From NCBI GenBank assembly GCA_024279945.1, contig JAJRRA010000077.1, positions 1 through 64,000 on the forward strand: a stretch of 64,000 bases of DNA, written 5' to 3'. This document shows positions 1-64,000 of this stretch, piece after piece (the stretch's first letter is position 1; every line of letters begins with the position of its first letter). The notes beneath the pieces were generated by a model. The model worked only from the letters and a program-made list of their open reading frames with translations, had not been told where the DNA came from and ran no database searches. The DNA is from Gammaproteobacteria bacterium. GTDB taxonomy: Bacteria; Pseudomonadota; Gammaproteobacteria; Xanthomonadales; SZUA-36. The translations under genes and the position numbers were made by a program.

Positions 1-64
1 ACTCGCGCAGATCCGGCGGCAATAAAAACGGTTGGCTTCGATCGGCCTGGACAAAACGGCTCAT
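1..64 (-). mobile_element. IS1182-family transposase, N-terminal 21 residues only
   Basis: An ATG at 64 reading leftwards gives MSRFVQADRSQPFLLPPDLR, then runs off the window. This matches the typical start of IS1182-type DDE transposases (M-S-R-F ... D-R ... LLPP-L-EWL). A GAGAA stretch a few bases before the ATG can serve as ribosome binding site. Only the first 21 codons are visible, so whether the element is intact cannot be judged. No terminal inverted repeat could be identified between this start and the next gene. Confidence 0.65.
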
Positions 65-173
65 CAAATTCTCACTTACTCGTTATAATCCTCAGGTGAT
101 AACAATTATCTCACTTCGGACGAAAGTCCGACAGACTGCTAAGCTAATCATTGAAAATAATTTTGATTTGAAA

Positions 174-1331
174 CTACACGGGCGGGCCAGTTCTGGCGCC
201 GCCTCCGAGAACCTCGGCTGCCCAGTCATAGCAAAAGGCGCCAATTCGCGTGGGATCATCGGCGCCACAATGTTCAGCAGCGCCTTCCTCTTCAGTGAAC
301 ATTCTGAGTTCAGCCCGGCTGCTGTTGGAAGCCATATCGACCATCCACTGTGCATGTTCCATCGGTATTAATATGTCCAGTTCTCCGTGGGCGACCAGAA
401 AGGGACATTTCAGGGCAGGTAGTGCATCCATTAATGTATAAGAGTCAAATATTTTCCAGGCATCCTGCCGTGATTCAGCCCCGGTCAACCACACGGAGTG
501 GCTCTGAATTTCGGGAGAGGATAAGTCCGTCTCGAAATCTACCGGGTTCACTCTGTCTCCAACCGGATTAGCCCCCAGGGAAATGCAGCATTTCAGGCGC
601 GGCTCAAACGCGGCGGCTCGCGGGGCGCTATAGCCGCCGAAACTCAAAGCCATTATGCCGATACGTGCAGAATCTATCTGTTCCACGTTTTCCAGGTAAT
701 CAACGCACTTTCCGGCCCAGATTTCAGTTTCCGGTTTGAGTTTCATGTCATGAAACCGTAATGCCTCTCCGGTACCCTCACTATCGACAAAAAATGTGGC
801 AATACCCCGTTGGCGGGATAGCTCATGAAAGATGAGGTAGAGTATTTCCTTGGTTGAATCAAAACCATTGGAGTAAATCAGGCAAGGGTGTGGGCCAGGA
901 CCCTCGGGCAAAACCAGCCACCCGGACATGATTCCGTCACCCTGGGGAATTTCAACTCTGCTTGTGCGGTGCCCGCTTAATTTGACACCTTCAGAAAAGC
1001 AATCAATGCTTCGTTGATAGAGTGGATTGCGGCGGTGGTCTCCCGGCACCATCAGGCGTTCTGCTATCTGGTAATAAGCGCACGCTCTGAGTAATTTCAT
1101 ACCGGCGGTATAGCCATGCCCGGCGGCCGCATCGTCGTATCCCTGGCGGGCAACTTTATCCCCAATTAGAGTCCAGCTTTTGTGCCAGGCTTCGCCCATA
1201 ACTTCCTCAGATTCAGTTTGCAACTCCAGCAAAGGAGAGCAAGCCTGGTCGATTTCATTAATTTGCCCCATTTCCATTGCCAGTGAAACTGAAAATGACC
1301 AGGCAAAATTTTCCATAAAATATCTATACAT
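174..1331 (-). CDS. alpha/beta hydrolase, FrsA / dihydropseudooxynicotine-hydrolase-like
   Basis: 385 residues with a helical N-terminal cap of about 120 residues before the hydrolase core. The nucleophile elbow reads ALSFGGY, placing Ser at residue 230. Asp319 (in HGELD) and His354 (in AAEHCG) complete the triad. The cap-plus-core layout resembles 2,6-dihydropseudooxynicotine hydrolase and FrsA/DUF1100 proteins, which cleave C-C or ester bonds of small metabolites. The substrate is unknown. The start at 1331 is supported by AGGAG about 8 bases upstream; an internal ATG at 1316 is the alternative. No signal peptide is visible, so it is probably cytoplasmic. It lies downstream of the XRE-cupin regulator on the same strand, with palindromes between them, and may belong to that regulator's targets. 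Confidence 0.8.
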   Translation of the reverse strand: MYRYFMENFAWSFSVSLAMEMGQINEIDQACSPLLELQTESEEVMGEAWHKSWTLIGDKVARQGYDDAAAGHGYTAGMKLLRACAYYQIAERLMVPGDHRRNPLYQRSIDCFSEGVKLSGHRTSRVEIPQGDGIMSGWLVLPEGPGPHPCLIYSNGFDSTKEILYLIFHELSRQRGIATFFVDSEGTGEALRFHDMKLKPETEIWAGKCVDYLENVEQIDSARIGIMALSFGGYSAPRAAAFEPRLKCCISLGANPVGDRVNPVDFETDLSSPEIQSHSVWLTGAESRQDAWKIFDSYTLMDALPALKCPFLVAHGELDILIPMEHAQWMVDMASNSSRAELRMFTEEEGAAEHCGADDPTRIGAFCYDWAAEVLGGGARTGPPV

Positions 1332-1412
1332 TCAGCGGGCTCCTGTCTTCATGTTTTCCCATTCAGTTAAACTAAAATAGCTTAGGCTAATCTAATCTTT
1401 TTCTATAATTGT

Positions 1413-1452
1413 TTATTAGTTGTATGTCTAATAATAAACTTTCCTATAGGAA
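1413..1452. promoter_or_regulatory. two palindromes upstream of the hydrolase gene
   Basis: TTATTAG (1413-1419) and CTAATAA (1428-1434) form an inverted repeat with an 8-base loop. Just beyond lies a perfect 12-base palindrome, TTCCTATAGGAA (1441-1452). Both sit in an AT-rich 200-base gap between the regulator's stop and the hydrolase start, where an operator would be expected. The regulator assignment is inference. Confidence 0.35.
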
Positions 1453-1540
1453 AATCAATAGAGTTATTTTCTAATATGTTATAAACTTCAGGATGTGCTG
1501 CTATTGAAGTTTTGCCCTGGTAAGGTACAAAAAAATATGT

Positions 1541-2197
1541 TTACCTGAGTATCAAATCGCGCAATTTTTGTACCGATGAAATGGATTGATTATCGCTGCC
1601 GCGGGCGTCGTCAAAACCAGATTTGCTGCTTACTGCAAGAAAACGAACAGGAGATGAACCGCTTGAGCGAATAGAATGTGGTGTATGACTATCAAAATAC
1701 AGGCACTCGCCTTTGCTTAACTTGATCGGGGTTTCATCCTGAAATAATACTTCCAGTGTGCCGTCGAGAATAATCAGGAATTCCTCACCTGTGTGCCCGA
1801 CAAGGTCATGATGTTCAGCAGATTGAAGCGTGACGATCGTGGGAAATATTGCCTTGGAAACACTGTCTGCACATAGGATTGCATAGTCAGCACCAGGAAT
1901 GGAAAGGAATACAGGCTTATCTCGGCGATCAACAGTAGGAGTGCGTTTCGTTGTCGTTTCCCCGCTATCACCAAACAGGAATGCAGGGGAAATTTCCAGT
2001 CCCGACATTATTCGTGTGACCACATCAAAGGTCGGAGACATCTTGTTGTTTTCGATTTTTGACAGAGTGGATACAGCAACACCAGTCATCTTGCTTGCTT
2101 CATTGAGGGATAATCCGCGCTTTTTGCGCAGGCGACGCAGTCGATCACCCAGTAGTCGGGAATTCAATTTGGGATTGTTTTGTCGTTTCTGATGCAT
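1541..2197 (-). CDS. XRE-family transcriptional regulator with C-terminal cupin domain
   Basis: 218 residues. Residues about 15-70 form an XRE helix-turn-helix (LRRLRKKRGLSLNEASKMTG followed by V-S-TLSKIEN). Residues about 115-190 form a cupin barrel (HTGEEFLIILDGTLEVLF, then GECLYFDSHTPHSIRS). This architecture is common in one-component regulators of amine, amino-acid or sulfur catabolism such as PuuR and SutR, where the cupin senses a small ligand. It is divergent from the MFS transporter at 2393 and upstream of the hydrolase, so either could be its target. A perfect palindrome lies in the shared promoter region and another inverted repeat sits just before its own start codon, which would suit autoregulation. 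The ligand is unknown. Confidence 0.88.
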   Translation of the reverse strand: MHQKRQNNPKLNSRLLGDRLRRLRKKRGLSLNEASKMTGVAVSTLSKIENNKMSPTFDVVTRIMSGLEISPAFLFGDSGETTTKRTPTVDRRDKPVFLSIPGADYAILCADSVSKAIFPTIVTLQSAEHHDLVGHTGEEFLIILDGTLEVLFQDETPIKLSKGECLYFDSHTPHSIRSSGSSPVRFLAVSSKSGFDDARGSDNQSISSVQKLRDLILR

Positions 2198-2208
2198 GGG
2201 ATAAGTTC

Positions 2209-2282
2209 TTCTGTTCAGAATAATTCGTATCTTGCCGAAAGAAATGTTAGCATTTTCGTAAAGGAAAAACTATCAGCTGATA
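2209..2282. promoter_or_regulatory. candidate operators between the XRE-cupin regulator and the MFS gene
   Basis: TTCTGTTCAGAA (2209-2220) is an inverted repeat with a 2-base centre, 12 bases upstream of the regulator's start. TATCAGCTGATA (2271-2282) is a perfect 12-base palindrome near the middle of the divergent region. The two do not share a sequence with each other or with the palindromes near 1413-1452, so at most some are true sites of one regulator. Confidence 0.3.
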
Positions 2283-2392
2283 TACGTCTCTTCCAGAACT
2301 CTGAAAACTGAATTGGAGAAAGGATTGCAAGCTAAAGAAATTGTACAGCCTGCAAAATTTACACCTCAATATGCATCACATAAGGCCTGAAA

Positions 2393-3739
2393 ATGATGAG
2401 GGATGATGATATGGCTGATGCTGAGAACACGCAAGCAGCGGAGGATTGGCCGGACCCACGACATGCCTGGTTTGCGGTGGTTATGTTGACACTTGCGCTA
2501 ATCCTCGCTTTTGCAGATCGTTTTGTTCTGAGCCTCCTTGTTGAGCCCATCAAAGCTGATTTGTTGCTTAGTGACACTCAGATTGGTCTCCTGCAAGGTT
2601 TGCCATTCGGGGTATTTTATACGCTGTTCGCGATTCCGCTTGGTCGTCTGGCGGACAATTCGAATCGAAGAAACCTGTTGCTTATCTGCATTTTCATCTG
2701 GAGTGTATTGACGGCCATGTGTGGATTGGCACGCAGCTATACATTTTTGTTTTTGGCCCGGATTGGCGTTGCCACAGGCGAGGCAGGACTGGGGCCCATC
2801 ACGATGACTTTAATCAGCGATTATTTCCCAAAAGATAAGCGTACAAAGCCGTTCGGTCTGTTTTTAAGTGGAACACACATAGGAGGCGGGTTGGCCCTCA
2901 TTATCGGCGGAGCAATAGTCGAGATGGTTACATCTGGAACGGGAGTATCTTTACCGCTTATTGGTCCGGTCAAAGCATGGCAGTTGGCATTCATTCTGGT
3001 TGGTCTCCCCGGCTTGTTGCTGTTACCACTGGTCGCTGCGATAAGAGAGCCTGAAAGGAAGGGGGGGAGTGAAAAATTTGATATTACCGGTGTTCTACTT
3101 TTTATTAGACAGCATTGGCAGGTTTATCTGGCAATTTTTCTTGGAATGTCCTGCATGGGGACCGTTGCTTCAGCCATCATTGCCTGGGGTCCTGCCACGT
3201 TCATGCGCATTTACGGTTGGGATTTTCAGCAAATTGGATTTGGTTTTGGAAGTGTCATACTCGTTAGTGGTGTTTCCGGTTCACTCCTTGCCGGATCAGT
3301 AGAAAATTTTTTTTCCAAGAGAGGTTATGAAGATGCAAAAATCAGAGGTATTGTCACCTGCGGCTTTATAATGAGCCCCATCAGTTTCCTCGGGATTCTT
3401 TCTGGTGATGCCTATTTTTCACTGTTAGCCATTGCCTTGACGATTTTCCTTTGTGCCACACCCCTGGTGCTGGGTCCAGCGGCCATTATGGCTATTACGC
3501 CTGGTCGTCTGCGCGGGCAAATGGGTGCTATATATATCGTGTTTATAGGTCTCCTGGGTGGCTTTATCGGCCCCATGCTCGTTCCCCTGTTAACCGATTA
3601 TGTGTTCCAGGATGATGCGGCGCTACTCTATTCACTCGCTATCGTTGTGGGGACAATAGGCCCTCTGGGCGGAATATTACTGTACATGAATAGAGGCCAT
3701 TACGTGGATGCAGACAGGCTGTGTGGACAAGCTGGTTAA
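2393..3739 (+). CDS. MFS transporter
   Basis: 448 residues with about 12 hydrophobic segments. The MFS signature loop between helices 2 and 3 reads GRLADNSNRR. The protein resembles Spinster/ACS-type MFS permeases that take up organic anions in Proteobacteria. The exact substrate cannot be read. ATG 2393 has AAGG upstream, while ATG 2411 (MADAENT) has GAGGG at 8 bases and is an equally good start. It is divergent from the XRE-cupin regulator and upstream of a TonB-dependent receptor, SDR and ThDP enzyme, so it probably imports the substrate (or exports a product) of that catabolic block. Confidence 0.85.
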   Translation: MMRDDDMADAENTQAAEDWPDPRHAWFAVVMLTLALILAFADRFVLSLLVEPIKADLLLSDTQIGLLQGLPFGVFYTLFAIPLGRLADNSNRRNLLLICIFIWSVLTAMCGLARSYTFLFLARIGVATGEAGLGPITMTLISDYFPKDKRTKPFGLFLSGTHIGGGLALIIGGAIVEMVTSGTGVSLPLIGPVKAWQLAFILVGLPGLLLLPLVAAIREPERKGGSEKFDITGVLLFIRQHWQVYLAIFLGMSCMGTVASAIIAWGPATFMRIYGWDFQQIGFGFGSVILVSGVSGSLLAGSVENFFSKRGYEDAKIRGIVTCGFIMSPISFLGILSGDAYFSLLAIALTIFLCATPLVLGPAAIMAITPGRLRGQMGAIYIVFIGLLGGFIGPMLVPLLTDYVFQDDAALLYSLAIVVGTIGPLGGILLYMNRGHYVDADRLCGQAG

Positions 3740-3852
3740 TACCGTAACCATAAGACGGAGATAAAGAGTCTGTGATACGGGCGATGATACATACGTTTCC
3801 CCGGCACTCATCGAAGATTTTAATTGCAACAGCGAATGCTCTCCAAGTCCTT

Positions 3853-3873
3853 TTCTAAGTAATTCTCGCTATT
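3853..3873 (+). promoter_or_regulatory. shared 21-nt upstream element, copy 1 (TonB receptor)
   Basis: The sequence TTCTAAGTAATTCTCGCTATT recurs at 7598-7618 with one difference (A to G). The 16-base core AGTAATTCTCGCTATT is exact. Copy 1 ends 55 bases before the receptor's first ATG; copy 2 ends 61 bases before the SDR start. The matching distance suggests a regulator site or promoter element. The LuxR-type regulator encoded between the two copies is the natural candidate, but this is inference. Confidence 0.5.
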
Positions 3874-3928
3874 TACGCAGACAGTGATCGCTTGGCACAC
3901 TAGATGCGGGTAGCAATGAGAGGGTTAC

Positions 3929-6196
3929 ATGATGAGAGGATTCAACATGAAGCAACTGTGCCTGTTGATGCCTGCTGTTGCTTGGGCGCTCTGCTTCGGA
4001 CAAAGTGCTTTGTATGCCGCCGAGCCGGCATCTGACGAGATTGCGGTACTTGAAGAGGTCGTGGTTACGGCGACACGCCGGGAGACCAATCTTCAGGATA
4101 CCGGCCTGTCAATCACCGCCTTCAGTGGGGAGCAATTGCGGGAGATCAATGCGATTCGCTTCGATGATATTGCTGCTCAAACCCCTGGGCTCCGGTATAC
4201 GCAAGGGGGCGGGGCGCCACTTCTGGGTCTTATCAGTATTCGGGGCGTTGCCCAGAATGACTTTTCGCACCACATTGAGGCTGCAACCGTACTGTACGTG
4301 GACGATATATATCGGCCATCTACCAGTAGCAATATGCAGAATCTTTTTGATATCAATCGTGTAGAAGTAATCAAGGGCCCACAGGGCACGCTGTTTGGCA
4401 GAAATGCGACAGGCGGCCTGATACATATTCTGACCCGGGATCCCACGGATGAGTTTGAGGGCTATCTCGACCTCACTATTGCTGAGTTCAATGAAATTGC
4501 TGCCGAAGGGGTAGTCAATATTCCATTTTCGCAGACAACGGCAGCGCGGATTTCCATCTATCATCGGGAAAACGATGGCTGGATCAAAAACGCAATCGGA
4601 CCGGATAGTATTGCTGACGACACGACTGCCTTACGTGCCAAGCTGGTTTTCCAGCCAAACGATGCCTGGCGGATTAAACTGCAGGGCGAGTGGACGAAAA
4701 CGGACAACGTTGATGCGGGCGGTGGGTTTCCCACCGGTGGCTATATGGGGCCCGATACGCTGGGGCGTTTTCGCCCCTCACTGAACACGGACACGGGTTA
4801 CATTGATGCTGATGGCAATGTATTTACCGGTGAATTTGATTTTCCCGGCAAATTTGATCGCGAAGAATATGTTGTCTTCGCTGATATTGAATACCAGTCG
4901 GGAAACTATACTTTTAAATCGCTAAGTTCCTATTCCGAGCAGGACGTTTTCTATAGCGAAGACAATGATCTGACCCCTTTCGATATTGCCATATTCCGTC
5001 AGAGAACCGAGCAGGAGAATTTTACACAGGAATTTCGTATCAATGCCGATTTTGATCGCTGGCGACTGACCAGCGGCCTTTATTATCTCAATATCGACGG
5101 TACATATTTTCAGAATTATCAGATCAATAATCTGGGCAATTTTGATCAGATCCTTGCTCCAATTCCTGTTCTGATTTTACCGCTTGGTTTCAATCAATGG
5201 GCAGACTACACACTGGAAACCAAATCATGGTCAATCTTTTCCCAGGGCGAATACGACCTGACATCCAGGCTCACAATGACGCTTGGGTTCCGTTATACCA
5301 AGGATAAAAAAGACTACGCCTATCTCAATACATGTGAGAATCTGTTACCCAGGCCGGCGTGTCCGCCGGCATTTGACCCGGCGACACTTGCAGGTGCGGG
5401 CCTGGTGACGGATAAACACAGTGAAGATGGCATTTCCGCACGCTTCCAACTCGACTATTCGATGACGGAAGACTGGTTGCTGTTTGCCAGTTATAACCGT
5501 GGTTACAAAGCGTTCAACTATAATGCGGGCTTCTCTGGGGCAGCCCTGGTTTCTGATGTGCGCTATGACGGTGAATTCCTGAATGCCTATGAGATAGGCA
5601 GTAAGCTGGATTTCTGGAATCGTCGCGCACGTTTGAATTTAAGTGCCTTTTATTACGACTATCAGGACTATCAGGCATTTGACCAACGCGGTGTCCAATT
5701 CATTCTTTCCAATGCTGATGCCACCATCTATGGAGCCGAGGCCGAGCTTGCAATTAGTCCCGGTTATGGAATCAATCTCCAGTTCGGGCTTGCGCTACTC
5801 GACACCGAGGTTAAGGATATTCCGATCGGTGGTCAGCTTCTGAACCGGGAAGCCCCGCAGTCACCGGACACTACGTTCAATTTCTTCGCAGCGAAGGATT
5901 TTGAACTGGCCAAGGGTGTAATTCGGCTCAGTTTTGATGGTATTTATACGGACAAGTATTTCTCACAGTTGACCAATGCCGAGGTCACACTGGTTGACAG
6001 CAACTGGCTGGTTAATACCCGTCTTTCGTTCACCACGAGTGATGAACGCTGGGATTTTGCAATTTTCGTGCGTAACCTGCTTGACGATGCACGGCAGATA
6101 TATGCCTTCGATATTACATTTCCCGGTAATGGTTTGGTGGAGCAAACCTATGCACCCCCACGTTGGGCAGGAGTTCAGGTTCGTTTCAATTACTGA
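3929..6196 (+). CDS. TonB-dependent receptor
   Basis: Outer-membrane TonB-gated receptor of 755 residues. A signal peptide ends near ALYAAEP. EEVVVTATRRETNLQDT follows as a TonB-box-like segment at the start of the plug, with the plug signatures VLYVDDIYRP and EVIKGPQGTLFGRNATGG further on. The chain ends in VRFNY, with the terminal aromatic residue typical of outer-membrane barrels. ATG 3929 follows GAGAGGG, while ATG 3947 (MKQLC) follows GAGAGGA at 7 bases and gives a cleaner signal peptide. The family takes up siderophores, but many receptors of this FecA/CirA-like type in marine Gammaproteobacteria import organic substrates. Neighbouring catabolic genes favour an organic substrate. The shared 21-nt element lies upstream. 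Confidence 0.93.
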   Translation: MMRGFNMKQLCLLMPAVAWALCFGQSALYAAEPASDEIAVLEEVVVTATRRETNLQDTGLSITAFSGEQLREINAIRFDDIAAQTPGLRYTQGGGAPLLGLISIRGVAQNDFSHHIEAATVLYVDDIYRPSTSSNMQNLFDINRVEVIKGPQGTLFGRNATGGLIHILTRDPTDEFEGYLDLTIAEFNEIAAEGVVNIPFSQTTAARISIYHRENDGWIKNAIGPDSIADDTTALRAKLVFQPNDAWRIKLQGEWTKTDNVDAGGGFPTGGYMGPDTLGRFRPSLNTDTGYIDADGNVFTGEFDFPGKFDREEYVVFADIEYQSGNYTFKSLSSYSEQDVFYSEDNDLTPFDIAIFRQRTEQENFTQEFRINADFDRWRLTSGLYYLNIDGTYFQNYQINNLGNFDQILAPIPVLILPLGFNQWADYTLETKSWSIFSQGEYDLTSRLTMTLGFRYTKDKKDYAYLNTCENLLPRPACPPAFDPATLAGAGLVTDKHSEDGISARFQLDYSMTEDWLLFASYNRGYKAFNYNAGFSGAALVSDVRYDGEFLNAYEIGSKLDFWNRRARLNLSAFYYDYQDYQAFDQRGVQFILSNADATIYGAEAELAISPGYGINLQFGLALLDTEVKDIPIGGQLLNREAPQSPDTTFNFFAAKDFELAKGVIRLSFDGIYTDKYFSQLTNAEVTLVDSNWLVNTRLSFTTSDERWDFAIFVRNLLDDARQIYAFDITFPGNGLVEQTYAPPRWAGVQVRFNY

Positions 6197-6446
6197 ATTT
6201 AGGGGAAATGGTGGCGGCATGGCGTACCGGTAAGGCAGGGCTGATCGTCAAATTCGCCTGGGTTGGCAGCAAAAAAGCTCTCGAACAGCCTGTCTTGATT
6301 CTTGTAGCAAAGTGAAGCCAAAAGTTGATACTGCTATACTTATAGCGGCTCAATTGTGTTTAGATAAATAATCTGTCCATATGCTACGGGGATAGTACTA
6401 CTGATAATAATCACCCTGTAGCCAGGCATTCACTACGCTATATAAA

Positions 6447-7553
6447 ATGGTCGAGCTGTCTACAAATGACTTCAAGGATATCCTTGATATCAATAGCGAA
6501 CTTCTGAGTTGTCGTACTCTTGTTGAGTTTCGTACGACGGCGATGGCGTCTATGCGGCGGGTCCTGGAGGCCGACACCAGTGTTTTTTTTAGTGTCGTTG
6601 GTTCTGATGAGAACCGGAATATAGATAATGGCCTGGCCTTCGGTGCAGATGAAACAGACCTGGCCAACTACCACAATCGCTACATGAGGATGGATCCATT
6701 TCTCTCGTGGGCCTTGAATGAAGAGTACTCCCGCCGCGACCCGGTTATTGTGTCAGATCAGTTGGTCCACTACCGTTCATTCGAACGGACTGAATTCTAT
6801 AATGATTTTTTCCGGCCAATTTCGGTACACAGCGTTTTGGGAATAACACTGCATTCAGGGACAAAGTCTGTTGGTCTGCTTGCTGTTCACCGGCCAAAGA
6901 GGGCACTTCCGTTCAACCGGGGCGATCAGGCAAAAGCCCGGCTGGCAATTCCGGGATTACTCACAGCCCTGCAGAGGGTCAGGAGCCTTGAACGGGCTAC
7001 TGAGTGTGACTCAATTCTCGAAAATCTGGTGATGGATTTACCCTGCGAAGGTGTCGTCATTCTCAATTCGGAGTTGTGCCCTGTTTTCTGCGATGCTCGC
7101 GCCCGTGAATTGCTCAGAGTTGCCCCCGGACAACCGTTGAATACAGTTCGTATTCCGAATGCGGTGAGTCGTGTTTGCAGGAAACTCATGGAAGAAAATG
7201 ATCGATCCGGCAAATCACCGGCACCGAGGATAGAGTTTGACCTGCATGGCACAAAGAAACTAGGAGCCCGGGTACGCTTGACCAGTGCCGGTAGCATGGG
7301 TGTTCGCTTGATTATTTATTTTGAAAACGAGCAGAAATCACTGGTATGTGATCACAAGCTCAAAGTGCTGGGTTTGACAAAGCGCGAAATTGATATCGCA
7401 CAGTTGGTATGCCGGGGTCAGACCAATAGCCAAATTGCCGAAAACCTGGCCATCAGTGAACGCACTGTGGAGAATCATTTGCGTTCAGTCTATACAAAAT
7501 CAAAGGTTCATAGCCGCACTAACCTGATATACCGGCTTATTGCGAACAACTGA
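6447..7553 (+). CDS. LuxR-family transcriptional regulator
   Basis: 368 residues. The C-terminal helix-turn-helix occupies residues about 310-366 (LTKREIDIAQLVCRGQTNSQ, then A-ISERTVENHLRSVY). The first 170 residues look like a GAF-type sensory fold, with a middle PAS-like stretch (ILNSELCPVFCDARARELL). This layout fits a one-component LuxR regulator answering a small molecule, not a two-component receiver, because the phosphorylation Asp pattern is absent. No Shine-Dalgarno is evident before ATG 6447, which follows TATAAA directly, so translation may be weak or leaderless. It sits between the receptor and the SDR/ThDP genes, both of which carry the same 21-nt upstream element, so it is the likely local activator. 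Confidence 0.87.
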   Translation: MVELSTNDFKDILDINSELLSCRTLVEFRTTAMASMRRVLEADTSVFFSVVGSDENRNIDNGLAFGADETDLANYHNRYMRMDPFLSWALNEEYSRRDPVIVSDQLVHYRSFERTEFYNDFFRPISVHSVLGITLHSGTKSVGLLAVHRPKRALPFNRGDQAKARLAIPGLLTALQRVRSLERATECDSILENLVMDLPCEGVVILNSELCPVFCDARARELLRVAPGQPLNTVRIPNAVSRVCRKLMEENDRSGKSPAPRIEFDLHGTKKLGARVRLTSAGSMGVRLIIYFENEQKSLVCDHKLKVLGLTKREIDIAQLVCRGQTNSQIAENLAISERTVENHLRSVYTKSKVHSRTNLIYRLIANN

Positions 7554-7597
7554 TAATCTTGCTTTTTTGCCTTGTTGATCTCCTCAAGATCTGATCG

Positions 7598-7618
7598 TTC
7601 TGAGTAATTCTCGCTATT
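7598..7618 (+). promoter_or_regulatory. shared 21-nt upstream element, copy 2 (SDR-ThDP operon)
   Basis: TTCTGAGTAATTCTCGCTATT matches copy 1 at 3853-3873 in 20 of 21 positions and ends 61 bases before the SDR start codon. It lies in the gap just after the LuxR-type gene, which supports separate transcription of the SDR-ThDP pair. Confidence 0.5.
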
Positions 7619-7679
7619 GTAAGCCCCGCTTAACTACGGGATTCTTACCGTGCGCTTTTATCAATAGCAGGAAAAGTTC

Positions 7680-8465
7680 ATGGGCAGAGTTGAAAGTAAA
7701 GTTGCGATTGTGAGTGGTGGGGCATCAGGGATTGGTCGCGAAACCTGTAAAACTCTGGCCAGAGAAGGTGCTAAAACAATCGTTGCTGATATTAATACAG
7801 AAGGTGCTCAAAAGGTGGCCGCTGATATCGGTGACAATGCGATTGCCCTGGCTCTTGATGTAGCAAAAGAAGATCAGTGGCAACACTGCGTTGCCGAATG
7901 CATCCGGCGTTTTGGACGACTGGACATCGTGGTCAACGGGGCTGGAATTGGCTTTAGTGGTAATTTTGAAGAAACCTCTATTGAACAGTGGCAGATGACC
8001 CTGGATGTAAATCTGACCGGCACGATGCTGGGGTGTAAATACGGTATCAAGGGAATAAAAGCCAATGACAGGGGTGGCTCAATTATTAATATTTCTTCTT
8101 TGGGGGGTCTGGTGGGAGCGCCGGATATTGCGGACTATTGTGCCAGCAAGGGGGGCGTCACCCTGTTAACGAAATCGGTAGCGCTTCACTGTACCCAGCA
8201 CAAATTGAATATACGTTGTAATTCGGTACACCCAACCTATGTTGACTCCGAGATGCTCGATCCCATAGCCGAAATGTTCGGTAGCAGGGAAGCCATGGTG
8301 TCGGCCATGGCTCAGGAAGTGCCGATAGGACGAATTGCCCAAACACAGGATATCGCCAATGCCATTTTGTTTCTGGCCTCGGATGAGTCGGCCATGATAA
8401 CCGGATCACCCCTGATCATAGATGGCGGCCAACTAGCCGGTGTATACGGGCAACACAGCGGGTAA
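7680..8465 (+). CDS. short-chain dehydrogenase/reductase (classical SDR)
   Basis: 261 residues, an NAD(P)-dependent oxidoreductase. Visible motifs are the dinucleotide loop SGGASGIG (residues 12-19), NGAG (86-89), Asn111, Ser140 (NISSLGG), and the catalytic pair Tyr153/Lys157 in YCASK. Asp37 at the end of beta-2 (VADIN) favours NAD over NADP. It resembles cyclopentanol/3-hydroxy-dehydrogenase-type SDRs, but the substrate cannot be assigned. The ThDP enzyme follows 28 bases later, so the two probably form one operon in which an alcohol or ketone is converted before or after C-C bond making or breaking. Confidence 0.9.
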   Translation: MGRVESKVAIVSGGASGIGRETCKTLAREGAKTIVADINTEGAQKVAADIGDNAIALALDVAKEDQWQHCVAECIRRFGRLDIVVNGAGIGFSGNFEETSIEQWQMTLDVNLTGTMLGCKYGIKGIKANDRGGSIINISSLGGLVGAPDIADYCASKGGVTLLTKSVALHCTQHKLNIRCNSVHPTYVDSEMLDPIAEMFGSREAMVSAMAQEVPIGRIAQTQDIANAILFLASDESAMITGSPLIIDGGQLAGVYGQHSG

Positions 8466-8493
8466 ATCGACAACAGTACAAGAGGTGATGGAA

Positions 8494-10236
8494 ATGCAGG
8501 GTTCAGTAAGTGATGTAGTTCTCGCGATACTCAAGAAACACGGTGTTCGTTATATCTGTGGCTTGCCGGCGGCTCAAATCGGTTTGATTATGCACGGGGC
8601 ATCAAGTGATCCCGACTTTACCTATGTAACAACTCGCCACGAAGAAGCGGCCGGCCATATGGCCCACGCCATATCCCGGGTTACGGATACCATGGGGGTT
8701 TGCTTTGGCACGGTAGGGCCGGGCGCCACCAATCTGGTGCCCGGTGTGGCTGCAGCGTACGCAGACAGCATTCCCCTACTGGTCATGACCGGACAAAATC
8801 AGGCGGCGGAAGTCGACCCCAGCAGAGAACAATTACAATCAGCGGACCAGTTGGCGCTATTCCGTTCGATCACCAAATGGAACGCCAGCATCCACCACGC
8901 CGAGCGCGCACCGGAGTTGGTTGAACGCGCCGTTCATATTGCGCGATCCGGGCGGCCCGGCCCGGTACATCTGGATATTCCATGCGATGTCGGCACGCAA
9001 TTGTGTGAGTATGATCTGGCGACGATACCTCCCTTTGAACTGATGCGGCCGATGCCAGGTCCGCAAGAACTTCAGCAGGTGCTGGAGACCCTGATGGGCG
9101 CCCGTAAACCGCTGCTGCTTGCCGGTGGTGGCGTGGTTCGTTCGGGCGCAACCGCAGAATTCCGGGCACTGCTTGAAGCGACCGGTTTTCCCGCTATCTC
9201 AACCATAATGGGCAGGGGTGTTTTGCCCCCGGATAGTGTTTTCAATATCGGATCAGGTGGTCTGGTTGCCGGTCAGTGTGTTATCGACGCATGCGAAAAC
9301 GCTGATGTGGTATTGGCTCTGGGGTGCAAATTCGGAACCTTTACACCGCTCAGTAAAGAACCGGCGTTCCCGAAACCGGCAGGACAAAAGATCATTCAGA
9401 TTGACATCGATGCGGAATCCATCGGCAAAGCTGCAGCGATCGATATTGGACTGGTCGGTGATGCAAAAAGCACCTTGCAGTCCTTGCTCGGCATGCTTGC
9501 AGATGCCCCTGAATCACAAATTACTTCGGACTGGCTGAGTTCCCTGAAAAAGTCACAGCAAAATCATCATGACTCGGTTGAGGCTGTCGCCAATGCCAAA
9601 GTAGTGGGTGGTGGCAGTGTATTGAATGAGGCGCTCGTCGCCCGCGCGATCAGTGAACTGATACCGGACGATGCCATTACCATCATCGATGGGGGGCAGG
9701 CCATGATGTGGGGGACGACTTTCATTCAGGCGGATGACCCAAATCGTATTCTGGCGGATCCCGGTATGGGGCATTTGGGTTTTGGTTTACCCTTTGCCAA
9801 TGCGGCAAAACTGGCACACCCCGGGCGGCCGGTTATCTGTGTTACCGGTGATGGTGCACTGGGTCTGACTATCCAGGAACTGGAAACGGCTGCACGTTAC
9901 GGGCTGAACATCGTGGTTGTGTTACTCAATGACAGCCACTGGGGTATGTACAAGCCGTTTGGGGAAATGTTGAATAATCCAAACTTCGGCACGCAATTGA
10001 CCAAGGTTGACTTTGCAAAAATTGCCGAAGGTTTTGGTTGCCATGGTGAAAATATTTCTACGATTGAGGCCTTGCCCGAAGCATTTCAGCGCGCCCTGAC
10101 AGCCGGCAAGCCGGCGGTGATCAACGTTGAAGTGGAGTACACGCCACACCCGATGGACTTCATGTGGCCCGGTGTCATCCTGCATGGCTTCCAGTTTCCC
10201 GAGCCGGAACAGGCAAGGATGCAGGCGATCGCGTAA
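8494..10236 (+). CDS. thiamine-diphosphate-dependent enzyme, acetolactate synthase / benzoylformate decarboxylase superfamily
   Basis: About 580 residues in the three-domain layout of ThDP decarboxylases and carboligases. The catalytic Glu50 lies in RHEEAAGHMAHA. The cofactor-binding motif GDG (452-454) through LLND (Asn479) is intact. The chosen start, ATG 8494, is preceded by AGAGGTG at 6 bases. An in-frame ATG at 8440 would overlap the SDR and has no such site; ATG 8488 is also possible. The central domain shows no clear FAD signature by eye, so a dedicated catabolic lyase or decarboxylase is as likely as acetolactate synthase, and no regulatory subunit gene is adjacent. It converges on nuoN with a 13-base gap. 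Confidence 0.85.
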   Translation: MQGSVSDVVLAILKKHGVRYICGLPAAQIGLIMHGASSDPDFTYVTTRHEEAAGHMAHAISRVTDTMGVCFGTVGPGATNLVPGVAAAYADSIPLLVMTGQNQAAEVDPSREQLQSADQLALFRSITKWNASIHHAERAPELVERAVHIARSGRPGPVHLDIPCDVGTQLCEYDLATIPPFELMRPMPGPQELQQVLETLMGARKPLLLAGGGVVRSGATAEFRALLEATGFPAISTIMGRGVLPPDSVFNIGSGGLVAGQCVIDACENADVVLALGCKFGTFTPLSKEPAFPKPAGQKIIQIDIDAESIGKAAAIDIGLVGDAKSTLQSLLGMLADAPESQITSDWLSSLKKSQQNHHDSVEAVANAKVVGGGSVLNEALVARAISELIPDDAITIIDGGQAMMWGTTFIQADDPNRILADPGMGHLGFGLPFANAAKLAHPGRPVICVTGDGALGLTIQELETAARYGLNIVVVLLNDSHWGMYKPFGEMLNNPNFGTQLTKVDFAKIAEGFGCHGENISTIEALPEAFQRALTAGKPAVINVEVEYTPHPMDFMWPGVILHGFQFPEPEQARMQAIA

Positions 10237-10249
10237 CTCAGGTCAGGGA

Positions 10250-11620
10250 TCAACCCAGCCGTTCGAGCAGCAACTGCGCCGCCAGGCCGATGCCCACCGT
10301 AAAGGTAAAGCTGATGCCCAGCACCCATGTCAATAGTGGCATCGATGCAGTGGCTGATACTGCATCGTCAGCGGACTCGTGATACATCGGTATAACGATA
10401 CGCAGATACACCGCCAGTGACAGAACGCTGTTGAGTATCGCTATGACCGCCAGCCAGGTGAAGCCGGCATCCATCGTGGCACCAAATAACAAAAACTTGC
10501 CAACGAATCCGGCGAGCGGCGGAATGCCGGCCAGCGAGAGAAGAAACACGGCCATCACGACACCCAGAACGACATGAGTGCGGCCAACACCTGAGAACTT
10601 ATTGAGCGTTTGCCCGGTGCGCATGATGATGGCAAAGGCGCCCAGGTTCATGGCGGCGTAGGCGGCAGCAAAAACAATGATGGACTTGATCGCAATAGGG
10701 CTGCTAGCCATCGCAACAATACCAAGCAGAAAATAACCCGCCTGCGCAATGGATGAGTAGGCGAGTAACCGGACAACATTTTCCTGTACCAGTGCGGCCA
10801 GGTAACCATAGGTCATGGTCAGCACGGCCACTACGGCGATGACTTCCGGCCAACCGGTGTTTATGGGTAAATCGCGCACCACCTGCGCCAGGGCCAGGAT
10901 CGCGCCAATTTTGGGTATCACCGACAGGTAAGCGGCAATTGATACAGGAGCCCCTTCGTAGGCATCCGGTGCCCAGAAATGAAACGGCACCAGTGAAGCC
11001 TTGTAACCCAGTCCAACGATAACGGCGATCAGGCCAACGGCGGCGATGACCGGTTTGGTCTCCAGGCGGGGCAGTTCGCTGAGCAGGGTTGACCCGGTTC
11101 CTCCAAACCAGTAACTGAGACCAAAGATCATTATCGCGCCCGTGACCGAGGCGAAGACGAAAAATTTCATGGCGGCTTCGGTGGCGGTATCGTTTCGCGG
11201 ATAGGCCACCAACGCGAAAGAACTCAGGCCGGTCAGTAATATGCCCAGCACCAACAGCATAGTGTCGCCGGCGCCAGCCAGTACCAGTGCACCCATGGTG
11301 GCCAGGCAAATTAGCACGTAAACGGTTCCTTCCCGGTCGCTGCCGCCAAGTTCTGAACGTGCCATCAGAATGGACAGCGCGGTCGCGGGTAACAGGATGA
11401 GCTTGGCCCAGACACTCAGTGCATCAATGCGGTAGGTGCCACTGAAGGCGGTAGTGTCTGCACCCAGCAGGGGCAGGGTCAGGCCGGTTGCCAGCAGCAG
11501 GCCGATCAGGGTAACGACCAGGGCAATACGAGGCCGGCGCAGCATCTCGGCTACCAGTGCGAAGACGATGGTTAAAAGTACGGTGATCTCCGGGATCAGA
11601 TAGCTGAGATCATCCGCCAT
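10250..11620 (-). CDS. nuoN: complex I-like antiporter subunit N
   Basis: 456 residues, somewhat shorter than E. coli NuoN. It is one of three antiporter-like pump subunits of the membrane arm. The helix-7 and helix-8 lysines are kept (Lys207 in LGYKASLVPFHFW and Lys237 in VIPKIGA). The helix-5 glutamate that canonical NuoN carries in a GIELIS-like segment is Leu128 here (GILLTG). That residue is one of the charged positions needed for proton pumping, so this channel may be altered. The gene shares one base with nuoM (TAATG) and is the last of the operon. Confidence 0.9.
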   Translation of the reverse strand: MADDLSYLIPEITVLLTIVFALVAEMLRRPRIALVVTLIGLLLATGLTLPLLGADTTAFSGTYRIDALSVWAKLILLPATALSILMARSELGGSDREGTVYVLICLATMGALVLAGAGDTMLLVLGILLTGLSSFALVAYPRNDTATEAAMKFFVFASVTGAIMIFGLSYWFGGTGSTLLSELPRLETKPVIAAVGLIAVIVGLGYKASLVPFHFWAPDAYEGAPVSIAAYLSVIPKIGAILALAQVVRDLPINTGWPEVIAVVAVLTMTYGYLAALVQENVVRLLAYSSIAQAGYFLLGIVAMASSPIAIKSIIVFAAAYAAMNLGAFAIIMRTGQTLNKFSGVGRTHVVLGVVMAVFLLSLAGIPPLAGFVGKFLLFGATMDAGFTWLAVIAILNSVLSLAVYLRIVIPMYHESADDAVSATASMPLLTWVLGISFTFTVGIGLAAQLLLERLG

Positions 11621-13089
11621 CAGAACTGCAGAGCCGCTGTGGTTTTATGGATGACATCAAGCACCCAGGCCGGTGCGATGCCGACCACGATAATCAGTAT
11701 CAACAACGGACCCAGCGTGAGTACTTCACGGGTATTCAGATCGCTCATACCGGTCCACTGCTCGCGAGGTTCGCCAAGAAAGATTTTGCCAATCGCTCTG
11801 AGATACAGGCCGGCGGTGATGACGATACCGAGGATAACGATAATGGCAACGGGCTCGACCTGTAGTGTCGCCAGGAAGATCTGGAACTCGGCGGGAAAGT
11901 GGGCCAGTCCGGGCAAGCCCAGCGAGGCGAAGGCGGCCAGTACGAAGGACCAGCCAAGTATCGGCACGACCTTGAGCAGGCCGCCAAACTGATCCATCTC
12001 GCGCGTTTTGGCGCGGTCCTGCAGCATGCCGACGAGGAAGAACAGGGCTCCGGTAACCAGCCCGTGGCTGACCATCTGCAATACCGAACCATCCAGTGCG
12101 GTGGCTCGTATGGCCGGATCGAGCGCGAGTGCGGCGATGGCGACCCCAACAACGATATAGCCCATGTGATTGACCGATGTATAAGCGATCAGGCGTTTGA
12201 GGTCACTTTGCGCCAGGGCAGCAAAGGCGCCGTAAAGGGCGGCGATCACACCAAATGTAAGGATGACAATTCCGGCATCCCGAAAAGCCTCCGGCGTCAT
12301 CTGCAGGGCAAAACGGATCAGGCCGTAGGTGCCGAATTTCAACATCACCCCGGCGAGGATCACACTGCCGGCGGTGGGTGCCTGGACATGTGCGGCCGGT
12401 AACCAGGTATGGAAGGGAAATACCGGTGTCTTGACGGCAAAGGTGAACAGCATGGCTACCAGCGCCAGCATGGCCGCAGTGCCGCTTAGCGGTGGATTAT
12501 CGATCCAGACCCGCATATCAAAAGTATTCGGGTCACTGCCCAGGTACATCCCGAGGATGGCCAATAACAGCGGCAGACTGCCCAGCAAGGTATAGATGAA
12601 GAACATCAGTGCTGCACGTTGACGGTCTTCGTGCCCCCAACCGGCGATCATGAAATACATGGACACCAGTGATACTTCGAAGAAAACGTAAAACAGGATT
12701 GCATCCAGAGCGGTGAATACGCCGATGGCAGCCGTTTCCAGCAACAGCAACAGCACCACGAAGGCATGGGGCCGTTCACGTACCTTGGCGGAATAAATAA
12801 AAGTCAGGAAGAACAGCAGGGCGCTCAGCAGTACCAGTGGAAGACTGATGCCGTCCACACCCACCCGATAGGCCGCTCCGATCGCAGGCATCCAGTCCAT
12901 CTGTTCAATCTGTGCGAAGCCGGTTTCGTTGACACCGCGTGACCACATCCACAGGGCGCCCAATAAGGTCAGTCCGCTGGTGATGATACCGATTGCGTGC
13001 ACGACTGGCCGGGGCGCCTTGCGCAACATCATGATGAGTAGCGCTCCGACGAGCGGCAGGAACACGGTGAGGGACACAATAGGAAGCAC
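11620..13089 (-). CDS. nuoM: complex I-like antiporter subunit M
   Basis: 489 residues, normal length for NuoM, with about 14 membrane helices. The key pump residues are present: Glu138 in FFEVSLVSMYFMIAGWG, and Lys220 in VKTPVFPFHTWLPAAHVQAP. The helix-8 region LKFGTYGLIRF and the DLKRLIAYTSVNHMGY segment are canonical. It lies 15 bases after nuoL and overlaps nuoN. By sequence this subunit should be able to move protons, which contrasts with the degenerate catalytic part of the same operon. Confidence 0.93.
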   Translation of the reverse strand: MLPIVSLTVFLPLVGALLIMMLRKAPRPVVHAIGIITSGLTLLGALWMWSRGVNETGFAQIEQMDWMPAIGAAYRVGVDGISLPLVLLSALLFFLTFIYSAKVRERPHAFVVLLLLLETAAIGVFTALDAILFYVFFEVSLVSMYFMIAGWGHEDRQRAALMFFIYTLLGSLPLLLAILGMYLGSDPNTFDMRVWIDNPPLSGTAAMLALVAMLFTFAVKTPVFPFHTWLPAAHVQAPTAGSVILAGVMLKFGTYGLIRFALQMTPEAFRDAGIVILTFGVIAALYGAFAALAQSDLKRLIAYTSVNHMGYIVVGVAIAALALDPAIRATALDGSVLQMVSHGLVTGALFFLVGMLQDRAKTREMDQFGGLLKVVPILGWSFVLAAFASLGLPGLAHFPAEFQIFLATLQVEPVAIIVILGIVITAGLYLRAIGKIFLGEPREQWTGMSDLNTREVLTLGPLLILIIVVGIAPAWVLDVIHKTTAALQF

Positions 13090-13104
13090 TCGGGCGTCTC
13101 CTTA

Positions 13105-14934
13105 TCAGTAAATCAGTAATGCAAACAACAGGGTCACAAAAATCACTGCTGTGCTCACAACGGTAATGGCCATTTCGCGGTGAATCAGGCCGCTCTGTAA
13201 GGCGCGGGCGCGGCTGCCGAGTTTAATTGTGCCCCGCACCAGAGAAAATATCAGGCCATCGATGCCCTGGTCATCACTACGGCGTACGGCTCGGCCCAGG
13301 TTGAGCCCAAGCTGTCCCACACCAAGCACGGCTGCATACAGAGCGCGTTCCACCCGTTCACAGGCATGTGCAATGGCGAATGCGGGGCGCACCATCCAGT
13401 TATCAAAGCCGCCGGCGATGGCAAAACCGTGCTGTGCCCAGGGCAGCAGTGGCCCCAGCAGTCGCGCGCCCGGAATAAACCAGCCCAGCGCCAGGCCCGC
13501 CAGTGCAGCGCTCAGTCCGAGTATTTGAGCCAGGACATTTTCAGACAACGATGCGTGTAACAATGGCTCAATGGAAGGAAAGGCAGCCCCCAGGACGACG
13601 GCCAGTGTGACCAGTCCGGCCATCCCTGCACCCATCCAGCGTAGTGCCGAATTGGTCCCCGGAACGTTGCGCTCCTGACGCTCACCATGCCACAAAATAT
13701 ACAACGCCCGGGCCATATAGGCGCCGGTCAGCACGGTGCCTGCCAACGCAAACGAAGCAAGTACAGGCGCATGGGGTGAGGCCAGTGAAGCGGCGATAAT
13801 GGCGTCCTTGGAAAAGAAACCGCTCAAAGGCGGTATACCTGCCAGCGCCAGTGCAGCCAGTGCGAAACCCAAAAATATGCCCGGGCGGTCACGACCGGCA
13901 CCTTCCAGATCAGCCAGCGCTGTTGTTTCACGGCTGTGCTGGAACACACCTGCGCCGAGGAACAGGGAACTCTTGATGGCGGCGTGAGCGACCAAATGCA
14001 GCAGTGCGGCCAGCGGCACACCGGCTCCTACCGCCACCAGCATCAGGCCGTACTGACTGGAAGTTGATGCGGCCAGCAATCGTTTGAGATCGCGTTCACT
14101 CAGCGCGATCAGCCCGGTCACAACGGCCGTAATACCACCGACAATTCCGATCACCAGCAGGGTTTCCGCTGGCAGCATTGGCGATGTACGAATCAACAAA
14201 ATCGCTCCGGCCGCGACCAGAGTGGCCGAATGAAGTAGTGCCGAGACGGGTGTGGGGCCCGCCATGGCGCGCTGTAACCAGTCGTGCAATGGGGTCTGTG
14301 CCGATTTGCCCATAGCGGCGACCAGTAGTAGAAGTCCGGCCGCAACAGCCGCCTGGCCGCCTGTCTTTAGTGTGGCGGCGATATTGCTGCTGCCCGCGTC
14401 GGCAATGAGAATGAACACTGCGATATAAAGCCCCAGGTCTGCACTGCGTGTATAGAGGAAGGCGCGGGTGGCGGCGGATTTGACGCCGGGGCGCCGGTAC
14501 CAGAAACCGATTAACAGGTAACTACTCAGGCCGATGAGTTCCCATGCTGCCAGCAACAAGATCCAGTCGCCGGCAAGCACCAGCGTTTGCATGGCGGAAA
14601 TAAACAGCAGCATGGTGGCGAAGAAGCGTACTTTTTCGCTGTCCTGTTTCATGTAACCCACTGCATAGATCAGCACCAGGCTGCCAATCACGGCAACCAG
14701 GCTTGAAAGCAGCGCGGTTAAAGGGGAGGCGAGCAGGAGCAAGGGCATATCCGGCAGGCCGGGGAGGATCAATTCACTGCTGATGCCGTTGAAGGAATTG
14801 GCCAGAAGTCTGATGCTGGCGAGCAAGCCAACGGCGGCGCCCAGCAGCGCCAGCGCGGCGGGTACACGCCGCAGTATTAATATTAATACTGCGGCGCTTA
14901 GTGGCGCGAGAATCGCAATGGCGACGGGATTCAT
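13105..14934 (-). CDS. nuoL: complex I-like antiporter subunit L
   Basis: 609 residues, normal NuoL length, including the C-terminal extension with the lateral helix. Glu132 lies in WELIGLSSYLLIGF. Lys210 and the following stretch read MGKSAQTPLHDWLQRAM. LLHSATLVAAG and DLKRLLAASTSSQYG are the expected helix-8 and broken-helix signatures. NuoL also resembles Mrp antiporters and the DabB subunit of inorganic-carbon pumps, but the presence of J, K, M, N, H and A beside it shows a complex I-type membrane arm. The start overlaps the nuoK stop (ATGA). Confidence 0.93.
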   Translation of the reverse strand: MNPVAIAILAPLSAAVLILILRRVPAALALLGAAVGLLASIRLLANSFNGISSELILPGLPDMPLLLLASPLTALLSSLVAVIGSLVLIYAVGYMKQDSEKVRFFATMLLFISAMQTLVLAGDWILLLAAWELIGLSSYLLIGFWYRRPGVKSAATRAFLYTRSADLGLYIAVFILIADAGSSNIAATLKTGGQAAVAAGLLLLVAAMGKSAQTPLHDWLQRAMAGPTPVSALLHSATLVAAGAILLIRTSPMLPAETLLVIGIVGGITAVVTGLIALSERDLKRLLAASTSSQYGLMLVAVGAGVPLAALLHLVAHAAIKSSLFLGAGVFQHSRETTALADLEGAGRDRPGIFLGFALAALALAGIPPLSGFFSKDAIIAASLASPHAPVLASFALAGTVLTGAYMARALYILWHGERQERNVPGTNSALRWMGAGMAGLVTLAVVLGAAFPSIEPLLHASLSENVLAQILGLSAALAGLALGWFIPGARLLGPLLPWAQHGFAIAGGFDNWMVRPAFAIAHACERVERALYAAVLGVGQLGLNLGRAVRRSDDQGIDGLIFSLVRGTIKLGSRARALQSGLIHREMAITVVSTAVIFVTLLFALLIY

Positions 14935-15242
14935 CCCTTCAACTCCACGGCTTCTTCCATTTCCACCGAACCTTTGGCCCGGAAGCGGGCAATGGCCACG
15001 CCGAAGCCCACCGCCATCTCTATCGCCATTACGGTCATGATGATCAGCACAAACATCTGTCCGGCCGGGTTGTCCGGGTGCAGGTAACGCCAGAATGCGA
15101 CCAGGTTGACCATGGCTCCGGCAAGAATCAGTTCCACCCCCATCATAATCATAACCAGGTTGGTTTGTGACAACGCACCATAGATGCCCACGCCAAACAG
15201 TGCAGCCCCGGTTATGAGTGCGAGAATTAGCTCAAGACCCAT
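14931..15242 (-). CDS. nuoK: complex I-like subunit K
   Basis: 103 residues with three membrane helices. The two conserved glutamates of the proton path are present: Glu37 in MMGVELILAGAMVNLVAF and Glu75 in VMAIEMAVGFGVAI. Length and sequence are those of ordinary NuoK. It overlaps nuoJ by 11 bases at its start and nuoL by 4 bases at its end, as expected for a translationally coupled operon. Confidence 0.94.
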   Translation of the reverse strand: MGLELILALITGAALFGVGIYGALSQTNLVMIMMGVELILAGAMVNLVAFWRYLHPDNPAGQMFVLIIMTVMAIEMAVGFGVAIARFRAKGSVEMEEAVELKG

Positions 15243-15768
15243 GTTTATTGCTCCGTGAGATGGGCTTTATGGCGACAGCGGTAGCGGCGATCATGGCGGT
15301 TAAAATGGTGATGCCGGCCGTTTCGAAAATCAGCATGGAACGCCCCAGCAGTTCGAGCCCCAGATCGACTGTTTGCTGTCCGGCATCGGGTGCAAGGCTC
15401 ACCACGGGGCCCCAGTCGACAAAAACGGCGACCACTACTGCGGTGATAAATGATACAAACCCGGCGCCCAGTGACAGGCGTTTCTGGTGGGTCATTTCCA
15501 TCTTGCCGAGCCCTCCAGGGTCCATCATGAACATCACCATGAAAATTGCCATGATGCTCATTTCGGTGGCCATCATCATGATCTGCAATACCCCCAGAAA
15601 CTCGGCCTGCATGCTGAGGAACATGGCGCCGAGGGCAGTCTGTGAAAACAGTAGCGCCAGCGCGGAGCGCACCATCGAGTAGGTGCGAAAAACAACGATC
15701 CCGAACCACACCGCGGCGAGGCCAAAAAAACCGATGAAGAACATTTGCCCGGACAGTTGCTCCCACAT
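15232..15768 (-). CDS. nuoJ: complex I-like subunit J
   Basis: 178 residues with five membrane helices. The start MWEQLSGQMFFIGFF at 15768 gives a normal NuoJ; the open frame extends further upstream but that part is antisense-like filler inside nuoH. The helix-3 region LFSQTALGAMFLSMQAEFLG and MMATEMSIMAIFMVMF correspond to the conserved pi-bulge area of NuoJ. In standard operons nuoI lies between nuoH and nuoJ; here nuoJ starts one base inside the nuoH stop (TAATG), so nuoI is cleanly absent. Confidence 0.9.
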   Translation of the reverse strand: MWEQLSGQMFFIGFFGLAAVWFGIVVFRTYSMVRSALALLFSQTALGAMFLSMQAEFLGVLQIMMMATEMSIMAIFMVMFMMDPGGLGKMEMTHQKRLSLGAGFVSFITAVVVAVFVDWGPVVSLAPDAGQQTVDLGLELLGRSMLIFETAGITILTAMIAATAVAIKPISRSNKHGS

Positions 15769-16460
15769 TATGGAAATACCAGTACGAGTATGCCGACGAG
15801 GAAGATATTGAGCAGCGCCAGCGGTACGCCCAGCTTCCAGCACCAGGCCAGCAGGTGTTCCTCGCGGATGCGCGGCATCGTGCGTCCAGCCAGAAGCATG
15901 GTGACGCTTACCGCCAGTATCTTGATGGCGCTCCATGCCCAGGGCGGCAGCCAGGGGCCTTGCCACCCACCGAGGTAGAAAATGACGGTTGCTGTCGCCA
16001 AAGTGACAATCAGCACCAGGCGTCCCAGGCGGAATACCGCCAGGCGCACCCCGGTATATTCAGCCTCCACGCCACCGGCCAGTTCGCCTTGCGCAGTCGG
16101 TAAGTCAAACGGTGGCAGAAAAGCCAGCGCCATGGCTGCAACGAAAAACAGTACAAAGCCCAGTGGTTGATAGATGATGTTCCACAGGTCAGCCTGAGAG
16201 ACCACGATCTGTGTGGTCAGCAGCGACTCGGCACGCATTACAACGGCCGTTATCGGCATGACGATGAGCATGGCGTAGGCGATCAACTGGCCCAGAAAGC
16301 GCCAGCCTCCGACCATGGCATAAGCACCATCCGGTCCCCAGCCAGCCATTAGTAACGCGACCAGCACATAGACCAGCGCAGCGTTAATGAACAGAGCACC
16401 GGTGGCAAGATCGGTGATGATAAGGCCTGAGGTCAAAGGTATGACCGCGGCAGCAAGCAC
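15768..16460 (-). CDS. nuoH: complex I-like subunit H, C-terminal part after an in-frame stop
   Basis: About 230 residues, continuing in the same frame as the fragment at 16464-16664 after TAG-GCA, and possibly reinitiated at the GTG at 16460, for which no clear Shine-Dalgarno is visible. It contains the NuoH core: GWGPDGAYAMVGGWRFLGQL and PPFDLPTAQGELAGGVEAEY, the latter matching the PFDLPEAESELVAGFHTEY region that lines the quinone chamber. Two conserved features differ. The SYE-type glutamate after the first loop is AYA here, and the AE-x-NR stretch before PFDLP is replaced by LAFLP. These residues connect the quinone site to the membrane charge path in complex I, so quinone coupling is probably lost or changed. 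Confidence 0.8.
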   Translation of the reverse strand: MLAAAVIPLTSGLIITDLATGALFINAALVYVLVALLMAGWGPDGAYAMVGGWRFLGQLIAYAMLIVMPITAVVMRAESLLTTQIVVSQADLWNIIYQPLGFVLFFVAAMALAFLPPFDLPTAQGELAGGVEAEYTGVRLAVFRLGRLVLIVTLATATVIFYLGGWQGPWLPPWAWSAIKILAVSVTMLLAGRTMPRIREEHLLAWCWKLGVPLALLNIFLVGILVLVFP

Positions 16461-16463
16461 TGC

Positions 16464-16664
16464 CTAGATCAACAGCAGCACCGGAGCAACTTCAAAAAAA
16501 ATCCGGTCGGGCTTGCGCGGTACGATGGACTCCCGGCCCAGCAGCGCAATGCCGGCATGTATCGGTGCGGTTAGGCGGAATTGTCCGCTTGCGATCCAGG
16601 CTTCGAGTACTGCAACCAGATAAGCTCCGAGCAGCAACAACAGCAGTATCAGCACGGTCGTCAT
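16464..16664 (-). CDS. nuoH: complex I-like subunit H, N-terminal part ending at an in-frame TAG
   Basis: 66 residues: first membrane helix, then TAPIHAGIALLGRESIVPRK and PDRIFFEVAPVLLLI, matching the NuoH segment around LADGIKLLLKEDIIP-ADR-LFLLAPVLA. The frame then meets TAG (16466-16464) and continues in the same frame as A-VLAAAVIPL, the expected next part of helix 2. Thus a single base separates an intact NuoH of about 298 residues from this split form. The usual ERK-x-GRMQGR-GPN loop after helix 1 is also missing. The start overlaps the stop of the B-D fusion gene (ATGA). Pseudogene, sequencing error, reinitiation and readthrough are all possible. Confidence 0.75.
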   Translation of the reverse strand: MTTVLILLLLLLGAYLVAVLEAWIASGQFRLTAPIHAGIALLGRESIVPRKPDRIFFEVAPVLLLI

Positions 16665-18322
16665 GGACGTATTTCCCAGGGTGAAAGATCCAGCGAACCC
16701 ACGGCCACCAGGGCATCGCCCAGTTCCTGTTGTTCAGTCAGCAGTCCGATCAGCTTGAGGTGATGTGTCGAGGGTGTATCCAGTAATGCCTTAGTGACTT
16801 GTCCCTCTTCCAGCGTCAGTTGCAGGCGGGCCCTGCCGCGGGCGGTTTCCACGGTCGCTTCACCCTGTCCGGACAGATCGCCGACAGGGGCCAGCGCAGG
16901 CAACTCGATGGCGCCCGCCGCCTCAATAAGTGCCAGGCTGTGTGCTATCTCATCAAGGCGAACGCGTAGACGAGACAATACGTCCCCCCCTCTGTGGCTG
17001 GCGGGTGTGAAGCCCAGTGAGGTATAGGTATTGTCCAGGCTACGTGCGTCGTCGTTGATGCCTGCGCCACGCGCCACCGGGCCGCACAGTGCAACATCAT
17101 GTCCAAGTCGCCCTATCCCCGCCGTTCGGGATTTCAGTAAGGGTGTTCTGTGCAAGCGCTTAATCAAGGCGGATAATTCCGGCCTCAGCGCCATTATCTG
17201 TTGCAGGTTCGCATGCTGAATTCTCAGTTGCAGTGACGCGGCGCGTCGCAGTAGCCAGTCCAGTCTCGTTTGCTGCCCGAAAAGCGCTAGCCAGCCAAGA
17301 TGGCTAGCGACCCGTTCCCGTTCCAGTGCGCCGATGCATGCACGGGTGGTATCGGCAGATACTTCAGCCCCTGCGGCATTTCTCACTGCCCGGCAGGCAA
17401 GAAATTGATAGGCAACCGGGGCCAGTGGATCCATGCCGGTCAGTCGCCCGACGAGGTCCGATGTGTCTGTGGATGGGGGCTGGAGCAAATCTGTATTTTC
17501 AATCATTGAACGGGCCGTTGATCCTGCCACCGTGTTTCCATCGAGTGTCAGCATCAGCAACAGGCCACCTGGTAAACCTGGAAAAAATGGTCCGAAAGGT
17601 ACTTCGATCCATTCCATCGGTAAACCGTCAAGGCTGCGTGGCAGATCCCTGGTGACATCAACCATGGACATAAACGCCATGCCGGCATGATCCCTCTCAC
17701 CATGATCCATGCCTGCATGGTTCTTGTGGTCATGGCCCTTGTGCCCGTGATCCATCTGGCTGTGATTCATGCCACCATGCTCATGGGTCGCTGTACCTTG
17801 TGTCTCGGCGGGGATCAGCGTCATACCGCACTTGGGACAGGTACCCGGTTCGTCCTGTATAACTTCGGCATGCATTGGGCAGGTATACCGGATATGTGTT
17901 TGCAGTACCGCTGCATGGAAATCGGATACGTCTGGATGGAAAGCGCCGCCGGCAAATACTTTTCGAAGTTGCCGTACTCCTTCAAGCAGGCCTTGCTGTG
18001 AAAGCCCTGCGATAACATCAGCCGGGGGCAAGGGAGAGAGGTCTTCTGTACCCATAGCAAAAATCGCCCGTGGGCGCATCATCTGGGCGTAAATGACCGT
18101 GGCAGCCTCACGCAGAGCAAGGGGGATTTCACCGATCAGCAGCAGTACGCTGGCGTGGCGCGGGTTGCTTAGCACCTGTATTCCTGCCGCTGCGATATCC
18201 AGTCCATGGGTTCGGGCAATTTCAGGGCTGGGAATCAGGAAAGCGCCGAGGTCCCGCGCCATCGAGGCAGCAAGCAGTCGACGCACCCCGGACAGGGTTC
18301 CCTGACGGGCACCGGTAATCAT
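16661..18322 (-). CDS. NuoB-like / heavy-metal-binding / NuoD-like fusion protein
   Basis: 553 residues. Residues 1-140 match NuoB around SNPRHASVLLLIGEIP and RPRAIFAMGTED, but contain no cysteine at all, so cluster N2 cannot form there. Residues 146-171 are a classic heavy-metal-binding domain of the CopA/CusB-associated type (YTCPMHAEV, then TCPKCGMTLIP; Cys148, Cys162, Cys165). Residues 179-215 are a His/Met-rich linker with repeated GMDHG/GHDH-like units. Residues 235-553 match NuoD: VPFGPFFPGLPGG, ERERVASHLGWL, RTAGIGRLGHDVAL, ATVETARG and the final VGSLDLSPWEI. The NuoD quinone motif GPQHPSTHG is GPFFPGLPGG here, so the histidines are gone, and no NiFe-hydrogenase cysteine pairs exist. 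No NuoC part is present. The start directly follows the nuoA stop (TAGATG). Confidence 0.85.
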   Translation of the reverse strand: MITGARQGTLSGVRRLLAASMARDLGAFLIPSPEIARTHGLDIAAAGIQVLSNPRHASVLLLIGEIPLALREAATVIYAQMMRPRAIFAMGTEDLSPLPPADVIAGLSQQGLLEGVRQLRKVFAGGAFHPDVSDFHAAVLQTHIRYTCPMHAEVIQDEPGTCPKCGMTLIPAETQGTATHEHGGMNHSQMDHGHKGHDHKNHAGMDHGERDHAGMAFMSMVDVTRDLPRSLDGLPMEWIEVPFGPFFPGLPGGLLLMLTLDGNTVAGSTARSMIENTDLLQPPSTDTSDLVGRLTGMDPLAPVAYQFLACRAVRNAAGAEVSADTTRACIGALERERVASHLGWLALFGQQTRLDWLLRRAASLQLRIQHANLQQIMALRPELSALIKRLHRTPLLKSRTAGIGRLGHDVALCGPVARGAGINDDARSLDNTYTSLGFTPASHRGGDVLSRLRVRLDEIAHSLALIEAAGAIELPALAPVGDLSGQGEATVETARGRARLQLTLEEGQVTKALLDTPSTHHLKLIGLLTEQQELGDALVAVGSLDLSPWEIRP

Positions 18323-18685
18323 CTATTGCCTCCGCAGTGCACCCTGACTCCAGCCATATAACAAACCCAGAAACAGGATGGCCAGAAAGACCCCCATATC
18401 CAGCAGGGCAACCACACCTACCTGTTTGTACACCACCGCCCATGGATACATGTAGGCCATCTCCATATCAAAGGCCAGAAACAACAGTGCATAGCCATAA
18501 TAACGAGCGTGATAGCGCACCCACACCGGATCCCGGGATAATTGACCAGCCGTTGCGGGTACGTCCTTACCCGGTTCCTGGCGAGTCTTGCCCAGGGTCC
18601 GGGTAATTACATACAGGCTTAGCGCCAAACCGACCGTTCCAGCAACAAGACCCAGCAATAGCCCATATTGTTCAAGAGTGCTCAT
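18323..18685 (-). CDS. nuoA: complex I-like subunit A
   Basis: 120 residues, three membrane helices, usual NuoA size. The conserved block around helix 2 is clear: RYYGYALLFLAFDMEMAYMY followed by PWAV, with the acidic pair of FDMEM. The conserved YECG cysteine motif in the preceding loop is missing (ATAGQLSRDPVW). That cysteine lies near the quinone channel in complex I, so its loss agrees with the changes in the H and B-D proteins. MSTLEQYG at 18685 is the natural start; a longer open frame upstream has no NuoA similarity. It is the first gene of the eight-gene-equivalent operon. Confidence 0.88.
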   Translation of the reverse strand: MSTLEQYGLLLGLVAGTVGLALSLYVITRTLGKTRQEPGKDVPATAGQLSRDPVWVRYHARYYGYALLFLAFDMEMAYMYPWAVVYKQVGVVALLDMGVFLAILFLGLLYGWSQGALRRQ

Positions 18686-18902
18686 TTTAAATCGCCATCT
18701 GCTCCGTCCGGAATCAATCAGAACTGCCTTGGTGCATAAAAACCATTCGGTCTCTGCATTAAGATACAACAGAATTGCGAATGTTTGAGGTTCCTGCACA
18801 AATAGTATAAAAGTGTCGCCCGAGACGATACCCAGAGCATAGTCAAGGAACCCTATTAATGACTCCAATCAAATTTCTTCACACAATACTTGCCTACACC
18901 AC

Positions 18903-19025
18903 CACTGCACCAACAAAACCGGTGGTGATGTACTGGCCATCGCACATAACGGCAACCTCTCCAACGGTATCATGTTTCCGCTGGAGCGCAGTGCGACGGC
19001 AGAAAGCTGGATAAGGGATACGTGA
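18903..19025 (+). pseudogene. DUF3604 gene remnant
   Basis: Read in one frame, the stretch gives [23 protein letters not shown], an almost perfect copy of the central DUF3604 signature ([16 protein letters not shown]). About ten residues later similarity ends, and a TGA follows at 19023-19025. Only about 40 of the family's roughly 600 residues remain, with no start codon or ribosome binding site. From general knowledge, DUF3604, PpiC and HupE genes are often neighbours in Gammaproteobacteria, so this is probably the decayed first gene of the ppiC-hupE operon, disrupted where the nuo-like operon now begins. Confidence 0.7.
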
Positions 19026-19084
19026 CGGAACGCACTTACAGTTCACCGATCTGGTATTCTCCGAAAAGCCAAGCTGGAGTTACG

Positions 19085-19969
19085 GTGTTGAAGAAATGGT
19101 TGCGCGAGCCCCTGTTGCATTTTTTGCTGATCGGGGCCGCGATCTTTCTTCTTTACGGCCTGCAAAATGACCAGGCTGCCGAAGACGACAATCGTATTAC
19201 GATTACTGAGGCGGATGTTGACCGTCTGCTTAGCCTGTGGGAAAAGCGCTGGAAACGCCTGCCGACCCGCTCAGAACTCGATGGAATAATTGAAGCGCAG
19301 ATTCGTGAGGAAGTGTATTACCGTGAAGCGTTGGCGATGGGCCTGGAGCAGAATGACTCGGTTGTTCGCCGGCGACTGGCGCAAAAACTGGAATTTATTT
19401 TTTCTGACATCGCTTCGCAAGCTGAGCCCACGGACACCGAGCTTGAGGACTACCTTGAGACACATCCGCGGCAATTTGAAATACCGGGACGGATCAGCTT
19501 CGTTCAGATCTATCTGAATGCTGACCAGCGTGGCGAGCAGGTGGATGAAGACGCGGCGCGTTTGCTCGATGAACTGAAGAAAGCGGATCAGGCACTTGAT
19601 CTTTCTACCGTTGGCGATGCGTTCATGTTTGGTCAACTGCATCACGATCTCAGTAAACATCAGGTGGCACGCCTGTTCGGCAAGGAATTTGCAGAACAAA
19701 TTTTTGAGTTACCCGTTGGTGAATGGTGCGAAGCACTGGTTTCCGGCTATGGCCTGCACCTGGTTCGGGTCGATAAAAAAACGGCCGCCGTCACGCCACC
19801 GTTGAATGAAGTTCGCGCCAGGGTATTCAATGAATGGCAGACCCGCCAGCGCGATATGATGAATGAGCAGTTCTATCAGAATCTGCGAGCCCACTACGAT
19901 GTGGTTATTGAGGACTTTGCTGAAAATGAAGGCGGGGCTGGTGCCACGGATTCGGGCATCGGACAATGA
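19085..19969 (+). CDS. membrane-anchored PpiC-type (parvulin) peptidyl-prolyl isomerase
   Basis: About 294 residues. An N-terminal anchor (REPLLHFLLIGAAIFLLYGL) is followed by a SurA/PpiD-like chaperone arm, then a parvulin-like domain around residues 125-240 (ISFVQIYLN, LPVGEWCEALVSGYGLHLV). GTG 19085 is preferred because GGAG stands 5 bases upstream and because relatives begin with LREPLLHFLL-like residues. A GTG at 19022 would overlap the DUF3604 remnant. The protein would face the periplasm. Its stop overlaps the hupE start by 4 bases, so the two are translated together and may function together in assembling or delivering a membrane or metal protein. Confidence 0.83.
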   Translation: MLKKWLREPLLHFLLIGAAIFLLYGLQNDQAAEDDNRITITEADVDRLLSLWEKRWKRLPTRSELDGIIEAQIREEVYYREALAMGLEQNDSVVRRRLAQKLEFIFSDIASQAEPTDTELEDYLETHPRQFEIPGRISFVQIYLNADQRGEQVDEDAARLLDELKKADQALDLSTVGDAFMFGQLHHDLSKHQVARLFGKEFAEQIFELPVGEWCEALVSGYGLHLVRVDKKTAAVTPPLNEVRARVFNEWQTRQRDMMNEQFYQNLRAHYDVVIEDFAENEGGAGATDSGIGQ

Positions 19970-20952
19970 TTCAAAGAGCGCTTATCGCCCTGCTGTTGCT
20001 TGTCTCAGCAGGCAGTTCTTATTCTGATGAAATTCGACCGGGCTACCTGGAAATCAGGGAAAGCAGCGCGGATGTTTTTTCTGTATTATGGAAAGTGCCG
20101 GCCAAAGGCGACCGGAAACTGAGCCTGCAGGCCCGGCTACCGGAAAACTGCGAGGACAGAACACAGGCGAATACGCAATTTGTCGGTGGCGCATACCTTC
20201 AGCGCTGGGTGGTGGTATGCAGGGGTGGACTGCTGGAAAAAACACTTTCAATCAACGGCCTTAAATCCACCAGCACCGATGTCCTGCTGCGACTGGAGTT
20301 TCTGGACGGAACCTCACAATCCGTACTGCTGACACCAACCAAAGAAAGCTTCCGGATTCCCGCCAGGCCGGGTTCGCTGCAAATCATGGGTACCTACACC
20401 TGGCTGGGTATTACCCATATCCTGATGGGTGTGGATCATTTGTTGTTTGTCTTTGCGCTGTTGATCATCGTCAACGGCAAGCGGCGGCTGTTATGGACCA
20501 TCACGGCCTTCACGCTGGCCCACAGCCTGACACTGGCCGGCGCAACGCTGGGTCTTTTACGTGTTCCTCAGCAGCCGGTGGAAGCCGTTATTGCTTTGAG
20601 CATTCTGTTCCTGGCTATCGAGATCGTGCATGGCAAGCAGGGCAGAACAGGTGCGGCAGCGCGCTGGCCCTGGCTGGTGGCCTTTGTATTCGGACTCCTG
20701 CACGGTTTTGGTTTTGCCGGGGCGCTGGCGGAAGTGGGCTTACCTGAGCAGGCCATCCCCATCGCCCTGGTGTTCTTCAACGTCGGTGTGGAAATGGGGC
20801 AGTTGATATTTGTTGCAACGGTCCTTTCCCTGGGTTATGTGTTACACAAGCTGAAACAACCGAAGCTGCTGAACTGGTCTGAGACCATCGCCATTTATGC
20901 AATCGGCGGCCTTTCTTCCTTCTGGCTATTTGAGCGCATCAGTGCTTTTTAG
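19966..20952 (+). CDS. HupE/UreJ-family membrane protein
   Basis: 328 residues. A signal peptide (residues 1-20) is followed by an exported domain of about 120 residues, then about seven membrane helices of the HupE/UreJ_2 type. The family signature is seen as THILMGVDHLLFVFALLIIV, with TLAHSLTLAGATLG and FGLLHGFGFAG further on. Histidines in these helices are thought to bind transition metals, and HupE/UreJ relatives are linked to nickel or cobalt uptake. No hydrogenase or urease genes are in the window. It is coupled to the PpiC gene by a 4-base overlap and converges on the DinB-like gene with a 27-base overlap. Confidence 0.85.
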   Translation: MIQRALIALLLLVSAGSSYSDEIRPGYLEIRESSADVFSVLWKVPAKGDRKLSLQARLPENCEDRTQANTQFVGGAYLQRWVVVCRGGLLEKTLSINGLKSTSTDVLLRLEFLDGTSQSVLLTPTKESFRIPARPGSLQIMGTYTWLGITHILMGVDHLLFVFALLIIVNGKRRLLWTITAFTLAHSLTLAGATLGLLRVPQQPVEAVIALSILFLAIEIVHGKQGRTGAAARWPWLVAFVFGLLHGFGFAGALAEVGLPEQAIPIALVFFNVGVEMGQLIFVATVLSLGYVLHKLKQPKLLNWSETIAIYAIGGLSSFWLFERISAF

Positions 20953-21462
20953 GGTATTCACTTGTTGATCCTGGCTTGAGCGATGCCGCAGAGTTGAAGG
21001 AGCAACGCCGAAGTCCTCATCCAATTTGATCCCCTGTAATCTGCAGATGATCGCGACGATGGCATAGTGATGGACTGTGTGGCTCAACAGGAACTCCAGT
21101 TCCCGAACGATGGAGGTGGCGGCGAGGCCCTTGCCATCATCGCGGGCTATAGACAGATACATACCATTGGAGCGCCATAACAGCTTTTTGATTTCGCTGC
21201 GGATTCTTGATGTTTCGGCTACCGCATAGCTGCGGTCCTGCTCCAGGCGGATATCGCGCTGGCGTGCGGCATAGTCGATGCAGCCGCTGTCCAGCCCCTG
21301 CAAAAAGCAACTGTAGTGGTCCAGATTGTGGCGAAAGTGCATGCCGATGGTGCTGCCAAATACAACATCCACTGGACGGTTGAAGGCCGAATCACTGAGT
21401 TGTTGCAACAGCATTTCCCCCTGTCGCAAGGCTTCAACGCTGTCGTTTATTTTAGTTTTCAT
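20926..21462 (-). CDS. DinB-superfamily protein
   Basis: 178 residues of the DinB/YfiT four-helix-bundle type. Metal-ligand histidines are in MHFRHNLDHY (around residues 41-49) and in LLSHTVHHYAIVA. Members often bind a divalent metal and act as thiol transferases or are of unknown role. It overlaps the upstream acyltransferase gene by 4 bases (ATGA), so both are in one operon. The 3' end overlaps hupE on the other strand by 27 bases. No specific reaction can be assigned. Confidence 0.75.
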   Translation of the reverse strand: MKTKINDSVEALRQGEMLLQQLSDSAFNRPVDVVFGSTIGMHFRHNLDHYSCFLQGLDSGCIDYAARQRDIRLEQDRSYAVAETSRIRSEIKKLLWRSNGMYLSIARDDGKGLAATSIVRELEFLLSHTVHHYAIVAIICRLQGIKLDEDFGVAPSTLRHRSSQDQQVNTLKSTDALK

Positions 21463-23264
21463 AACGAGATCTGCGACAGGGCTTGCGGAATAATTTCAGG
21501 TGTATTATTTAGGATGGCGCCGGGTGAATAAGCAAGATATTCAGTGGTCGCTTCTCCCAGAAATGTTGCCAGCAATTTCTCGGGTACCTTCTCCATGTCA
21601 ACCATTAACAACAACCCGGGTGTGTTGTTGAAATTAGGGTCAACCGCGACGCTGTAAAATTTTGCCCCCAGCTTATGGTACAGCTTGAGCAGAACCGGTA
21701 AATCTTTGCCTTCGTCATCAAGGCCGCGCACACAGGCTGACAAGTCTTTCAGGCTGATCGTTGCCCTGGTTGGTCGGTAATCAAGCCATTCGGGGTGCAG
21801 GGAACCGGGCAATGCGTGGCGCGCATGTACGTGCGGTGACTGCTCGATCAACGCATCGCACATCAGGGCCACGGCACGGTCGTCATACTGCCGTGATAAT
21901 GAAACCGTGCCATAAAGACGGCGATACCGGGGGTGTGCGACCAGGTAGCGGCCAATGCCCATCCACAACAGGTAGAGGGAATGAAAGCTTTTTTGATGTT
22001 CCGGTACAACGAATGAACGTCCCAGTTCCAGTGCAGGTGGCATAGTGTCGAAAAATGCGTCTTCGAATTCAAACATTTGGGACAGGTAAACGCCTGCTGC
22101 TCCCCGCTGACGGAGTATGTCGGTCCTTCCCATCCGGTATGCACCCACCAGCGAATGTTTCTCCTTGTCCCAAACGAATAGTTGCACATAGATTTGGTCA
22201 TAGTCATCCTCATCACGAGGCTGACCGCTGCCCTCGTCGTGCAGGCGGAAAACCCGCTCCCGTTCTCGTGCGATGTCTTTCATTAGCAGGGGGATTTGCC
22301 GGGCCTGTGCGTAGAAGACAGAAAATTTCCTGAAGTCGAGCAAATGTTGTTTTTCAGGCAAAGCTCGAAGTTCTTGCTCGATCAGAGACGGGGCACTGAG
22401 TGCTGCCAAAGGTGCTTGCTGAGCAACGGCGGGCACGGTTGCTGTCCGTCCGGTTTTCAATTCCAGCAGATAAGTCATCAGCCGCGCGTAGCGGGTGAGC
22501 GCCTGTCCATCCATGTGACGCCACGCCGCCGGGGGAATGGCACGCCCAACCCGAAAGTGTATTTTTTTCCCTTTCAGGCGAAGAAATTCCCGCGGAAGCA
22601 ATAACAGTTTGGAACGATCCCACAAACCGCCCAGGGCCTGAAACAGGCGGCTGTTTGCACCACTGAAAAATACCGGGAGCAGTGCTGCGCCACTGCGGTT
22701 GGCGAGGTGCCCGACAATGCGGTTCCAGTTCGCATCATGAATCCGCTTGCCACCTCGCGGGCGGAATGAAACGCGGCCCGCAGGAAAGATCACCAGCAGA
22801 CCGCCCTGTGCCAGATGTGTTTCACACTGGCGAATGGATAAGAGGTTATGTTGGCTTACTTTGAGCGGATTCGTCGCGATAAACAGGGGCCGTAACTCCC
22901 GAAAGACCTGTAGCCCGGTGTTGGCGAGAAATTTGATGTCAGTCCGAATGGACTTGAGTGCGTGTGCAAGAGCCAGTGCTTCAACTCCACCGTAAGGATG
23001 ATTACAAACCACCAGCAGGGATCCGGACGATGGGATGCAGCCTTCGAGTTGCCCCGGGCTTGGTTCCACGGTCAGGTCAAGTGCCGCTAAACTCTGTTCG
23101 ATAAATTCAAATGGCTCAAGCCCCTGCAGGTGATGCTTACGGTAGATCTGATCCAGCCCCTGTATCCCCAGCAAGCGGTCAAGCACGGGCGCTGAATGTG
23201 TCAGCCACGCAGGAGTCTTGTTTGGCGCCAGTGCGCGCAGGCTGATTCCCGGGTGCGTTCTCAT
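21459..23264 (-). CDS. olsF: bifunctional acyltransferase, OlsF-like (PlsC-type plus GNAT/OlsB-type domains)
   Basis: About 601 residues. The N-terminal half is a glycerophosphate-type acyltransferase with NHPYGGVE (Asn88, His89) and LVIFPAGRVSF. The C-terminal half, from about residue 320, resembles OlsB/hemolysin-type N-acyltransferases (LVGAYRMGRTD, ALELGRSFVVPEHQ, LYGTVSLSRQYDD). A single protein with both activities is the OlsF type, known from Serratia to make ornithine lipid: the C-terminal half attaches a 3-hydroxyacyl chain to ornithine, the N-terminal half adds the second chain. ATG 23264 has GGAG 9 bases upstream; a GTG at 23279 is the alternative. Ornithine lipids replace phospholipids under phosphate limitation. 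Confidence 0.75.
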   Translation of the reverse strand: MRTHPGISLRALAPNKTPAWLTHSAPVLDRLLGIQGLDQIYRKHHLQGLEPFEFIEQSLAALDLTVEPSPGQLEGCIPSSGSLLVVCNHPYGGVEALALAHALKSIRTDIKFLANTGLQVFRELRPLFIATNPLKVSQHNLLSIRQCETHLAQGGLLVIFPAGRVSFRPRGGKRIHDANWNRIVGHLANRSGAALLPVFFSGANSRLFQALGGLWDRSKLLLLPREFLRLKGKKIHFRVGRAIPPAAWRHMDGQALTRYARLMTYLLELKTGRTATVPAVAQQAPLAALSAPSLIEQELRALPEKQHLLDFRKFSVFYAQARQIPLLMKDIARERERVFRLHDEGSGQPRDEDDYDQIYVQLFVWDKEKHSLVGAYRMGRTDILRQRGAAGVYLSQMFEFEDAFFDTMPPALELGRSFVVPEHQKSFHSLYLLWMGIGRYLVAHPRYRRLYGTVSLSRQYDDRAVALMCDALIEQSPHVHARHALPGSLHPEWLDYRPTRATISLKDLSACVRGLDDEGKDLPVLLKLYHKLGAKFYSVAVDPNFNNTPGLLLMVDMEKVPEKLLATFLGEATTEYLAYSPGAILNNTPEIIPQALSQISL

Positions 23265-23381
23265 CCGCTTGGTCTCCACTGCTCACTACGGGTTGCGTGT
23301 CGTTAGCTGTCCCTGAATCAAGATCGGCTTAACGGCCAGTTTCTTTCAATTTGTTCAGAGCACGGCGGAATCAGTAGTAGG

Positions 23382-24113
23382 TCAGCCGGGCTCTTTCGGC
23401 GCCCGCAAGAACCAGAGTTGATACAACGAGATCAGGATCTGCCCCGCCCATGCGAAAGCGAGCAACGCACCGCCCGTCAACACGGTATAAGCATAAATCG
23501 GGTCCCACTTGGTGAGAAACCAGGCGAGGATGTCAGCGAAAACAGCCAGGAAAGGTAGCACGATCAGGGTCGCTTTGAGCCAGTTGTTTAAAATGGTCAG
23601 GCGAAAAATAAAGCCTATTCCCAGGGCGACGAGCCCGATCCCAAACAGGTGGATATGGGACAGTTTCACCAGGGTGAGCAGGGATTCACCCGTATCTACG
23701 TTCGCCACTTTCTTTATGCCTTCGTAGGTGGAGAGGTCAGGGATATCCAATCCTGAGGCCGGGCTATGGCAATGCAGGCATGACTTTTTCAGGATTGGGA
23801 GAATGGTATCGGTATAAGCTTTCCGGGGCGCTGCGTCTTTCAGCCAGGCCACAATTTCGTGGCGGTCATTTACCTTGAGTATGAAGTCAGCCATTGGGCC
23901 GCGAATGGCAGCCTCCAGTCGTGTACCGCTGCGGTTGCCGTAGTAAGTGTCAACGATGTCTTCGACTGACAGTCCGGGTTTCCCATCATCTCCCTGATGA
24001 GTTTCATACAAATACGACAGCGCCATCAGATAGCCGGTTCCCATGAGTATAAGAAATCCTGTGTAGAGCAGTTTTTCGCTTAGGTGGCAATCAGAGAAAC
24101 AACGCTGTTTCAT
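23382..24113 (-). CDS. multi-pass membrane protein with one c-type heme motif
   Basis: 243 residues. One membrane helix at residues 14-34, a periplasmic domain of about 110 residues, then three helices (about 149-172, 176-198, 207-233). The soluble part carries CLHCH (Cys112, Cys115, His116), a covalent heme-binding motif, followed by SPASGLDIPDLSTYEGIKKV, like planctomycete-type cytochrome c domains. It is not a recognised oxidase subunit. It is divergent from soeA with a 225-base AT-rich gap, so an electron-transfer role near the sulfite-oxidising enzyme is possible but unproven. Confidence 0.7.
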   Translation of the reverse strand: MKQRCFSDCHLSEKLLYTGFLILMGTGYLMALSYLYETHQGDDGKPGLSVEDIVDTYYGNRSGTRLEAAIRGPMADFILKVNDRHEIVAWLKDAAPRKAYTDTILPILKKSCLHCHSPASGLDIPDLSTYEGIKKVANVDTGESLLTLVKLSHIHLFGIGLVALGIGFIFRLTILNNWLKATLIVLPFLAVFADILAWFLTKWDPIYAYTVLTGGALLAFAWAGQILISLYQLWFLRAPKEPG

Positions 24114-24338
24114 AGATACATTTCCTGTTAACTACACTAGTTTGTTCCAATATAACCCCTGGCTCAACTTTTATTCCTGACCAATACAGGGATGAGCGAT
24201 TCGAAGTATTCTTTCGTATATTAGAAAATAGTGATATTTTTATTAGAACTAAAAGTTATTGTTGACAACGATATACTAATTAGCCGGAAAGACTGTTCGA
24301 TTTAGCGACCACGATACGACCCCATACGGATCTAATCT

Positions 24339-27251
24339 ATGGCCAAACCCATTCATGACCCACTGTCGAAAAAGCTGGATGAAGCCAGTTGTATAGAGGT
24401 TAAAAATACGACCTGCTATATGTGCGCCTGCCGCTGCGGTATTCGCGTTACCTTGCGTGACGGTGAAGTTCGCTACATTGATGGCAACCCGGATCATCCG
24501 CTGAACAAGGGTGTGATCTGCGCCAAGGGCTCATCCGGGATCATGAAGCAGTACTCACCGGCGCGCCTGACCAAACCGTTGTTGCGGAAGCCCGGCAGTG
24601 ATCGCGGCGATAACGAATTTGATGAGATTTCCTGGGACAAGGCATTTGAAATCATGGAGGAACGCCTGGGCAATCTGCGTGCAAATGATCCAAAACAGTT
24701 CGCCCTGTTTACCGGTCGTGACCAGATGCAGGCGTTGACCGGCATGTTTGCCAAGCAATTTGGCACACCGAACTACGCAGCACACGGTGGTTTCTGTTCA
24801 GTGAATATGGCTGCCGGCATGATTTACACCATCGGCGGTTCTTTTTGGGAGTTTGGTGGGCCGGATCTGGAGCGCGCCAAACTGTTCGTGATGATCGGCA
24901 CCGCTGAAGATCACCACTCCAACCCGATGAAAACAGCCCTTTCCAGGTTTAAACGCCAGGGCGGCAAGTTCATTTCCATTAACCCCGTGCGGACCGGCTA
25001 CGCGGCCATTGCCGATGAATGGATACCCATCAAACCCGGTACTGATGGGGCGCTGTTCCTGGCGCTGATCAATGAAATTATTCGCCAGGGCCTGTACGAC
25101 CGGGATTTTCTGGTGCAGTATTCAAATGCCGCTGAACTGGTGAACCTGGACAAAAACTCGTCCGAATATGGCATGTTCGTGCGTTCCGAAGTGCCGATTG
25201 AGGAGGGCTGCTTCGATCCGCAAAACAAAATATGGTGGGATCGCGAGCAAGACAATCCGGTCGCTACGCACACCCCCGGTGCTGATCCCTACTTCCTCGG
25301 TGACTTCGAACTCGACGACGGCACGCCGGTAAAGCCTTCCTTCCAGTTGCTGGTGGATCGCGTCAAGAAATACACCGTCGAATGGGCGGCAGGTATTACC
25401 GGAATCCCGGCGCAAACGATCAAGCGCCTGGCCCATGAAATGGGCATCACGGCGCGTGATGAGAAGATCGAGCTGCCGATCCCCTGGACCGATACCTGGG
25501 GTAATGAGCATGAGACGGTGACCGGGAATCCGGTGGCCTTTCATGCCATGCGCGGCCTGGCGGCGCACTCCAACGGTTTTCATGCCATCCGGGCCATGTC
25601 TATCCTGATGAGCATCCTGGGCACCATTGACCGACCCGGCGGTTTCCGCCACAAGGCGCCGTTCCCGCGGCCTATCCCGCCCTGCGCCAAGCCACCCAAC
25701 GATTCCCGTGCCGTGAAACCAAATACGCCGCTGGACGGCATGCCTCTGGGCTGGCCGGCTGACCCGGATGACCTGTTCGTCAATGACGACGGCAGCCCGG
25801 TGCGCATCGACAAAGCCTTCTCCTGGGAGTACCCGCTGTCGGTCCATGGCCTGATGCACAATGTCATCACCAACGCCTGGCGTGGTGACCCCTACAAAAT
25901 CGATACCCTGATGTTGTTCATGGCCAACATGGCGTGGAACTCGAGCATGAACACCTCCGAGGTGCGTAAGATGCTCAACGACAAGGATGAGGACGGCCAG
26001 TACAAAATCCCTTTCCTGATCGTTGCCGATGCCTTCCAGTCGGAAACTGTCGCTTTCGCCGACCTGGTGCTGCCCGATACCACCTATCTGGAGCGCCATG
26101 ATTGCATGTCCATGCTGGATCGCCCGATCTCCGAGTTCGAGGGGCCGGTTGATTCGGTGCGCATCCCGGTGTTGCCGCCGACCGGTGAGTGCAAACCCTT
26201 TCAGGAAGTTATTATTGAGCTGGGTTCCCGCCTCAAGCTACCGGCTTTCGTCAACGGTGACGGCAGCCGCAAGTTCCGTGACTACCCAGATTTTGTTATC
26301 AACTATGAAACCTCTCCCGGTTCCGGCATCGGCTTCCTCGCCGGTTGGCGCGGCAAGGGTGGTGAAAAATTCATGAAGGGCGAGCCCAATCCCAGGCAGT
26401 GGGAGATGTACGAGAAAAATAATTGCGTATTCCAGTACGAACTGCCCAAGTCCTACCAGTACATGCGCAACTGGAATCAGGGCTATCTGGAATGGGCCAA
26501 ACGCCATTCGCTGACGCGCTATGCCGAACCCATCAACATTCACATCTATTCCGAGGTTTTACAAAAATTCCGCCTCGCTGCACAGGGCAAGGGCGATACC
26601 CGCCAGCCGCCGGATCACCTGCGTGAACGGGTGGAGACTCACTTTGACCCGCTGCCGTTCTACTCACAACCGCTGGAGGCGCAGCTATCCGATCTGTACA
26701 AATACCCGCTCAACGCCGTGACCCAGCGGCCCATGGCGATGTATCACTCCTGGGATTCGCAGAACCCCTGGCTGCGGCAGATTCATACCTGGAATTTCCT
26801 CAATGTAAATACCCGGACCGCGACGGAAGCGGGCATCAAGGACGGTGGCTGGATGTGGGTCGAGTCCATGCACGGCAAGGTGCGCTGCCAGTGCCGCCAT
26901 TCCGAGGCAGTTGAACCCGGTACGGTATGGACCTGGAACGCCATTGGCAAGGCAGCCGGCGCCTGGGGCCTGGATGGCGATGCCAATGAGGCAAAACAGG
27001 GCTTCCTGCTTAACCACCTCATCAGTGAAGAACTGCCGGCGTCCGGGGACGGTGAAACTATTTCCAATTCGGATCCCATTACCGGCCAGGCCGGCTGGTA
27101 CGATGTGCATGTGCGTATTTATCCGGTGGATGCTGACGAGCCAAGGGTCACTTCACCACAGTTCGACACACTGCAGCCGGTGCCCGGTCAGAAAGTGGAG
27201 AACAATCCCGGCCGCTGGTTACGATATTTCGCCGGCAGGAAAAAGCCGTGA
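24339..27251 (+). CDS. soeA: molybdopterin oxidoreductase catalytic subunit, SoeA-like
   Basis: 970 residues of the complex-iron-sulfur-molybdoenzyme family. A [4Fe-4S] site is formed by Cys26, Cys29, Cys33 and Cys61 (CYMCACRC ... CAKGSSG). The likely Mo ligand is Cys153 (HGGFCSVN), as in the polysulfide/tetrathionate/sulfite branch. There is no Tat signal, so the enzyme faces the cytoplasm. That separates it from PsrA, PhsA and TtrA and fits SoeABC, which oxidises sulfite to sulfate and passes electrons to quinone. The B and C genes follow in order. The start at 24339 has only a weak Shine-Dalgarno. The gap to soeB carries four REP sequences. The specific SoeA assignment rests on cytoplasmic location and soeB/soeC similarity. 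Confidence 0.75.
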   Translation: MAKPIHDPLSKKLDEASCIEVKNTTCYMCACRCGIRVTLRDGEVRYIDGNPDHPLNKGVICAKGSSGIMKQYSPARLTKPLLRKPGSDRGDNEFDEISWDKAFEIMEERLGNLRANDPKQFALFTGRDQMQALTGMFAKQFGTPNYAAHGGFCSVNMAAGMIYTIGGSFWEFGGPDLERAKLFVMIGTAEDHHSNPMKTALSRFKRQGGKFISINPVRTGYAAIADEWIPIKPGTDGALFLALINEIIRQGLYDRDFLVQYSNAAELVNLDKNSSEYGMFVRSEVPIEEGCFDPQNKIWWDREQDNPVATHTPGADPYFLGDFELDDGTPVKPSFQLLVDRVKKYTVEWAAGITGIPAQTIKRLAHEMGITARDEKIELPIPWTDTWGNEHETVTGNPVAFHAMRGLAAHSNGFHAIRAMSILMSILGTIDRPGGFRHKAPFPRPIPPCAKPPNDSRAVKPNTPLDGMPLGWPADPDDLFVNDDGSPVRIDKAFSWEYPLSVHGLMHNVITNAWRGDPYKIDTLMLFMANMAWNSSMNTSEVRKMLNDKDEDGQYKIPFLIVADAFQSETVAFADLVLPDTTYLERHDCMSMLDRPISEFEGPVDSVRIPVLPPTGECKPFQEVIIELGSRLKLPAFVNGDGSRKFRDYPDFVINYETSPGSGIGFLAGWRGKGGEKFMKGEPNPRQWEMYEKNNCVFQYELPKSYQYMRNWNQGYLEWAKRHSLTRYAEPINIHIYSEVLQKFRLAAQGKGDTRQPPDHLRERVETHFDPLPFYSQPLEAQLSDLYKYPLNAVTQRPMAMYHSWDSQNPWLRQIHTWNFLNVNTRTATEAGIKDGGWMWVESMHGKVRCQCRHSEAVEPGTVWTWNAIGKAAGAWGLDGDANEAKQGFLLNHLISEELPASGDGETISNSDPITGQAGWYDVHVRIYPVDADEPRVTSPQFDTLQPVPGQKVENNPGRWLRYFAGRKKP

Positions 27252-27277
27252 ATAAGCTCATGAGAGCCCGCGTAATT

Positions 27278-27411
27278 GTAAGAGGCCCCTTGGGGCCGAC
27301 TGGCTATGATCGACACCCCGGAAAAGTCGCCCGCAAGCGGGCTCTTACATTTCAGTGTGAATGCCGGCAAGCGGACTTTTACGAACAGGTCGCCCGCAAG
27401 CAGGCTCTTAC
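27278..27411. repeat. cluster of four REP sequences between soeA and soeB
   Basis: Four related imperfect palindromes: GTAAGAGGCCCCTTGGGGCC... at 27278-27301, then three in the opposite orientation ending in CTCTTAC or CTTTTAC at 27325-27348, about 27362-27382 (degenerate) and 27389-27411. The core is GTCGCCCGCAAGCGGGCTC. The last copy ends only 12 bases before the soeB start codon, so it overlaps the leader of that gene. Such repeats are usually moved by RAYT-type tyrosine transposases; none is in this window. Confidence 0.85.
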
Positions 27412-27423
27412 GGGACATCTCAT

Positions 27424-28155
27424 ATGACGCAACTTGCTTTGGTTATTGATTTGAATGTCTGTGTGGGTTGTCATGCCTGTGTCACCAGTTGCAAGGAATG
27501 GAATACCTCCGGTACGGCGGGCTTTCTGGCTGACATGAATCCGTTCAGCAAAGATCCAACTGGTACATTCTTCAACCGGGTACAGACTTTTGAAGTGGGA
27601 AGTTATCCCAATACCGAAACCGTGCACTTCCCCAAGAGCTGCCTGCATTGTGAAGACCCGCCCTGTGTGCCGGTGTGTCCGACCGGCGCCAGTTACAAGC
27701 GCGAATCCGATGGCATTGTGCTGGTGGACAGCGAAAAGTGCATTGGTTGTAATTACTGTTCCTGGGCTTGTCCCTATGGTGCGCGCGAACTGGATGAGAA
27801 GCAGAAGATCATGAAGAAGTGCACGCTGTGCGTGGACCGCATCTATGATGAATCTCTGCCGGAGAACGAACGCAAGCCTGCCTGTGTGCTTGCCTGTCCG
27901 ACCAGTGCACGCCTGTTTGGTGATGTGAACGACCCCAATTCGGAAGTCTCACTGGCGATACGCGAGAACGGCGGCTACAAACTGATGCCCGAGTGGGGCA
28001 CACAGCCGGCAAATCATTATCTGCCGCGCCGCAAGACCCGTATCACCATCCATGAGGACGAACTGATTCGCGCGGATAACCCGCTCAAAAAGGAACGTCA
28101 GTTACCCATGCCGGATGCGGATGATCCGACACTTGATGAAACAACGAGTTGGTAA
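27424..28155 (+). CDS. soeB: 4Fe-4S electron-transfer subunit, SoeB-like
   Basis: 243 residues with four [4Fe-4S] motifs: CVGCHACVTSC near the N-terminus, CLHCEDPPCVPVCP, CIGCNYCSWACP, and CTLCVDRI ... CVLACP. This is the DmsB/TtrB/SoeB arrangement. The N-terminus MTQLALVIDLNVCVGCHACV is very like SoeB proteins. ATG 27424 is chosen since the open frame before it consists of REP sequence. It shuttles electrons from the Mo subunit to the membrane anchor. The Shine-Dalgarno is weak and lies against the last REP copy. Confidence 0.85.
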   Translation: MTQLALVIDLNVCVGCHACVTSCKEWNTSGTAGFLADMNPFSKDPTGTFFNRVQTFEVGSYPNTETVHFPKSCLHCEDPPCVPVCPTGASYKRESDGIVLVDSEKCIGCNYCSWACPYGARELDEKQKIMKKCTLCVDRIYDESLPENERKPACVLACPTSARLFGDVNDPNSEVSLAIRENGGYKLMPEWGTQPANHYLPRRKTRITIHEDELIRADNPLKKERQLPMPDADDPTLDETTSW

Positions 28156-28176
28156 TAGAGGAACCTTAAAAAAAAT

Positions 28177-29154
28177 ATGCATCCTGCTTTTTCTGTCATT
28201 TTTCTCACAACTCTGATCGGTGTCGGTCAGGGCTTGTACCTGGCGCTCAATACCGTACAGGTGTATTCAGTCTTCAAAGTGCTGCCGGTTCAGGATTCGG
28301 CGCATTTCTACGCGCTGGGGAGCCTGATTGTGCTGCTGTTTCTGGGCGCAGGCCTGGCGGCTTCATTTTTCCACCTCGGTCGCCCGGAGCGTGCCTGGCG
28401 CTCGGCTGCCTGCTGGCGGACTTCCTGGCTGTCACGCGAAATCATCGTCCTGCCGGCATTTATGGGGTCCGTCGCCGCCTGGGGTATGATTCACTACACC
28501 GGCTGGAGTCCGCATCTGTTCACCTTTGGAAACGGGGCCGAAGTGGACCTGTCGCAGCTTCTCGGTGTTATTGCATCGCTGTTGAGTTTCACGCTTTTTC
28601 TGGTCACCGGCATGATCTATGCCTGCATCAAGCAATTGCAGGAATGGGCCACACCGCTGACCGTGATCAATTACACCTTATTCGGCCTTGCTTCCGGATT
28701 CCTGCTGGCAGCCGCTTTTGCCGCCTGGAAGAGTCCCGGTTTGGTCGAGTTCTACGGGGGCTGGGCAATTTTCACTACCCTGGTCGCTTTTCTTACCCGT
28801 ACGGCCAGCCTGATGCGCAATGCCCGTATCAAGTACAAATCAACCCTGGAATCAGCCATCGGCATTCGTCATGCCCGTATTGAGCAGAAGGCACAAGGGG
28901 CGATGGCCGGCTCCTTCAACACCCGCGAGTATTTTCACGGCGCCACGCAAGGCAAGTTCAAATTCGTCAAATGGCTTTTCCTGGTGCTGGTATTTCCCGT
29001 ACCGCTGCTGCTGGCATCCATCGGTATCGGTACGCAATCTACCGCCTTGCTGCTTGCGGCCTTCCTGATTCAGTACCTTGGACTGATTGCGGAGCGCTGG
29101 TTCTTTTTCGCGCAGGCGAATCACCCGCAGAACCTGTATTACCAGACCGTCTGA
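28177..29154 (+). CDS. soeC: membrane anchor subunit, SoeC/DmsC-like
   Basis: 325 residues, about eight membrane helices, DmsC-type anchor. Family features include a start of MHPAFSVIFLTTLIGVGQGL and AGLAASFFHLGRPERAWRSA, the histidine-containing loop typical of DmsC/SoeC. It would transfer electrons between the iron-sulfur subunit and the quinone pool. It follows soeB by 21 bases with GAGGA upstream, completing a three-gene operon. Confidence 0.85.
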   Translation: MHPAFSVIFLTTLIGVGQGLYLALNTVQVYSVFKVLPVQDSAHFYALGSLIVLLFLGAGLAASFFHLGRPERAWRSAACWRTSWLSREIIVLPAFMGSVAAWGMIHYTGWSPHLFTFGNGAEVDLSQLLGVIASLLSFTLFLVTGMIYACIKQLQEWATPLTVINYTLFGLASGFLLAAAFAAWKSPGLVEFYGGWAIFTTLVAFLTRTASLMRNARIKYKSTLESAIGIRHARIEQKAQGAMAGSFNTREYFHGATQGKFKFVKWLFLVLVFPVPLLLASIGIGTQSTALLLAAFLIQYLGLIAERWFFFAQANHPQNLYYQTV

Positions 29155-29364
29155 TAACTGTTGTTTCACTTTCTGCCGGGGTCAGGTTCCCGAACCCCAT
29201 CGAACTGGCGGAGCGGGTTCTGTTAACGACATGCTTTGTAAGAATGTGCGGTAAACCAGACTGATGCCGCTTCGCTTCGCACAGGAAATACCCCCCGTTT
29301 GTGGGAGCGATTCAGACAAGCCTCAGGAATTTGCATTTTATCCTTTGTAAAATTCATTCGGATG

Positions 29365-29403
29365 TGATACAAAAACACTTGAATAACTCGAAAAACTGTA
29401 TCA
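29365..29403. promoter_or_regulatory. inverted repeat before iorA
   Basis: TGATACA (29365-29371) and TGTATCA (29397-29403) are exact inverted copies 25 bases apart, ending 19 bases before the iorA start codon. The position suits a repressor site or an RNA stem in the leader. The rest of the 268-base gap after soeC shows no gene. One REP-like fragment near 29300 is too weak to call. Confidence 0.35.
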
Positions 29404-29422
29404 TTTAGTCGGAGAAGCTCAA

Positions 29423-31273
29423 ATGGCCGAGGCCAGCCAAAAAATTGCACCTTCCAAAGAAGCTCTGGACCTGAACGTCATTACACAGACGGGAGAGGAA
29501 GCCAGGCCCATGACAGGCCATGAAGCCATCGCGCGTGGTGTCTGGGAGGCCGGCTGTCGTGTTGCCGCCGCCTATCCGGGCACACCGAGTACAGAGATCC
29601 TGGAAAACCTGGCGAAGTATCCTATAGAAGATTTACACGCACAGTGGTCGACCAACGAAAAGGTCGCACTGGATGTAGCCTACGGAGCATCATATGGCGG
29701 TGTCCGGGCATTCTGCGCGATGAAGCATGTCGGCCTGAACGTTGCCGCAGATGCGCTGCTCACGGAGGCGTATATCGGTGTTAACGGTGGTTTGGTGATT
29801 GCCGTTTGTGATGACCCGGGCATTCACAGTTCCCAGAACGAACAGGACACGCGGATGTTCGGCAAGTTGGCCAATGTACCGGTACTGGAACCGTCCGATG
29901 CTCAGGAAGCGCTCGAATATACGCGTTGGGCCTATGAACTCAGCGAAAAGTTTGATACACCAATTATTGTCCGAAGTACCACCCGGATCGCGCATACCCG
30001 TAGCCCGGTCGTGGTTGGAAAACGCCAGGAAATTGAAGACAAGGGTTTTGTAGAGCGTCCGGAGAATATTGCACTGCCCACCACGGCACGCCTTCGCCAT
30101 CCGGTGGTGATCGAGCGCGAGCATTTGATGGAGGAGTATTTCAGTAAATCCGACAAAACCCAGTGGATAGAGGGCAACACCGATGTCGGCATTGTCACCG
30201 CCGGCATGTCATACAGCTATGTAAGAGAAGTGCTGCCGGGTGTCAGTATTCTGAAATTACCGGCGACTTTCCCGTTTCCCAGGGATATTGTGCGCAAATT
30301 CTGTGAATCTGTGAAGCGTGTGATCGTGGTAGAGGAACTGGAGCCTGTACTGGAAACTGCGATAGCGGCGATGGGTTTTACCGTCGAAGGTAAGGAATTT
30401 TTTCCCCGCGCAGGCGAGTTGTCGCCCGAGGTAGTGCACGAAGGTTTCGCGCAGGCAGGGCTGCTCAAACCGCGTAAAACGGTCGACATCGTTGAGTTCG
30501 ATCAGTTGGTGCGCCCGCCGGTACTGTGTTCCGGTTGTCCGCACACCGGTGGCTACATGGCATTGCGCGCACTCAATGCCCGCGTGGCAGGCGATATCGG
30601 CTGTTACACACTGGCAGCGATGCAACCCCTACAGGCCATGGATACCTGTGTGTCGATGGGCTCCAGTATCGGTACCGCCGTGGGTCTGGCCAAGGCCGGC
30701 AACGAGACCCGGCCCATTGTTGCCACCATTGGCGATTCAACTTTCCTGCACGGTGGTATCACCGGCCTGATTGATGCCGTTTACAACGATGCGGACATCA
30801 CGGTTCTGTTACTCAATAACAGCACCACGGCGATGACGGGAGGCCAGGAACATCCCGGCACCGGCAAAACCCTGCGTGGCCTTGACACGCACAAGGTGAA
30901 TTATGCCGACGTGTGTCGCGCCGTGGGAGTGCAATCAGTCAAAGAAGTCGATTCTTATGACCTCGGCGTGTTGTACCAGGCGATCCGGGAGGCGACCGAG
31001 TACAAAGGCGTTTCGGTCGTCATCGCCAACCGGCCCTGTGTGCTGGATCCGGTCAAGATCAAAGGCCCTGCATTCCAGATTCGAGCCGCAGGGTGCACGG
31101 CCTGCCAGTCCTGTATGAACCTGGGTTGCCCCGCGCTTTCCTGGAGTGATGAAATGCTTGATGGCCATCACAAGATCAAGATTGATGAAACTTCGTGTAT
31201 CGGTTGTACCTTGTGTGTTCAGATCTGTCCCAGCGATTGCATCCGGCCTGCTGCGGAACTGGCATCGGCATGA
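29423..31273 (+). CDS. iorA: indolepyruvate ferredoxin oxidoreductase, alpha subunit type
   Basis: 616 residues. The N-terminal part is the pyruvate-ferredoxin-oxidoreductase domain (AAAYPGTPSTEIL, STNEKVALDVAYGASYGG). The second half is the ThDP domain: Cys369-Ser-Gly-Cys372 (SGCPHTGG), then GDSTFLHGG and LLLNNSTTAMTGGQEHPG. Two [4Fe-4S] sites close the chain (CTACQSCMNLGCP from Cys558, and CIGCTLCVQICP). The enzyme decarboxylates aryl- or branched 2-oxoacids to acyl-CoA while reducing ferredoxin. The stop overlaps iorB (ATGA). GGAGAAG lies upstream of ATG 29423. The presence of korABC right behind suggests a combined 2-oxoacid oxidation unit. Confidence 0.88.
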   Translation: MAEASQKIAPSKEALDLNVITQTGEEARPMTGHEAIARGVWEAGCRVAAAYPGTPSTEILENLAKYPIEDLHAQWSTNEKVALDVAYGASYGGVRAFCAMKHVGLNVAADALLTEAYIGVNGGLVIAVCDDPGIHSSQNEQDTRMFGKLANVPVLEPSDAQEALEYTRWAYELSEKFDTPIIVRSTTRIAHTRSPVVVGKRQEIEDKGFVERPENIALPTTARLRHPVVIEREHLMEEYFSKSDKTQWIEGNTDVGIVTAGMSYSYVREVLPGVSILKLPATFPFPRDIVRKFCESVKRVIVVEELEPVLETAIAAMGFTVEGKEFFPRAGELSPEVVHEGFAQAGLLKPRKTVDIVEFDQLVRPPVLCSGCPHTGGYMALRALNARVAGDIGCYTLAAMQPLQAMDTCVSMGSSIGTAVGLAKAGNETRPIVATIGDSTFLHGGITGLIDAVYNDADITVLLLNNSTTAMTGGQEHPGTGKTLRGLDTHKVNYADVCRAVGVQSVKEVDSYDLGVLYQAIREATEYKGVSVVIANRPCVLDPVKIKGPAFQIRAAGCTACQSCMNLGCPALSWSDEMLDGHHKIKIDETSCIGCTLCVQICPSDCIRPAAELASA

Positions 31274-32226
31274 GTAGCGCAACAACGGCAAAGCCGAAGA
31301 AAACCGTGCAAAAACAGACCGCAGTGAAGGGACCGACCAATGTCCTGATCGTCGGTGTGGGCGGCCAGGGCGTGATCATGGTTTCCAAGATACTCGCCCG
31401 TTTAAGCCAGTTACAGGGCTTGCAGGTCAAGCAGAGCGAAGTGCATGGCATGGCCAAGCGCGGTGGTTCCGTGTTCAGCCACATCCGCTTCGGTGAAGAA
31501 GTGTGGTCACCGACCATTCCGATGGGTGAGGCCGATGTGGTCCTTGGCCTGGAATGGGCTGAAGGGTTGCGCTGGTTACGATACTTGAAACCCGGTGTCG
31601 GTACCTTTATTTCAGATACCAAGCGAATTGTGCCACCTTTTTCCTGCCGCGACAGGCGTCACGATGCCCGTCACGGCTATGCCCACCACACCATTGCTGA
31701 AATTGTCGCCCAGGTGCCTAGTGCGTACGCGCCGGATGCGACCGGGATGGCAACGGAACTGGGCAATGAGCGGGTTGCCAACACGATATTGCTCGGTTTA
31801 TTGTCCACCGTGATGGATTTTCCAGTCGAATCCTGGCGTGAAGTGCTGGCGGAGTTTGTACCGCCAAAGACACTGGATACCAATCTTAAGGCATTCGAAG
31901 CAGGCAGAGCCTGGACCAAACAGGACCACAAACCCCTGGTCGATGATGCTGCAACTCAGGCTGCACCGGAACCGTTGCTCAAGCGCGAAGTCAAGCTGGA
32001 AATCACCGAGTCCTGGTGCAAGAGTTGCGATATCTGCGTGAAGATGTGCCCGGAGCGCTGCCTTGCCTTGAATGATCATCAGATTGTTGAACTGGTGAAG
32101 CCTGAAGCCTGTACAGGCTGCCGGGTTTGTGAGTGGTTGTGTCCCGACTTTGCAATCGCCGTTCACGTTTCAACTGTTCCCATTAACACCATTTCGGCCG
32201 AAGCCGCCGGGGAGGTACAAGCCTGA
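31270..32226 (+). CDS. iorB: IorB-type subunit fused to a 2x[4Fe-4S] ferredoxin domain
   Basis: 318 residues. Residues about 22-220 are the IorB/KorC-type gamma domain (NVLIVGVGGQGVIMVSKILA, SEVHGMAKRGGSVFSHIRFG). Residues about 238-305 are a bacterial-type double [4Fe-4S] domain (CKSCDICVKMCPERC and CTGCRVCEWLCPDF), equivalent to the separate delta subunit KorD of other operons. A Lys-rich N-terminal tail precedes the core. ATG 31270 overlaps the iorA stop, and its TGA overlaps the korA start. The fused ferredoxin part could serve the Ior enzyme, the Kor enzyme, or both. Confidence 0.85.
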   Translation: MSSATTAKPKKTVQKQTAVKGPTNVLIVGVGGQGVIMVSKILARLSQLQGLQVKQSEVHGMAKRGGSVFSHIRFGEEVWSPTIPMGEADVVLGLEWAEGLRWLRYLKPGVGTFISDTKRIVPPFSCRDRRHDARHGYAHHTIAEIVAQVPSAYAPDATGMATELGNERVANTILLGLLSTVMDFPVESWREVLAEFVPPKTLDTNLKAFEAGRAWTKQDHKPLVDDAATQAAPEPLLKREVKLEITESWCKSCDICVKMCPERCLALNDHQIVELVKPEACTGCRVCEWLCPDFAIAVHVSTVPINTISAEAAGEVQA

Positions 32227-33368
32227 TGTCACAAATGCCACAACGCCAGAGCCTGCAAGGTAACCAGGCCTGTGCACTCGGTGCGATTGCTGCCGGCTGC
32301 CGTTTGTTTGCCGGATACCCGATTACTCCTTCATCCGAAGTTGCCGAGCGTATGTCGAAAGAGTTGCCACGCGTCGAAGGTGTTTTCGTTCAGATGGAAG
32401 ATGAGATTGCGTCGATGGCGGCAGTACTGGGCTCCTCGATGGGTGGAGTGAAATCGATGACTGCAACCAGCGGTCCGGGCTTTTCGCTTAAGCAGGAACA
32501 TATAGGCTATGCGGCGCTGGCTGAAGTACCGTGCGTGATCATTAACGTGATGCGCGGCGGGCCCAGTACCGGCATGCCGACACGCCCGGCTCAGGGAGAT
32601 GTCATGCAGGCACGCTGGGGAACGCACGGTGATCACCCGATCATTGTTGTCACGCCATCGTCTGTGCAGGAAATTTACCAGCTAACCATCAGGGCTTTCA
32701 ATTTATCGGAAACCTACCGTGTGCCGGTGATCGTACTGTACGACGAGGCCATCGGACATTTGGTCGATACCGTCGAGTTGCCGGATCCGGATTCCATCGA
32801 AATCCAGGACCGGAAGTGGGCCAGCGGCCCGGCCGAAGGCTACCTGCCTTATGCAGCAGATGAAGACGGCGTTCCACCCATGCCGCGACCGGGTGATGGC
32901 TACCGCACCCATACTACCGGTCTGACACACCTTGAGACCGGTTTTCCAACACAGGTTCCCGCCGATGTAAGCCGCGTAATTGGTCGATTGCTGGATAAAA
33001 TTGAACGGAATCGTGATGCGATTGAGCAGTATGAACTGACGAATTGTGATGATGCGGAAATCCTGGTGGTAGCTTTTGGTATCACCGCGCGTTCCAGTGA
33101 ACGGGCCGTCAACCTGGCCCGGGAAAGTGGCATCAAGGTTGGTCTGATGCGACCGCTAACCCTGTGGCCTTTCCCCGAGCGAAAAATGAAGGAACTGGCA
33201 GGGCAGGTGCGTCACGTGCTGGTGCCGGAAATGAATGCGGGGCAACTGATACTGGAGATTGAGCGATTGTGCCCGGACTCGGTCACCGTGAGTGGGATCA
33301 ATCGCTTTGACGGTTTGCCCATTGATCCGGGAGAGGTCCTGGACAAAATCAAGGAAATCAGCAAATGA
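32226..33368 (+). CDS. korA: 2-oxoacid:ferredoxin oxidoreductase alpha subunit (KorA/VorA type)
   Basis: 380 residues. Begins with LQGNQACALGAIAAGCRLFA and GYPITPSSEVAE, the canonical alpha-subunit start, followed by QMEDEIASMAAVLGSSMGG, TSGPGFSLKQEHIGYA and RGGPSTGMPTRPAQGDV. The middle and end carry the transketolase C-like domain. 2-oxoglutarate is the most common substrate for this subunit set (reversible conversion to succinyl-CoA), but branched-chain oxoacids are possible. It overlaps both neighbours. Confidence 0.88.
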   Translation: MSQMPQRQSLQGNQACALGAIAAGCRLFAGYPITPSSEVAERMSKELPRVEGVFVQMEDEIASMAAVLGSSMGGVKSMTATSGPGFSLKQEHIGYAALAEVPCVIINVMRGGPSTGMPTRPAQGDVMQARWGTHGDHPIIVVTPSSVQEIYQLTIRAFNLSETYRVPVIVLYDEAIGHLVDTVELPDPDSIEIQDRKWASGPAEGYLPYAADEDGVPPMPRPGDGYRTHTTGLTHLETGFPTQVPADVSRVIGRLLDKIERNRDAIEQYELTNCDDAEILVVAFGITARSSERAVNLARESGIKVGLMRPLTLWPFPERKMKELAGQVRHVLVPEMNAGQLILEIERLCPDSVTVSGINRFDGLPIDPGEVLDKIKEISK

Positions 33369-34252
33369 GTAAACTTGCCCTGAACCTGAAATCCCTGCAA
33401 AAAGCCGGGGAAAAATCAGACCATAAATTTGAAATCCGTGATTATCTGCGACTGGATTTGTTTCCTCATTTCCTTTGTCCGGGCTGTGGTCATGGTATCG
33501 CTTTGCGGGCTTTGCTGTGGGCTATTCACGACCTCGATATTGAGCTGGACCAACTGGCAGTGGTCAGTGGTATTGGCTGTTCGGGCCGTTTGAGTGCATA
33601 TATTGATGCCAACACCTTCCATACGACCCACGGGCGGCCCATTGCATTTGCCACGGGTCTGAAGCTGGCGCGGCCGGATCTTCACGTTGTCGTCATTACC
33701 GGTGATGGTGACTGTCTGGCGATTGGGGGTAATCACCTCATCCATGCAGCCCGCCGTAACCTGGACATCACCTGCATCATGCTGAATAACGAGGTTTACG
33801 GTATGACCGGCGGCCAGGTTTCTCCCACAACCAGCCTTGACCGGTATACCACCACAACGCCGTTGGGTAATCAGGAGCCGGGCTTTGATGCCTGCGCGCT
33901 CGCCAAAGGCGCCGGGGCGACTTTCGTCGGGCGTGAGGTGACATTGCAGACAACAGCACTCAAAAACCTGATGCAGGAAGGCCTCAGCCATGATGGATTT
34001 TCCTTTATCGAAGTAATCTCCGATTGCACGGAAATCTACGGGCGCAAGAATGAACTGGGTTCTTCACCGGAAATGGTTTTGAGCCAGAAGCGCAGTATTC
34101 TGCCCAAGTTTGACGGCACTGCGGTCGACAAACCCTTCCGGGCAGGTAACTGGGATACCGGTGTGCTGGTGCGCGAAGATCGGCCCGAGTACTACAAGGC
34201 CTATCGTAAACATTGCCACAAGGTGCTGGGCACCGCTGCCGTTAAAAAGTGA
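33365..34252 (+). CDS. korB: 2-oxoacid:ferredoxin oxidoreductase beta subunit
   Basis: 295 residues, the ThDP-binding subunit. CPGCGHG near residue 38 supplies cluster or substrate-site cysteines. VSGIGCSGRL, VVITGDGDCLAIGGNH (ThDP/Mg site) and MLNNEVYGMTGGQVSPTT are canonical. A stretch of about 25 residues precedes the usual start of the fold. It overlaps korA by 4 bases and is followed by korC after 13 bases. Confidence 0.9.
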   Translation: MSKLALNLKSLQKAGEKSDHKFEIRDYLRLDLFPHFLCPGCGHGIALRALLWAIHDLDIELDQLAVVSGIGCSGRLSAYIDANTFHTTHGRPIAFATGLKLARPDLHVVVITGDGDCLAIGGNHLIHAARRNLDITCIMLNNEVYGMTGGQVSPTTSLDRYTTTTPLGNQEPGFDACALAKGAGATFVGREVTLQTTALKNLMQEGLSHDGFSFIEVISDCTEIYGRKNELGSSPEMVLSQKRSILPKFDGTAVDKPFRAGNWDTGVLVREDRPEYYKAYRKHCHKVLGTAAVKK

Positions 34253-34265
34253 TGGGTAAGAAACC

Positions 34266-34820
34266 ATGAATAAAAAAGCGACAAAGAAATTCCGTGGGTT
34301 TGAGATTCGACTCAGCGGCACCGGCGGCCAGGGTCTGGGCCTGAGTGGAAAAATGCTGGCCGCAGCCTTGACCAGCGATGGTTTACATGTCGCACAGTCA
34401 CAAAGCTACGAGCCTACTTCACGTGGCGGCATGAGTCGCTCCGACCTGGTGGTCACGGAAGGAATTGCCGATTATCCACTGGCAACCGCGCTGGATTATC
34501 TGCTGATCCTGGATCAGCGCGCCATGTCCATATCAGATGGAATGATTAAAAAAGACGCCATTGTGCTGGTTGATGAGGAACTGGTTCCTGATCCGCCGAC
34601 CGGGGATTTCAAAGTTCACGCACTGCCCCTGAGCAAGACGGCCATTTCACTCGGCAACCTGCGCGTCACCAATGTGGTGAGCCTGGGTGCGCTGATTGCC
34701 CTGGCGAACATTTGCAGTCTGGCGACGCTGGAAGCGGCGATTGAGCGGATCACCCCCAAAAAATATGCACGAATGAACCTCGATGCCGTGCGTGCAGGCT
34801 ACGAATTGGTCAGCTCATAG
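34266..34820 (+). CDS. korC: 2-oxoacid:ferredoxin oxidoreductase gamma subunit
   Basis: 184 residues, the gamma/KorC fold: RLSGTGGQGLGLSGKMLAAA, QSYEPTSRGGMSRSDLVV, then NVVSLGALIALANI. It completes korABC. The KorD-like ferredoxin part is supplied by the iorB fusion upstream. The gene is followed by a REPIN that separates it from the AhpD-like gene. Confidence 0.88.
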   Translation: MNKKATKKFRGFEIRLSGTGGQGLGLSGKMLAAALTSDGLHVAQSQSYEPTSRGGMSRSDLVVTEGIADYPLATALDYLLILDQRAMSISDGMIKKDAIVLVDEELVPDPPTGDFKVHALPLSKTAISLGNLRVTNVVSLGALIALANICSLATLEAAIERITPKKYARMNLDAVRAGYELVSS

Positions 34821-34834
34821 CATCGACTGCTACT

Positions 34835-34893
34835 GTAAGAGGCCGCTTGCGGCCGACTGTTGCAGAGCCTTTCGGCCGCAAGCGGCCTCTTAC
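34835..34893. repeat. REPIN (two inverted REP sequences)
   Basis: GTAAGAGGCCGCTTGCGGCC... at 34835-34858 is mirrored by ...GGCCGCAAGCGGCCTCTTAC at 34871-34893, with a 12-base spacer. This is a typical REP doublet that can fold into one long hairpin. Lying just after korC, it may stabilise or end the transcript. Confidence 0.9.
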
Positions 34894-34912
34894 ATACTAT
34901 TTGAGGTAGAAC

Positions 34913-35503
34913 ATGCCACACCTGCCACCACTGTCCCGGGATGCCGTCCCCGAATTCAAAGAACTTTTTGACCATTACGAAAATACCCGGGGCTTTATTC
35001 CTAACAGTATCCTGACCATGTCTCGTCGGCCGGGGATTGCCAAAGCCTTCATGCAGTTGAACCAGGCGATTCTGTACGAAGGGACCGTAGATGAAGAACT
35101 CAAGATGCTGGTCAGCCTGATCGCCAGCCAGGCGGCCGGCTGCCTCTACTGCCAGGCCCACATGGCTAACCTTTCCGGTATTTACAAGGCTTCGGCTGAC
35201 AAAATTGCTGCGGTCTGGGAGTTTGAAAGCAGTGATCTTTTTACCCCGGCGGAAAAAGCAGCTTTACGCCTGGCCATGAAAGCTTCAATCGTTCCCAACC
35301 AGGCAGAACAGGCAGATTTTGATGACTTGAGCGAGCATTTCGATGACGGACAGATTGTTGAACTGGTCGCATCAGTGGCTCTGTTCGGTTATCTCAATCG
35401 CTGGAACGATTCCATGGCGACCGAACTGGAAGAACTTCCTGCAGAAGTTGCGCGCAATACCATTGGAGCCGGTGGGTGGCAGCCGGGCAAACATGGTCAA
35501 TAA
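34913..35503 (+). CDS. AhpD-like / carboxymuconolactone decarboxylase-family protein
   Basis: 196 residues. The peroxidase-type motif CLYCQAH gives Cys77, Cys80 and His83, matching AhpD-like alkylhydroperoxidases, which are all-helical and use a Cys-x-x-Cys pair to reduce peroxides. ASQAAGCLYCQAHMANL and VASVALFGYLNRWNDSMA are family-typical. ATG 34913 has GAGGT at 6 bases. The REPIN upstream may separate it from the kor operon; protection of oxygen-sensitive iron-sulfur enzymes would be a sensible role but is inference. Confidence 0.85.
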   Translation: MPHLPPLSRDAVPEFKELFDHYENTRGFIPNSILTMSRRPGIAKAFMQLNQAILYEGTVDEELKMLVSLIASQAAGCLYCQAHMANLSGIYKASADKIAAVWEFESSDLFTPAEKAALRLAMKASIVPNQAEQADFDDLSEHFDDGQIVELVASVALFGYLNRWNDSMATELEELPAEVARNTIGAGGWQPGKHGQ

Positions 35504-35661
35504 AAGGTGGCGCCACTAATCTCAAAAAGCCATTCGGTCGTTCCCGAACAGTGTAGAATGTGCGCCTTTCGCTCAAAGCCGCTGGCAATGGTTAGCGGTG
35601 ATGAAGGTATATCCTGTTTCACCCGGTCCCAATAAACAGTTAATATCGAGGAAAACATATC

Positions 35662-36726
35662 GTGCTTCAAGGTAAAACGTTGATTAAAAAGATATTTGTA
35701 CTGCTAGTGACGGGATCTGTACCGTTGGTGGCGTTTGCGACCAACGTCATTATGGAGACTCCGTTGGGCAATATTGAGATTGAGTTATTTGATGACGTGA
35801 CGCCGGGAACGGTGGAAAACTTTTTGAATTATGTCAATGATGGTGACTACGAGGATACTTTTGTTCACCGCAGCATCTCCGGGTTTGTCATCCAGGGTGG
35901 AGGGTTTAATTTCGAGGGAGACAAGGCGAACGCCATTCCAACGGATCCACCGATTCAAAACGAGTTCAAGCTTTCCAATATCCGCGGAACGATTGCCATG
36001 GCGAAAGCGGGCGGTGACCCGGACAGCGCGACCAGTCAATGGTTTATCAATTTGGCCGATAATTCGGCCAACCTGGACCACGATGACGGTCAGGGCGGCG
36101 GGTTTTTCACGGTTTTTGGACAGGTCGTGGGGCAGGGCATGGAAGTTGTCGATGCCATTGCCGCATTACCGACGGTCGATGCAGGCAGCGCTTTTACCAA
36201 CCTGCCGGTGATCGACCTGGTTGGTAACACCGTTCTGCGGGAAAACCTGGTTTTTTCCAATGTTCAGCTTGCACCCTCTTCATTTGAAATCAATCCGGGA
36301 CTATCCGGGGCCTGGTTTAACCCGGCAACGGCTGGTCAGGGCTGGTTAATTGATGTAATCGAAAGGGAATCGGGTCTGGATTTATTTGTGGCGTGGTTTA
36401 CCTACGATGCCGCTTCCCCGACTGCCAATGAACTGGATGGGTTTGGCAGCCGGCAGCATCGCTGGTTTACAGCTTCCGGCAGCGTAACGGGTGATACGGC
36501 AACACTGGATATTCTTCTCAGCAGTGGCGGTATTTTCAACGATCCGAGCGTGACGTCAAATCAATCGGTAGGCAGCATGACCGTTCAGTTTTCTGATTGT
36601 ACCAACGCTCAAATATCATTTGATTTCGATGCCTCTGATGACAATGATGGCAGTGTGAATGTCATTCGCCTGTCGCCGGATGTATTTTGCCAGACAATTG
36701 TTGATGCGGCTGCAGAAGTGGAATAA
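35662..36726 (+). CDS. exported cyclophilin-type peptidyl-prolyl isomerase with C-terminal beta-rich domain
   Basis: 354 residues. Signal peptide over residues 1-26 (IFVLLVTGSVPLVAFA). Residues about 28-190 are a cyclophilin (VIMETPLGNIEIELFDD, FVHRSISGFVIQGGGF, FTVFGQVVGQGMEVVDAI). Residues about 205-350 form a second domain (GLSGAWFNPATAGQGWLIDV, MTVQFSDC-NAQISFDFD) of a kind found at the C-terminus of many exported proteins in this class. The start is GTG 35662 with GAGGAAAA at 8 bases. The protein is periplasmic or secreted. The second domain's role is unknown. Confidence 0.85.
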   Translation: MLQGKTLIKKIFVLLVTGSVPLVAFATNVIMETPLGNIEIELFDDVTPGTVENFLNYVNDGDYEDTFVHRSISGFVIQGGGFNFEGDKANAIPTDPPIQNEFKLSNIRGTIAMAKAGGDPDSATSQWFINLADNSANLDHDDGQGGGFFTVFGQVVGQGMEVVDAIAALPTVDAGSAFTNLPVIDLVGNTVLRENLVFSNVQLAPSSFEINPGLSGAWFNPATAGQGWLIDVIERESGLDLFVAWFTYDAASPTANELDGFGSRQHRWFTASGSVTGDTATLDILLSSGGIFNDPSVTSNQSVGSMTVQFSDCTNAQISFDFDASDDNDGSVNVIRLSPDVFCQTIVDAAAEVE

Positions 36727-36792
36727 TGAGCTGTGGCCAGGGTAAAAGAACCACTAAACTGATTAGCGAGCCAATATAACGGGACAATTAGC

Positions 36793-38193
36793 GTGCCACC
36801 CAAACGCCAGCACATGACAGCCGAGGAGTTCCGTGAAAATGGCTATGCGGTCGTGGACTGGATTGCTTCGTATCTAGAAGAAGTCGAAAAATATCCGGTA
36901 CTCCCTTCGGTTGAGCCGGGCGACATCGCATCCCTGATGCCGGACCGGGCGCCGGATGTTCCCGAAGCCTTTGCGGACTTACTCGCTGATCTGGATCGTG
37001 TGGTCATGCCGGGGATCACGCACTGGCAGTCGCCGAACTGGTTTGCCTATTTTCCCGCCAATACCTCAGCACCATCAATTCTGGCAGAGGTTGTTGCTGC
37101 CAGTCTCGGTGTTCAGGGCATGCTCTGGTCAACCTCTCCCGCTGCAACGGAGATTGAACAGCGGGTGCTGGACTGGCTGGTTGACATGCTGGACTTGCCG
37201 CAGGCCTGGAAGTCAGACGGGCCGGGCGGTGGCGTGATTCAGATGAGTGCTTCCGATGCAACACATGCTGTAATCGTCGTGGCCCGCCACAGCCGGCGCG
37301 AACATGCCCGGTCTGAGGACATGGTGGTGTATGTCTCCAATCAGGCCCATTCATCGATTGAAAAGGGATGCACCATCGCCGGCATCGGACACTGCAGGAA
37401 AATTGATACTGATGCGGCTTACGCCATGGATGTGGCCTGTCTGCAGGCAAGTGTTGCTGCGGACGTTGCTGCAGGCCTGACTCCGATAGCCGTTGTCTCT
37501 GCGGTTGGTACTACCGCCACAACGGCCGTTGACCCCATCCGGGCGATTGACCGGATCGCGAAGCAATACGAAATGTGGCATCACGTTGATGCGGCCTATG
37601 CGGGCACGGCCATGGTATGTCCTGAGTTTCGTCACCTTCAGGACGGAGTGGAAACCGTTGACAGTTATACCTTCAATCCCCACAAGTGGATGATGGTGAA
37701 CTTCGATTGCAATGTGCTGTGGGTTACCGATCGTGCACCGTTGATAGACACGATGAGCATTCTGCCTCCTTACCTTCGCAATGAAGTTTCAGATTCCGGG
37801 GCGGTGGTCGACTACCGGGACTGGCATGTTCCGCTTGGCCGCCGCTTCAGGGCCTTGAAATTGTGGTGGGTCATTCGTTCCTATGGTGTTGAGGGCATCC
37901 GCGAGTTCATTCGCAGCCATGTCCGCCTGGCGGAAGACTTCGCTGCATGGATCGATGCGGATAAACGCTTCGAGTTGTTTGCACCACATCCGTTTTCGCT
38001 GGTGTGTTTTTCTCTGCTCGAGGGCAACAATGCCACCAAACGTCTGGCAACGGCCCTTAATGCAAGTGGCAAGGTCGCGGTAACGCCTTCGGTGATTGAT
38101 GGACGGTCTTTCATCCGCATTTCTATCGGACAGACGCACACCGGGGAGGTCCACATAGTGCGGCTCAAGGCATTGATCGACGAGTTGGCGTAA
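36793..38193 (+). CDS. PLP-dependent aromatic-L-amino-acid-decarboxylase-type enzyme (group II)
   Basis: 466 residues. The PLP lysine is Lys298 in NPHKWMM. Family features are HWQSPNWFAYFPANTSAPSI, AATEIEQRVLDWL, HVDAAYAGTA and YRDWHVPLGRRFRALKLWWV. The family decarboxylates aromatic amino acids such as tryptophan, DOPA or tyrosine, and some members act as aldehyde synthases; the substrate is not certain. The GTG at 36793 or the ATG at 36814 (MTAEEF) may be the start; neither has a strong Shine-Dalgarno. It stands alone between the cyclophilin and the sulfotransferases. Confidence 0.87.
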   Translation: MPPKRQHMTAEEFRENGYAVVDWIASYLEEVEKYPVLPSVEPGDIASLMPDRAPDVPEAFADLLADLDRVVMPGITHWQSPNWFAYFPANTSAPSILAEVVAASLGVQGMLWSTSPAATEIEQRVLDWLVDMLDLPQAWKSDGPGGGVIQMSASDATHAVIVVARHSRREHARSEDMVVYVSNQAHSSIEKGCTIAGIGHCRKIDTDAAYAMDVACLQASVAADVAAGLTPIAVVSAVGTTATTAVDPIRAIDRIAKQYEMWHHVDAAYAGTAMVCPEFRHLQDGVETVDSYTFNPHKWMMVNFDCNVLWVTDRAPLIDTMSILPPYLRNEVSDSGAVVDYRDWHVPLGRRFRALKLWWVIRSYGVEGIREFIRSHVRLAEDFAAWIDADKRFELFAPHPFSLVCFSLLEGNNATKRLATALNASGKVAVTPSVIDGRSFIRISIGQTHTGEVHIVRLKALIDELA

Positions 38194-38243
38194 AACCTGT
38201 CTCATCACTTGCCCGCATATTGTACGAGTTGCCGGTATTGAGG

Positions 38244-39839
38244 CTATTCAACAGTTATGCCTGCGGTCTCCAGATACTCTTTCAGCGGCTGTAGCGGGGC
38301 GGTGAAATTTTTCCAATTATTGACTGATCTTGTGTGGGCTTTCTCGCGCACCTGTACCGAGCTCGCGGTCGCGCTGGGTGTCTTGTTGAGGTGGAAATCA
38401 AGGCAGGCCGGTTCGAAATCCAGCCCCAGCCTGTCCAGCAGAGTTCGTGTCTGTCCTTCCGGGTCGGCTACCAGAGATTCGTATTCAACTTCAATCACAC
38501 GCCCCTGAAGCGTTTCTCCCCAGTGGCGTCGCAGGCGGTCGTATGCAACGTAGTACCTGCCCAGGCTCTCCAGCGTATAGGCGAATTTGAAAAAAGACTG
38601 CTTATACATGAGAAAGCAGGCATCCATCGGATTGCGTCGCAGATGAACGATACGGGCATGTGGAAACGCTTTGGCTATGAAGCCGAGATAGAGGAAATTC
38701 AGGGGGTATTTGTCGATGAACATCGGGCGCTTGCCAAGCCGGTATTCCACGGCGTTCAAGTAGCCTTTGGCAATGAGCCTGATATCTTTTTTTGCTGCAG
38801 CCTCGATGATCGCGGGGCTTATGCTGTCGCTGCTTTGAATTCCACTGCTGCGCCTGATGATGTGTTCCATGAAAAATGTCTCATCGGCGCTTTCCACCTG
38901 TGAGTGGCTGGCGATAATCCGTTCGGTTAGCGTTGTGCCCGTGCGGGGCAGTCCAACGATAAATATCGGGATCTTTTGTGGCTTGTCCGTTCGGGTTTTC
39001 TTCACGGCCGTTGCCAGCCAGTCGGAGTTACATGCTTCGATGATTGTATCGATCAGGTCGGTTTCGACACGGACATCGTAGTCGGCTTTGCGGGTCACCA
39101 GGGTTACCGCATCGCCAGCCATTTTGTAGTACTGAAAGGCCTCTTGCCATTGTTCCAGGTCCTCAAGCTCTTTTCCTATCGCGTAATACATAAAGATATT
39201 TTTTTCCGGCGGCAGCCGGGTGGCCTTTAGAACTTCCTGCATCTGCTCCACATGTGAAGAATCTTTGGCCGTTTCCAGGCGGGACAACTCATAGTGATTT
39301 TTCTGGTGATGGGGATGCCGCTCCAGCAGTCTGAGATAGATGGCTTTCGCTTCCTTGATTTTGCCCAGGTACACCGCGCAGGCTGCAAGCCTGGCCTGGA
39401 ACTGGTCGAGCCCCGGTTGAAGCTCATTGGCTTGCTGATACAGGGGCCAGGCGCTGGCATGCAGGCCGAGCAGGGTATAAGTGCTGGCGGCCATGTCGAG
39501 GTAGAGTGGGCTGTTGAGCAGACGGGACTCATATCGTTTGAGCAAATCCAGTGCCTCGCGGTGACGCATAGCCAGTGCATACTGATGGGCTAACTCTATG
39601 GCTGCATCGTAACGTCCCGCATTGAGACTGATGGCTTTAGAGAACGCAGCCATGGCCTTGTTTGCCCTCCTGCCGGCTTTTTCTGCCAGCCCGGACAGGA
39701 AATAACCCTCCGGGTTCTTTTTATCCTGCTTTGTTATTCTGCGCGCACAAGTGCGAACCGTCGCCCAGTTTCCGGCCTGAACCGCCCGTCGGGCAGTTGC
39801 GCTGAGTTGTGAAAGATCGGCATTCACATGAAGCACCAC
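38244..39839 (-). CDS. TPR-sulfotransferase, copy 1
   Basis: 531 residues. Residues about 1-240 are tetratricopeptide-like repeats. From about 285 on there is a PAPS sulfotransferase domain: the 5'-phosphosulfate loop IFIVGLPRTGTTLTERIIAS (Gly/Arg/Thr around 296-303) and the 3'-phosphate segment RIVHLRRNPMDACFLMYKQ. The first codon is GTG; comparison with the neighbouring paralogue suggests that a later GTG at 39827 may be the true start (NADLSQLS aligns with TNNLSQIS). The closely similar gene 40 bases upstream makes this a tandem duplication. TPR parts usually recognise a peptide or protein acceptor, but the acceptor here is unknown. Confidence 0.87.
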   Translation of the reverse strand: MVLHVNADLSQLSATARRAVQAGNWATVRTCARRITKQDKKNPEGYFLSGLAEKAGRRANKAMAAFSKAISLNAGRYDAAIELAHQYALAMRHREALDLLKRYESRLLNSPLYLDMAASTYTLLGLHASAWPLYQQANELQPGLDQFQARLAACAVYLGKIKEAKAIYLRLLERHPHHQKNHYELSRLETAKDSSHVEQMQEVLKATRLPPEKNIFMYYAIGKELEDLEQWQEAFQYYKMAGDAVTLVTRKADYDVRVETDLIDTIIEACNSDWLATAVKKTRTDKPQKIPIFIVGLPRTGTTLTERIIASHSQVESADETFFMEHIIRRSSGIQSSDSISPAIIEAAAKKDIRLIAKGYLNAVEYRLGKRPMFIDKYPLNFLYLGFIAKAFPHARIVHLRRNPMDACFLMYKQSFFKFAYTLESLGRYYVAYDRLRRHWGETLQGRVIEVEYESLVADPEGQTRTLLDRLGLDFEPACLDFHLNKTPSATASSVQVREKAHTRSVNNWKNFTAPLQPLKEYLETAGITVE

Positions 39840-39878
39840 GCATTGTTCCGCAGTAACAAGCGACTGCTTGCCTGCGAA

Positions 39879-41462
39879 TCAGTCAATCTTGATACCCGCA
39901 TTTTCGAGGTGCTCCTTCAGCGGCTGTAACTGTGTCGCAAACCGGGTCCATTTGTTGACCGATTGCTGGTGGACTTTTTCCCGCACCTGTACCGAACTGG
40001 CCGTGGCGCTGGGTGCTTCGTTCTTATCGAAATCCAGGCAGGCCTGTTCGAATTCCAGGCCCAGTTTATCCAGCAGGGCGCGTGTCTGGTCTTCCGGGTC
40101 GGCTACCAGGGATTCGTATTCGACTTCTATCATCCGATCCTGCAGCAGTTCCCGCCAGTGATTTCGCAGACGGTCGTAGGCTACATAGTAACGGCCCAGC
40201 CCTTCCAGTGAATATGAAAATTTGTATGCCCAGGTAAACACCTGTTTGTACATGGAAAAACAAGAATCCATCGGGTTCCTTCCGAGGTGAACAATACGGG
40301 CATCGGGATAAGCCCGGGCAATAAATCCCAGAAACAGAAAATTGAACGGCAGTTTGTCTATGAACATGGGTTCGTCACCGAGCCGGTAGGATACCGAGTC
40401 GAGGTATCCGGAGGCGATCAGGCCCATATCTTTTGCGGCAACAGCCGCGATCATTTCCGGGTTCATGTTTTCGACACTTTGGATTCCGCTTTCCCGCCGC
40501 AGCACCATCTGCAAAAACTGGGTTTCACCCAGGCTTTCCACCTGTGAGTGACTGGAGATGATTCGCTCCGTGAGTGTCGTGCCCGTGCGCGGCAGGCCAA
40601 CGATAAACAGGGGCGTTTTACCGGCGGAATCCGGCCTGGGCTTGCCGGATTCGCTGGCCAGCCAGTCAGCGTCACAAACCTCAATGATCTTGTCAATCAG
40701 CGCAATGTCAGCGGCAACATCGTACTTGGCTACGCGGGTCACCGCATCGCCGGCCTTTTTATAGTACTCAAACGATTGTTCCCACTGCTCCAGGTCTTCC
40801 AGTTCTTTACCCACCGCGTAATACATGAAGATATTCCTGTCCGGCGGGTCATCGCTGTTTGCAAGAATTTCTTTCATCTCATCAATGTGCACAGTATCCG
40901 TTGCTTTGCTCAGACGAGACAGTTGGTAATGATTTCTCCGGTGGTTTGGAAATCGCTTCAACAGGGCCCTGTATATATCCCGGGCTTCTTCGATCTTTCC
41001 AAGGAAAACACCACAGGCTGCAAGGTTGGCCTGGAACAGGTCAACACCGGGTTGCAGGGCGTTGGCCTGTTTGTACAATGGCCATGCTTTTTGCGGCAAG
41101 CCGATTTCCGTGTAAACAGTGCCGGCCAAATCCAGGTACATCGGGCTGTTACCCAGTTTTTCCTGGTATCTTTCCAGCAATTCAGCGGCCTCACCGTTGC
41201 GCCGTGAAACCGAATATTGATTGGCCAGTTCGATGGCGGCGTCATAACGGCTTTCATCCAGTGCCAGGGATTTCTCAAACGCCGCAGCCGCCTTCAATGG
41301 CCTTTGTGAAACCCTTTCAACCAGCCCGGTCAGAAAATATCCCTCGGCACTGCCACTGTCCTGCCGGAGAATTTCATTGGCGCAGGCAGCAACTGTTGCC
41401 CAGTCCTGGGATTGCACTGCCTTCCTGCCGCTAAGGCTGATTTGGGATAGATTATTTGTCAT
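39879..41462 (-). CDS. TPR-sulfotransferase, copy 2
   Basis: 527 residues, a paralogue of the gene at 38244 along its whole length. TPR-like repeats at the N-terminus, then a sulfotransferase domain with LFIVGLPRTGTTLTERIISS and RIVHLGRNPMDSCFSMYKQ. Both end with the same pattern (ASSVQVREK-H-SVNKW ... LQPLKEHLENAGI). Divergence between the copies lies mainly in the TPR part and around the third-quarter active-site region, which would suit different acceptors. It is divergent from the methyltransferase gene at 41570. Confidence 0.87.
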   Translation of the reverse strand: MTNNLSQISLSGRKAVQSQDWATVAACANEILRQDSGSAEGYFLTGLVERVSQRPLKAAAAFEKSLALDESRYDAAIELANQYSVSRRNGEAAELLERYQEKLGNSPMYLDLAGTVYTEIGLPQKAWPLYKQANALQPGVDLFQANLAACGVFLGKIEEARDIYRALLKRFPNHRRNHYQLSRLSKATDTVHIDEMKEILANSDDPPDRNIFMYYAVGKELEDLEQWEQSFEYYKKAGDAVTRVAKYDVAADIALIDKIIEVCDADWLASESGKPRPDSAGKTPLFIVGLPRTGTTLTERIISSHSQVESLGETQFLQMVLRRESGIQSVENMNPEMIAAVAAKDMGLIASGYLDSVSYRLGDEPMFIDKLPFNFLFLGFIARAYPDARIVHLGRNPMDSCFSMYKQVFTWAYKFSYSLEGLGRYYVAYDRLRNHWRELLQDRMIEVEYESLVADPEDQTRALLDKLGLEFEQACLDFDKNEAPSATASSVQVREKVHQQSVNKWTRFATQLQPLKEHLENAGIKID

Positions 41463-41511
41463 TTTATGTGACCGTATAGGGCAGAGGCTGTCCGCTGCGA
41501 AATTTGGCTTA

Positions 41512-41538
41512 TTGTTAACGAATTGTGCTTGTTATACT
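41512..41538 (+). promoter_or_regulatory. possible promoter of the methyltransferase gene
   Basis: TTGTTA (41512-41517) and TATACT (41533-41538) resemble -35 and -10 boxes but are 15 bases apart, shorter than the usual 17. They lie 32 bases before the start codon in a short divergent gap. Assigned on sequence alone. Confidence 0.3.
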
Positions 41539-41569
41539 AGTACGTTGCGCTATATGAACAAGCTTACAA

Positions 41570-42541
41570 ATGAATAAACACCAATCTGATTCTTCACAGA
41601 TAGCCGATAGTTGGGATACCTACTGGCATGGCACGGGCGATGTTGGGGCATACTCAAGTGGAGGGGCAAATCATCCACTGATTTTGGCGTTCTGGGATGA
41701 ATTTTTCCATGCGGTGAATCAGGATTACATTGCCCCGAATATCATAGATGTTGCCAGCGGAAACGGCGCAGTCGTTGAACGCGCTCTGGCGGTGTTTGGT
41801 GACAGGCAAGCAGATTTTATTTGTCTTGATGTATCTGCTGCTGCTATCGCTAATATCCGTGACCGTTTCCCTGCTGTTGAGGGCATCGTTAGCGATGCTC
41901 GCTCCGTACCACTGGATTCCGGCAGCGTTGATGTTGCCACCAGTCAGTTTGGGGTTGAATATGCCGGACGGGATGCCATTGACGAAATCGCTCGGCTGCC
42001 TGGACCCGGCGGCCGCCTCGCACTTCTTCTGCACAGCCAGGAAGGCAGTATTCACCAGGAGTGCATGGAAAGCCTGGACGCTGTTGTGCGCTTGCAGGAA
42101 TCCCGGTTTATTCCGTATGCCATCGATATGTTCAGTGCAGGTTTCGATGCGGTCCGGGGTGCAGACCGTGCGCCGTATGAGGCGGCTGCCAAACAGCTTG
42201 CTCCGGCAGTCGGAGCGCTTGAGGCCATCATGAAACAGTATGGCCAACACGTCGCCGGCGATACCATTGTCCGGCTCTACAGTGATGTGGGCCGGATTCA
42301 TCAGAAAATTCAACACTACGAACCCGGTGAGGTGCTGGACTGGCTGAAAAGAATGGACAGCGAACTGGATGCGTATGCAGGGCGCATGTTATCCATGAGT
42401 GAATGTGCTATCGACGATGAATCGTTTGAGCAAATTGTGACGGGGCTTCGCCAACAGGATTACACAATTGGCCGTGCAGATCTACTGACGGTTCCGGATC
42501 AGGACCTCCCGCTGGCCTGGGCCCTGATCGCAACAAAATGA
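41570..42541 (+). CDS. class I SAM-dependent methyltransferase
   Basis: 323 residues. Motif I is IIDVASGNGAVVERAL, motif II has FICLDVSAAAI, and the post-motif SGSVDVATSQFGVEY is typical of SAM methyltransferases. The C-terminal 130 residues are helical and may be an acceptor-binding part. It is divergent from the TPR-sulfotransferases and followed after 36 bases by a DUF4826-like gene. The acceptor cannot be told from sequence. Confidence 0.82.
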   Translation: MNKHQSDSSQIADSWDTYWHGTGDVGAYSSGGANHPLILAFWDEFFHAVNQDYIAPNIIDVASGNGAVVERALAVFGDRQADFICLDVSAAAIANIRDRFPAVEGIVSDARSVPLDSGSVDVATSQFGVEYAGRDAIDEIARLPGPGGRLALLLHSQEGSIHQECMESLDAVVRLQESRFIPYAIDMFSAGFDAVRGADRAPYEAAAKQLAPAVGALEAIMKQYGQHVAGDTIVRLYSDVGRIHQKIQHYEPGEVLDWLKRMDSELDAYAGRMLSMSECAIDDESFEQIVTGLRQQDYTIGRADLLTVPDQDLPLAWALIATK

Positions 42542-42577
42542 ACGGGTGCGATCAAAGCCTGATACAAGGGTAAAGAT

Positions 42578-43024
42578 ATGGAAGATAAGTCGGATACGCC
42601 TGCGCGGGAACAACTGAAGGCCTGGACGAAAAAGCAACTGGATGCCACGGTACATAAGCTGATGGAGCAGGGCGTTGTTGATAGCCTGATCGTTGAGGCA
42701 AAACCGGCCTGGGTGCTGCCATTCCAGATACTGATCGGCAAGATTCGTGCACATGGACGAGTGAAAGATTTTGCATGGTTTATCTGCGGAGAAGTTCCGA
42801 CCGACTTTCTGGAATCCACAGTCGCAGCCACACCCAGAGAGGCGGCAAGACATTTTTCCATGAAATGGCAGTTGCAGGCGTCTCAGTATCGGGCCTCCGA
42901 TGGTCTGGAGACTCATGGTACAAGGCAGGATGACAGCAAGGAAGAGCCTGGCGGGCAACTCGCAGATCAGGCAGAGGCGCTTTATTCACTGGTCGATGAG
43001 CCAGGATTATGGCTGGCCGAATAG
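42578..43024 (+). CDS. DUF4826-like protein
   Basis: 148 residues, cytoplasmic, no membrane segments. The segment WFICGEVPTDFLESTVAATP followed by REAARHFSMKWQLQA is characteristic of DUF4826 proteins, whose function is unknown. EAKPAWVLPFQILIGKIRAH is the other conserved block. It sits between the methyltransferase and the P-loop gene, on the same strand, with short gaps, so co-transcription is likely. Confidence 0.6.
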   Translation: MEDKSDTPAREQLKAWTKKQLDATVHKLMEQGVVDSLIVEAKPAWVLPFQILIGKIRAHGRVKDFAWFICGEVPTDFLESTVAATPREAARHFSMKWQLQASQYRASDGLETHGTRQDDSKEEPGGQLADQAEALYSLVDEPGLWLAE

Positions 43025-43076
43025 AAAGCATGAAAGAATAATAGAACGGTCAAGGAGAGGTTTTAATCAGAAAATC

Positions 43077-44156
43077 ATGCTTATAAAAACAACAGATTTC
43101 AGAATTGCCGCTCCGGCATTGCTGTTTGAACCAGAATACTATGTATTCGATTTAGCGCCGGATGGTGGAATCACCAAATTCCTGGTGGTTGAGGAAGAGA
43201 AGTTAAAACTCGCGCCGTTTATTGATATTCGCTTTGAACCTCTTGCACAGGGCCAGTTTGCAGTATCGTCCAAAGAGCTGTTTTCCCTGGAGGGTATGCA
43301 CAATATCAGACGACCTCCATCCGTGTTCATCTTTCATCATGCATTTGTCTGTTCCACCCTGCTTGCACGCTGCATGAATCAGGTTGATGCTTTCTTCAGC
43401 CTGAAGGAGCCCTGGATATTGAGGCGTCTGTCTGACTTAAAACGGGCCCGGGGGCATGCTCTCCGGGGTACTCAGTGGCAGGAAATGTTCACCTGCTATC
43501 TGAATCTGCTTGCCAAGAACTACAAGACAGGGGCTGCTTCCCTGATCAAGGTGACCAATGTTGCAAATAATCTGCTATCTGATGTATTGCGATACTTTCC
43601 AGACCGGAAAATTCTTTACCTGTATTCCGATCTGGAAAGTTTTCTTGTTTCGAACCTGAAGAAACCACCCGCTACGCAAAAAAAAATGCCCGGACTGGCC
43701 ATGGGTTTTCTGTCCGATGGAGATTTTGCCCGGAGATTTCCACGATTCAGTGATGTAAAGCGCCTTACTTTCCTGCAGGCCTGTGCACTGATCTGGCTGG
43801 TTAATCTGTATAACTTCAGACAAAGCACCAAAGGTCTGAGCCGGTCAAATGTGAGAACGCTCGAAATGAATGATTTTCTATCTGACATGGGCGGAAGTCT
43901 GACCGGACTCAGTCATTTTTTTGGACACAAGGCCAGCCCGGCAGAGATCCAAAGTATGCTCGACCCCGGCATCATCAAGCGAGACGCCAAACATCAGGAA
44001 TTACCCTATGGCAGGCAGACAAAACAGGCAGAAACCGAGCGAATTATGAGTCATTACGGTATCGAAATAAGGAGAACAATCAGCTGGATCAATCCCCTGG
44101 TTGAACAACTGGCGGTGCTGGCCTTCTGCGAGGACAATCGGGTGAGAAATGATTAA
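43077..44156 (+). CDS. P-loop / sulfotransferase-like protein
   Basis: 359 residues. VFIFHHAFVCSTLLARCMNQ is followed by FFSLKEPWILRRLSD, the pattern of a nucleotide- or PAPS-binding loop seen in divergent sulfotransferase-fold proteins. KILYLYSDLESFLVSNLKK later matches the 3'-phosphate segment. It is not a close relative of the two TPR-sulfotransferases and lacks TPRs. ATG 43077 is used; AAGGAGAGG lies about 16 bases upstream. The stop overlaps the start of the 2OG oxygenase by 8 bases, so the two are strictly coupled and probably work on the same substrate. Confidence 0.6.
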   Translation: MLIKTTDFRIAAPALLFEPEYYVFDLAPDGGITKFLVVEEEKLKLAPFIDIRFEPLAQGQFAVSSKELFSLEGMHNIRRPPSVFIFHHAFVCSTLLARCMNQVDAFFSLKEPWILRRLSDLKRARGHALRGTQWQEMFTCYLNLLAKNYKTGAASLIKVTNVANNLLSDVLRYFPDRKILYLYSDLESFLVSNLKKPPATQKKMPGLAMGFLSDGDFARRFPRFSDVKRLTFLQACALIWLVNLYNFRQSTKGLSRSNVRTLEMNDFLSDMGGSLTGLSHFFGHKASPAEIQSMLDPGIIKRDAKHQELPYGRQTKQAETERIMSHYGIEIRRTISWINPLVEQLAVLAFCEDNRVRND

Positions 44157-44868
44157 CCCGGATCATGATAGCGCCCGGTTGGCAAAATTATTTGAGGTCG
44201 ACAAGCGGCTTGTTATCGAGAACTTTCTGCAAGGTGATGTGGCGGACCGTATCCACAATGCCTGTCTTGATAGCGTTCCATTCAGTATCCAGTATGTACT
44301 GGACGGAAAGTATCAGAGCAAGAGCCAGCAGGACATGACAAAAATGGATGCTCAGGAGAAACAGGTTATCAACAGGAAAATACTGACTGATGCGAGCCAG
44401 GGTATTGGATTTCTATACGGCGCATATCTCAACAGCAGGGTGAGTGAAGATCCGGATAAGACCCACAGTGAAGGGTTGAGATTTCTGCATGATGTTTTCC
44501 GCTACATCGGCAGTGAGGATGTGCTTGGCCTGATCCGTGAAATTACCGGAAAAAGTGACATCACAGGCGCTGAGCCGCAATACACTCGTTTTACTCCCGG
44601 GCATTTTCTGACCCGCCACCGGGATGTTGTAAAGGGCAGAGGGCGACGCCTGGCCTTTGTGTTGGGTTTGACCAAAGGCTGGCATCCGGACTGGGGAGGT
44701 TTGCTGCAGTTTTACGAAGAAAATGGAATGCCCCGCGATGCATGGATGCCCCGGTTTAATGTCCTCTCCATCTTTGATGTCAGTCACATCCATGCAGTAA
44801 CCTATGTGGCACCCTTTGCACGTACGCCAAGACTGTCCCTGACGGGATGGTTTGTGGCAAAAGCTTGA
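44149..44868 (+). CDS. 2-oxoglutarate/Fe(II)-dependent oxygenase, prolyl-4-hydroxylase-like
   Basis: 239 residues. The iron ligands are His157 and Asp159 (TRHRDV) with distal His215 (HIHAVTYVAP); Arg228 (in RTPRLSLTGWF) would bind the 2-oxoglutarate carboxylate. The jelly-roll core and GGLLQFYEENG match the prolyl hydroxylase/TPA1-type family. It would hydroxylate a side chain of an amino acid, peptide or protein. The overlap with the P-loop gene suggests combined hydroxylation and group transfer. A hairpin terminator follows. Confidence 0.85.
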   Translation: MINPDHDSARLAKLFEVDKRLVIENFLQGDVADRIHNACLDSVPFSIQYVLDGKYQSKSQQDMTKMDAQEKQVINRKILTDASQGIGFLYGAYLNSRVSEDPDKTHSEGLRFLHDVFRYIGSEDVLGLIREITGKSDITGAEPQYTRFTPGHFLTRHRDVVKGRGRRLAFVLGLTKGWHPDWGGLLQFYEENGMPRDAWMPRFNVLSIFDVSHIHAVTYVAPFARTPRLSLTGWFVAKA

Positions 44869-44876
44869 AGCAGCAT

Positions 44877-44911
44877 AAAAAAAGGGCCGCTTTTCAGCGG
44901 CCCTTTGTTGT
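44877..44911 (-). terminator. intrinsic terminator between the 2OG oxygenase and the TonB receptor
   Basis: A perfect 11-base-pair stem (AAAGGGCCGCT, loop TTTC, AGCGGCCCTTT) at 44881-44906. Read on the minus strand it is followed by seven T residues, a strong terminator for the TonB receptor gene. On the plus strand it is followed by a T-rich GTTGTCT, so it may also stop the oxygenase transcript. Confidence 0.9.
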
Positions 44912-44934
44912 CTAGCTAACGCTTATCTGGCTGA

Positions 44935-47820
44935 TCAGTACTTCCATGAAAGGCGCAAGTAATAACCACGACCGAACAGGCGGTAAGTTGAAGGATCTGT
45001 CTTACCGTTAAAGCCCTGATCGATGAACGGTGGTGCCTCGTCGGTGATGTTGGTTATACCACCGGTAACCATGGTGCCGCCAAAGGTATAACTGGCAACA
45101 AGGTCATGATACAACTTGGAAGGAATTTTCTGGGTGTAACCCGGAACAAACCAGGCTTTCCCGTCCAGGCCACTGATGTATTCACCCAGGTAACCCAGTG
45201 AGAAATCATTCCACAACCATTGCAAGGAGTAGTTGACCTTATCCTTCGCGTATGCGTTGCCTCTGTCACCGTCATACCGGCCTTCCAATTTTTCAACAGG
45301 ATTGGCGGGGAACTGACGAATCCTGCGCTCCAGAAGGTGGGACCACAAGACTGCACCCTGCCACTGGCCGACACTGGAATCGTAATCCCAACGGACTTCC
45401 GTATCAACACCCTTGGCGCTTTGGTCAGATACATTTAGCTGTGCGTCAATGATTTGCTTAACAGAATAATCTGTGTCACGTGTAATCAGGGCGCATGCAT
45501 CTTGATTCTGCTCAATGTAGCACTGGTCCAGACTGAACTGGACACCCAGCGAACTGATGCCATCGTTCAGATTGACTTCCCAGTAATCCGCAAGAATCGA
45601 CATATTGTGGTTGCCAAATTCAGGCGTCCAAACAAAGCCGGCGGTAAAGGTATCACCGGTTTCAGGCTGCAGGAATGGATTGCCTCCAACCCGTGCCAGT
45701 ACCTGACTGTCGGTCTGAACACCAACCTGTGCGCAGCCTGGCGGTAAGGATTCGCCGGCAGCCGGAACACAGGGATCGCTGTAGGTCGGGAAGCTGTCAA
45801 CCTGACCACCGAACAGATCACCAATCGTTGGGGCACGGAATACCGTTCCATAGGTAGCCCTCAGTTTCAGAGATTCGATTGCCTGGAATTCAATACCGAG
45901 TTGATAGGTGGTATCACCGCTGAATGCATTCCAGTCATCATAACGCACACCACCTTTCAGGTAGATATTCTGTGTACCGTTGTCCCAAACCGGTAGCAGA
46001 ACTTCGCCGAAGAAACTGTTGTTGGTCAGTGAACCGCTGGTGCCGGCGCCGACGTTACCGGTTACGGCACCGATGGTCTTGGCCGAGTCAGGTGTGTAGG
46101 TGAACTCCTGCTTCCAGTACGCCCAGCCAACGGCCCAACCGATTTCGCCACCCGGCAACTGGAAATTGGAACCGGTGAGGCTTGCGCCGGCCAGTCGCTG
46201 TCGTGAAATATAGGTATCAACCGTATCCAGAGAGACATAGTCAACCATATCCTGAGTCAGGGTGGTTGTTGTCGGGTTACCGCCTGCATCAACCACACCG
46301 CCACCAAACATGTTCAGCGGTACACAGCCTACGATCAGTGTGCCTGGGTCATTGATGTCGGTATAGCATTCAGGCTGTCCATTTCCGTCCAGATCGGCGG
46401 ATGGGCCTAATGCATTTTGTAGACGAACACCGGAGAATTGACCGAAGTCTCTGTCAGTACGGCTTCGATGGCCTTCGTTAATGTAAAAGTCCCAGTTCAT
46501 ATCGTTGAAATCGCCTTCCAGACCGGCTACCCATTGATACTGTGTGACGACCTGCTCAAAGCGACGATTGGTTTCAATCATGCGACGGCGAGGATTAACC
46601 ACGGGTTCATAAATCAGGGAAGTACCGTTGGCCGCATTGTAGGCATCAACTGCCCGGCGCAGGTAATAGTTATCCTGTGAGATACCGGTGAAAGCGACCG
46701 TTTCGCCAGTCGCCGGGTCTTGATAGAAACCGTTGTACATCGGGTCGCCACCAGTGAACGGCAACGGCGCAAGTTGCTGCGCTGATTCGCGGTAATTGCC
46801 GCGGAACTCAGCGTAGAAGCGGACATTATCAGTCAGATCGAAGTGAGCTTCACCGAATATATTGGTCCGCTGATACGGTGTTTGCAGGTAATTGACCGGT
46901 GCGTAGTTATAAGTGCGCCCGTCATGCGGTTGCATCAAACCGACCTCGTATGGCTGAGATGCCGGTGTGCCGACCAGGAACAGACCCTGGCTGTAAAACG
47001 ACAGGCGGCTTTCCGGAATACGTGAAGAACCGATCGGGTAACAACCACCCTGGGGAGTTCCGTCGTAAGGCGCTGTCACCTGATTTTCGCAACCGCCGGG
47101 ATAGATGTACCAGGAGTTCTGTAAGAAATCCCAGGGAACATCGCGTTGGAAAGCTTCTTCCTGTTTCACGTACTCGGCACCGAATACGAAATTGCCGGAT
47201 TCGAATTCTTTACCGGCGATCAGTCCGAATGTGTCCTGCTGGCCTTTGGAATCAAACCAGTCAGCCGTCTGGGCTGTCAGTTCGATACCACTGAAGTCAC
47301 GGCGTGTGATGATGTTCACAACACCTGCGACTGCGTCGGCACCGTAAATGGCTGAAGCACCGTCTTTCAGAATTTCAACACGTTCAATCATGGTTGACGG
47401 AATGGCCTGGTAGTCACCACCATCAACGACGCGTTTGCCGTTGACCAGTGTCAGGGTACGCGCTGAGCCCATACCGCGAAGGTCAATCAGTACTGCACCG
47501 TTACCACCGTTATTCGTTGTGGTGCCGATCGGAGAACCGGACATGGAAGGCATGCTCTGGAGCAAGTCACCGATATCGGTGATGCCTGCGGCCAGGATGT
47601 CTTCCCGCTTGAGAATAGTCACCGGGCTTGCGCTGTCAATATCAGCACGTCGGATGCGTGATCCGGTAACAACCACTTCTTCAATTGCTGCTGCTTCATC
47701 AGCATCCTGTGCGTCTGTTTCCTGTGCAAAAACATTGGGCACGGCTGATACAGCAAGCACGCCTGCGCTTAAACCCAGCGCAAGATGAATTGCCGATTGT
47801 AGTTTGGTATTTGTTGACAT
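44935..47820 (-). CDS. TonB-dependent receptor, large
   Basis: 961 residues. A signal peptide ends at VFAQE. EEVVVTGSRIRRADIDSASP is a TonB-box/plug start. The plug shows RTLTLVNGKRVVDGGDYQAI and VEILKDGASAIYGADAVAGV, typical of the large receptors of carbohydrate/peptide-like uptake in Alteromonas-Xanthomonas-type bacteria. The C-terminus is LRLSWKY. The gene is transcribed alone toward a strong terminator. It faces the sulfotransferase/oxygenase cluster, so it may take up the compound those enzymes treat. The roughly 270-base gap before it shows no gene. Confidence 0.93.
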   Translation of the reverse strand: MSTNTKLQSAIHLALGLSAGVLAVSAVPNVFAQETDAQDADEAAAIEEVVVTGSRIRRADIDSASPVTILKREDILAAGITDIGDLLQSMPSMSGSPIGTTTNNGGNGAVLIDLRGMGSARTLTLVNGKRVVDGGDYQAIPSTMIERVEILKDGASAIYGADAVAGVVNIITRRDFSGIELTAQTADWFDSKGQQDTFGLIAGKEFESGNFVFGAEYVKQEEAFQRDVPWDFLQNSWYIYPGGCENQVTAPYDGTPQGGCYPIGSSRIPESRLSFYSQGLFLVGTPASQPYEVGLMQPHDGRTYNYAPVNYLQTPYQRTNIFGEAHFDLTDNVRFYAEFRGNYRESAQQLAPLPFTGGDPMYNGFYQDPATGETVAFTGISQDNYYLRRAVDAYNAANGTSLIYEPVVNPRRRMIETNRRFEQVVTQYQWVAGLEGDFNDMNWDFYINEGHRSRTDRDFGQFSGVRLQNALGPSADLDGNGQPECYTDINDPGTLIVGCVPLNMFGGGVVDAGGNPTTTTLTQDMVDYVSLDTVDTYISRQRLAGASLTGSNFQLPGGEIGWAVGWAYWKQEFTYTPDSAKTIGAVTGNVGAGTSGSLTNNSFFGEVLLPVWDNGTQNIYLKGGVRYDDWNAFSGDTTYQLGIEFQAIESLKLRATYGTVFRAPTIGDLFGGQVDSFPTYSDPCVPAAGESLPPGCAQVGVQTDSQVLARVGGNPFLQPETGDTFTAGFVWTPEFGNHNMSILADYWEVNLNDGISSLGVQFSLDQCYIEQNQDACALITRDTDYSVKQIIDAQLNVSDQSAKGVDTEVRWDYDSSVGQWQGAVLWSHLLERRIRQFPANPVEKLEGRYDGDRGNAYAKDKVNYSLQWLWNDFSLGYLGEYISGLDGKAWFVPGYTQKIPSKLYHDLVASYTFGGTMVTGGITNITDEAPPFIDQGFNGKTDPSTYRLFGRGYYLRLSWKY

Positions 47821-48093
47821 GGAATGTCCCTCTGTTGCTTTGTAAATTTAACTGTTTCTTAACCTTACGTATTCGTGGTGCTTTATACCACTAATGGCTG
47901 TCGCAGTAAACAAATTACTCCCCTTTGTCCGGTCCTAAATGGTATCGGATGGGCACTTTGGACTGTTGTATCAAAAATACAACAATCGGCTCATCCGAAT
48001 AATTATTGACCTGGGGTGTATGGCGGTGACATCAGTCTGCGTTGCCCTTCAACTTATCGAGATAGTGTCCTTAATATAGGACATGGCTCGGAT

Positions 48094-49059
48094 TTAGGGA
48101 AATTCATGCAACTGCGGCTTAAAAATACTCTCCGCAGCCTGAGTGGGGGTTATTTCCCGCCGTATCAGTTGATTGATACGCTTGTGTAAGCGTTCATCAG
48201 GCATCCTTACGAAGGATTGAGTGAGGATATGGATGGCTTCACGATAAACCCGTTCCCTGAACATGCGGCGACAGCGGTGCTGCATGTTGTCACCCTTCTG
48301 GAGAAAACGGTAATGGTCTTCTATCGCTTGCTGTAATTCATCTGTGCCCTCATTGGCCAGGCTGCTGACGGGCAACACGAGGGGCACCCAGCCTTTGGGT
48401 TCGTCGTCCTGCAAAACGCTGTTCTGCCGCATGCGGACTGCATTTTCAATGTCCGACAGAGTTTTCGCGGCGGCGCTGAGGTCGCTTTTGCTGATCACGT
48501 GAATATCGGCCACTTCGAGCAAGCCGGATTTCATCGCCTGGATGTCGTCACCGAGGCCGGGAGCAGATACGGCAATAATGGTGTGTGCTGCCTGCAGGAT
48601 GTCGACCTGGTTCTGGCCGGTGCCGATGGTTTCGATGACCACTGTTCCGAAGCCGGAAGCATCAAGGATGTCGGCAGCCCGGAACACTGAGGTGGGCAGA
48701 CCGCCAGTGCTGCCCCGCGTTGCGATGCTGCGAACAAAAACCCGCTCATCGTGAACGAGATCATTCATTCGAATGCGGTCGCCGAGCAGTGCTCCGCCCG
48801 TTTGTGGGCTGGAAGGGTCACAGGCCAGTACCGCTACTTTATTCCCACGGGTCAGCAGTTTGGGGACCAGTTTGTTGATCAGGGTAGATTTTCCAGAGCC
48901 TGCAGGTCCGGTAATGCCGAGCAGGTGAGCCTGCCCGGTGTGGGGAAATATCTCGTTCTGTACGGCCAGCGCAGTTTCGTCCGCTGCCTCAGCCAGGGTT
49001 ATCAAACGGGCAATCGAAGCAACATCGCCGCCCGATGCAGATTGACTCAAATGCTGCAA
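48094..49059 (-). CDS. MeaB/ArgK-like G3E GTPase
   Basis: 321 residues. Walker A GPAGSGKST (51-59), then DPSSPQTGGALLGDRIRM, ETIGTGQNQVDI and SKSD for guanine recognition. These are MeaB features; MeaB proteins guard and load cobalamin into methylmalonyl-CoA mutase-type enzymes. No mutase gene is in the window. The small changes (ETIGTGQNQ in place of the usual ETVGVGQSE) suggest a diverged member. The start is TTG 49059, with no clear Shine-Dalgarno, 23 bases after the DUF2783 stop. It probably belongs to the flavin monooxygenase operon. Confidence 0.8.
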   Translation of the reverse strand: MQHLSQSASGGDVASIARLITLAEAADETALAVQNEIFPHTGQAHLLGITGPAGSGKSTLINKLVPKLLTRGNKVAVLACDPSSPQTGGALLGDRIRMNDLVHDERVFVRSIATRGSTGGLPTSVFRAADILDASGFGTVVIETIGTGQNQVDILQAAHTIIAVSAPGLGDDIQAMKSGLLEVADIHVISKSDLSAAAKTLSDIENAVRMRQNSVLQDDEPKGWVPLVLPVSSLANEGTDELQQAIEDHYRFLQKGDNMQHRCRRMFRERVYREAIHILTQSFVRMPDERLHKRINQLIRREITPTQAAESIFKPQLHEFP

Positions 49060-49082
49060 AGCCCGGAGTTGTGTATGGCTGC

Positions 49083-49283
49083 TTATGGCCGGTACTTGCG
49101 CACGACATTCAGCACTTCGTCGAGCGTCTCCCGGTCGCCAATGTGGTTGGCCATAAGCAGAATCAACTTGCAGTTAAGGCTGTTGCTTTCGACCGAATTC
49201 AAGCCTTCGTGCAGGTCGATCAGCCGGGCATAGAAATCATCGGGATCCTTAATTTGTGGTTCGGTCCGCAATTTTTTACTCAT
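49083..49283 (-). CDS. DUF2783-like small protein
   Basis: 66 residues. The segment DPDDFYARLIDLHEGLNSVE followed by S-N-LNCKLILLMANHIGD matches DUF2783, a small family commonly found next to flavin monooxygenases. ATG 49283 overlaps the stop of the upstream monooxygenase gene (ATGA). The role is unknown; genetic coupling suggests a partner of the monooxygenase. Confidence 0.7.
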   Translation of the reverse strand: MSKKLRTEPQIKDPDDFYARLIDLHEGLNSVESNSLNCKLILLMANHIGDRETLDEVLNVVRKYRP

Positions 49284-50947
49284 GCTGTTTCCCCGGATGT
49301 TTGCTGCATGGTGGCGCGGGCAACGGCGTTGCGGATTTCCTGTAAATCGAAGGCCCGCCACCGTGCAACGAGGTGCTGATCCGGCCGGAACAGGTAACAG
49401 GTTCCCGCCTGCCCATCCAGCCGTTTCCGGAGCAGGCCCTTGTGATCGAAAAGGACTCCGTTTCCGGTTTCGCTCTGACCGGATATTACAAGGGTTCGGA
49501 CCGGAATACTGTCTTTCTCCAGTTCAGCGGCGCTGTCGGGTGCGTTTTCTCCATCTTCGGCAAAATACACCGCAGTAAATTCATTGCCGATCCATTTCAG
49601 AAACCAGCTTTCCCGTCCATTTATGGTCACCGGTGCATCGACGGCGGGTGATCCTGGGACCAGTGTGCTGTCAAAAGTGTCCTTGTCCGCCGTATTCAGG
49701 TTTGATTCATCCAGGATGCATGCGACTGATAAACGGCCGCTGTTGACAAAGTGCCGGGCGAATTCGAAGTCGCGGGCCAATTCCAGGGTTACATCACGAA
49801 AAACACGGCTGATCTCACTTTTCGGGGTAATGAAGTCCGTGGCGCGTGTTGAATTAAGAATGTTCTCCCTGGCGGCGGTAACGCGCTCGTAGTTATATGA
49901 CTTGAGCAGGTCCGCCGGCGCTTTACCGTTCAGGATCAGTGCAAGCTTCCAGCCCAGGTTATCGACATCCTGCAGCCCACTGTTGGCGCCGCGTGCCCCG
50001 AAGGGTGATACCAGGTGGGCAGCATCGCCGGCAAAAATAATCCGATTGTGGACAAAACGGTCCATTTGGCGGCACTGGAAAGTGTAAATACTGACCCATT
50101 CGAACTCGAAGTCGAATTCCTCACCCATCATCGCCCGGATACGTCGGGAAACATTCTCAGGCTTGAGTTCCTCTTCACGATCAATGTCCCAGCCCAACTG
50201 GAAGTCCAGCCGCCAGACATCATTTGGCTGCTTGTGCAGCAAAGCGGACTGGCCCCGGTTGAACGGGGGATCGAACCAGAACCACCGCTCGGTCGGGAAA
50301 TCTGCTTTCATTCTGATGTCCGCGATCAGGAAATGGTCCTGGAAAGTCTCGCCCGAAAAATCCAGTCCGAGCATCTTGCGAATCGGGCTGCGACTACCGT
50401 CTGCGGCAATTACATAGTCGCAGTCCAGCTTATAATCCCCCTGGGGCGTACTGACTGTCACCGTTGCACCATCAGCCGTTTGATCAATGGAAGTAAGCTC
50501 GTTCTCCCAGCGAATTTCGGTGAGTTCCCGCTTATCGATCTCCTCTTTCAGATACTCTTCGACAAAATATTGCTGCAGATTGATAAACCCCGGAAACTGC
50601 TGATCTTCTATTTCCAGCACATTAAAGCCATAAACCGGCTCTTTACTGTCACCAAAAAAAATCTTTCCCAGGTTCCAGGTCACACCTGTTTCGAGCATAC
50701 GCTCGCTGCAGCCAAGTCGATCCAGCACTTCCAGCGCCCGCTTGGACCAGAGGATCGCTCTTGACCCAATACTGACCTTGTTATCATCGTCGAGAATGAC
50801 GTTGCTGATGCCCTGGCGGTCAAGATCCAGACCCATGGCCATACCGATAGGACCGGCGCCGACAATGACAACGGGCAGACGTACACGATCATCTGTATCC
50901 AGCTCTGGTGGTCTTTCAAAAGGATAAATCTGACGGACACCTCGCAT
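49280..50947 (-). CDS. FAD-dependent aromatic-ring monooxygenase (MhpA-like)
   Basis: 555 residues. The FAD-binding motif VVIVGAGPIGMAMGLDLDRQ starts at residue 26, DYVIAADGSRSPIRKMLG is the DG motif, and AGDAAHLVSPFGARGANSGL carries the GD motif. The C-terminal thioredoxin-like domain found in phenol-hydroxylase-type proteins follows. The family adds one oxygen to phenolic or quinone-like substrates with NAD(P)H. The DUF2783 gene and a MeaB-like gene follow in the same operon. The substrate is unknown. Confidence 0.88.
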   Translation of the reverse strand: MRGVRQIYPFERPPELDTDDRVRLPVVIVGAGPIGMAMGLDLDRQGISNVILDDDNKVSIGSRAILWSKRALEVLDRLGCSERMLETGVTWNLGKIFFGDSKEPVYGFNVLEIEDQQFPGFINLQQYFVEEYLKEEIDKRELTEIRWENELTSIDQTADGATVTVSTPQGDYKLDCDYVIAADGSRSPIRKMLGLDFSGETFQDHFLIADIRMKADFPTERWFWFDPPFNRGQSALLHKQPNDVWRLDFQLGWDIDREEELKPENVSRRIRAMMGEEFDFEFEWVSIYTFQCRQMDRFVHNRIIFAGDAAHLVSPFGARGANSGLQDVDNLGWKLALILNGKAPADLLKSYNYERVTAARENILNSTRATDFITPKSEISRVFRDVTLELARDFEFARHFVNSGRLSVACILDESNLNTADKDTFDSTLVPGSPAVDAPVTINGRESWFLKWIGNEFTAVYFAEDGENAPDSAAELEKDSIPVRTLVISGQSETGNGVLFDHKGLLRKRLDGQAGTCYLFRPDQHLVARWRAFDLQEIRNAVARATMQQTSGETA

Positions 50948-51308
50948 GATTCAACTCCTGACCTGAAGATTATTGTAAGAGATCGCTTGCGGCCGATTTT
51001 AAAGCAGCCTGACGAGTGATGACAGATCGGGAAATCGGCCGCAAGCGGCCTCCTACAGTATCAATAGTGCCAAAAAATGGCTGATGAAGTAGTCCACACG
51101 ATAGGGGACAAACTGCAGGTTTGCTCATTCGCTAGTCATTTTGGTCAATTGCAGACCATATCGGGATCATGAATATTTTGGTGCGGTTATCTACGCGCTG
51201 TGCATTTTTCAAAAAAATTGATCGCAGAGAAAGACGGCGGCTGAATGTTCTGGCAAAGTATGTGGAAATCCAGATCAACATTTTTATTTTTATCGGAGGT
51301 TCAGACGG
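50948..51308. other. 361-base intergenic region with a REPIN
   Basis: Divergent space between the monooxygenase and the PhoU-like gene. It holds the REPIN described separately at 50975-51055. From 51056 to 51308 the sequence is AT-rich, with no convincing gene and no recognisable promoter boxes. A pho box could not be recognised. Confidence 0.5.
50975..51055. repeat. REPIN (two inverted REP sequences)
   Basis: GTAAGAGATCGCTTGCGGCC... at 50975-50999 is mirrored by ...GGCCGCAAGCGGCCTCCTAC at 51032-51055. The spacer is 32 bases. The repeats share the family core with 27278-27411 and 34835-34893. Confidence 0.88.
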
Positions 51309-51989
51309 ATGTCTAACGGAATCACATTATCCAGGCTCTTCGGGAAATCGCCGTTTGCGGCACTGCAGGCCCATATGATTGTTGTCTTGGAGTGTGCACG
51401 GGAGGTCAAACCTCTGATTGAGGCGCTGGCTCGGGGTGACGAAGCCAGGGTCATCAAGGCCAAGGACCATATTTTTGAGCGAGAGGCAGAAGCGGACCGG
51501 ATTAAAAATGAATTACGTCTACACCTGCCCAAGAGTCTGTTCATGCCGGTGGACCGCAGGGATCTGCTGGAGGTATTACACCTGCAGGACACCATTGCGA
51601 ATACCGCGCAGGATATTGCCGAACTGCTGATCGAGCGGAAAATGAGCATACCCGAGTTCATGCATGAACCGCTGATCGCATTGACTGGCCGCTGTATCGA
51701 CACCTGTGAGCACTCCGCCAGCGTCATTGCGGAGCTGGATGAATTGCTGGCTATGGGTTTCCGTGGCCGTGAAGTAGACAAGGTCGATACCATGCTCACG
51801 GAACTGAACGACATTGAGGACGAGACTGATGAACTGGGTGTTGCCCTGGCCAGAGCCCTGTTCGAGCATGAAGACGAGATGAAACCGGTTTCGGTGATGA
51901 TGTGGTACCGGCTGATCGAGTGGATTGGTGACCTCGCCGACTATGCAGAGAAAGTGGGTGACCGCCTGCGTCTCTTGATCGCCAAGTAA
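51309..51989 (+). CDS. PhoU-like / DUF47 phosphate transport regulator (TIGR00153 type)
   Basis: 226 residues, all helical. SPFAALQAHMIVVLECAREV, EREADRIKN-type metal-site residues (EREAEADRIKNELRLHLP), and the final DYAEKVGDRLRLLIAK match the DUF47 PhoU-like family. Such proteins accompany Pit-type transporters and modulate phosphate uptake. GGAGG lies 10 bases before ATG 51309. The pit gene follows after 10 bases, so these two form an operon. Confidence 0.92.
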   Translation: MSNGITLSRLFGKSPFAALQAHMIVVLECAREVKPLIEALARGDEARVIKAKDHIFEREAEADRIKNELRLHLPKSLFMPVDRRDLLEVLHLQDTIANTAQDIAELLIERKMSIPEFMHEPLIALTGRCIDTCEHSASVIAELDELLAMGFRGREVDKVDTMLTELNDIEDETDELGVALARALFEHEDEMKPVSVMMWYRLIEWIGDLADYAEKVGDRLRLLIAK

Positions 51990-51999
51990 GGGGTAACAG

Positions 52000-53265
52000 A
52001 TGGAAATCATTGCTCAATACGGAACTGTTTTCATGGTTCTGGCCATTATTTTTGGCCTCTACATGACCTGGGGCATCGGCGCTAATGATGTTGCCAATGC
52101 GATGGGTACGTCGGTAGGTTCCCGCGCTATTACAGTCAAACAGGCCATTCTGATCGCCGCTGTTTTTGAATTTGCCGGTGCTTTCATCGCTGGCGGAAAC
52201 GTCACGTCCACTATCCGCAAGGGGATTGTTGACCCCAGCGGTATTGCCGGTCAGCCGGAAATACTGGTTTTCGGTATGCTTGCTGCGTTGCTGGCAGCAG
52301 GTATATGGCTGATGATCGCATCTTCCCGTGGCTGGCCTGTTTCCACCACACATTCGATTGTAGGAGCGCTGATCGGCTTCGCCATTGCGGGCATTGGTCC
52401 GGATGCGGTGCACTGGGACAAGATCGGGTTCATTCTCGCCAGTTGGGTCATTTCACCGGCGCTGGGCGGTTTTCTCGCCTACATGCTGATGATGAGTATC
52501 CGGAAGTTTATCCTGAATACGGATTCACCCTTTGAAAGCGCTCAAAAATGGGGACCCTTTTACGTGTTCCTGCTCGGTTTCATTATTTCTCTGGTCACCC
52601 TGTTCAAGGGTCTGAAGCATCTCAATGTGGAATTGTCCGTGCCCGTGAGTTTCCTGGTCGCGCTGTGTTTTGGGCTGCTCATAGCCTTCATCGGCTGGTT
52701 GCTGATCCGTAAAATAGAGATAGACCCGGAAGCGGATCGCGACTATCACTTTGCCAGTGTCGAGAAAATATTCGTGCCCATGATGATTTTCTCCGCTTGC
52801 TCCATGGCCTTCGCCCATGGCTCCAATGATGTTGCCAACGGTATTGGTCCCCTGGCCGCAGTTGTCAGTGTGGTTAAGTCCGGTGGTGAAATAGCGCAGC
52901 AGTCCGCGCTGCCATTGTGGATTCTGATCCTGGGTGGAACCGGGATTGTTATTGGTCTTGCGACCATGGGATACCGGGTAATGGGGACCATCGGCACGCG
53001 CATCACACAGCTCACTCCAACCCGTGGGTTTTCTGCTGAGTTGGCCGCTGCTGCGACCGTTGTCCTTGCTTCAAGAACAGGGCTGCCGGTCTCCACCACC
53101 CATATTCTCGTAGGTGCAGTGATTGGGGTAGGCCTGGCCCGGGGCGTAGGCGCCATCGATTTGCGCGTCATTGGCGGTATTATCGTTTCCTGGGTGGTAA
53201 CTTTGCCCGCCGGTGGAATTCTTGCCGCCCTGATCTTCTTCATGCTCAAAGGAATGTTCGGCTAG
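52000..53265 (+). CDS. pit: Pit-family inorganic phosphate transporter
   Basis: 421 residues, about ten membrane helices with the duplicated signature GANDVANAMG (from residue 27) and GSNDVANGIGPLAAVV (about residue 270). WPVSTTHSIVGALIGFAIAG and LPVSTTHILVGAVIGVGLA are the paired STTH loops. It moves phosphate with protons, or metal-phosphate complexes. It is paired with the PhoU-like gene upstream. Confidence 0.93.
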   Translation: MEIIAQYGTVFMVLAIIFGLYMTWGIGANDVANAMGTSVGSRAITVKQAILIAAVFEFAGAFIAGGNVTSTIRKGIVDPSGIAGQPEILVFGMLAALLAAGIWLMIASSRGWPVSTTHSIVGALIGFAIAGIGPDAVHWDKIGFILASWVISPALGGFLAYMLMMSIRKFILNTDSPFESAQKWGPFYVFLLGFIISLVTLFKGLKHLNVELSVPVSFLVALCFGLLIAFIGWLLIRKIEIDPEADRDYHFASVEKIFVPMMIFSACSMAFAHGSNDVANGIGPLAAVVSVVKSGGEIAQQSALPLWILILGGTGIVIGLATMGYRVMGTIGTRITQLTPTRGFSAELAAAATVVLASRTGLPVSTTHILVGAVIGVGLARGVGAIDLRVIGGIIVSWVVTLPAGGILAALIFFMLKGMFG

Positions 53266-53391
53266 GAACGTGCTCCGTCTGTATTAGGAGTTTCCAAAGC
53301 TATGGTCATTCAGCATGAAACTGATAGACTACGCGGTTTTACGGACCACTTACCAGCCCGTTCGAGTTGGGGTTCCACTTGGGAGGATTTC

Positions 53392-55761
53392 ATGCGGCCA
53401 TCTCTGCTTTTTTCATTCACCTTCGTTTTACTGGCCTTTGCGACCTTTGGAATTGAAGCATCGGAACCCGCCGGTTCGGCATTGTCTGAACGCGAGACAG
53501 AAATGCAGGCAGAAATTGCCCGGCTCGAAACTCAGCTAGGCAACGCCAGGCAAACTATTTCAGGCCTGGAAACTGAACTGGAAACTGCTAAAACCGAGTT
53601 TGCGCGACTGCAGCAGGCGCCTGCTGTAACGGCAGCGAGTACAGCTTCTGCCGCCACCGTGGCTGAGAATGAAAATGGTGAGACAGCGCCGCTACAATCG
53701 CGGCCCCGTTTACCGGCCTCAATTACCAGCCTGACTGCCGAGAAACTGAACCTTGGGGGTGTCGAAGATGTATCACGCCTGGAGTTTCTTGCACCGGGGT
53801 TGCGTTACGGGCAAACCGGCAACAACGTCCGCTTGTCCATGCGGGGCTCCAGGACCAACAGCATTGGCCCTCAGGCTGATTCGGTTGTCGGGTATTACGA
53901 GGACGGAGTCTCAATTCCGACTTCGACAGCGCGGTTTGGTTCTTTGGTAGATGTTGAGCGAATTGACGTGTTGCGTGGACCACAGATAACGAATTTCGGT
54001 CAGCATGCCTATGCCGGCGCCATCAGTATTATCACCAATAAACCCAACTTTGATGGGTTTCACGGCTATGCCGAGGCTGAAAATGGCCTTCCGGATAAAA
54101 CACGCTGGAGAATGGCGCTCAATATTCCCATCAGTGATACCTTCGCTTTTCGGGCAGCCGGTGTTTCTGAGAGCCGTTCCGGCTGGATCAATAATTATGT
54201 TATCGAACCGGATTCAGATGACCTGAACGACCGGAAAGTACAATCGGTTCGCCTGAGCCTGCTATGGCAACCCAGTGATAATTTCAATATTCTTCTGTGG
54301 AGTCGCTACCAGGACGAAAACGGCACGGGCTCAGGCCCCTGGGGCTATCAACAGGTCGGTGCTTACGTTGATGGCGAACTTCAACCCGGTCACCAGTTTG
54401 CAGCGGACGGTTTTACACCGGATAGCGGCCCCTGGGATGTCTATCGGAATTTTATTTCTGCCGCCCAGTATGAACACTGGGTCAATACCATGGATATGAA
54501 CTGGGATATGGGTTTTGCCAGCCTTCAGTGGCTCAGCAACCTCTCGGCTTTTCATGGTTCTCAAACCTATGACAACGATTACAGCAACAAGGGTGAGTTC
54601 ACCAGCAGCGCATTCGCCGGCTGGGACATCAATGAGCTTAACTTATCCAGCGAGCTTCGTTTGTCATCCAATGGAACGGGGCCATTGAGTTGGCTGGCTG
54701 GATTCTACTGGTCCGATCGAACAACGGATTGGGGCTGGCTTCAGGCAGACAATGGCCTGATCACCCAACCGGATTGGGATGTGAAGGGAGACTATCTGGT
54801 CGATACTCTGGCCGTTTTCGGTCAGGTCAGTTATGAATTTGCTGATCGATTCACCGTCACTGGCGGTTTACGCTGGAATGAGGACAGCAAGACGCTGAAG
54901 ACGGGCGAAAAGGGTAGTTGGGACGATATCCTGTGGAAAGCGGCACTGCAATACGACATTAACGATAATGTGATGACCTACCTGTCAGCATCGACCGGTT
55001 ATCTTGCTGGCGGTATTAATTCCGCACCCGGCGTCAATCCACGCTGGAAACCGGAAAAACTGGCGGCTTATGAATTTGGCCTGAAAAGTGTACTGGCGGA
55101 TGGTGATTTGCAGTTAAACCTGGCTGTGTGGATTAACGATTTCAAAGATGCCCAGTCGCAGTCTTTCCTGGTGTTGCCTTTTCCGGGGTCACCCGAAGCC
55201 ACTGAATATACCGGAAATGGCGGGGCTATAGATGCCAAAGGCGTTGATCTGGAAATTCAGTGGTCGCCCACGCCGAAGTGGCAAATTGCAACAAATATTG
55301 CCTACATGGATGCCAAATTTGGAAATTATGTCGCAGCAAATCTTAATGGTCTGGGCGACATACCGGGGCATACCAATGGCGATGCCCTTTCGTTCAAGGG
55401 CTGGCGCCCGGCCTTGTCGCCGGAATGGGTCGTGGGCTTGCAGACTTCTTATACGTTCAACCTGAAAAACTGGGGAGCCCTGGTGCCTTACCTCCAGACC
55501 ACTTACGCCAGCGACTATTATGTTTCCGATCTTAACCTGGCCGGAGTCCGGCAGGGCTCACATACCCGGACCGATCTCCGCATTATCTGGCAGGCGCCGG
55601 GAGATTTCGACATCCAGTGCTATTATCTCAATGCAGAGTATGCGGAAACCATGAATTGGGCCAGGGTATACAATCCGGCGGCCCGGCCCGAGATCACGAC
55701 GCTGCAGGCTAATTGGAACAACCCAAATACCTACGGGATCATGTTTCACTACCAGTTTTGA
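53392..55761 (+). CDS. TonB-dependent receptor with N-terminal coiled coil
   Basis: About 789 residues from ATG 53392, which has GGGAGG at 5 bases; an upstream ATG at 53302 would spoil the signal peptide. After a signal peptide (LLFSFTFVLLAFATFGIEAS) comes a charged coiled-coil of about 48 residues (residues 28-75), then a low-complexity Ala/Thr-rich linker. Only then does a plug follow (LEFLAPGLRYGQTGNNVRLS, VVGYYEDGVSIPTS, VERIDVLRGPQITNFGQHAY). There is no TonB box of the EEVVVT type. The chain ends GIMFHYQF, an outer-membrane-type aromatic end. The coiled-coil may assemble receptors or contact a partner protein. It follows the pit gene by about 125 bases; it converges on murA. Confidence 0.88.
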   Translation: MRPSLLFSFTFVLLAFATFGIEASEPAGSALSERETEMQAEIARLETQLGNARQTISGLETELETAKTEFARLQQAPAVTAASTASAATVAENENGETAPLQSRPRLPASITSLTAEKLNLGGVEDVSRLEFLAPGLRYGQTGNNVRLSMRGSRTNSIGPQADSVVGYYEDGVSIPTSTARFGSLVDVERIDVLRGPQITNFGQHAYAGAISIITNKPNFDGFHGYAEAENGLPDKTRWRMALNIPISDTFAFRAAGVSESRSGWINNYVIEPDSDDLNDRKVQSVRLSLLWQPSDNFNILLWSRYQDENGTGSGPWGYQQVGAYVDGELQPGHQFAADGFTPDSGPWDVYRNFISAAQYEHWVNTMDMNWDMGFASLQWLSNLSAFHGSQTYDNDYSNKGEFTSSAFAGWDINELNLSSELRLSSNGTGPLSWLAGFYWSDRTTDWGWLQADNGLITQPDWDVKGDYLVDTLAVFGQVSYEFADRFTVTGGLRWNEDSKTLKTGEKGSWDDILWKAALQYDINDNVMTYLSASTGYLAGGINSAPGVNPRWKPEKLAAYEFGLKSVLADGDLQLNLAVWINDFKDAQSQSFLVLPFPGSPEATEYTGNGGAIDAKGVDLEIQWSPTPKWQIATNIAYMDAKFGNYVAANLNGLGDIPGHTNGDALSFKGWRPALSPEWVVGLQTSYTFNLKNWGALVPYLQTTYASDYYVSDLNLAGVRQGSHTRTDLRIIWQAPGDFDIQCYYLNAEYAETMNWARVYNPAARPEITTLQANWNNPNTYGIMFHYQF

Positions 55762-55798
55762 ACACGCGGTCCCAGAACGGGGATGTCCCGGTTATCGT

Positions 55799-57064
55799 TC
55801 ATATTGAACCCTCTGCATGGCGCTCAATTCTGGCGCCGAGTTGTTGCAACTTCTTCTCCAGATGGTCGTATCCACGATCCAGGTGATAGATTCGGTTTAC
55901 CACAGTCTCACCCGTGGCGGCAAGGCCCGCCAGTACCAGGCAAGCGCTGGCGCGAAGGTCTGTCGCCATAACCTGAGCCCCGCTGAGTTCTCCCCGGTTG
56001 CCATGAACGATGGCTACCTGGGATTTTTGGGTAATGTTAGCTCCCATTCGCAGCAATTCCTGCACATGCATGAACCGGTTTTCAAATATTTGCTCGGTGA
56101 TGACGGATGTTCCCCTGGCCTGGGTCATCAGGGCCATGAACTGGGCCTGCAGGTCGGTAGGGAAGCCGGGGTGCGGGGCGGTGTCTATGTCAACAGCGGC
56201 CCATTCATCGCAAGCTTTGACCCGCACCCAGTCCTGACCGGTTTCAAGGTCAAATCCGCTTTCACGCATTTTTGTGATCAGTGCCTGGATGTCAGCGGGA
56301 ACACAGTTTTCAACCCGGACGTCACCACCTGTGATTGCTCCGGAAATCAGCAAGGTCCCTGCTTCGATCCGGTCGGGTATGACCCGGTGTTCACAAGGGT
56401 GAAGTTCATCGACACCTTTGATACTGATCACGCTGCTGCCTTCTCCTTCGATCCGGGCGCCCATTTTCTTTAAACAATGGGCGAGATCGACAATCTCCGG
56501 TTCCATGGCTGCATTCTCAAGTACCGTTATTCCTCGCGCGAGTGTTGCAGCCATCATGATGTTCTCAGTGCCGCCAACCGTGACTTTTTCAAATACAATC
56601 TTGTCCCCCACCAATTTGCTGGCCTGAGCGATCACATAGCCATTTTCAATGTCGATTGTGGCGCCGAGTTGGCGCAAGGGTTCAATGTGCAGATTGATTG
56701 GTCGCGAGCCGATTGCGCAGCCTCCCGGCAGGCTCACTTTTGCTTTACCGTAACGGGCCAGCAAAGGACCCAGGCAGAGAATACTGGCGCGCATTTTTCG
56801 GACAATATCGTATGGGGCGACCAGACTGTCGGGTCGGTTTACAGAGACCTTGAATTGGTTTCCCGTCCTTTGAATTTTACAATTCAAGTGTCTGAGAAGC
56901 AGTTCTGTTGAGTCAATATCCTTCAGTCGCGGCACATTTCGATATATGTGTTCTCCTTCGGCCAGCAGTGAGGAAAACAGTAAAGGCAAGGCCGCATTTT
57001 TCGCGCCGCTGGTTGCTACCGTTCCGGCCAAAGCCCTTCCGCCATTGATGATAATTACGTCCAT
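55799..57064 (-). CDS. murA: UDP-N-acetylglucosamine 1-carboxyvinyltransferase
   Basis: 421 residues, first committed step of peptidoglycan synthesis: transfer of enolpyruvate from PEP to UDP-GlcNAc. The catalytic Cys116 lies in [19 protein letters not shown], and Lys22-Asn23 in [33 protein letters not shown] and [18 protein letters not shown] are canonical. The start at 57064 has a nearby AAGG. It is a standalone housekeeping gene here. Confidence 0.96.
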
Positions 57065-57292
57065 TTTTTACCTTTGTGTCGTCTTCTGATCCAGACAGGT
57101 GGAAGTTTGAACGATGAATGAGGGCATGTATATGGCATTTTTCGGGTATTGCAGTGGATTCCGCTACCCTTCAGCTTCTTGTCTCCTGGCGGGTTTTTGA
57201 ACTTTTCTCCGGTACTTGTGGTCTTTCTGGTGTGCAGGCCCTGACTGGCGTCGTTTTTCGGCGACCTCCCCGGATGCCTGCCATACACATAA

Positions 57293-57646
57293 ATGCTGAA
57301 AAGATGTATTATTAAAGACGTGAAGCAAATATTCTTGGCCATATTGATCGTGATCGCAGCGCAGCCCTTGCAGGCTTCGTTCTGCGTGATGGGTATGGGT
57401 CAGGTCGCACAGCACGCGATGGATGCAGACCGTTCTGATGCAGACTGCTGTAGTCACGAGCAGCCAGTTTCTTCCGACTCATGTGATCCTCTGATGCATT
57501 GTGGCGCAGCACCTGCCGGTGTAGCGGTTTTGGACGCAGGCCTTGATTCTCGCTGGGTTCCGGTAAGCGGACACCTGCCGTCCTTTGACAGCCGGCCTTT
57601 GTCTCCAAGCTTCAATTCACCCCTGTACCGACCCCCCATCTCCTGA
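57293..57646 (+). CDS. small exported Cys/His-rich protein upstream of cusCBA
   Basis: 117 residues from ATG 57293, or about 108 from GTG 57320, which begins a cleaner signal peptide (KQIFLAILIVIAAQPLQA). The mature part has CCSHEQPVSSDSCDPLMHC and three further Met/His/Cys positions, which could bind metal. It is not a recognised family. Its place right before cusCBA suggests a periplasmic metal-binding accessory protein. It is not a CusF by sequence, and CusF domains are instead attached to CusB downstream. Confidence 0.55.
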   Translation: MLKRCIIKDVKQIFLAILIVIAAQPLQASFCVMGMGQVAQHAMDADRSDADCCSHEQPVSSDSCDPLMHCGAAPAGVAVLDAGLDSRWVPVSGHLPSFDSRPLSPSFNSPLYRPPIS

Positions 57647-57731
57647 ACTGGCCATTTTCCGGGGCTGATTTACTGTAACCCGGTTCCTGAGTTGTAAAAA
57701 ACTCAAAGCGTCATCTGACGTTCGATGGTTT

Positions 57732-59027
57732 TTGGAGATTGTGTTTATGTATTGTACGAATAAAATCGCCGGTCGCGGCCGTATTGTGGCTGTATGCATG
57801 GTATTTACCGGTATCGCAATAAGTTTGAATATCGAAGCTGCAGGATTAAGTCTCAGAGATGCTGAACGGCTTGCATTGCAGGACGACCCATCAGTTGAAT
57901 TGGTAAAGGCCAATCGATTGGCCCTTGAAGAACTGTCCGTTGCCGCTGAGCAACTTCCCGATCCCATGCTCAAAGCGGGTGTGGTATCGCTGCCGACAGA
58001 TACATTCAATTTGGGTCAGGAAGCGATGACTCAGGTTCAGCTTGGACTGATTCAGAAATTTCCCCGGGGTCATACCCGGGCCTTGAGCAGTCAGCAGATT
58101 CGGCAGCGTTCTGAAGGTTTGGATAAAACGGTCGTTGAACAGAAACTGAGGATCCTGCTGGATGTCAGGGAGCAGTTTCTGGAAACCATAAAGCAGCAGC
58201 AGTTGCTGGGAATCAACGCCGAGGCGATCAGCGTATTTTCTGAACTGGCCGAAGTGACCCAGGACTACTATGGGACCGGCAAAGTCAACCAGGATGACGT
58301 ATTCCAGGCTTCGGTGGAATTAGCGCAAGTCGAGGAGCGGGCCCAGAGAATCCTGCAGGAAGAAGAACGCGCACGGGCGCGACTTGCAACCTGGATTGGA
58401 GAAGCGGCTTATCGGGATCTTGAACCCGGTTGGCCTTCACTTGAAACTCCGTCGTCCGATGCAGAGATTCAGAAAAACCTGAAAAACCACCCCCGCATTC
58501 TTGCATTGAACAAGAACATCGCGGCTTCAGAGACCGGCGTGGAACTGGCCCGGCAAAAATACAAGCCCGAATTTTCAGTTGATGTGACCTATGGCGGTCG
58601 CGGTGGCACCAACCCGGACGGAAGTTCACGCCCTGACCTGTTTTCAGCCATGGTGGTAATGGACTTACCTCTATTTCATAAAAATCGCCAGGACCGCTAT
58701 ACCGCCGCCAGCATTGCGCAGTCTTCAGCCGCCATGTTCACGCGCGACGACATCTACCGGCGCATGCTGCGGGAAATCGACTCGAACACTTCAACCCTGG
58801 CCCGCCAGCAGGCACGTGTTACCTTGTTCGACACCATACTGGTACCCGAATCCCAGTCCAGTTCTATGGCTTCATTCGAGTCTTACCAGTCATCCGTGGG
58901 AGACCTCACAACACTTCTGCGCGCACAGATCACTGAGTTTGAGTTGCGCCTGGATCAGGCCCGTTTACAGGCCGAGCTACTTAAAACACAGGCACGTCTG
59001 TTGTACCTGGAAGGAGAATTAAAATGA
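57732..59027 (+). CDS. cusC: outer-membrane efflux protein, CusC/CzcC-type (TolC family)
   Basis: 431 residues. A signal peptide near residues 15-36 is followed by SLRDAERLALQDDPSVELVK, the start of the TolC fold, with two long helical segments. No lipobox cysteine is evident, unlike E. coli CusC. It would form the outer-membrane channel of the efflux complex. Its stop overlaps the start of the adaptor gene by 4 bases. Confidence 0.88.
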   Translation: MEIVFMYCTNKIAGRGRIVAVCMVFTGIAISLNIEAAGLSLRDAERLALQDDPSVELVKANRLALEELSVAAEQLPDPMLKAGVVSLPTDTFNLGQEAMTQVQLGLIQKFPRGHTRALSSQQIRQRSEGLDKTVVEQKLRILLDVREQFLETIKQQQLLGINAEAISVFSELAEVTQDYYGTGKVNQDDVFQASVELAQVEERAQRILQEEERARARLATWIGEAAYRDLEPGWPSLETPSSDAEIQKNLKNHPRILALNKNIAASETGVELARQKYKPEFSVDVTYGGRGGTNPDGSSRPDLFSAMVVMDLPLFHKNRQDRYTAASIAQSSAAMFTRDDIYRRMLREIDSNTSTLARQQARVTLFDTILVPESQSSSMASFESYQSSVGDLTTLLRAQITEFELRLDQARLQAELLKTQARLLYLEGELK

Positions 59028-60838
59028 GTAACAAAATCGTTACCGTCATATTGATCATTGTCGCACTGGCAGTCGGTGTTTACATCGGCCCGAAAATCAG
59101 CAGCTTTGCACCTGGCAGCACAAGCGAGGGTGATGGCGCCGGCGGCGAAAAAGAAATCCTCTACTGGGTTGCACCCATGGACCCCAATTACCGGCGTGAT
59201 GAGGGGGGCAAGTCACCCATGGGTATGGACATGGTGCCGGTGTACGCGGGTGATGAGCTTTCGACTGATCAGATCACGATCAGCCCCGCAGTAGAAAATA
59301 ACCTGGGTGTGCGGACCGCACCGGCCACTGTCAGGCCGCTGTGGCGCCGCATCTCGGCGACAGGTTATGTTGGCTACGATGAAAAACGAATCAGCCACAT
59401 CAACTTGAGGACACAGGGCTGGATTACCCGTCTGTTGGTTGATGCAGAGGGTGAGCGGGTAAAAAAAGATGACCTGCTGTTTGAGTTTTACTCGCCTGAG
59501 TTGGTCAATGCACAGAAGGAATACCTGCAAGCCAGAAAACGGAGTGACAGCAGGCTCAAATCAGGATCAGTAGAAAAACTGTTGGCTCTGGGTATGAACC
59601 GTGCCGGCATTGATGCCCTGGCGCGCAGAGGTAAAGCATCCGACAACATCCGGGTGGTCGCGCCACAGGATGGCATCATCACGGTGTTGAACATACGCGA
59701 AGGGATGTTTGTACAGCCAAATACAACCATCATGAGCCTGGCAGACCTGTCCAGTGTCTGGTTGCAGGCCGAGATATTTGAGTCACAGGCTGAATGGGTA
59801 GCTGCTGGACAGGCGGCTGAAGCCAGGCTGGACTATATGCCGGGAGAAGTCTTCACCGGCCAGGTGGATTATGTCTACCCTGTCCTCGATCCGAAGACCC
59901 GCACCTTGCGTGTACGCTTGCTGTTTGAAAATCCGGGTGAGCGGCTCAAGCCGAATATGTATGCCCGTGTTTCCATTTACGGAAAACTGCATCCAAATGC
60001 ACTCAGCATACCGCGTGAAGCACTGATCCGGGCGCCCGACAAGGATCGGGTTGTGGTTGCCCTGGGTGATGGAAAGTTCCGTGTTTTTGAGGTCATGACA
60101 GGCATGGAAAGCGGGGAATTCATTGAAATCCTGGCGGGGATTGAAGAAGGTGATGAAGTAGTCACTTCGGCACAATTCCTGTTGGACTCGGAAGCCAGTC
60201 TTGCGGGCAGCATTCAGCGGCTGGATTCTGCACCGATCAAACTGAATCAGCGCAGGGCCAAAACCGTCTTTGCCAGCGGCAAGGTTGAAGCTGTCGATGC
60301 CGCAAAGAACCGTGTTCGTATTTCACACGGCCCCATTGATGAACTGGGCTGGCCAGGTATGACCATGGAATTTGACACATTGCCGAATGTCGACTTGAGT
60401 TCTGTCCGTGAGGGGCAGGAAGTTCGCTTCCAGTTGGTCCAGGAACATGCCGGAGAGTATGCCATCGAGAGCATCGGTTTGAGCAGTGCCGATTCGGGCG
60501 AGTTGATTGAACAAACCGAACCCAGCCTTGAGCAACAAGCTACTGGGGATACCCCGGAATCTGCGAAGGAAGCAGTGGATATCAACGGCATGGCTGTGAT
60601 CAGGGGAATAGATGCATCGTCCCGGACTCTGAAACTGCAGCATGAGCCGATTGAAGCACTGGGATGGCCAGGCATGACGATGAATTTCAATGTGAGTGAA
60701 GACATCGATATGAGTACATTCGAGGTCGGCCAAAGCATTCATTTCATTATGCGGGAGCGTGCCGATGGCAGCTACGTGATTGAGAAAATCATGGTTCTGG
60801 AACAAGCTGCGGGCAGCGAGGCGCAAGACCATGATTGA
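59024..60838 (+). CDS. cusB: periplasmic adaptor, CusB type, with two C-terminal CusF domains
   Basis: 604 residues. After an N-terminal helix comes a metal-binding-domain variant without cysteines (YWVAPMDPNYRRDEGGKSPM, then GMDMVPVY), followed by the membrane-fusion-protein core. Two CusF-like beta-barrels follow at residues about 413-485 and 521-592. Each carries the copper-binding set His, Trp, Met, Met: His435/Trp443/Met446/Met448 and His540/Trp548/Met551/Met553 (both in LGWPGMTM). In E. coli CusF is a separate chaperone that hands Cu(I) or Ag(I) to CusB. The 4-base overlap with cusC and 8-base overlap with cusA show strong coupling. Confidence 0.93.
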   Translation: MSNKIVTVILIIVALAVGVYIGPKISSFAPGSTSEGDGAGGEKEILYWVAPMDPNYRRDEGGKSPMGMDMVPVYAGDELSTDQITISPAVENNLGVRTAPATVRPLWRRISATGYVGYDEKRISHINLRTQGWITRLLVDAEGERVKKDDLLFEFYSPELVNAQKEYLQARKRSDSRLKSGSVEKLLALGMNRAGIDALARRGKASDNIRVVAPQDGIITVLNIREGMFVQPNTTIMSLADLSSVWLQAEIFESQAEWVAAGQAAEARLDYMPGEVFTGQVDYVYPVLDPKTRTLRVRLLFENPGERLKPNMYARVSIYGKLHPNALSIPREALIRAPDKDRVVVALGDGKFRVFEVMTGMESGEFIEILAGIEEGDEVVTSAQFLLDSEASLAGSIQRLDSAPIKLNQRRAKTVFASGKVEAVDAAKNRVRISHGPIDELGWPGMTMEFDTLPNVDLSSVREGQEVRFQLVQEHAGEYAIESIGLSSADSGELIEQTEPSLEQQATGDTPESAKEAVDINGMAVIRGIDASSRTLKLQHEPIEALGWPGMTMNFNVSEDIDMSTFEVGQSIHFIMRERADGSYVIEKIMVLEQAAGSEAQDHD

Positions 60839-63800
60839 AAACATTATTCGATGGTCAGTCGCAAATCGTTTCCTGGTCATCCTGGCCAGTATTTTGCTGG
60901 CTGCCTGGGGTATCAAGATACTCCTGATCACCCCCGTTGATGCATTGCCTGACCTGTCCGATGTCCAGGTCATCATCAAGACACCGTATCCGGGCCAGGC
61001 ACCTCAGGTGGTTGAAGATCAGGTGACTTATCCCCTGACTACGGCCATGCTGTCGGTGCCGGGCGCGGAAACCGTGCGTGGCTACTCCTTTTTCGGGGAC
61101 TCCTTCGTTTACATTATTTTCAAAGATGGAACAGACTTGTACTGGGCCCGGTCCAGGGTGCTGGAATATCTGAACCAGGTGTCAGGCCAGTTACCGCCTT
61201 CAGCGAAGCCGGCACTGGGCCCCGATGCCACCGGCGTTGGCTGGGTGTATGAGTATGCGCTGGTGGACCGCACCGGCAAGCACGACCTTTCTCAACTCAG
61301 GTCCATCCAGGACTGGTTTCTTAAGTATGAGTTGCAAACAGTACCAGGTGTGTCTGAAGTCGCGACCATCGGTGGTATGGTCCGTCAGTATCAGGTCGTG
61401 GTCAAACCGGACGCCCTGAGGGCTTACAACTTACCCCTGTCCAAAATCAGAACAGCGATTCAACGTGGAAACCAGGAAGTGGGTGGATCCGTAATCGAAA
61501 TGGGTGAAGCAGAATACATGGTTCGCGCGACGGGCTATTTGAAGTCGGTCGAGGACCTTGGCGCCATTCCTCTGGGCATGAATGAAAGAGGTACCCCAAT
61601 CCGCCTGGCAGATGTGGCTGATATCCGCCTGGGGCCGCAACTGCGGCGCGGTATCGCGGAACTGAATGGGGAAGGTGAGGTTGTCGGTGGCGTGATCGTC
61701 ATGCGTTTTGGCGAAAATGCACGCACCACCATTCAGGGTGTCAAGGATCGTCTGGAAAAATTGAAAAAAAGTCTGCCCGAGGGGGTGGAGATTGTTACTA
61801 CCTATGACCGTTCAAGCCTGATAAGCCGGGCGGTTGAAACCCTGCAGAGTAAGCTGGCGGAGGAGTTCCTTGTTGTTGTGCTGGTTTGCCTCGTTTTCCT
61901 TTTTCATATCCGTTCATCGCTGGTTATTATTCTCAGCCTTCCACTGGGCATACTGATTGCTCTGATCGTGATGCACATGCAGGGGCTGAATGCCAACATC
62001 ATGTCGCTGGGTGGCATCGCCATCGCCATCGGCGCCATGGTCGATGCAGCCATCGTGATGATCGAGACCGTCCATAAAAAAATGGAACACGAGGACTACG
62101 ATGTCAAAGCGCACTGGTCGGTGGTCACCGAGGCCGCTGTAGAAGTGGGGCCGCCGCTGTTCTTTTCTCTGCTGATTATTACCTTCAGCTTTTTGCCGGT
62201 GTTTTCCCTGCAGGCTCAGGAGGGGCGGATGTTCGCCCCGCTGGCGTACACCAAGACCTATGCCATGGCGGCTGCGGCCGGATTGTCGGTCACGCTCGTC
62301 CCCGTCCTGATGGGTTATTTTATCCGGGGAAAGATACTTCCCGAGCACCGCAATCCGATCAATCGGGCGCTGATCTGGGCTTACCGGCCTTTGATTGCAC
62401 AGGTCACGAAACACCCATGGCGAGTGATGGCCGCAGCCCTGGTTCTGGTGATTGTCGGCTTCTGGCCGGCTAATAAACTGGGTTCAGAATTCATGCCGGA
62501 CCTGAATGAGGGCGACATTCTTTATATGCCTACGGCCTTCCCCGGAATATCGATCGGCAAGGCCCAGGAACTGTTGCAGCAGACCAACAAACTGATTCGC
62601 TTGGTACCGGAAGTGAAGTCGGCATTCGGAAAAATTGGCAGGGCGGATACAGCAACGGATCCGGCACCACTGACGATGATAGAAACGGTGGTTCAACTCA
62701 AGCCGAAATCTGAATGGCGTGAGGGGGTTGATATGGAAGATATCAAGTGGGAACTTAATCAGACGGTGAAAATCCCCGGCCTGACCAATGCCTGGGTGTG
62801 GCCAATCAAAACCCGGATCGACATGCTGGCCACCGGGATCAAGACCCCGGTCGGGATCAAGATTGCCGGCCCCGAACTCAGCGTAATCCAGAAAATTGGT
62901 GAAGATATCGAGAAAATTCTCAAAACGGTTCCCGGTACCGCGTCGGCCTTTTCCGAGCGGGTAGCAGGGGGACGTTATGTCACGATCGATATCATGCGTG
63001 ATCAGGCGTCACGCTACGGCCTGAATATTGACGATGTCCAGGACGTTGTGCAAACGGCGATCGGTGGAATGAATGTGACCGAAACTGTCGAGGGCCTGGA
63101 ACGTTATCCGGTAAACCTGCGCTATCCCAGGGGCTATCGTGATTCGCTCGAGACCCTGAAAAACCTGGTTGTGATTACTCCATCCGGAGGGCAAATCCCC
63201 CTGTCTGCAGTGGCGAACCTGACCATTGATGATGGTCCTCCCCTGATCAAGAGTGAAAATGCACGGCTTAACGGCTGGATTTATGTCGATATCGATGGCG
63301 TCGATTTGGGCACCTATGTCCAGAATGCCCAGAAGGCCGTCAACGATCAACTGGACTTGCCTGCGGGCTATTCGGTCAACTGGTCGGGGCAATACGAGTA
63401 TATGGAACGGGCCAAGGCGAGGCTTGCTACCGTCATTCCGGTCACGTTAGTAATTATCGTTCTCCTGCTGTTCCTGAACTTCAAGAACATGACCGAAGTT
63501 CTGATCATCATGGGCACACTGCCCACTGCTCTGGTCGGGGGAATCTGGTTGCTCTATCTGCTCGATTACCACATCTCGGTTGCGGTGGGTGTCGGCTTTA
63601 TTGCGCTGGCCGGTGTGGCGGTGGAAATCGGTGTAGTGATGCTGGTTTATCTCAAGCAGGCTCTTCACAGCCACCGGCATGAGGCGGAGGAAGCCGGCCG
63701 AACGTTGACGCGGGAGGATCTTTCCAGTGCTGTAGTCGACGGGGCATTGATGCGTGTCCGACCCATCATGATGACGGTTGCCGCGATCATTGCCGGTTTG

Positions 63801-63977
63801 CTGCCCATCATGCTGGGTACCGGCACCGGATCCGAAGTAATGCGACGAATTGCCGCACCGATGGTGGGAGGCATGGTTAGCGCCACCATTCTCACCCTGG
63901 CAGTCATTCCCGCGACTTTCCTTATCTGGCAGAGCTACCGCCTTAAAAAGGCAGATCGTGAAACAGAGAATGGGTGA
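60831..63977 (+). CDS. cusA: CusA-type RND copper/silver exporter
   Basis: 1048 residues from ATG 60831 (the open frame extends upstream inside cusB). Twelve membrane helices with two periplasmic loops. The three methionines that bind Cu(I)/Ag(I) in E. coli CusA (573, 623, 672) align with Met566 (ILYMPTAFPG), Met616 (LTMIETVVQL) and Met665 (RIDMLATGI). The proton-relay Asp405 in GAMVDAAIVM is present. This identifies a copper/silver pump, not a Czc-type divalent-metal pump. Complete to the TGA; the window ends 23 bases later. Confidence 0.96.
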   Translation: MIENIIRWSVANRFLVILASILLAAWGIKILLITPVDALPDLSDVQVIIKTPYPGQAPQVVEDQVTYPLTTAMLSVPGAETVRGYSFFGDSFVYIIFKDGTDLYWARSRVLEYLNQVSGQLPPSAKPALGPDATGVGWVYEYALVDRTGKHDLSQLRSIQDWFLKYELQTVPGVSEVATIGGMVRQYQVVVKPDALRAYNLPLSKIRTAIQRGNQEVGGSVIEMGEAEYMVRATGYLKSVEDLGAIPLGMNERGTPIRLADVADIRLGPQLRRGIAELNGEGEVVGGVIVMRFGENARTTIQGVKDRLEKLKKSLPEGVEIVTTYDRSSLISRAVETLQSKLAEEFLVVVLVCLVFLFHIRSSLVIILSLPLGILIALIVMHMQGLNANIMSLGGIAIAIGAMVDAAIVMIETVHKKMEHEDYDVKAHWSVVTEAAVEVGPPLFFSLLIITFSFLPVFSLQAQEGRMFAPLAYTKTYAMAAAAGLSVTLVPVLMGYFIRGKILPEHRNPINRALIWAYRPLIAQVTKHPWRVMAAALVLVIVGFWPANKLGSEFMPDLNEGDILYMPTAFPGISIGKAQELLQQTNKLIRLVPEVKSAFGKIGRADTATDPAPLTMIETVVQLKPKSEWREGVDMEDIKWELNQTVKIPGLTNAWVWPIKTRIDMLATGIKTPVGIKIAGPELSVIQKIGEDIEKILKTVPGTASAFSERVAGGRYVTIDIMRDQASRYGLNIDDVQDVVQTAIGGMNVTETVEGLERYPVNLRYPRGYRDSLETLKNLVVITPSGGQIPLSAVANLTIDDGPPLIKSENARLNGWIYVDIDGVDLGTYVQNAQKAVNDQLDLPAGYSVNWSGQYEYMERAKARLATVIPVTLVIIVLLLFLNFKNMTEVLIIMGTLPTALVGGIWLLYLLDYHISVAVGVGFIALAGVAVEIGVVMLVYLKQALHSHRHEAEEAGRTLTREDLSSAVVDGALMRVRPIMMTVAAIIAGLLPIMLGTGTGSEVMRRIAAPMVGGMVSATILTLAVIPATFLIWQSYRLKKADRETENG

Positions 63978-64000
63978 ACTGGAGATTAATGAGCAGGCCC

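Follow-up and report, generated by a model that had tools for sequence, protein, structure and literature searches.

A conserved putative protein-modification module of TPST-like sulfotransferases and a 2OG oxygenase beside a TonB-dependent receptor in Proteobacteria

The sulfation of tyrosines and the hydroxylation of side chains are known chiefly from the secretory proteins of eukaryotes. The closest described relatives of the enzymes discussed here are the eukaryotic sulfotransferases TPST1 and TPST2, in the second of which we take Arg78 to be the P-loop Arg and Glu99 to be the catalytic Glu, and the hydroxylases OGFOD1 and PPHD (4iw3), the latter presumably an EF-Tu prolyl hydroxylase. Bacterial precedents for parts of this chemistry are also available. 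The raxX-raxSTAB locus of Xanthomonas includes the sulfotransferase RaxST and the secreted, tyrosine-sulfated peptide RaxX, as described in PMC6637879, and methanobactin operons, according to PMC3621798, contain a sulfotransferase (MbnS) that adjoins a TonB transporter, together with MbnF. Here, we describe a gammaproteobacterial gene cluster that resembles each of these systems in some respects, and that combines two sulfotransferases fused to TPR domains, a third protein with a predicted sulfotransferase fold, a 2OG-Fe(II) oxygenase, and a TonB-dependent receptor (TBDR).

The cluster occupies positions 38244-47820 of the 64,000-nucleotide stretch that was analysed (hereafter the window), and checking of the open reading frames showed that it consists of seven intact ORFs. 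Two TPR-sulfotransferases that are 63% identical to each other are encoded on the minus strand, namely copy 1 (38244..39839, 531 aa; Pfam TPR and Sulfotransfer_3, E 1.9e-46) and copy 2, which has a TPST-like catalytic domain (39879..41462, 527 aa; TPR and Sulfotransfer_3, E 5.2e-48). These are followed on the plus strand by a SAM-dependent methyltransferase (41570..42541, 323 aa; Methyltransf_25, E 2.3e-10), a DUF4826 protein (42578..43024, 148 aa; Pfam E 1.3e-20), a protein without a Pfam family that we name STlike (43077..44156, 359 aa), and a 2OG-Fe(II) oxygenase resembling protein prolyl hydroxylases (44149..44868, 239 aa; 2OG-FeII_Oxy_4, PF13661, E 3.2e-22), whose gene overlaps that of STlike by 8 nt. 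The TBDR, the proposed substrate, is encoded on the minus strand (44935..47820, 961 aa; Plug E 1e-22, barrel E 3.8e-23). These are the genes that the initial annotation had listed, and Pfam agrees with it in every case but that of STlike, which has no match.

Copy 2 of the TPR-sulfotransferases was compared with solved structures using phmmer. Residues 285-506 matched human TPST2 and TPST1 at an E-value of about 1e-10, and the N-terminal repeats matched those of O-GlcNAc transferase. In the alignment with TPST2, Arg292 and Glu313 pair with Arg78 and Glu99, and both are invariant across 13 homologues, copy 1 included, so that both the P-loop Arg and the catalytic Glu are present. Judged by its sequence, TPR-sulfotransferase 2 looks like a protein-directed enzyme of the TPST type. 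For STlike, scanning the whole 418-aa ORF gave no match in Pfam or NCBIfam. We set its start at 43077 rather than at 42900, the start given in the ORF list, because the longer form would run into the DUF4826 gene and because the homologues start at the corresponding Met. An AlphaFold2 model built with 72 sequences (mean pLDDT 95.1, pTM 0.93) had human TPST2 as its top solved match in Foldseek (E 1.9e-5), and the top seven rows returned by VIA-align were all TPSTs (Z 15.6-16.6, rmsd 3.3-3.9, 226-242 aligned), with the next family appearing only at Z 14.0. The predicted structure therefore agrees with the initial annotation, which had called this Pfam-less gene a sulfotransferase-fold protein. 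Profile comparison also connects STlike to the TPR-sulfotransferases (E 2e-5, probability 77%), and in this alignment Glu111 of STlike stands opposite their catalytic Glu313, but Phe90 occupies the position of the P-loop Arg that corresponds to TPST2 Arg78. With a TPST fold but a Phe at this position, STlike is not a canonical TPST. The likeness to TPST1 and TPST2 is thus one of sequence for TPR-sulfotransferase 2, which has the Arg/Glu pair, and one of fold for STlike. In contrast to these eukaryotic proteins, the cluster enzymes are bacterial, no signal peptide was noted in them, sulfotransferases 1 and 2 are fused to TPRs, and STlike departs from the P-loop.

The 2OG enzyme has PPHD (E 1.7e-7) and OGFOD1 (E 1.1e-6) as its closest solved relatives by sequence, while EGLN1 matched only weakly (E 0.17 or higher). 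All 27 sequences in the alignment have H157, D159, H215, and R228, and the enzyme thereby retains the HxD...H iron triad and the 2OG-binding Arg that it shares with PPHD and OGFOD1. About 95 residues are alignable with these two proteins, from which it also differs in that its gene lies in a cluster of sulfotransferase and TBDR genes. Sequence comparison makes it look like a putative protein prolyl hydroxylase of the PPHD/PHD type. Several TPR-fused hydroxylases and methyltransferases are encoded at related loci, including proteins that join TPRs to an Asp_Arg_Hydrox domain and that we take to be ASPH-like aspartyl/asparaginyl beta-hydroxylases. These ASPH-like proteins are absent from the window cluster, which has the PF13661 enzyme instead. 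At L025 (positions 4286-6370), a single protein of 694 aa contains both Asp_Arg_Hydrox and Sulfotransfer_3 domains, a natural hydroxylase-sulfotransferase fusion that suggests, from its domain content, that hydroxylation and sulfation may be coupled in that lineage; it was counted once because L025 and L059, judged by their length and gene pattern, are the same contig stretch. TPR-fused methyltransferases also adjoin TPR-sulfotransferases at L191, L192, and L201, which can be compared with the methyltransferase of the window.

These protein-directed relatives bear on the question of whether the cluster acts on a small molecule. TBDRs often lie beside genes for their own ligand. Sulfotransferases and 2OG oxygenases act on small molecules as well as on proteins, and a PLP decarboxylase is encoded next door, all of which would fit enzymes that make or alter a siderophore-like compound taken up by the receptor. 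The TPR fusions, the TPST-type fold, and the protein-hydroxylase relatives point the other way, however, and no assembly-line enzymes were found among the 20 window genes scanned, making this explanation improbable in our estimation. The flanking genes encode pyruvate/2-oxoacid:ferredoxin oxidoreductase (POR) subunits, a CMD protein, a cyclophilin, the PLP decarboxylase, MeaB, an FAD monooxygenase, a phosphate transporter, a second TBDR, and EPSP synthase, and a siderophore pathway was dropped as a candidate on the basis of this content. Within these flanks, the POR genes form a tandem pair of subunit sets (29423-34820), and in the stretch 52000-55761 the PHO4 phosphate transporter gene stands immediately ahead of the second TBDR, a protein of 819 aa.

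The initial annotation had held conserved clustering to be what a modification locus should display, and the same gene set does recur at other loci. STlike itself is rare in a sample of the class (11 of 369 genomes, the window's own genome included). A scan of named genomes with the single STlike sequence gave no matches, and a scan with a profile found 155 relatives. Of these, 80 loci were analysed, which we grouped as 20 gammaproteobacterial (including L043 and L049, labelled only "Proteobacteria bacterium") and 60 alphaproteobacterial, mostly Sphingomonadaceae. STlike is a sulfotransferase-fold family that has no Pfam or NCBIfam model and is present in many sphingomonads. Twelve loci, counting the window, are of the window type, and the other 11 share its gene set up to the ends of their contigs. 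The methyltransferase gene is found in 12 of the 12, the 2OG gene in 11 (L052 is without it), and the DUF4826 gene in 11 (split into two pieces in L044, and absent from L048 at a contig end). A TPR-sulfotransferase occurs in 11, with two copies in five loci and one in six, its absence from L045 being due to a contig end, and the TBDR gene is found in nine, the gaps in L044, L047, and L048 again being contig ends. The gene order is altered in several of these loci, and all seven genes are present in a different order in L024. In our judgement, there is good support for a conserved module in which protein-directed enzymes are linked to a TonB receptor, and we found no description of such a module in the open-licence PMC literature.

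The module is not invariably complete. The STlike of one close relative, L049, is 51% identical to that of the window, but none of the other module genes was detected there in 8.4 kb upstream and 1.5 kb downstream, and its neighbours are instead cbb3-oxidase genes and a gene of proteasome-like type. In many alphaproteobacterial loci (e.g., L061-L068), STlike and a TBDR are the sole module genes detected. An aspartyl/asparaginyl hydroxylase lies within 5 kb of STlike in at least 28 of the 60 alphaproteobacterial loci, a lower bound since the hydroxylase counts omit the PF13759-type enzymes of L027, L054, and L058, and a TPR-sulfotransferase does so in eight of the 60. At L028, STlike, TPR-sulfotransferases, a TPR-methyltransferase, and a 2OG enzyme are found near dockerin/TSP3 proteins, with no TBDR detected.

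Among the 80 loci, 57 have a TBDR gene within 5 kb of STlike, and this rises to 52 of 63 when loci with less than 5 kb on either side are set aside. The linkage is present in both groups, with 10 of 20 gammaproteobacterial loci (8 of 11 with such flanks) and 47 of 60 alphaproteobacterial loci (44 of 52). In successive 2-kb shells around STlike, the density of TBDRs across the 80 loci is 1.68, 0.32, 0.26, 0.04, and 0.0 per 10 kb. The average in the window's own genome, which encodes 45 TBDR plug domains in 3.92 Mb, is about 0.11 per 10 kb, and clustering in the first shell is thus well above background. We regard this average as a sounder background than the outermost shells, whose values are lowered somewhat because the detector was a profile of the N-terminal 330 residues and receptors cut at the edges of loci can escape it. 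Neighbours were counted on all ORFs; in GC-rich genomes, long antisense ORFs (two of which had no Pfam match) hide receptors in non-overlapping sets. The first shell is also enriched in TPR-sulfotransferases, aspartyl/asparaginyl hydroxylases, and 2OG enzymes. A chance neighbourhood of common families could be imagined in a genome that, besides its TBDRs, has 17 Sulfotransfer_3 match rows, but with the same set recurring in altered order at 11 other loci and receptor density dropping to zero away from STlike, coincidence is extremely improbable and was dropped on the conservation data.

There are also STlike loci that do not follow this pattern, as no TBDR was found within 5 kb in 23 of the 80. 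Several of these are short contigs, but 10 of them and L057 have 5 kb or more on each side, and contig ends therefore explain only part of the missing receptors. Some (e.g., L070, L072, L082, L086, L091, L093, and L098) have no TBDR within 5 kb despite having 10 kb on each side.

The TPR-sulfotransferases have a looser relationship with receptors. Homologues at E <=1e-50 are present in 60 of 274 genomes, and we sampled the neighbours of 20 such loci, taking one per genome and excluding loci already met, for a total of 348 kb against 260 kb of control stretches. A TBDR was found near six of the 20 loci and in two of 17 controls, a difference that is not clear. In the window's own genome, a TBDR directly adjoins three other TPR-sulfotransferase loci (L037, L038, and L039), and the TPR-sulfotransferases of the window lie 3.5 kb from one, but no TBDR was found near the locus at C55:86409. 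Because a receptor accompanies so few of the sampled loci, we view the TPR-sulfotransferases as a broader family, with a strong receptor link for STlike and for some of its members. The initial annotation is supported in part: the locus is conserved and linked to a TonB receptor, but TPR-sulfotransferases on their own are not generally found beside a TBDR, and STlike rather than the TPR-sulfotransferase is the tighter partner of the receptor.

We also surveyed the linkage from the side of the receptor. At E <=1e-60, 17 homologues besides the window's own were found in 274 genomes, and 15 of their neighbourhoods were examined, the other two being in loci already carrying the module (L027 and L034). 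Module enzymes lie beside five of the 15 (L141, L146, L147, L148, and L150), or beside four of 14 new neighbourhoods, as L147 and the STlike locus L025 are one and the same piece of contig. The nearest receptor (L141 in genome G167, 65-68% identical) has the methyltransferase and two TPR-sulfotransferases alongside, but neither STlike nor the 2OG gene. In 36 alphaproteobacterial loci, distances between STlike sequences correlate with those between TBDRs (r 0.74) and equally with those of clpB (r 0.75, with the clpB identity resting on one member), and with clpB held constant a partial correlation of 0.46 remains between STlike and TBDR (permutation p 0.001). The genes have thus been inherited jointly, but such correlations do not separate function from linkage. 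In L061-L121, which are from sphingomonads and others, the STlike-TBDR pair often adjoins clpB, and a homologue of the clpB of L071 is found in 38 loci.

If the substrate were a peptide, a precursor gene might be expected nearby. We compared seven small ORFs in the gaps of the cluster across 12 loci and found none that is conserved, making a cluster-encoded precursor peptide unlikely. ORF 41377-41577 was the only one with similarity below E 0.05, and its matches fall in residues 1-30, antisense to the start of TPR-sulfotransferase 2, and in a stretch by the methyltransferase start (L042 and L043). A RiPP precursor within the cluster was dropped as a candidate, the lone matching ORF being mostly antisense to TPR-sulfotransferase 2. 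The resemblance to RaxST/RaxX (PMC6637879) lies in a bacterial sulfotransferase for an exported polypeptide; the cluster differs from it in having neither a precursor peptide in its gaps nor exporter genes that we could find, and has a TBDR and a hydroxylase instead. Similarly, it shares with methanobactin operons a sulfotransferase next to a TonB transporter, but lacks MbnA, MbnB, and MbnC (ten genes were scanned with Pfam and NCBIfam, and the gaps hold no precursor). The methanobactin sulfotransferases belong to PF00685, whereas the cluster has TPST-like enzymes and a 2OG enzyme.

The enzymes might nonetheless act on exported proteins other than the receptor, or on a ribosomal peptide whose gene lies elsewhere, and the receptor would then import or sense the product, as with methanobactin, which a TonB transporter takes up. 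The pairing of sulfotransferase and TonB transporter in methanobactin operons lends this some plausibility (PMC3621798), as does Table 2 of PMC10040529, whose entries for Pontixanthobacter (clusters 1738-1748) place lasso-peptide B2, sulfotransferase, aspartyl beta-hydroxylase, and PqqD under neighbouring numbers and possibly represent a sulfated, hydroxylated lasso peptide. Related enzymes also adjoin the dockerin/TSP3 proteins of L028 and, at L188 (4061-12133), where there are two TPR-sulfotransferases, an autotransporter of 1344 aa that has an extended signal peptide, suggesting that autotransporters may be substrates too. Against this reading are the lack of a conserved precursor ORF in the gaps, the absence of maturation genes for a lasso peptide or methanobactin from the 20 window genes that were scanned, and the recurrence of STlike and TBDR alone across many sphingomonad loci. 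On balance, we consider this reading unlikely, although less so than that of a small molecule.

The reading that we prefer, and to which we assign a probability of roughly 0.48, is that the cluster encodes a module for tailoring proteins in the cytosol, most likely acting on the neighbouring receptor before its export. The receptor stands out because, of the seven genes, it alone belongs to an exported family, and its own sulfation and hydroxylation would be the reading that assumes least, with odds that are about even. The unfolded TBDR chain would be held by the TPR domains of both TPST-like sulfotransferases before Sec export. These two enzymes and STlike would then move sulfate from PAPS, which requires an APS kinase that the genome encodes, onto tyrosine or hydroxyl side chains, and the prolyl-hydroxylase-like 2OG enzyme would hydroxylate a side chain on the same protein, with the methyltransferase and the DUF4826 protein assisting the modification. 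The modified residues may sit in extracellular loops, where they could tune receptor binding. The data establish the gene content, the conserved linkage, the protein-acting families, the active-site residues kept in the 2OG enzyme and TPR-sulfotransferase 2, and the APS kinase gene, whereas the activities, their order, their sites, and the receptor's role as substrate are inferred. We count in favor of this reading the recurrence of the set at 11 other loci, the TBDR linkage, the TPST and PPHD relatives, the TPR fusions, the hydroxylase-sulfotransferase fusion of L025, the overlap of the STlike and 2OG genes, the absence of a precursor ORF, the APS kinase, and the three TPR-sulfotransferase loci adjoining TBDRs in the same genome. 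We count against it the solitary STlike of L049, the 23 loci without a TBDR, the unclear difference from controls, the incomplete set at L141, the missing P-loop Arg of STlike, the equal tracking of STlike by clpB, and the hints of other surface targets at L188 and L028.

A broader proposal, which we advance more tentatively and at somewhat less than even odds, is that this is a dedicated TBDR sulfation and hydroxylation system of gamma- and alphaproteobacteria. Its core would be the undescribed TPST-fold STlike family paired with one receptor, around which lineage-specific TPR-sulfotransferases, prolyl or aspartyl/asparaginyl hydroxylases, and methyltransferases would place sulfated and hydroxylated residues in extracellular loops. 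If so, the modified loops would tune the capture of ligands or the evasion of phages and bacteriocins, and receptors for nutrients, siderophores, and phages would bear chemistry that is invisible in the gene sequence, which would change how receptor ligands and phage recognition are predicted.

The receptor has the Plug and 22-stranded barrel of a TBDR, the strands being counted from the DSSP string of a model with pLDDT 83.6. Relative to nine full-length orthologues, mean identity to the window receptor is 0.69 in the extracellular loops, 0.63 in the strands, and 0.83 in the plug; the loops were assigned from the same string, the truncated L051 receptor was excluded, and the averages come from this receptor family alone. 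Individual loops range from 0.38 to 0.84, with the last loop at 0.84. This conservation fits a constrained surface, of which ligand binding may be the cause. Near the C-terminus, P943 has a frequency of 0.92 in STlike-linked receptors and 0.18 in unlinked ones, and S944 of 0.76 and 0.0, respectively (38 linked and 11 unlinked receptors, with 5 others set aside), but these residues were dropped as a modification site because the linked receptors group together in the phylogeny and the C-termini of other TBDRs look similar to the motif. A candidate region is the Cys-bounded loop at residues 236-275 (within window positions 46996-47115), which has an identity of 0.82 and a pLDDT of 53-71, and in which Tyr240-Pro241 and Pro251-Tyr252 are invariant across the nine orthologues.
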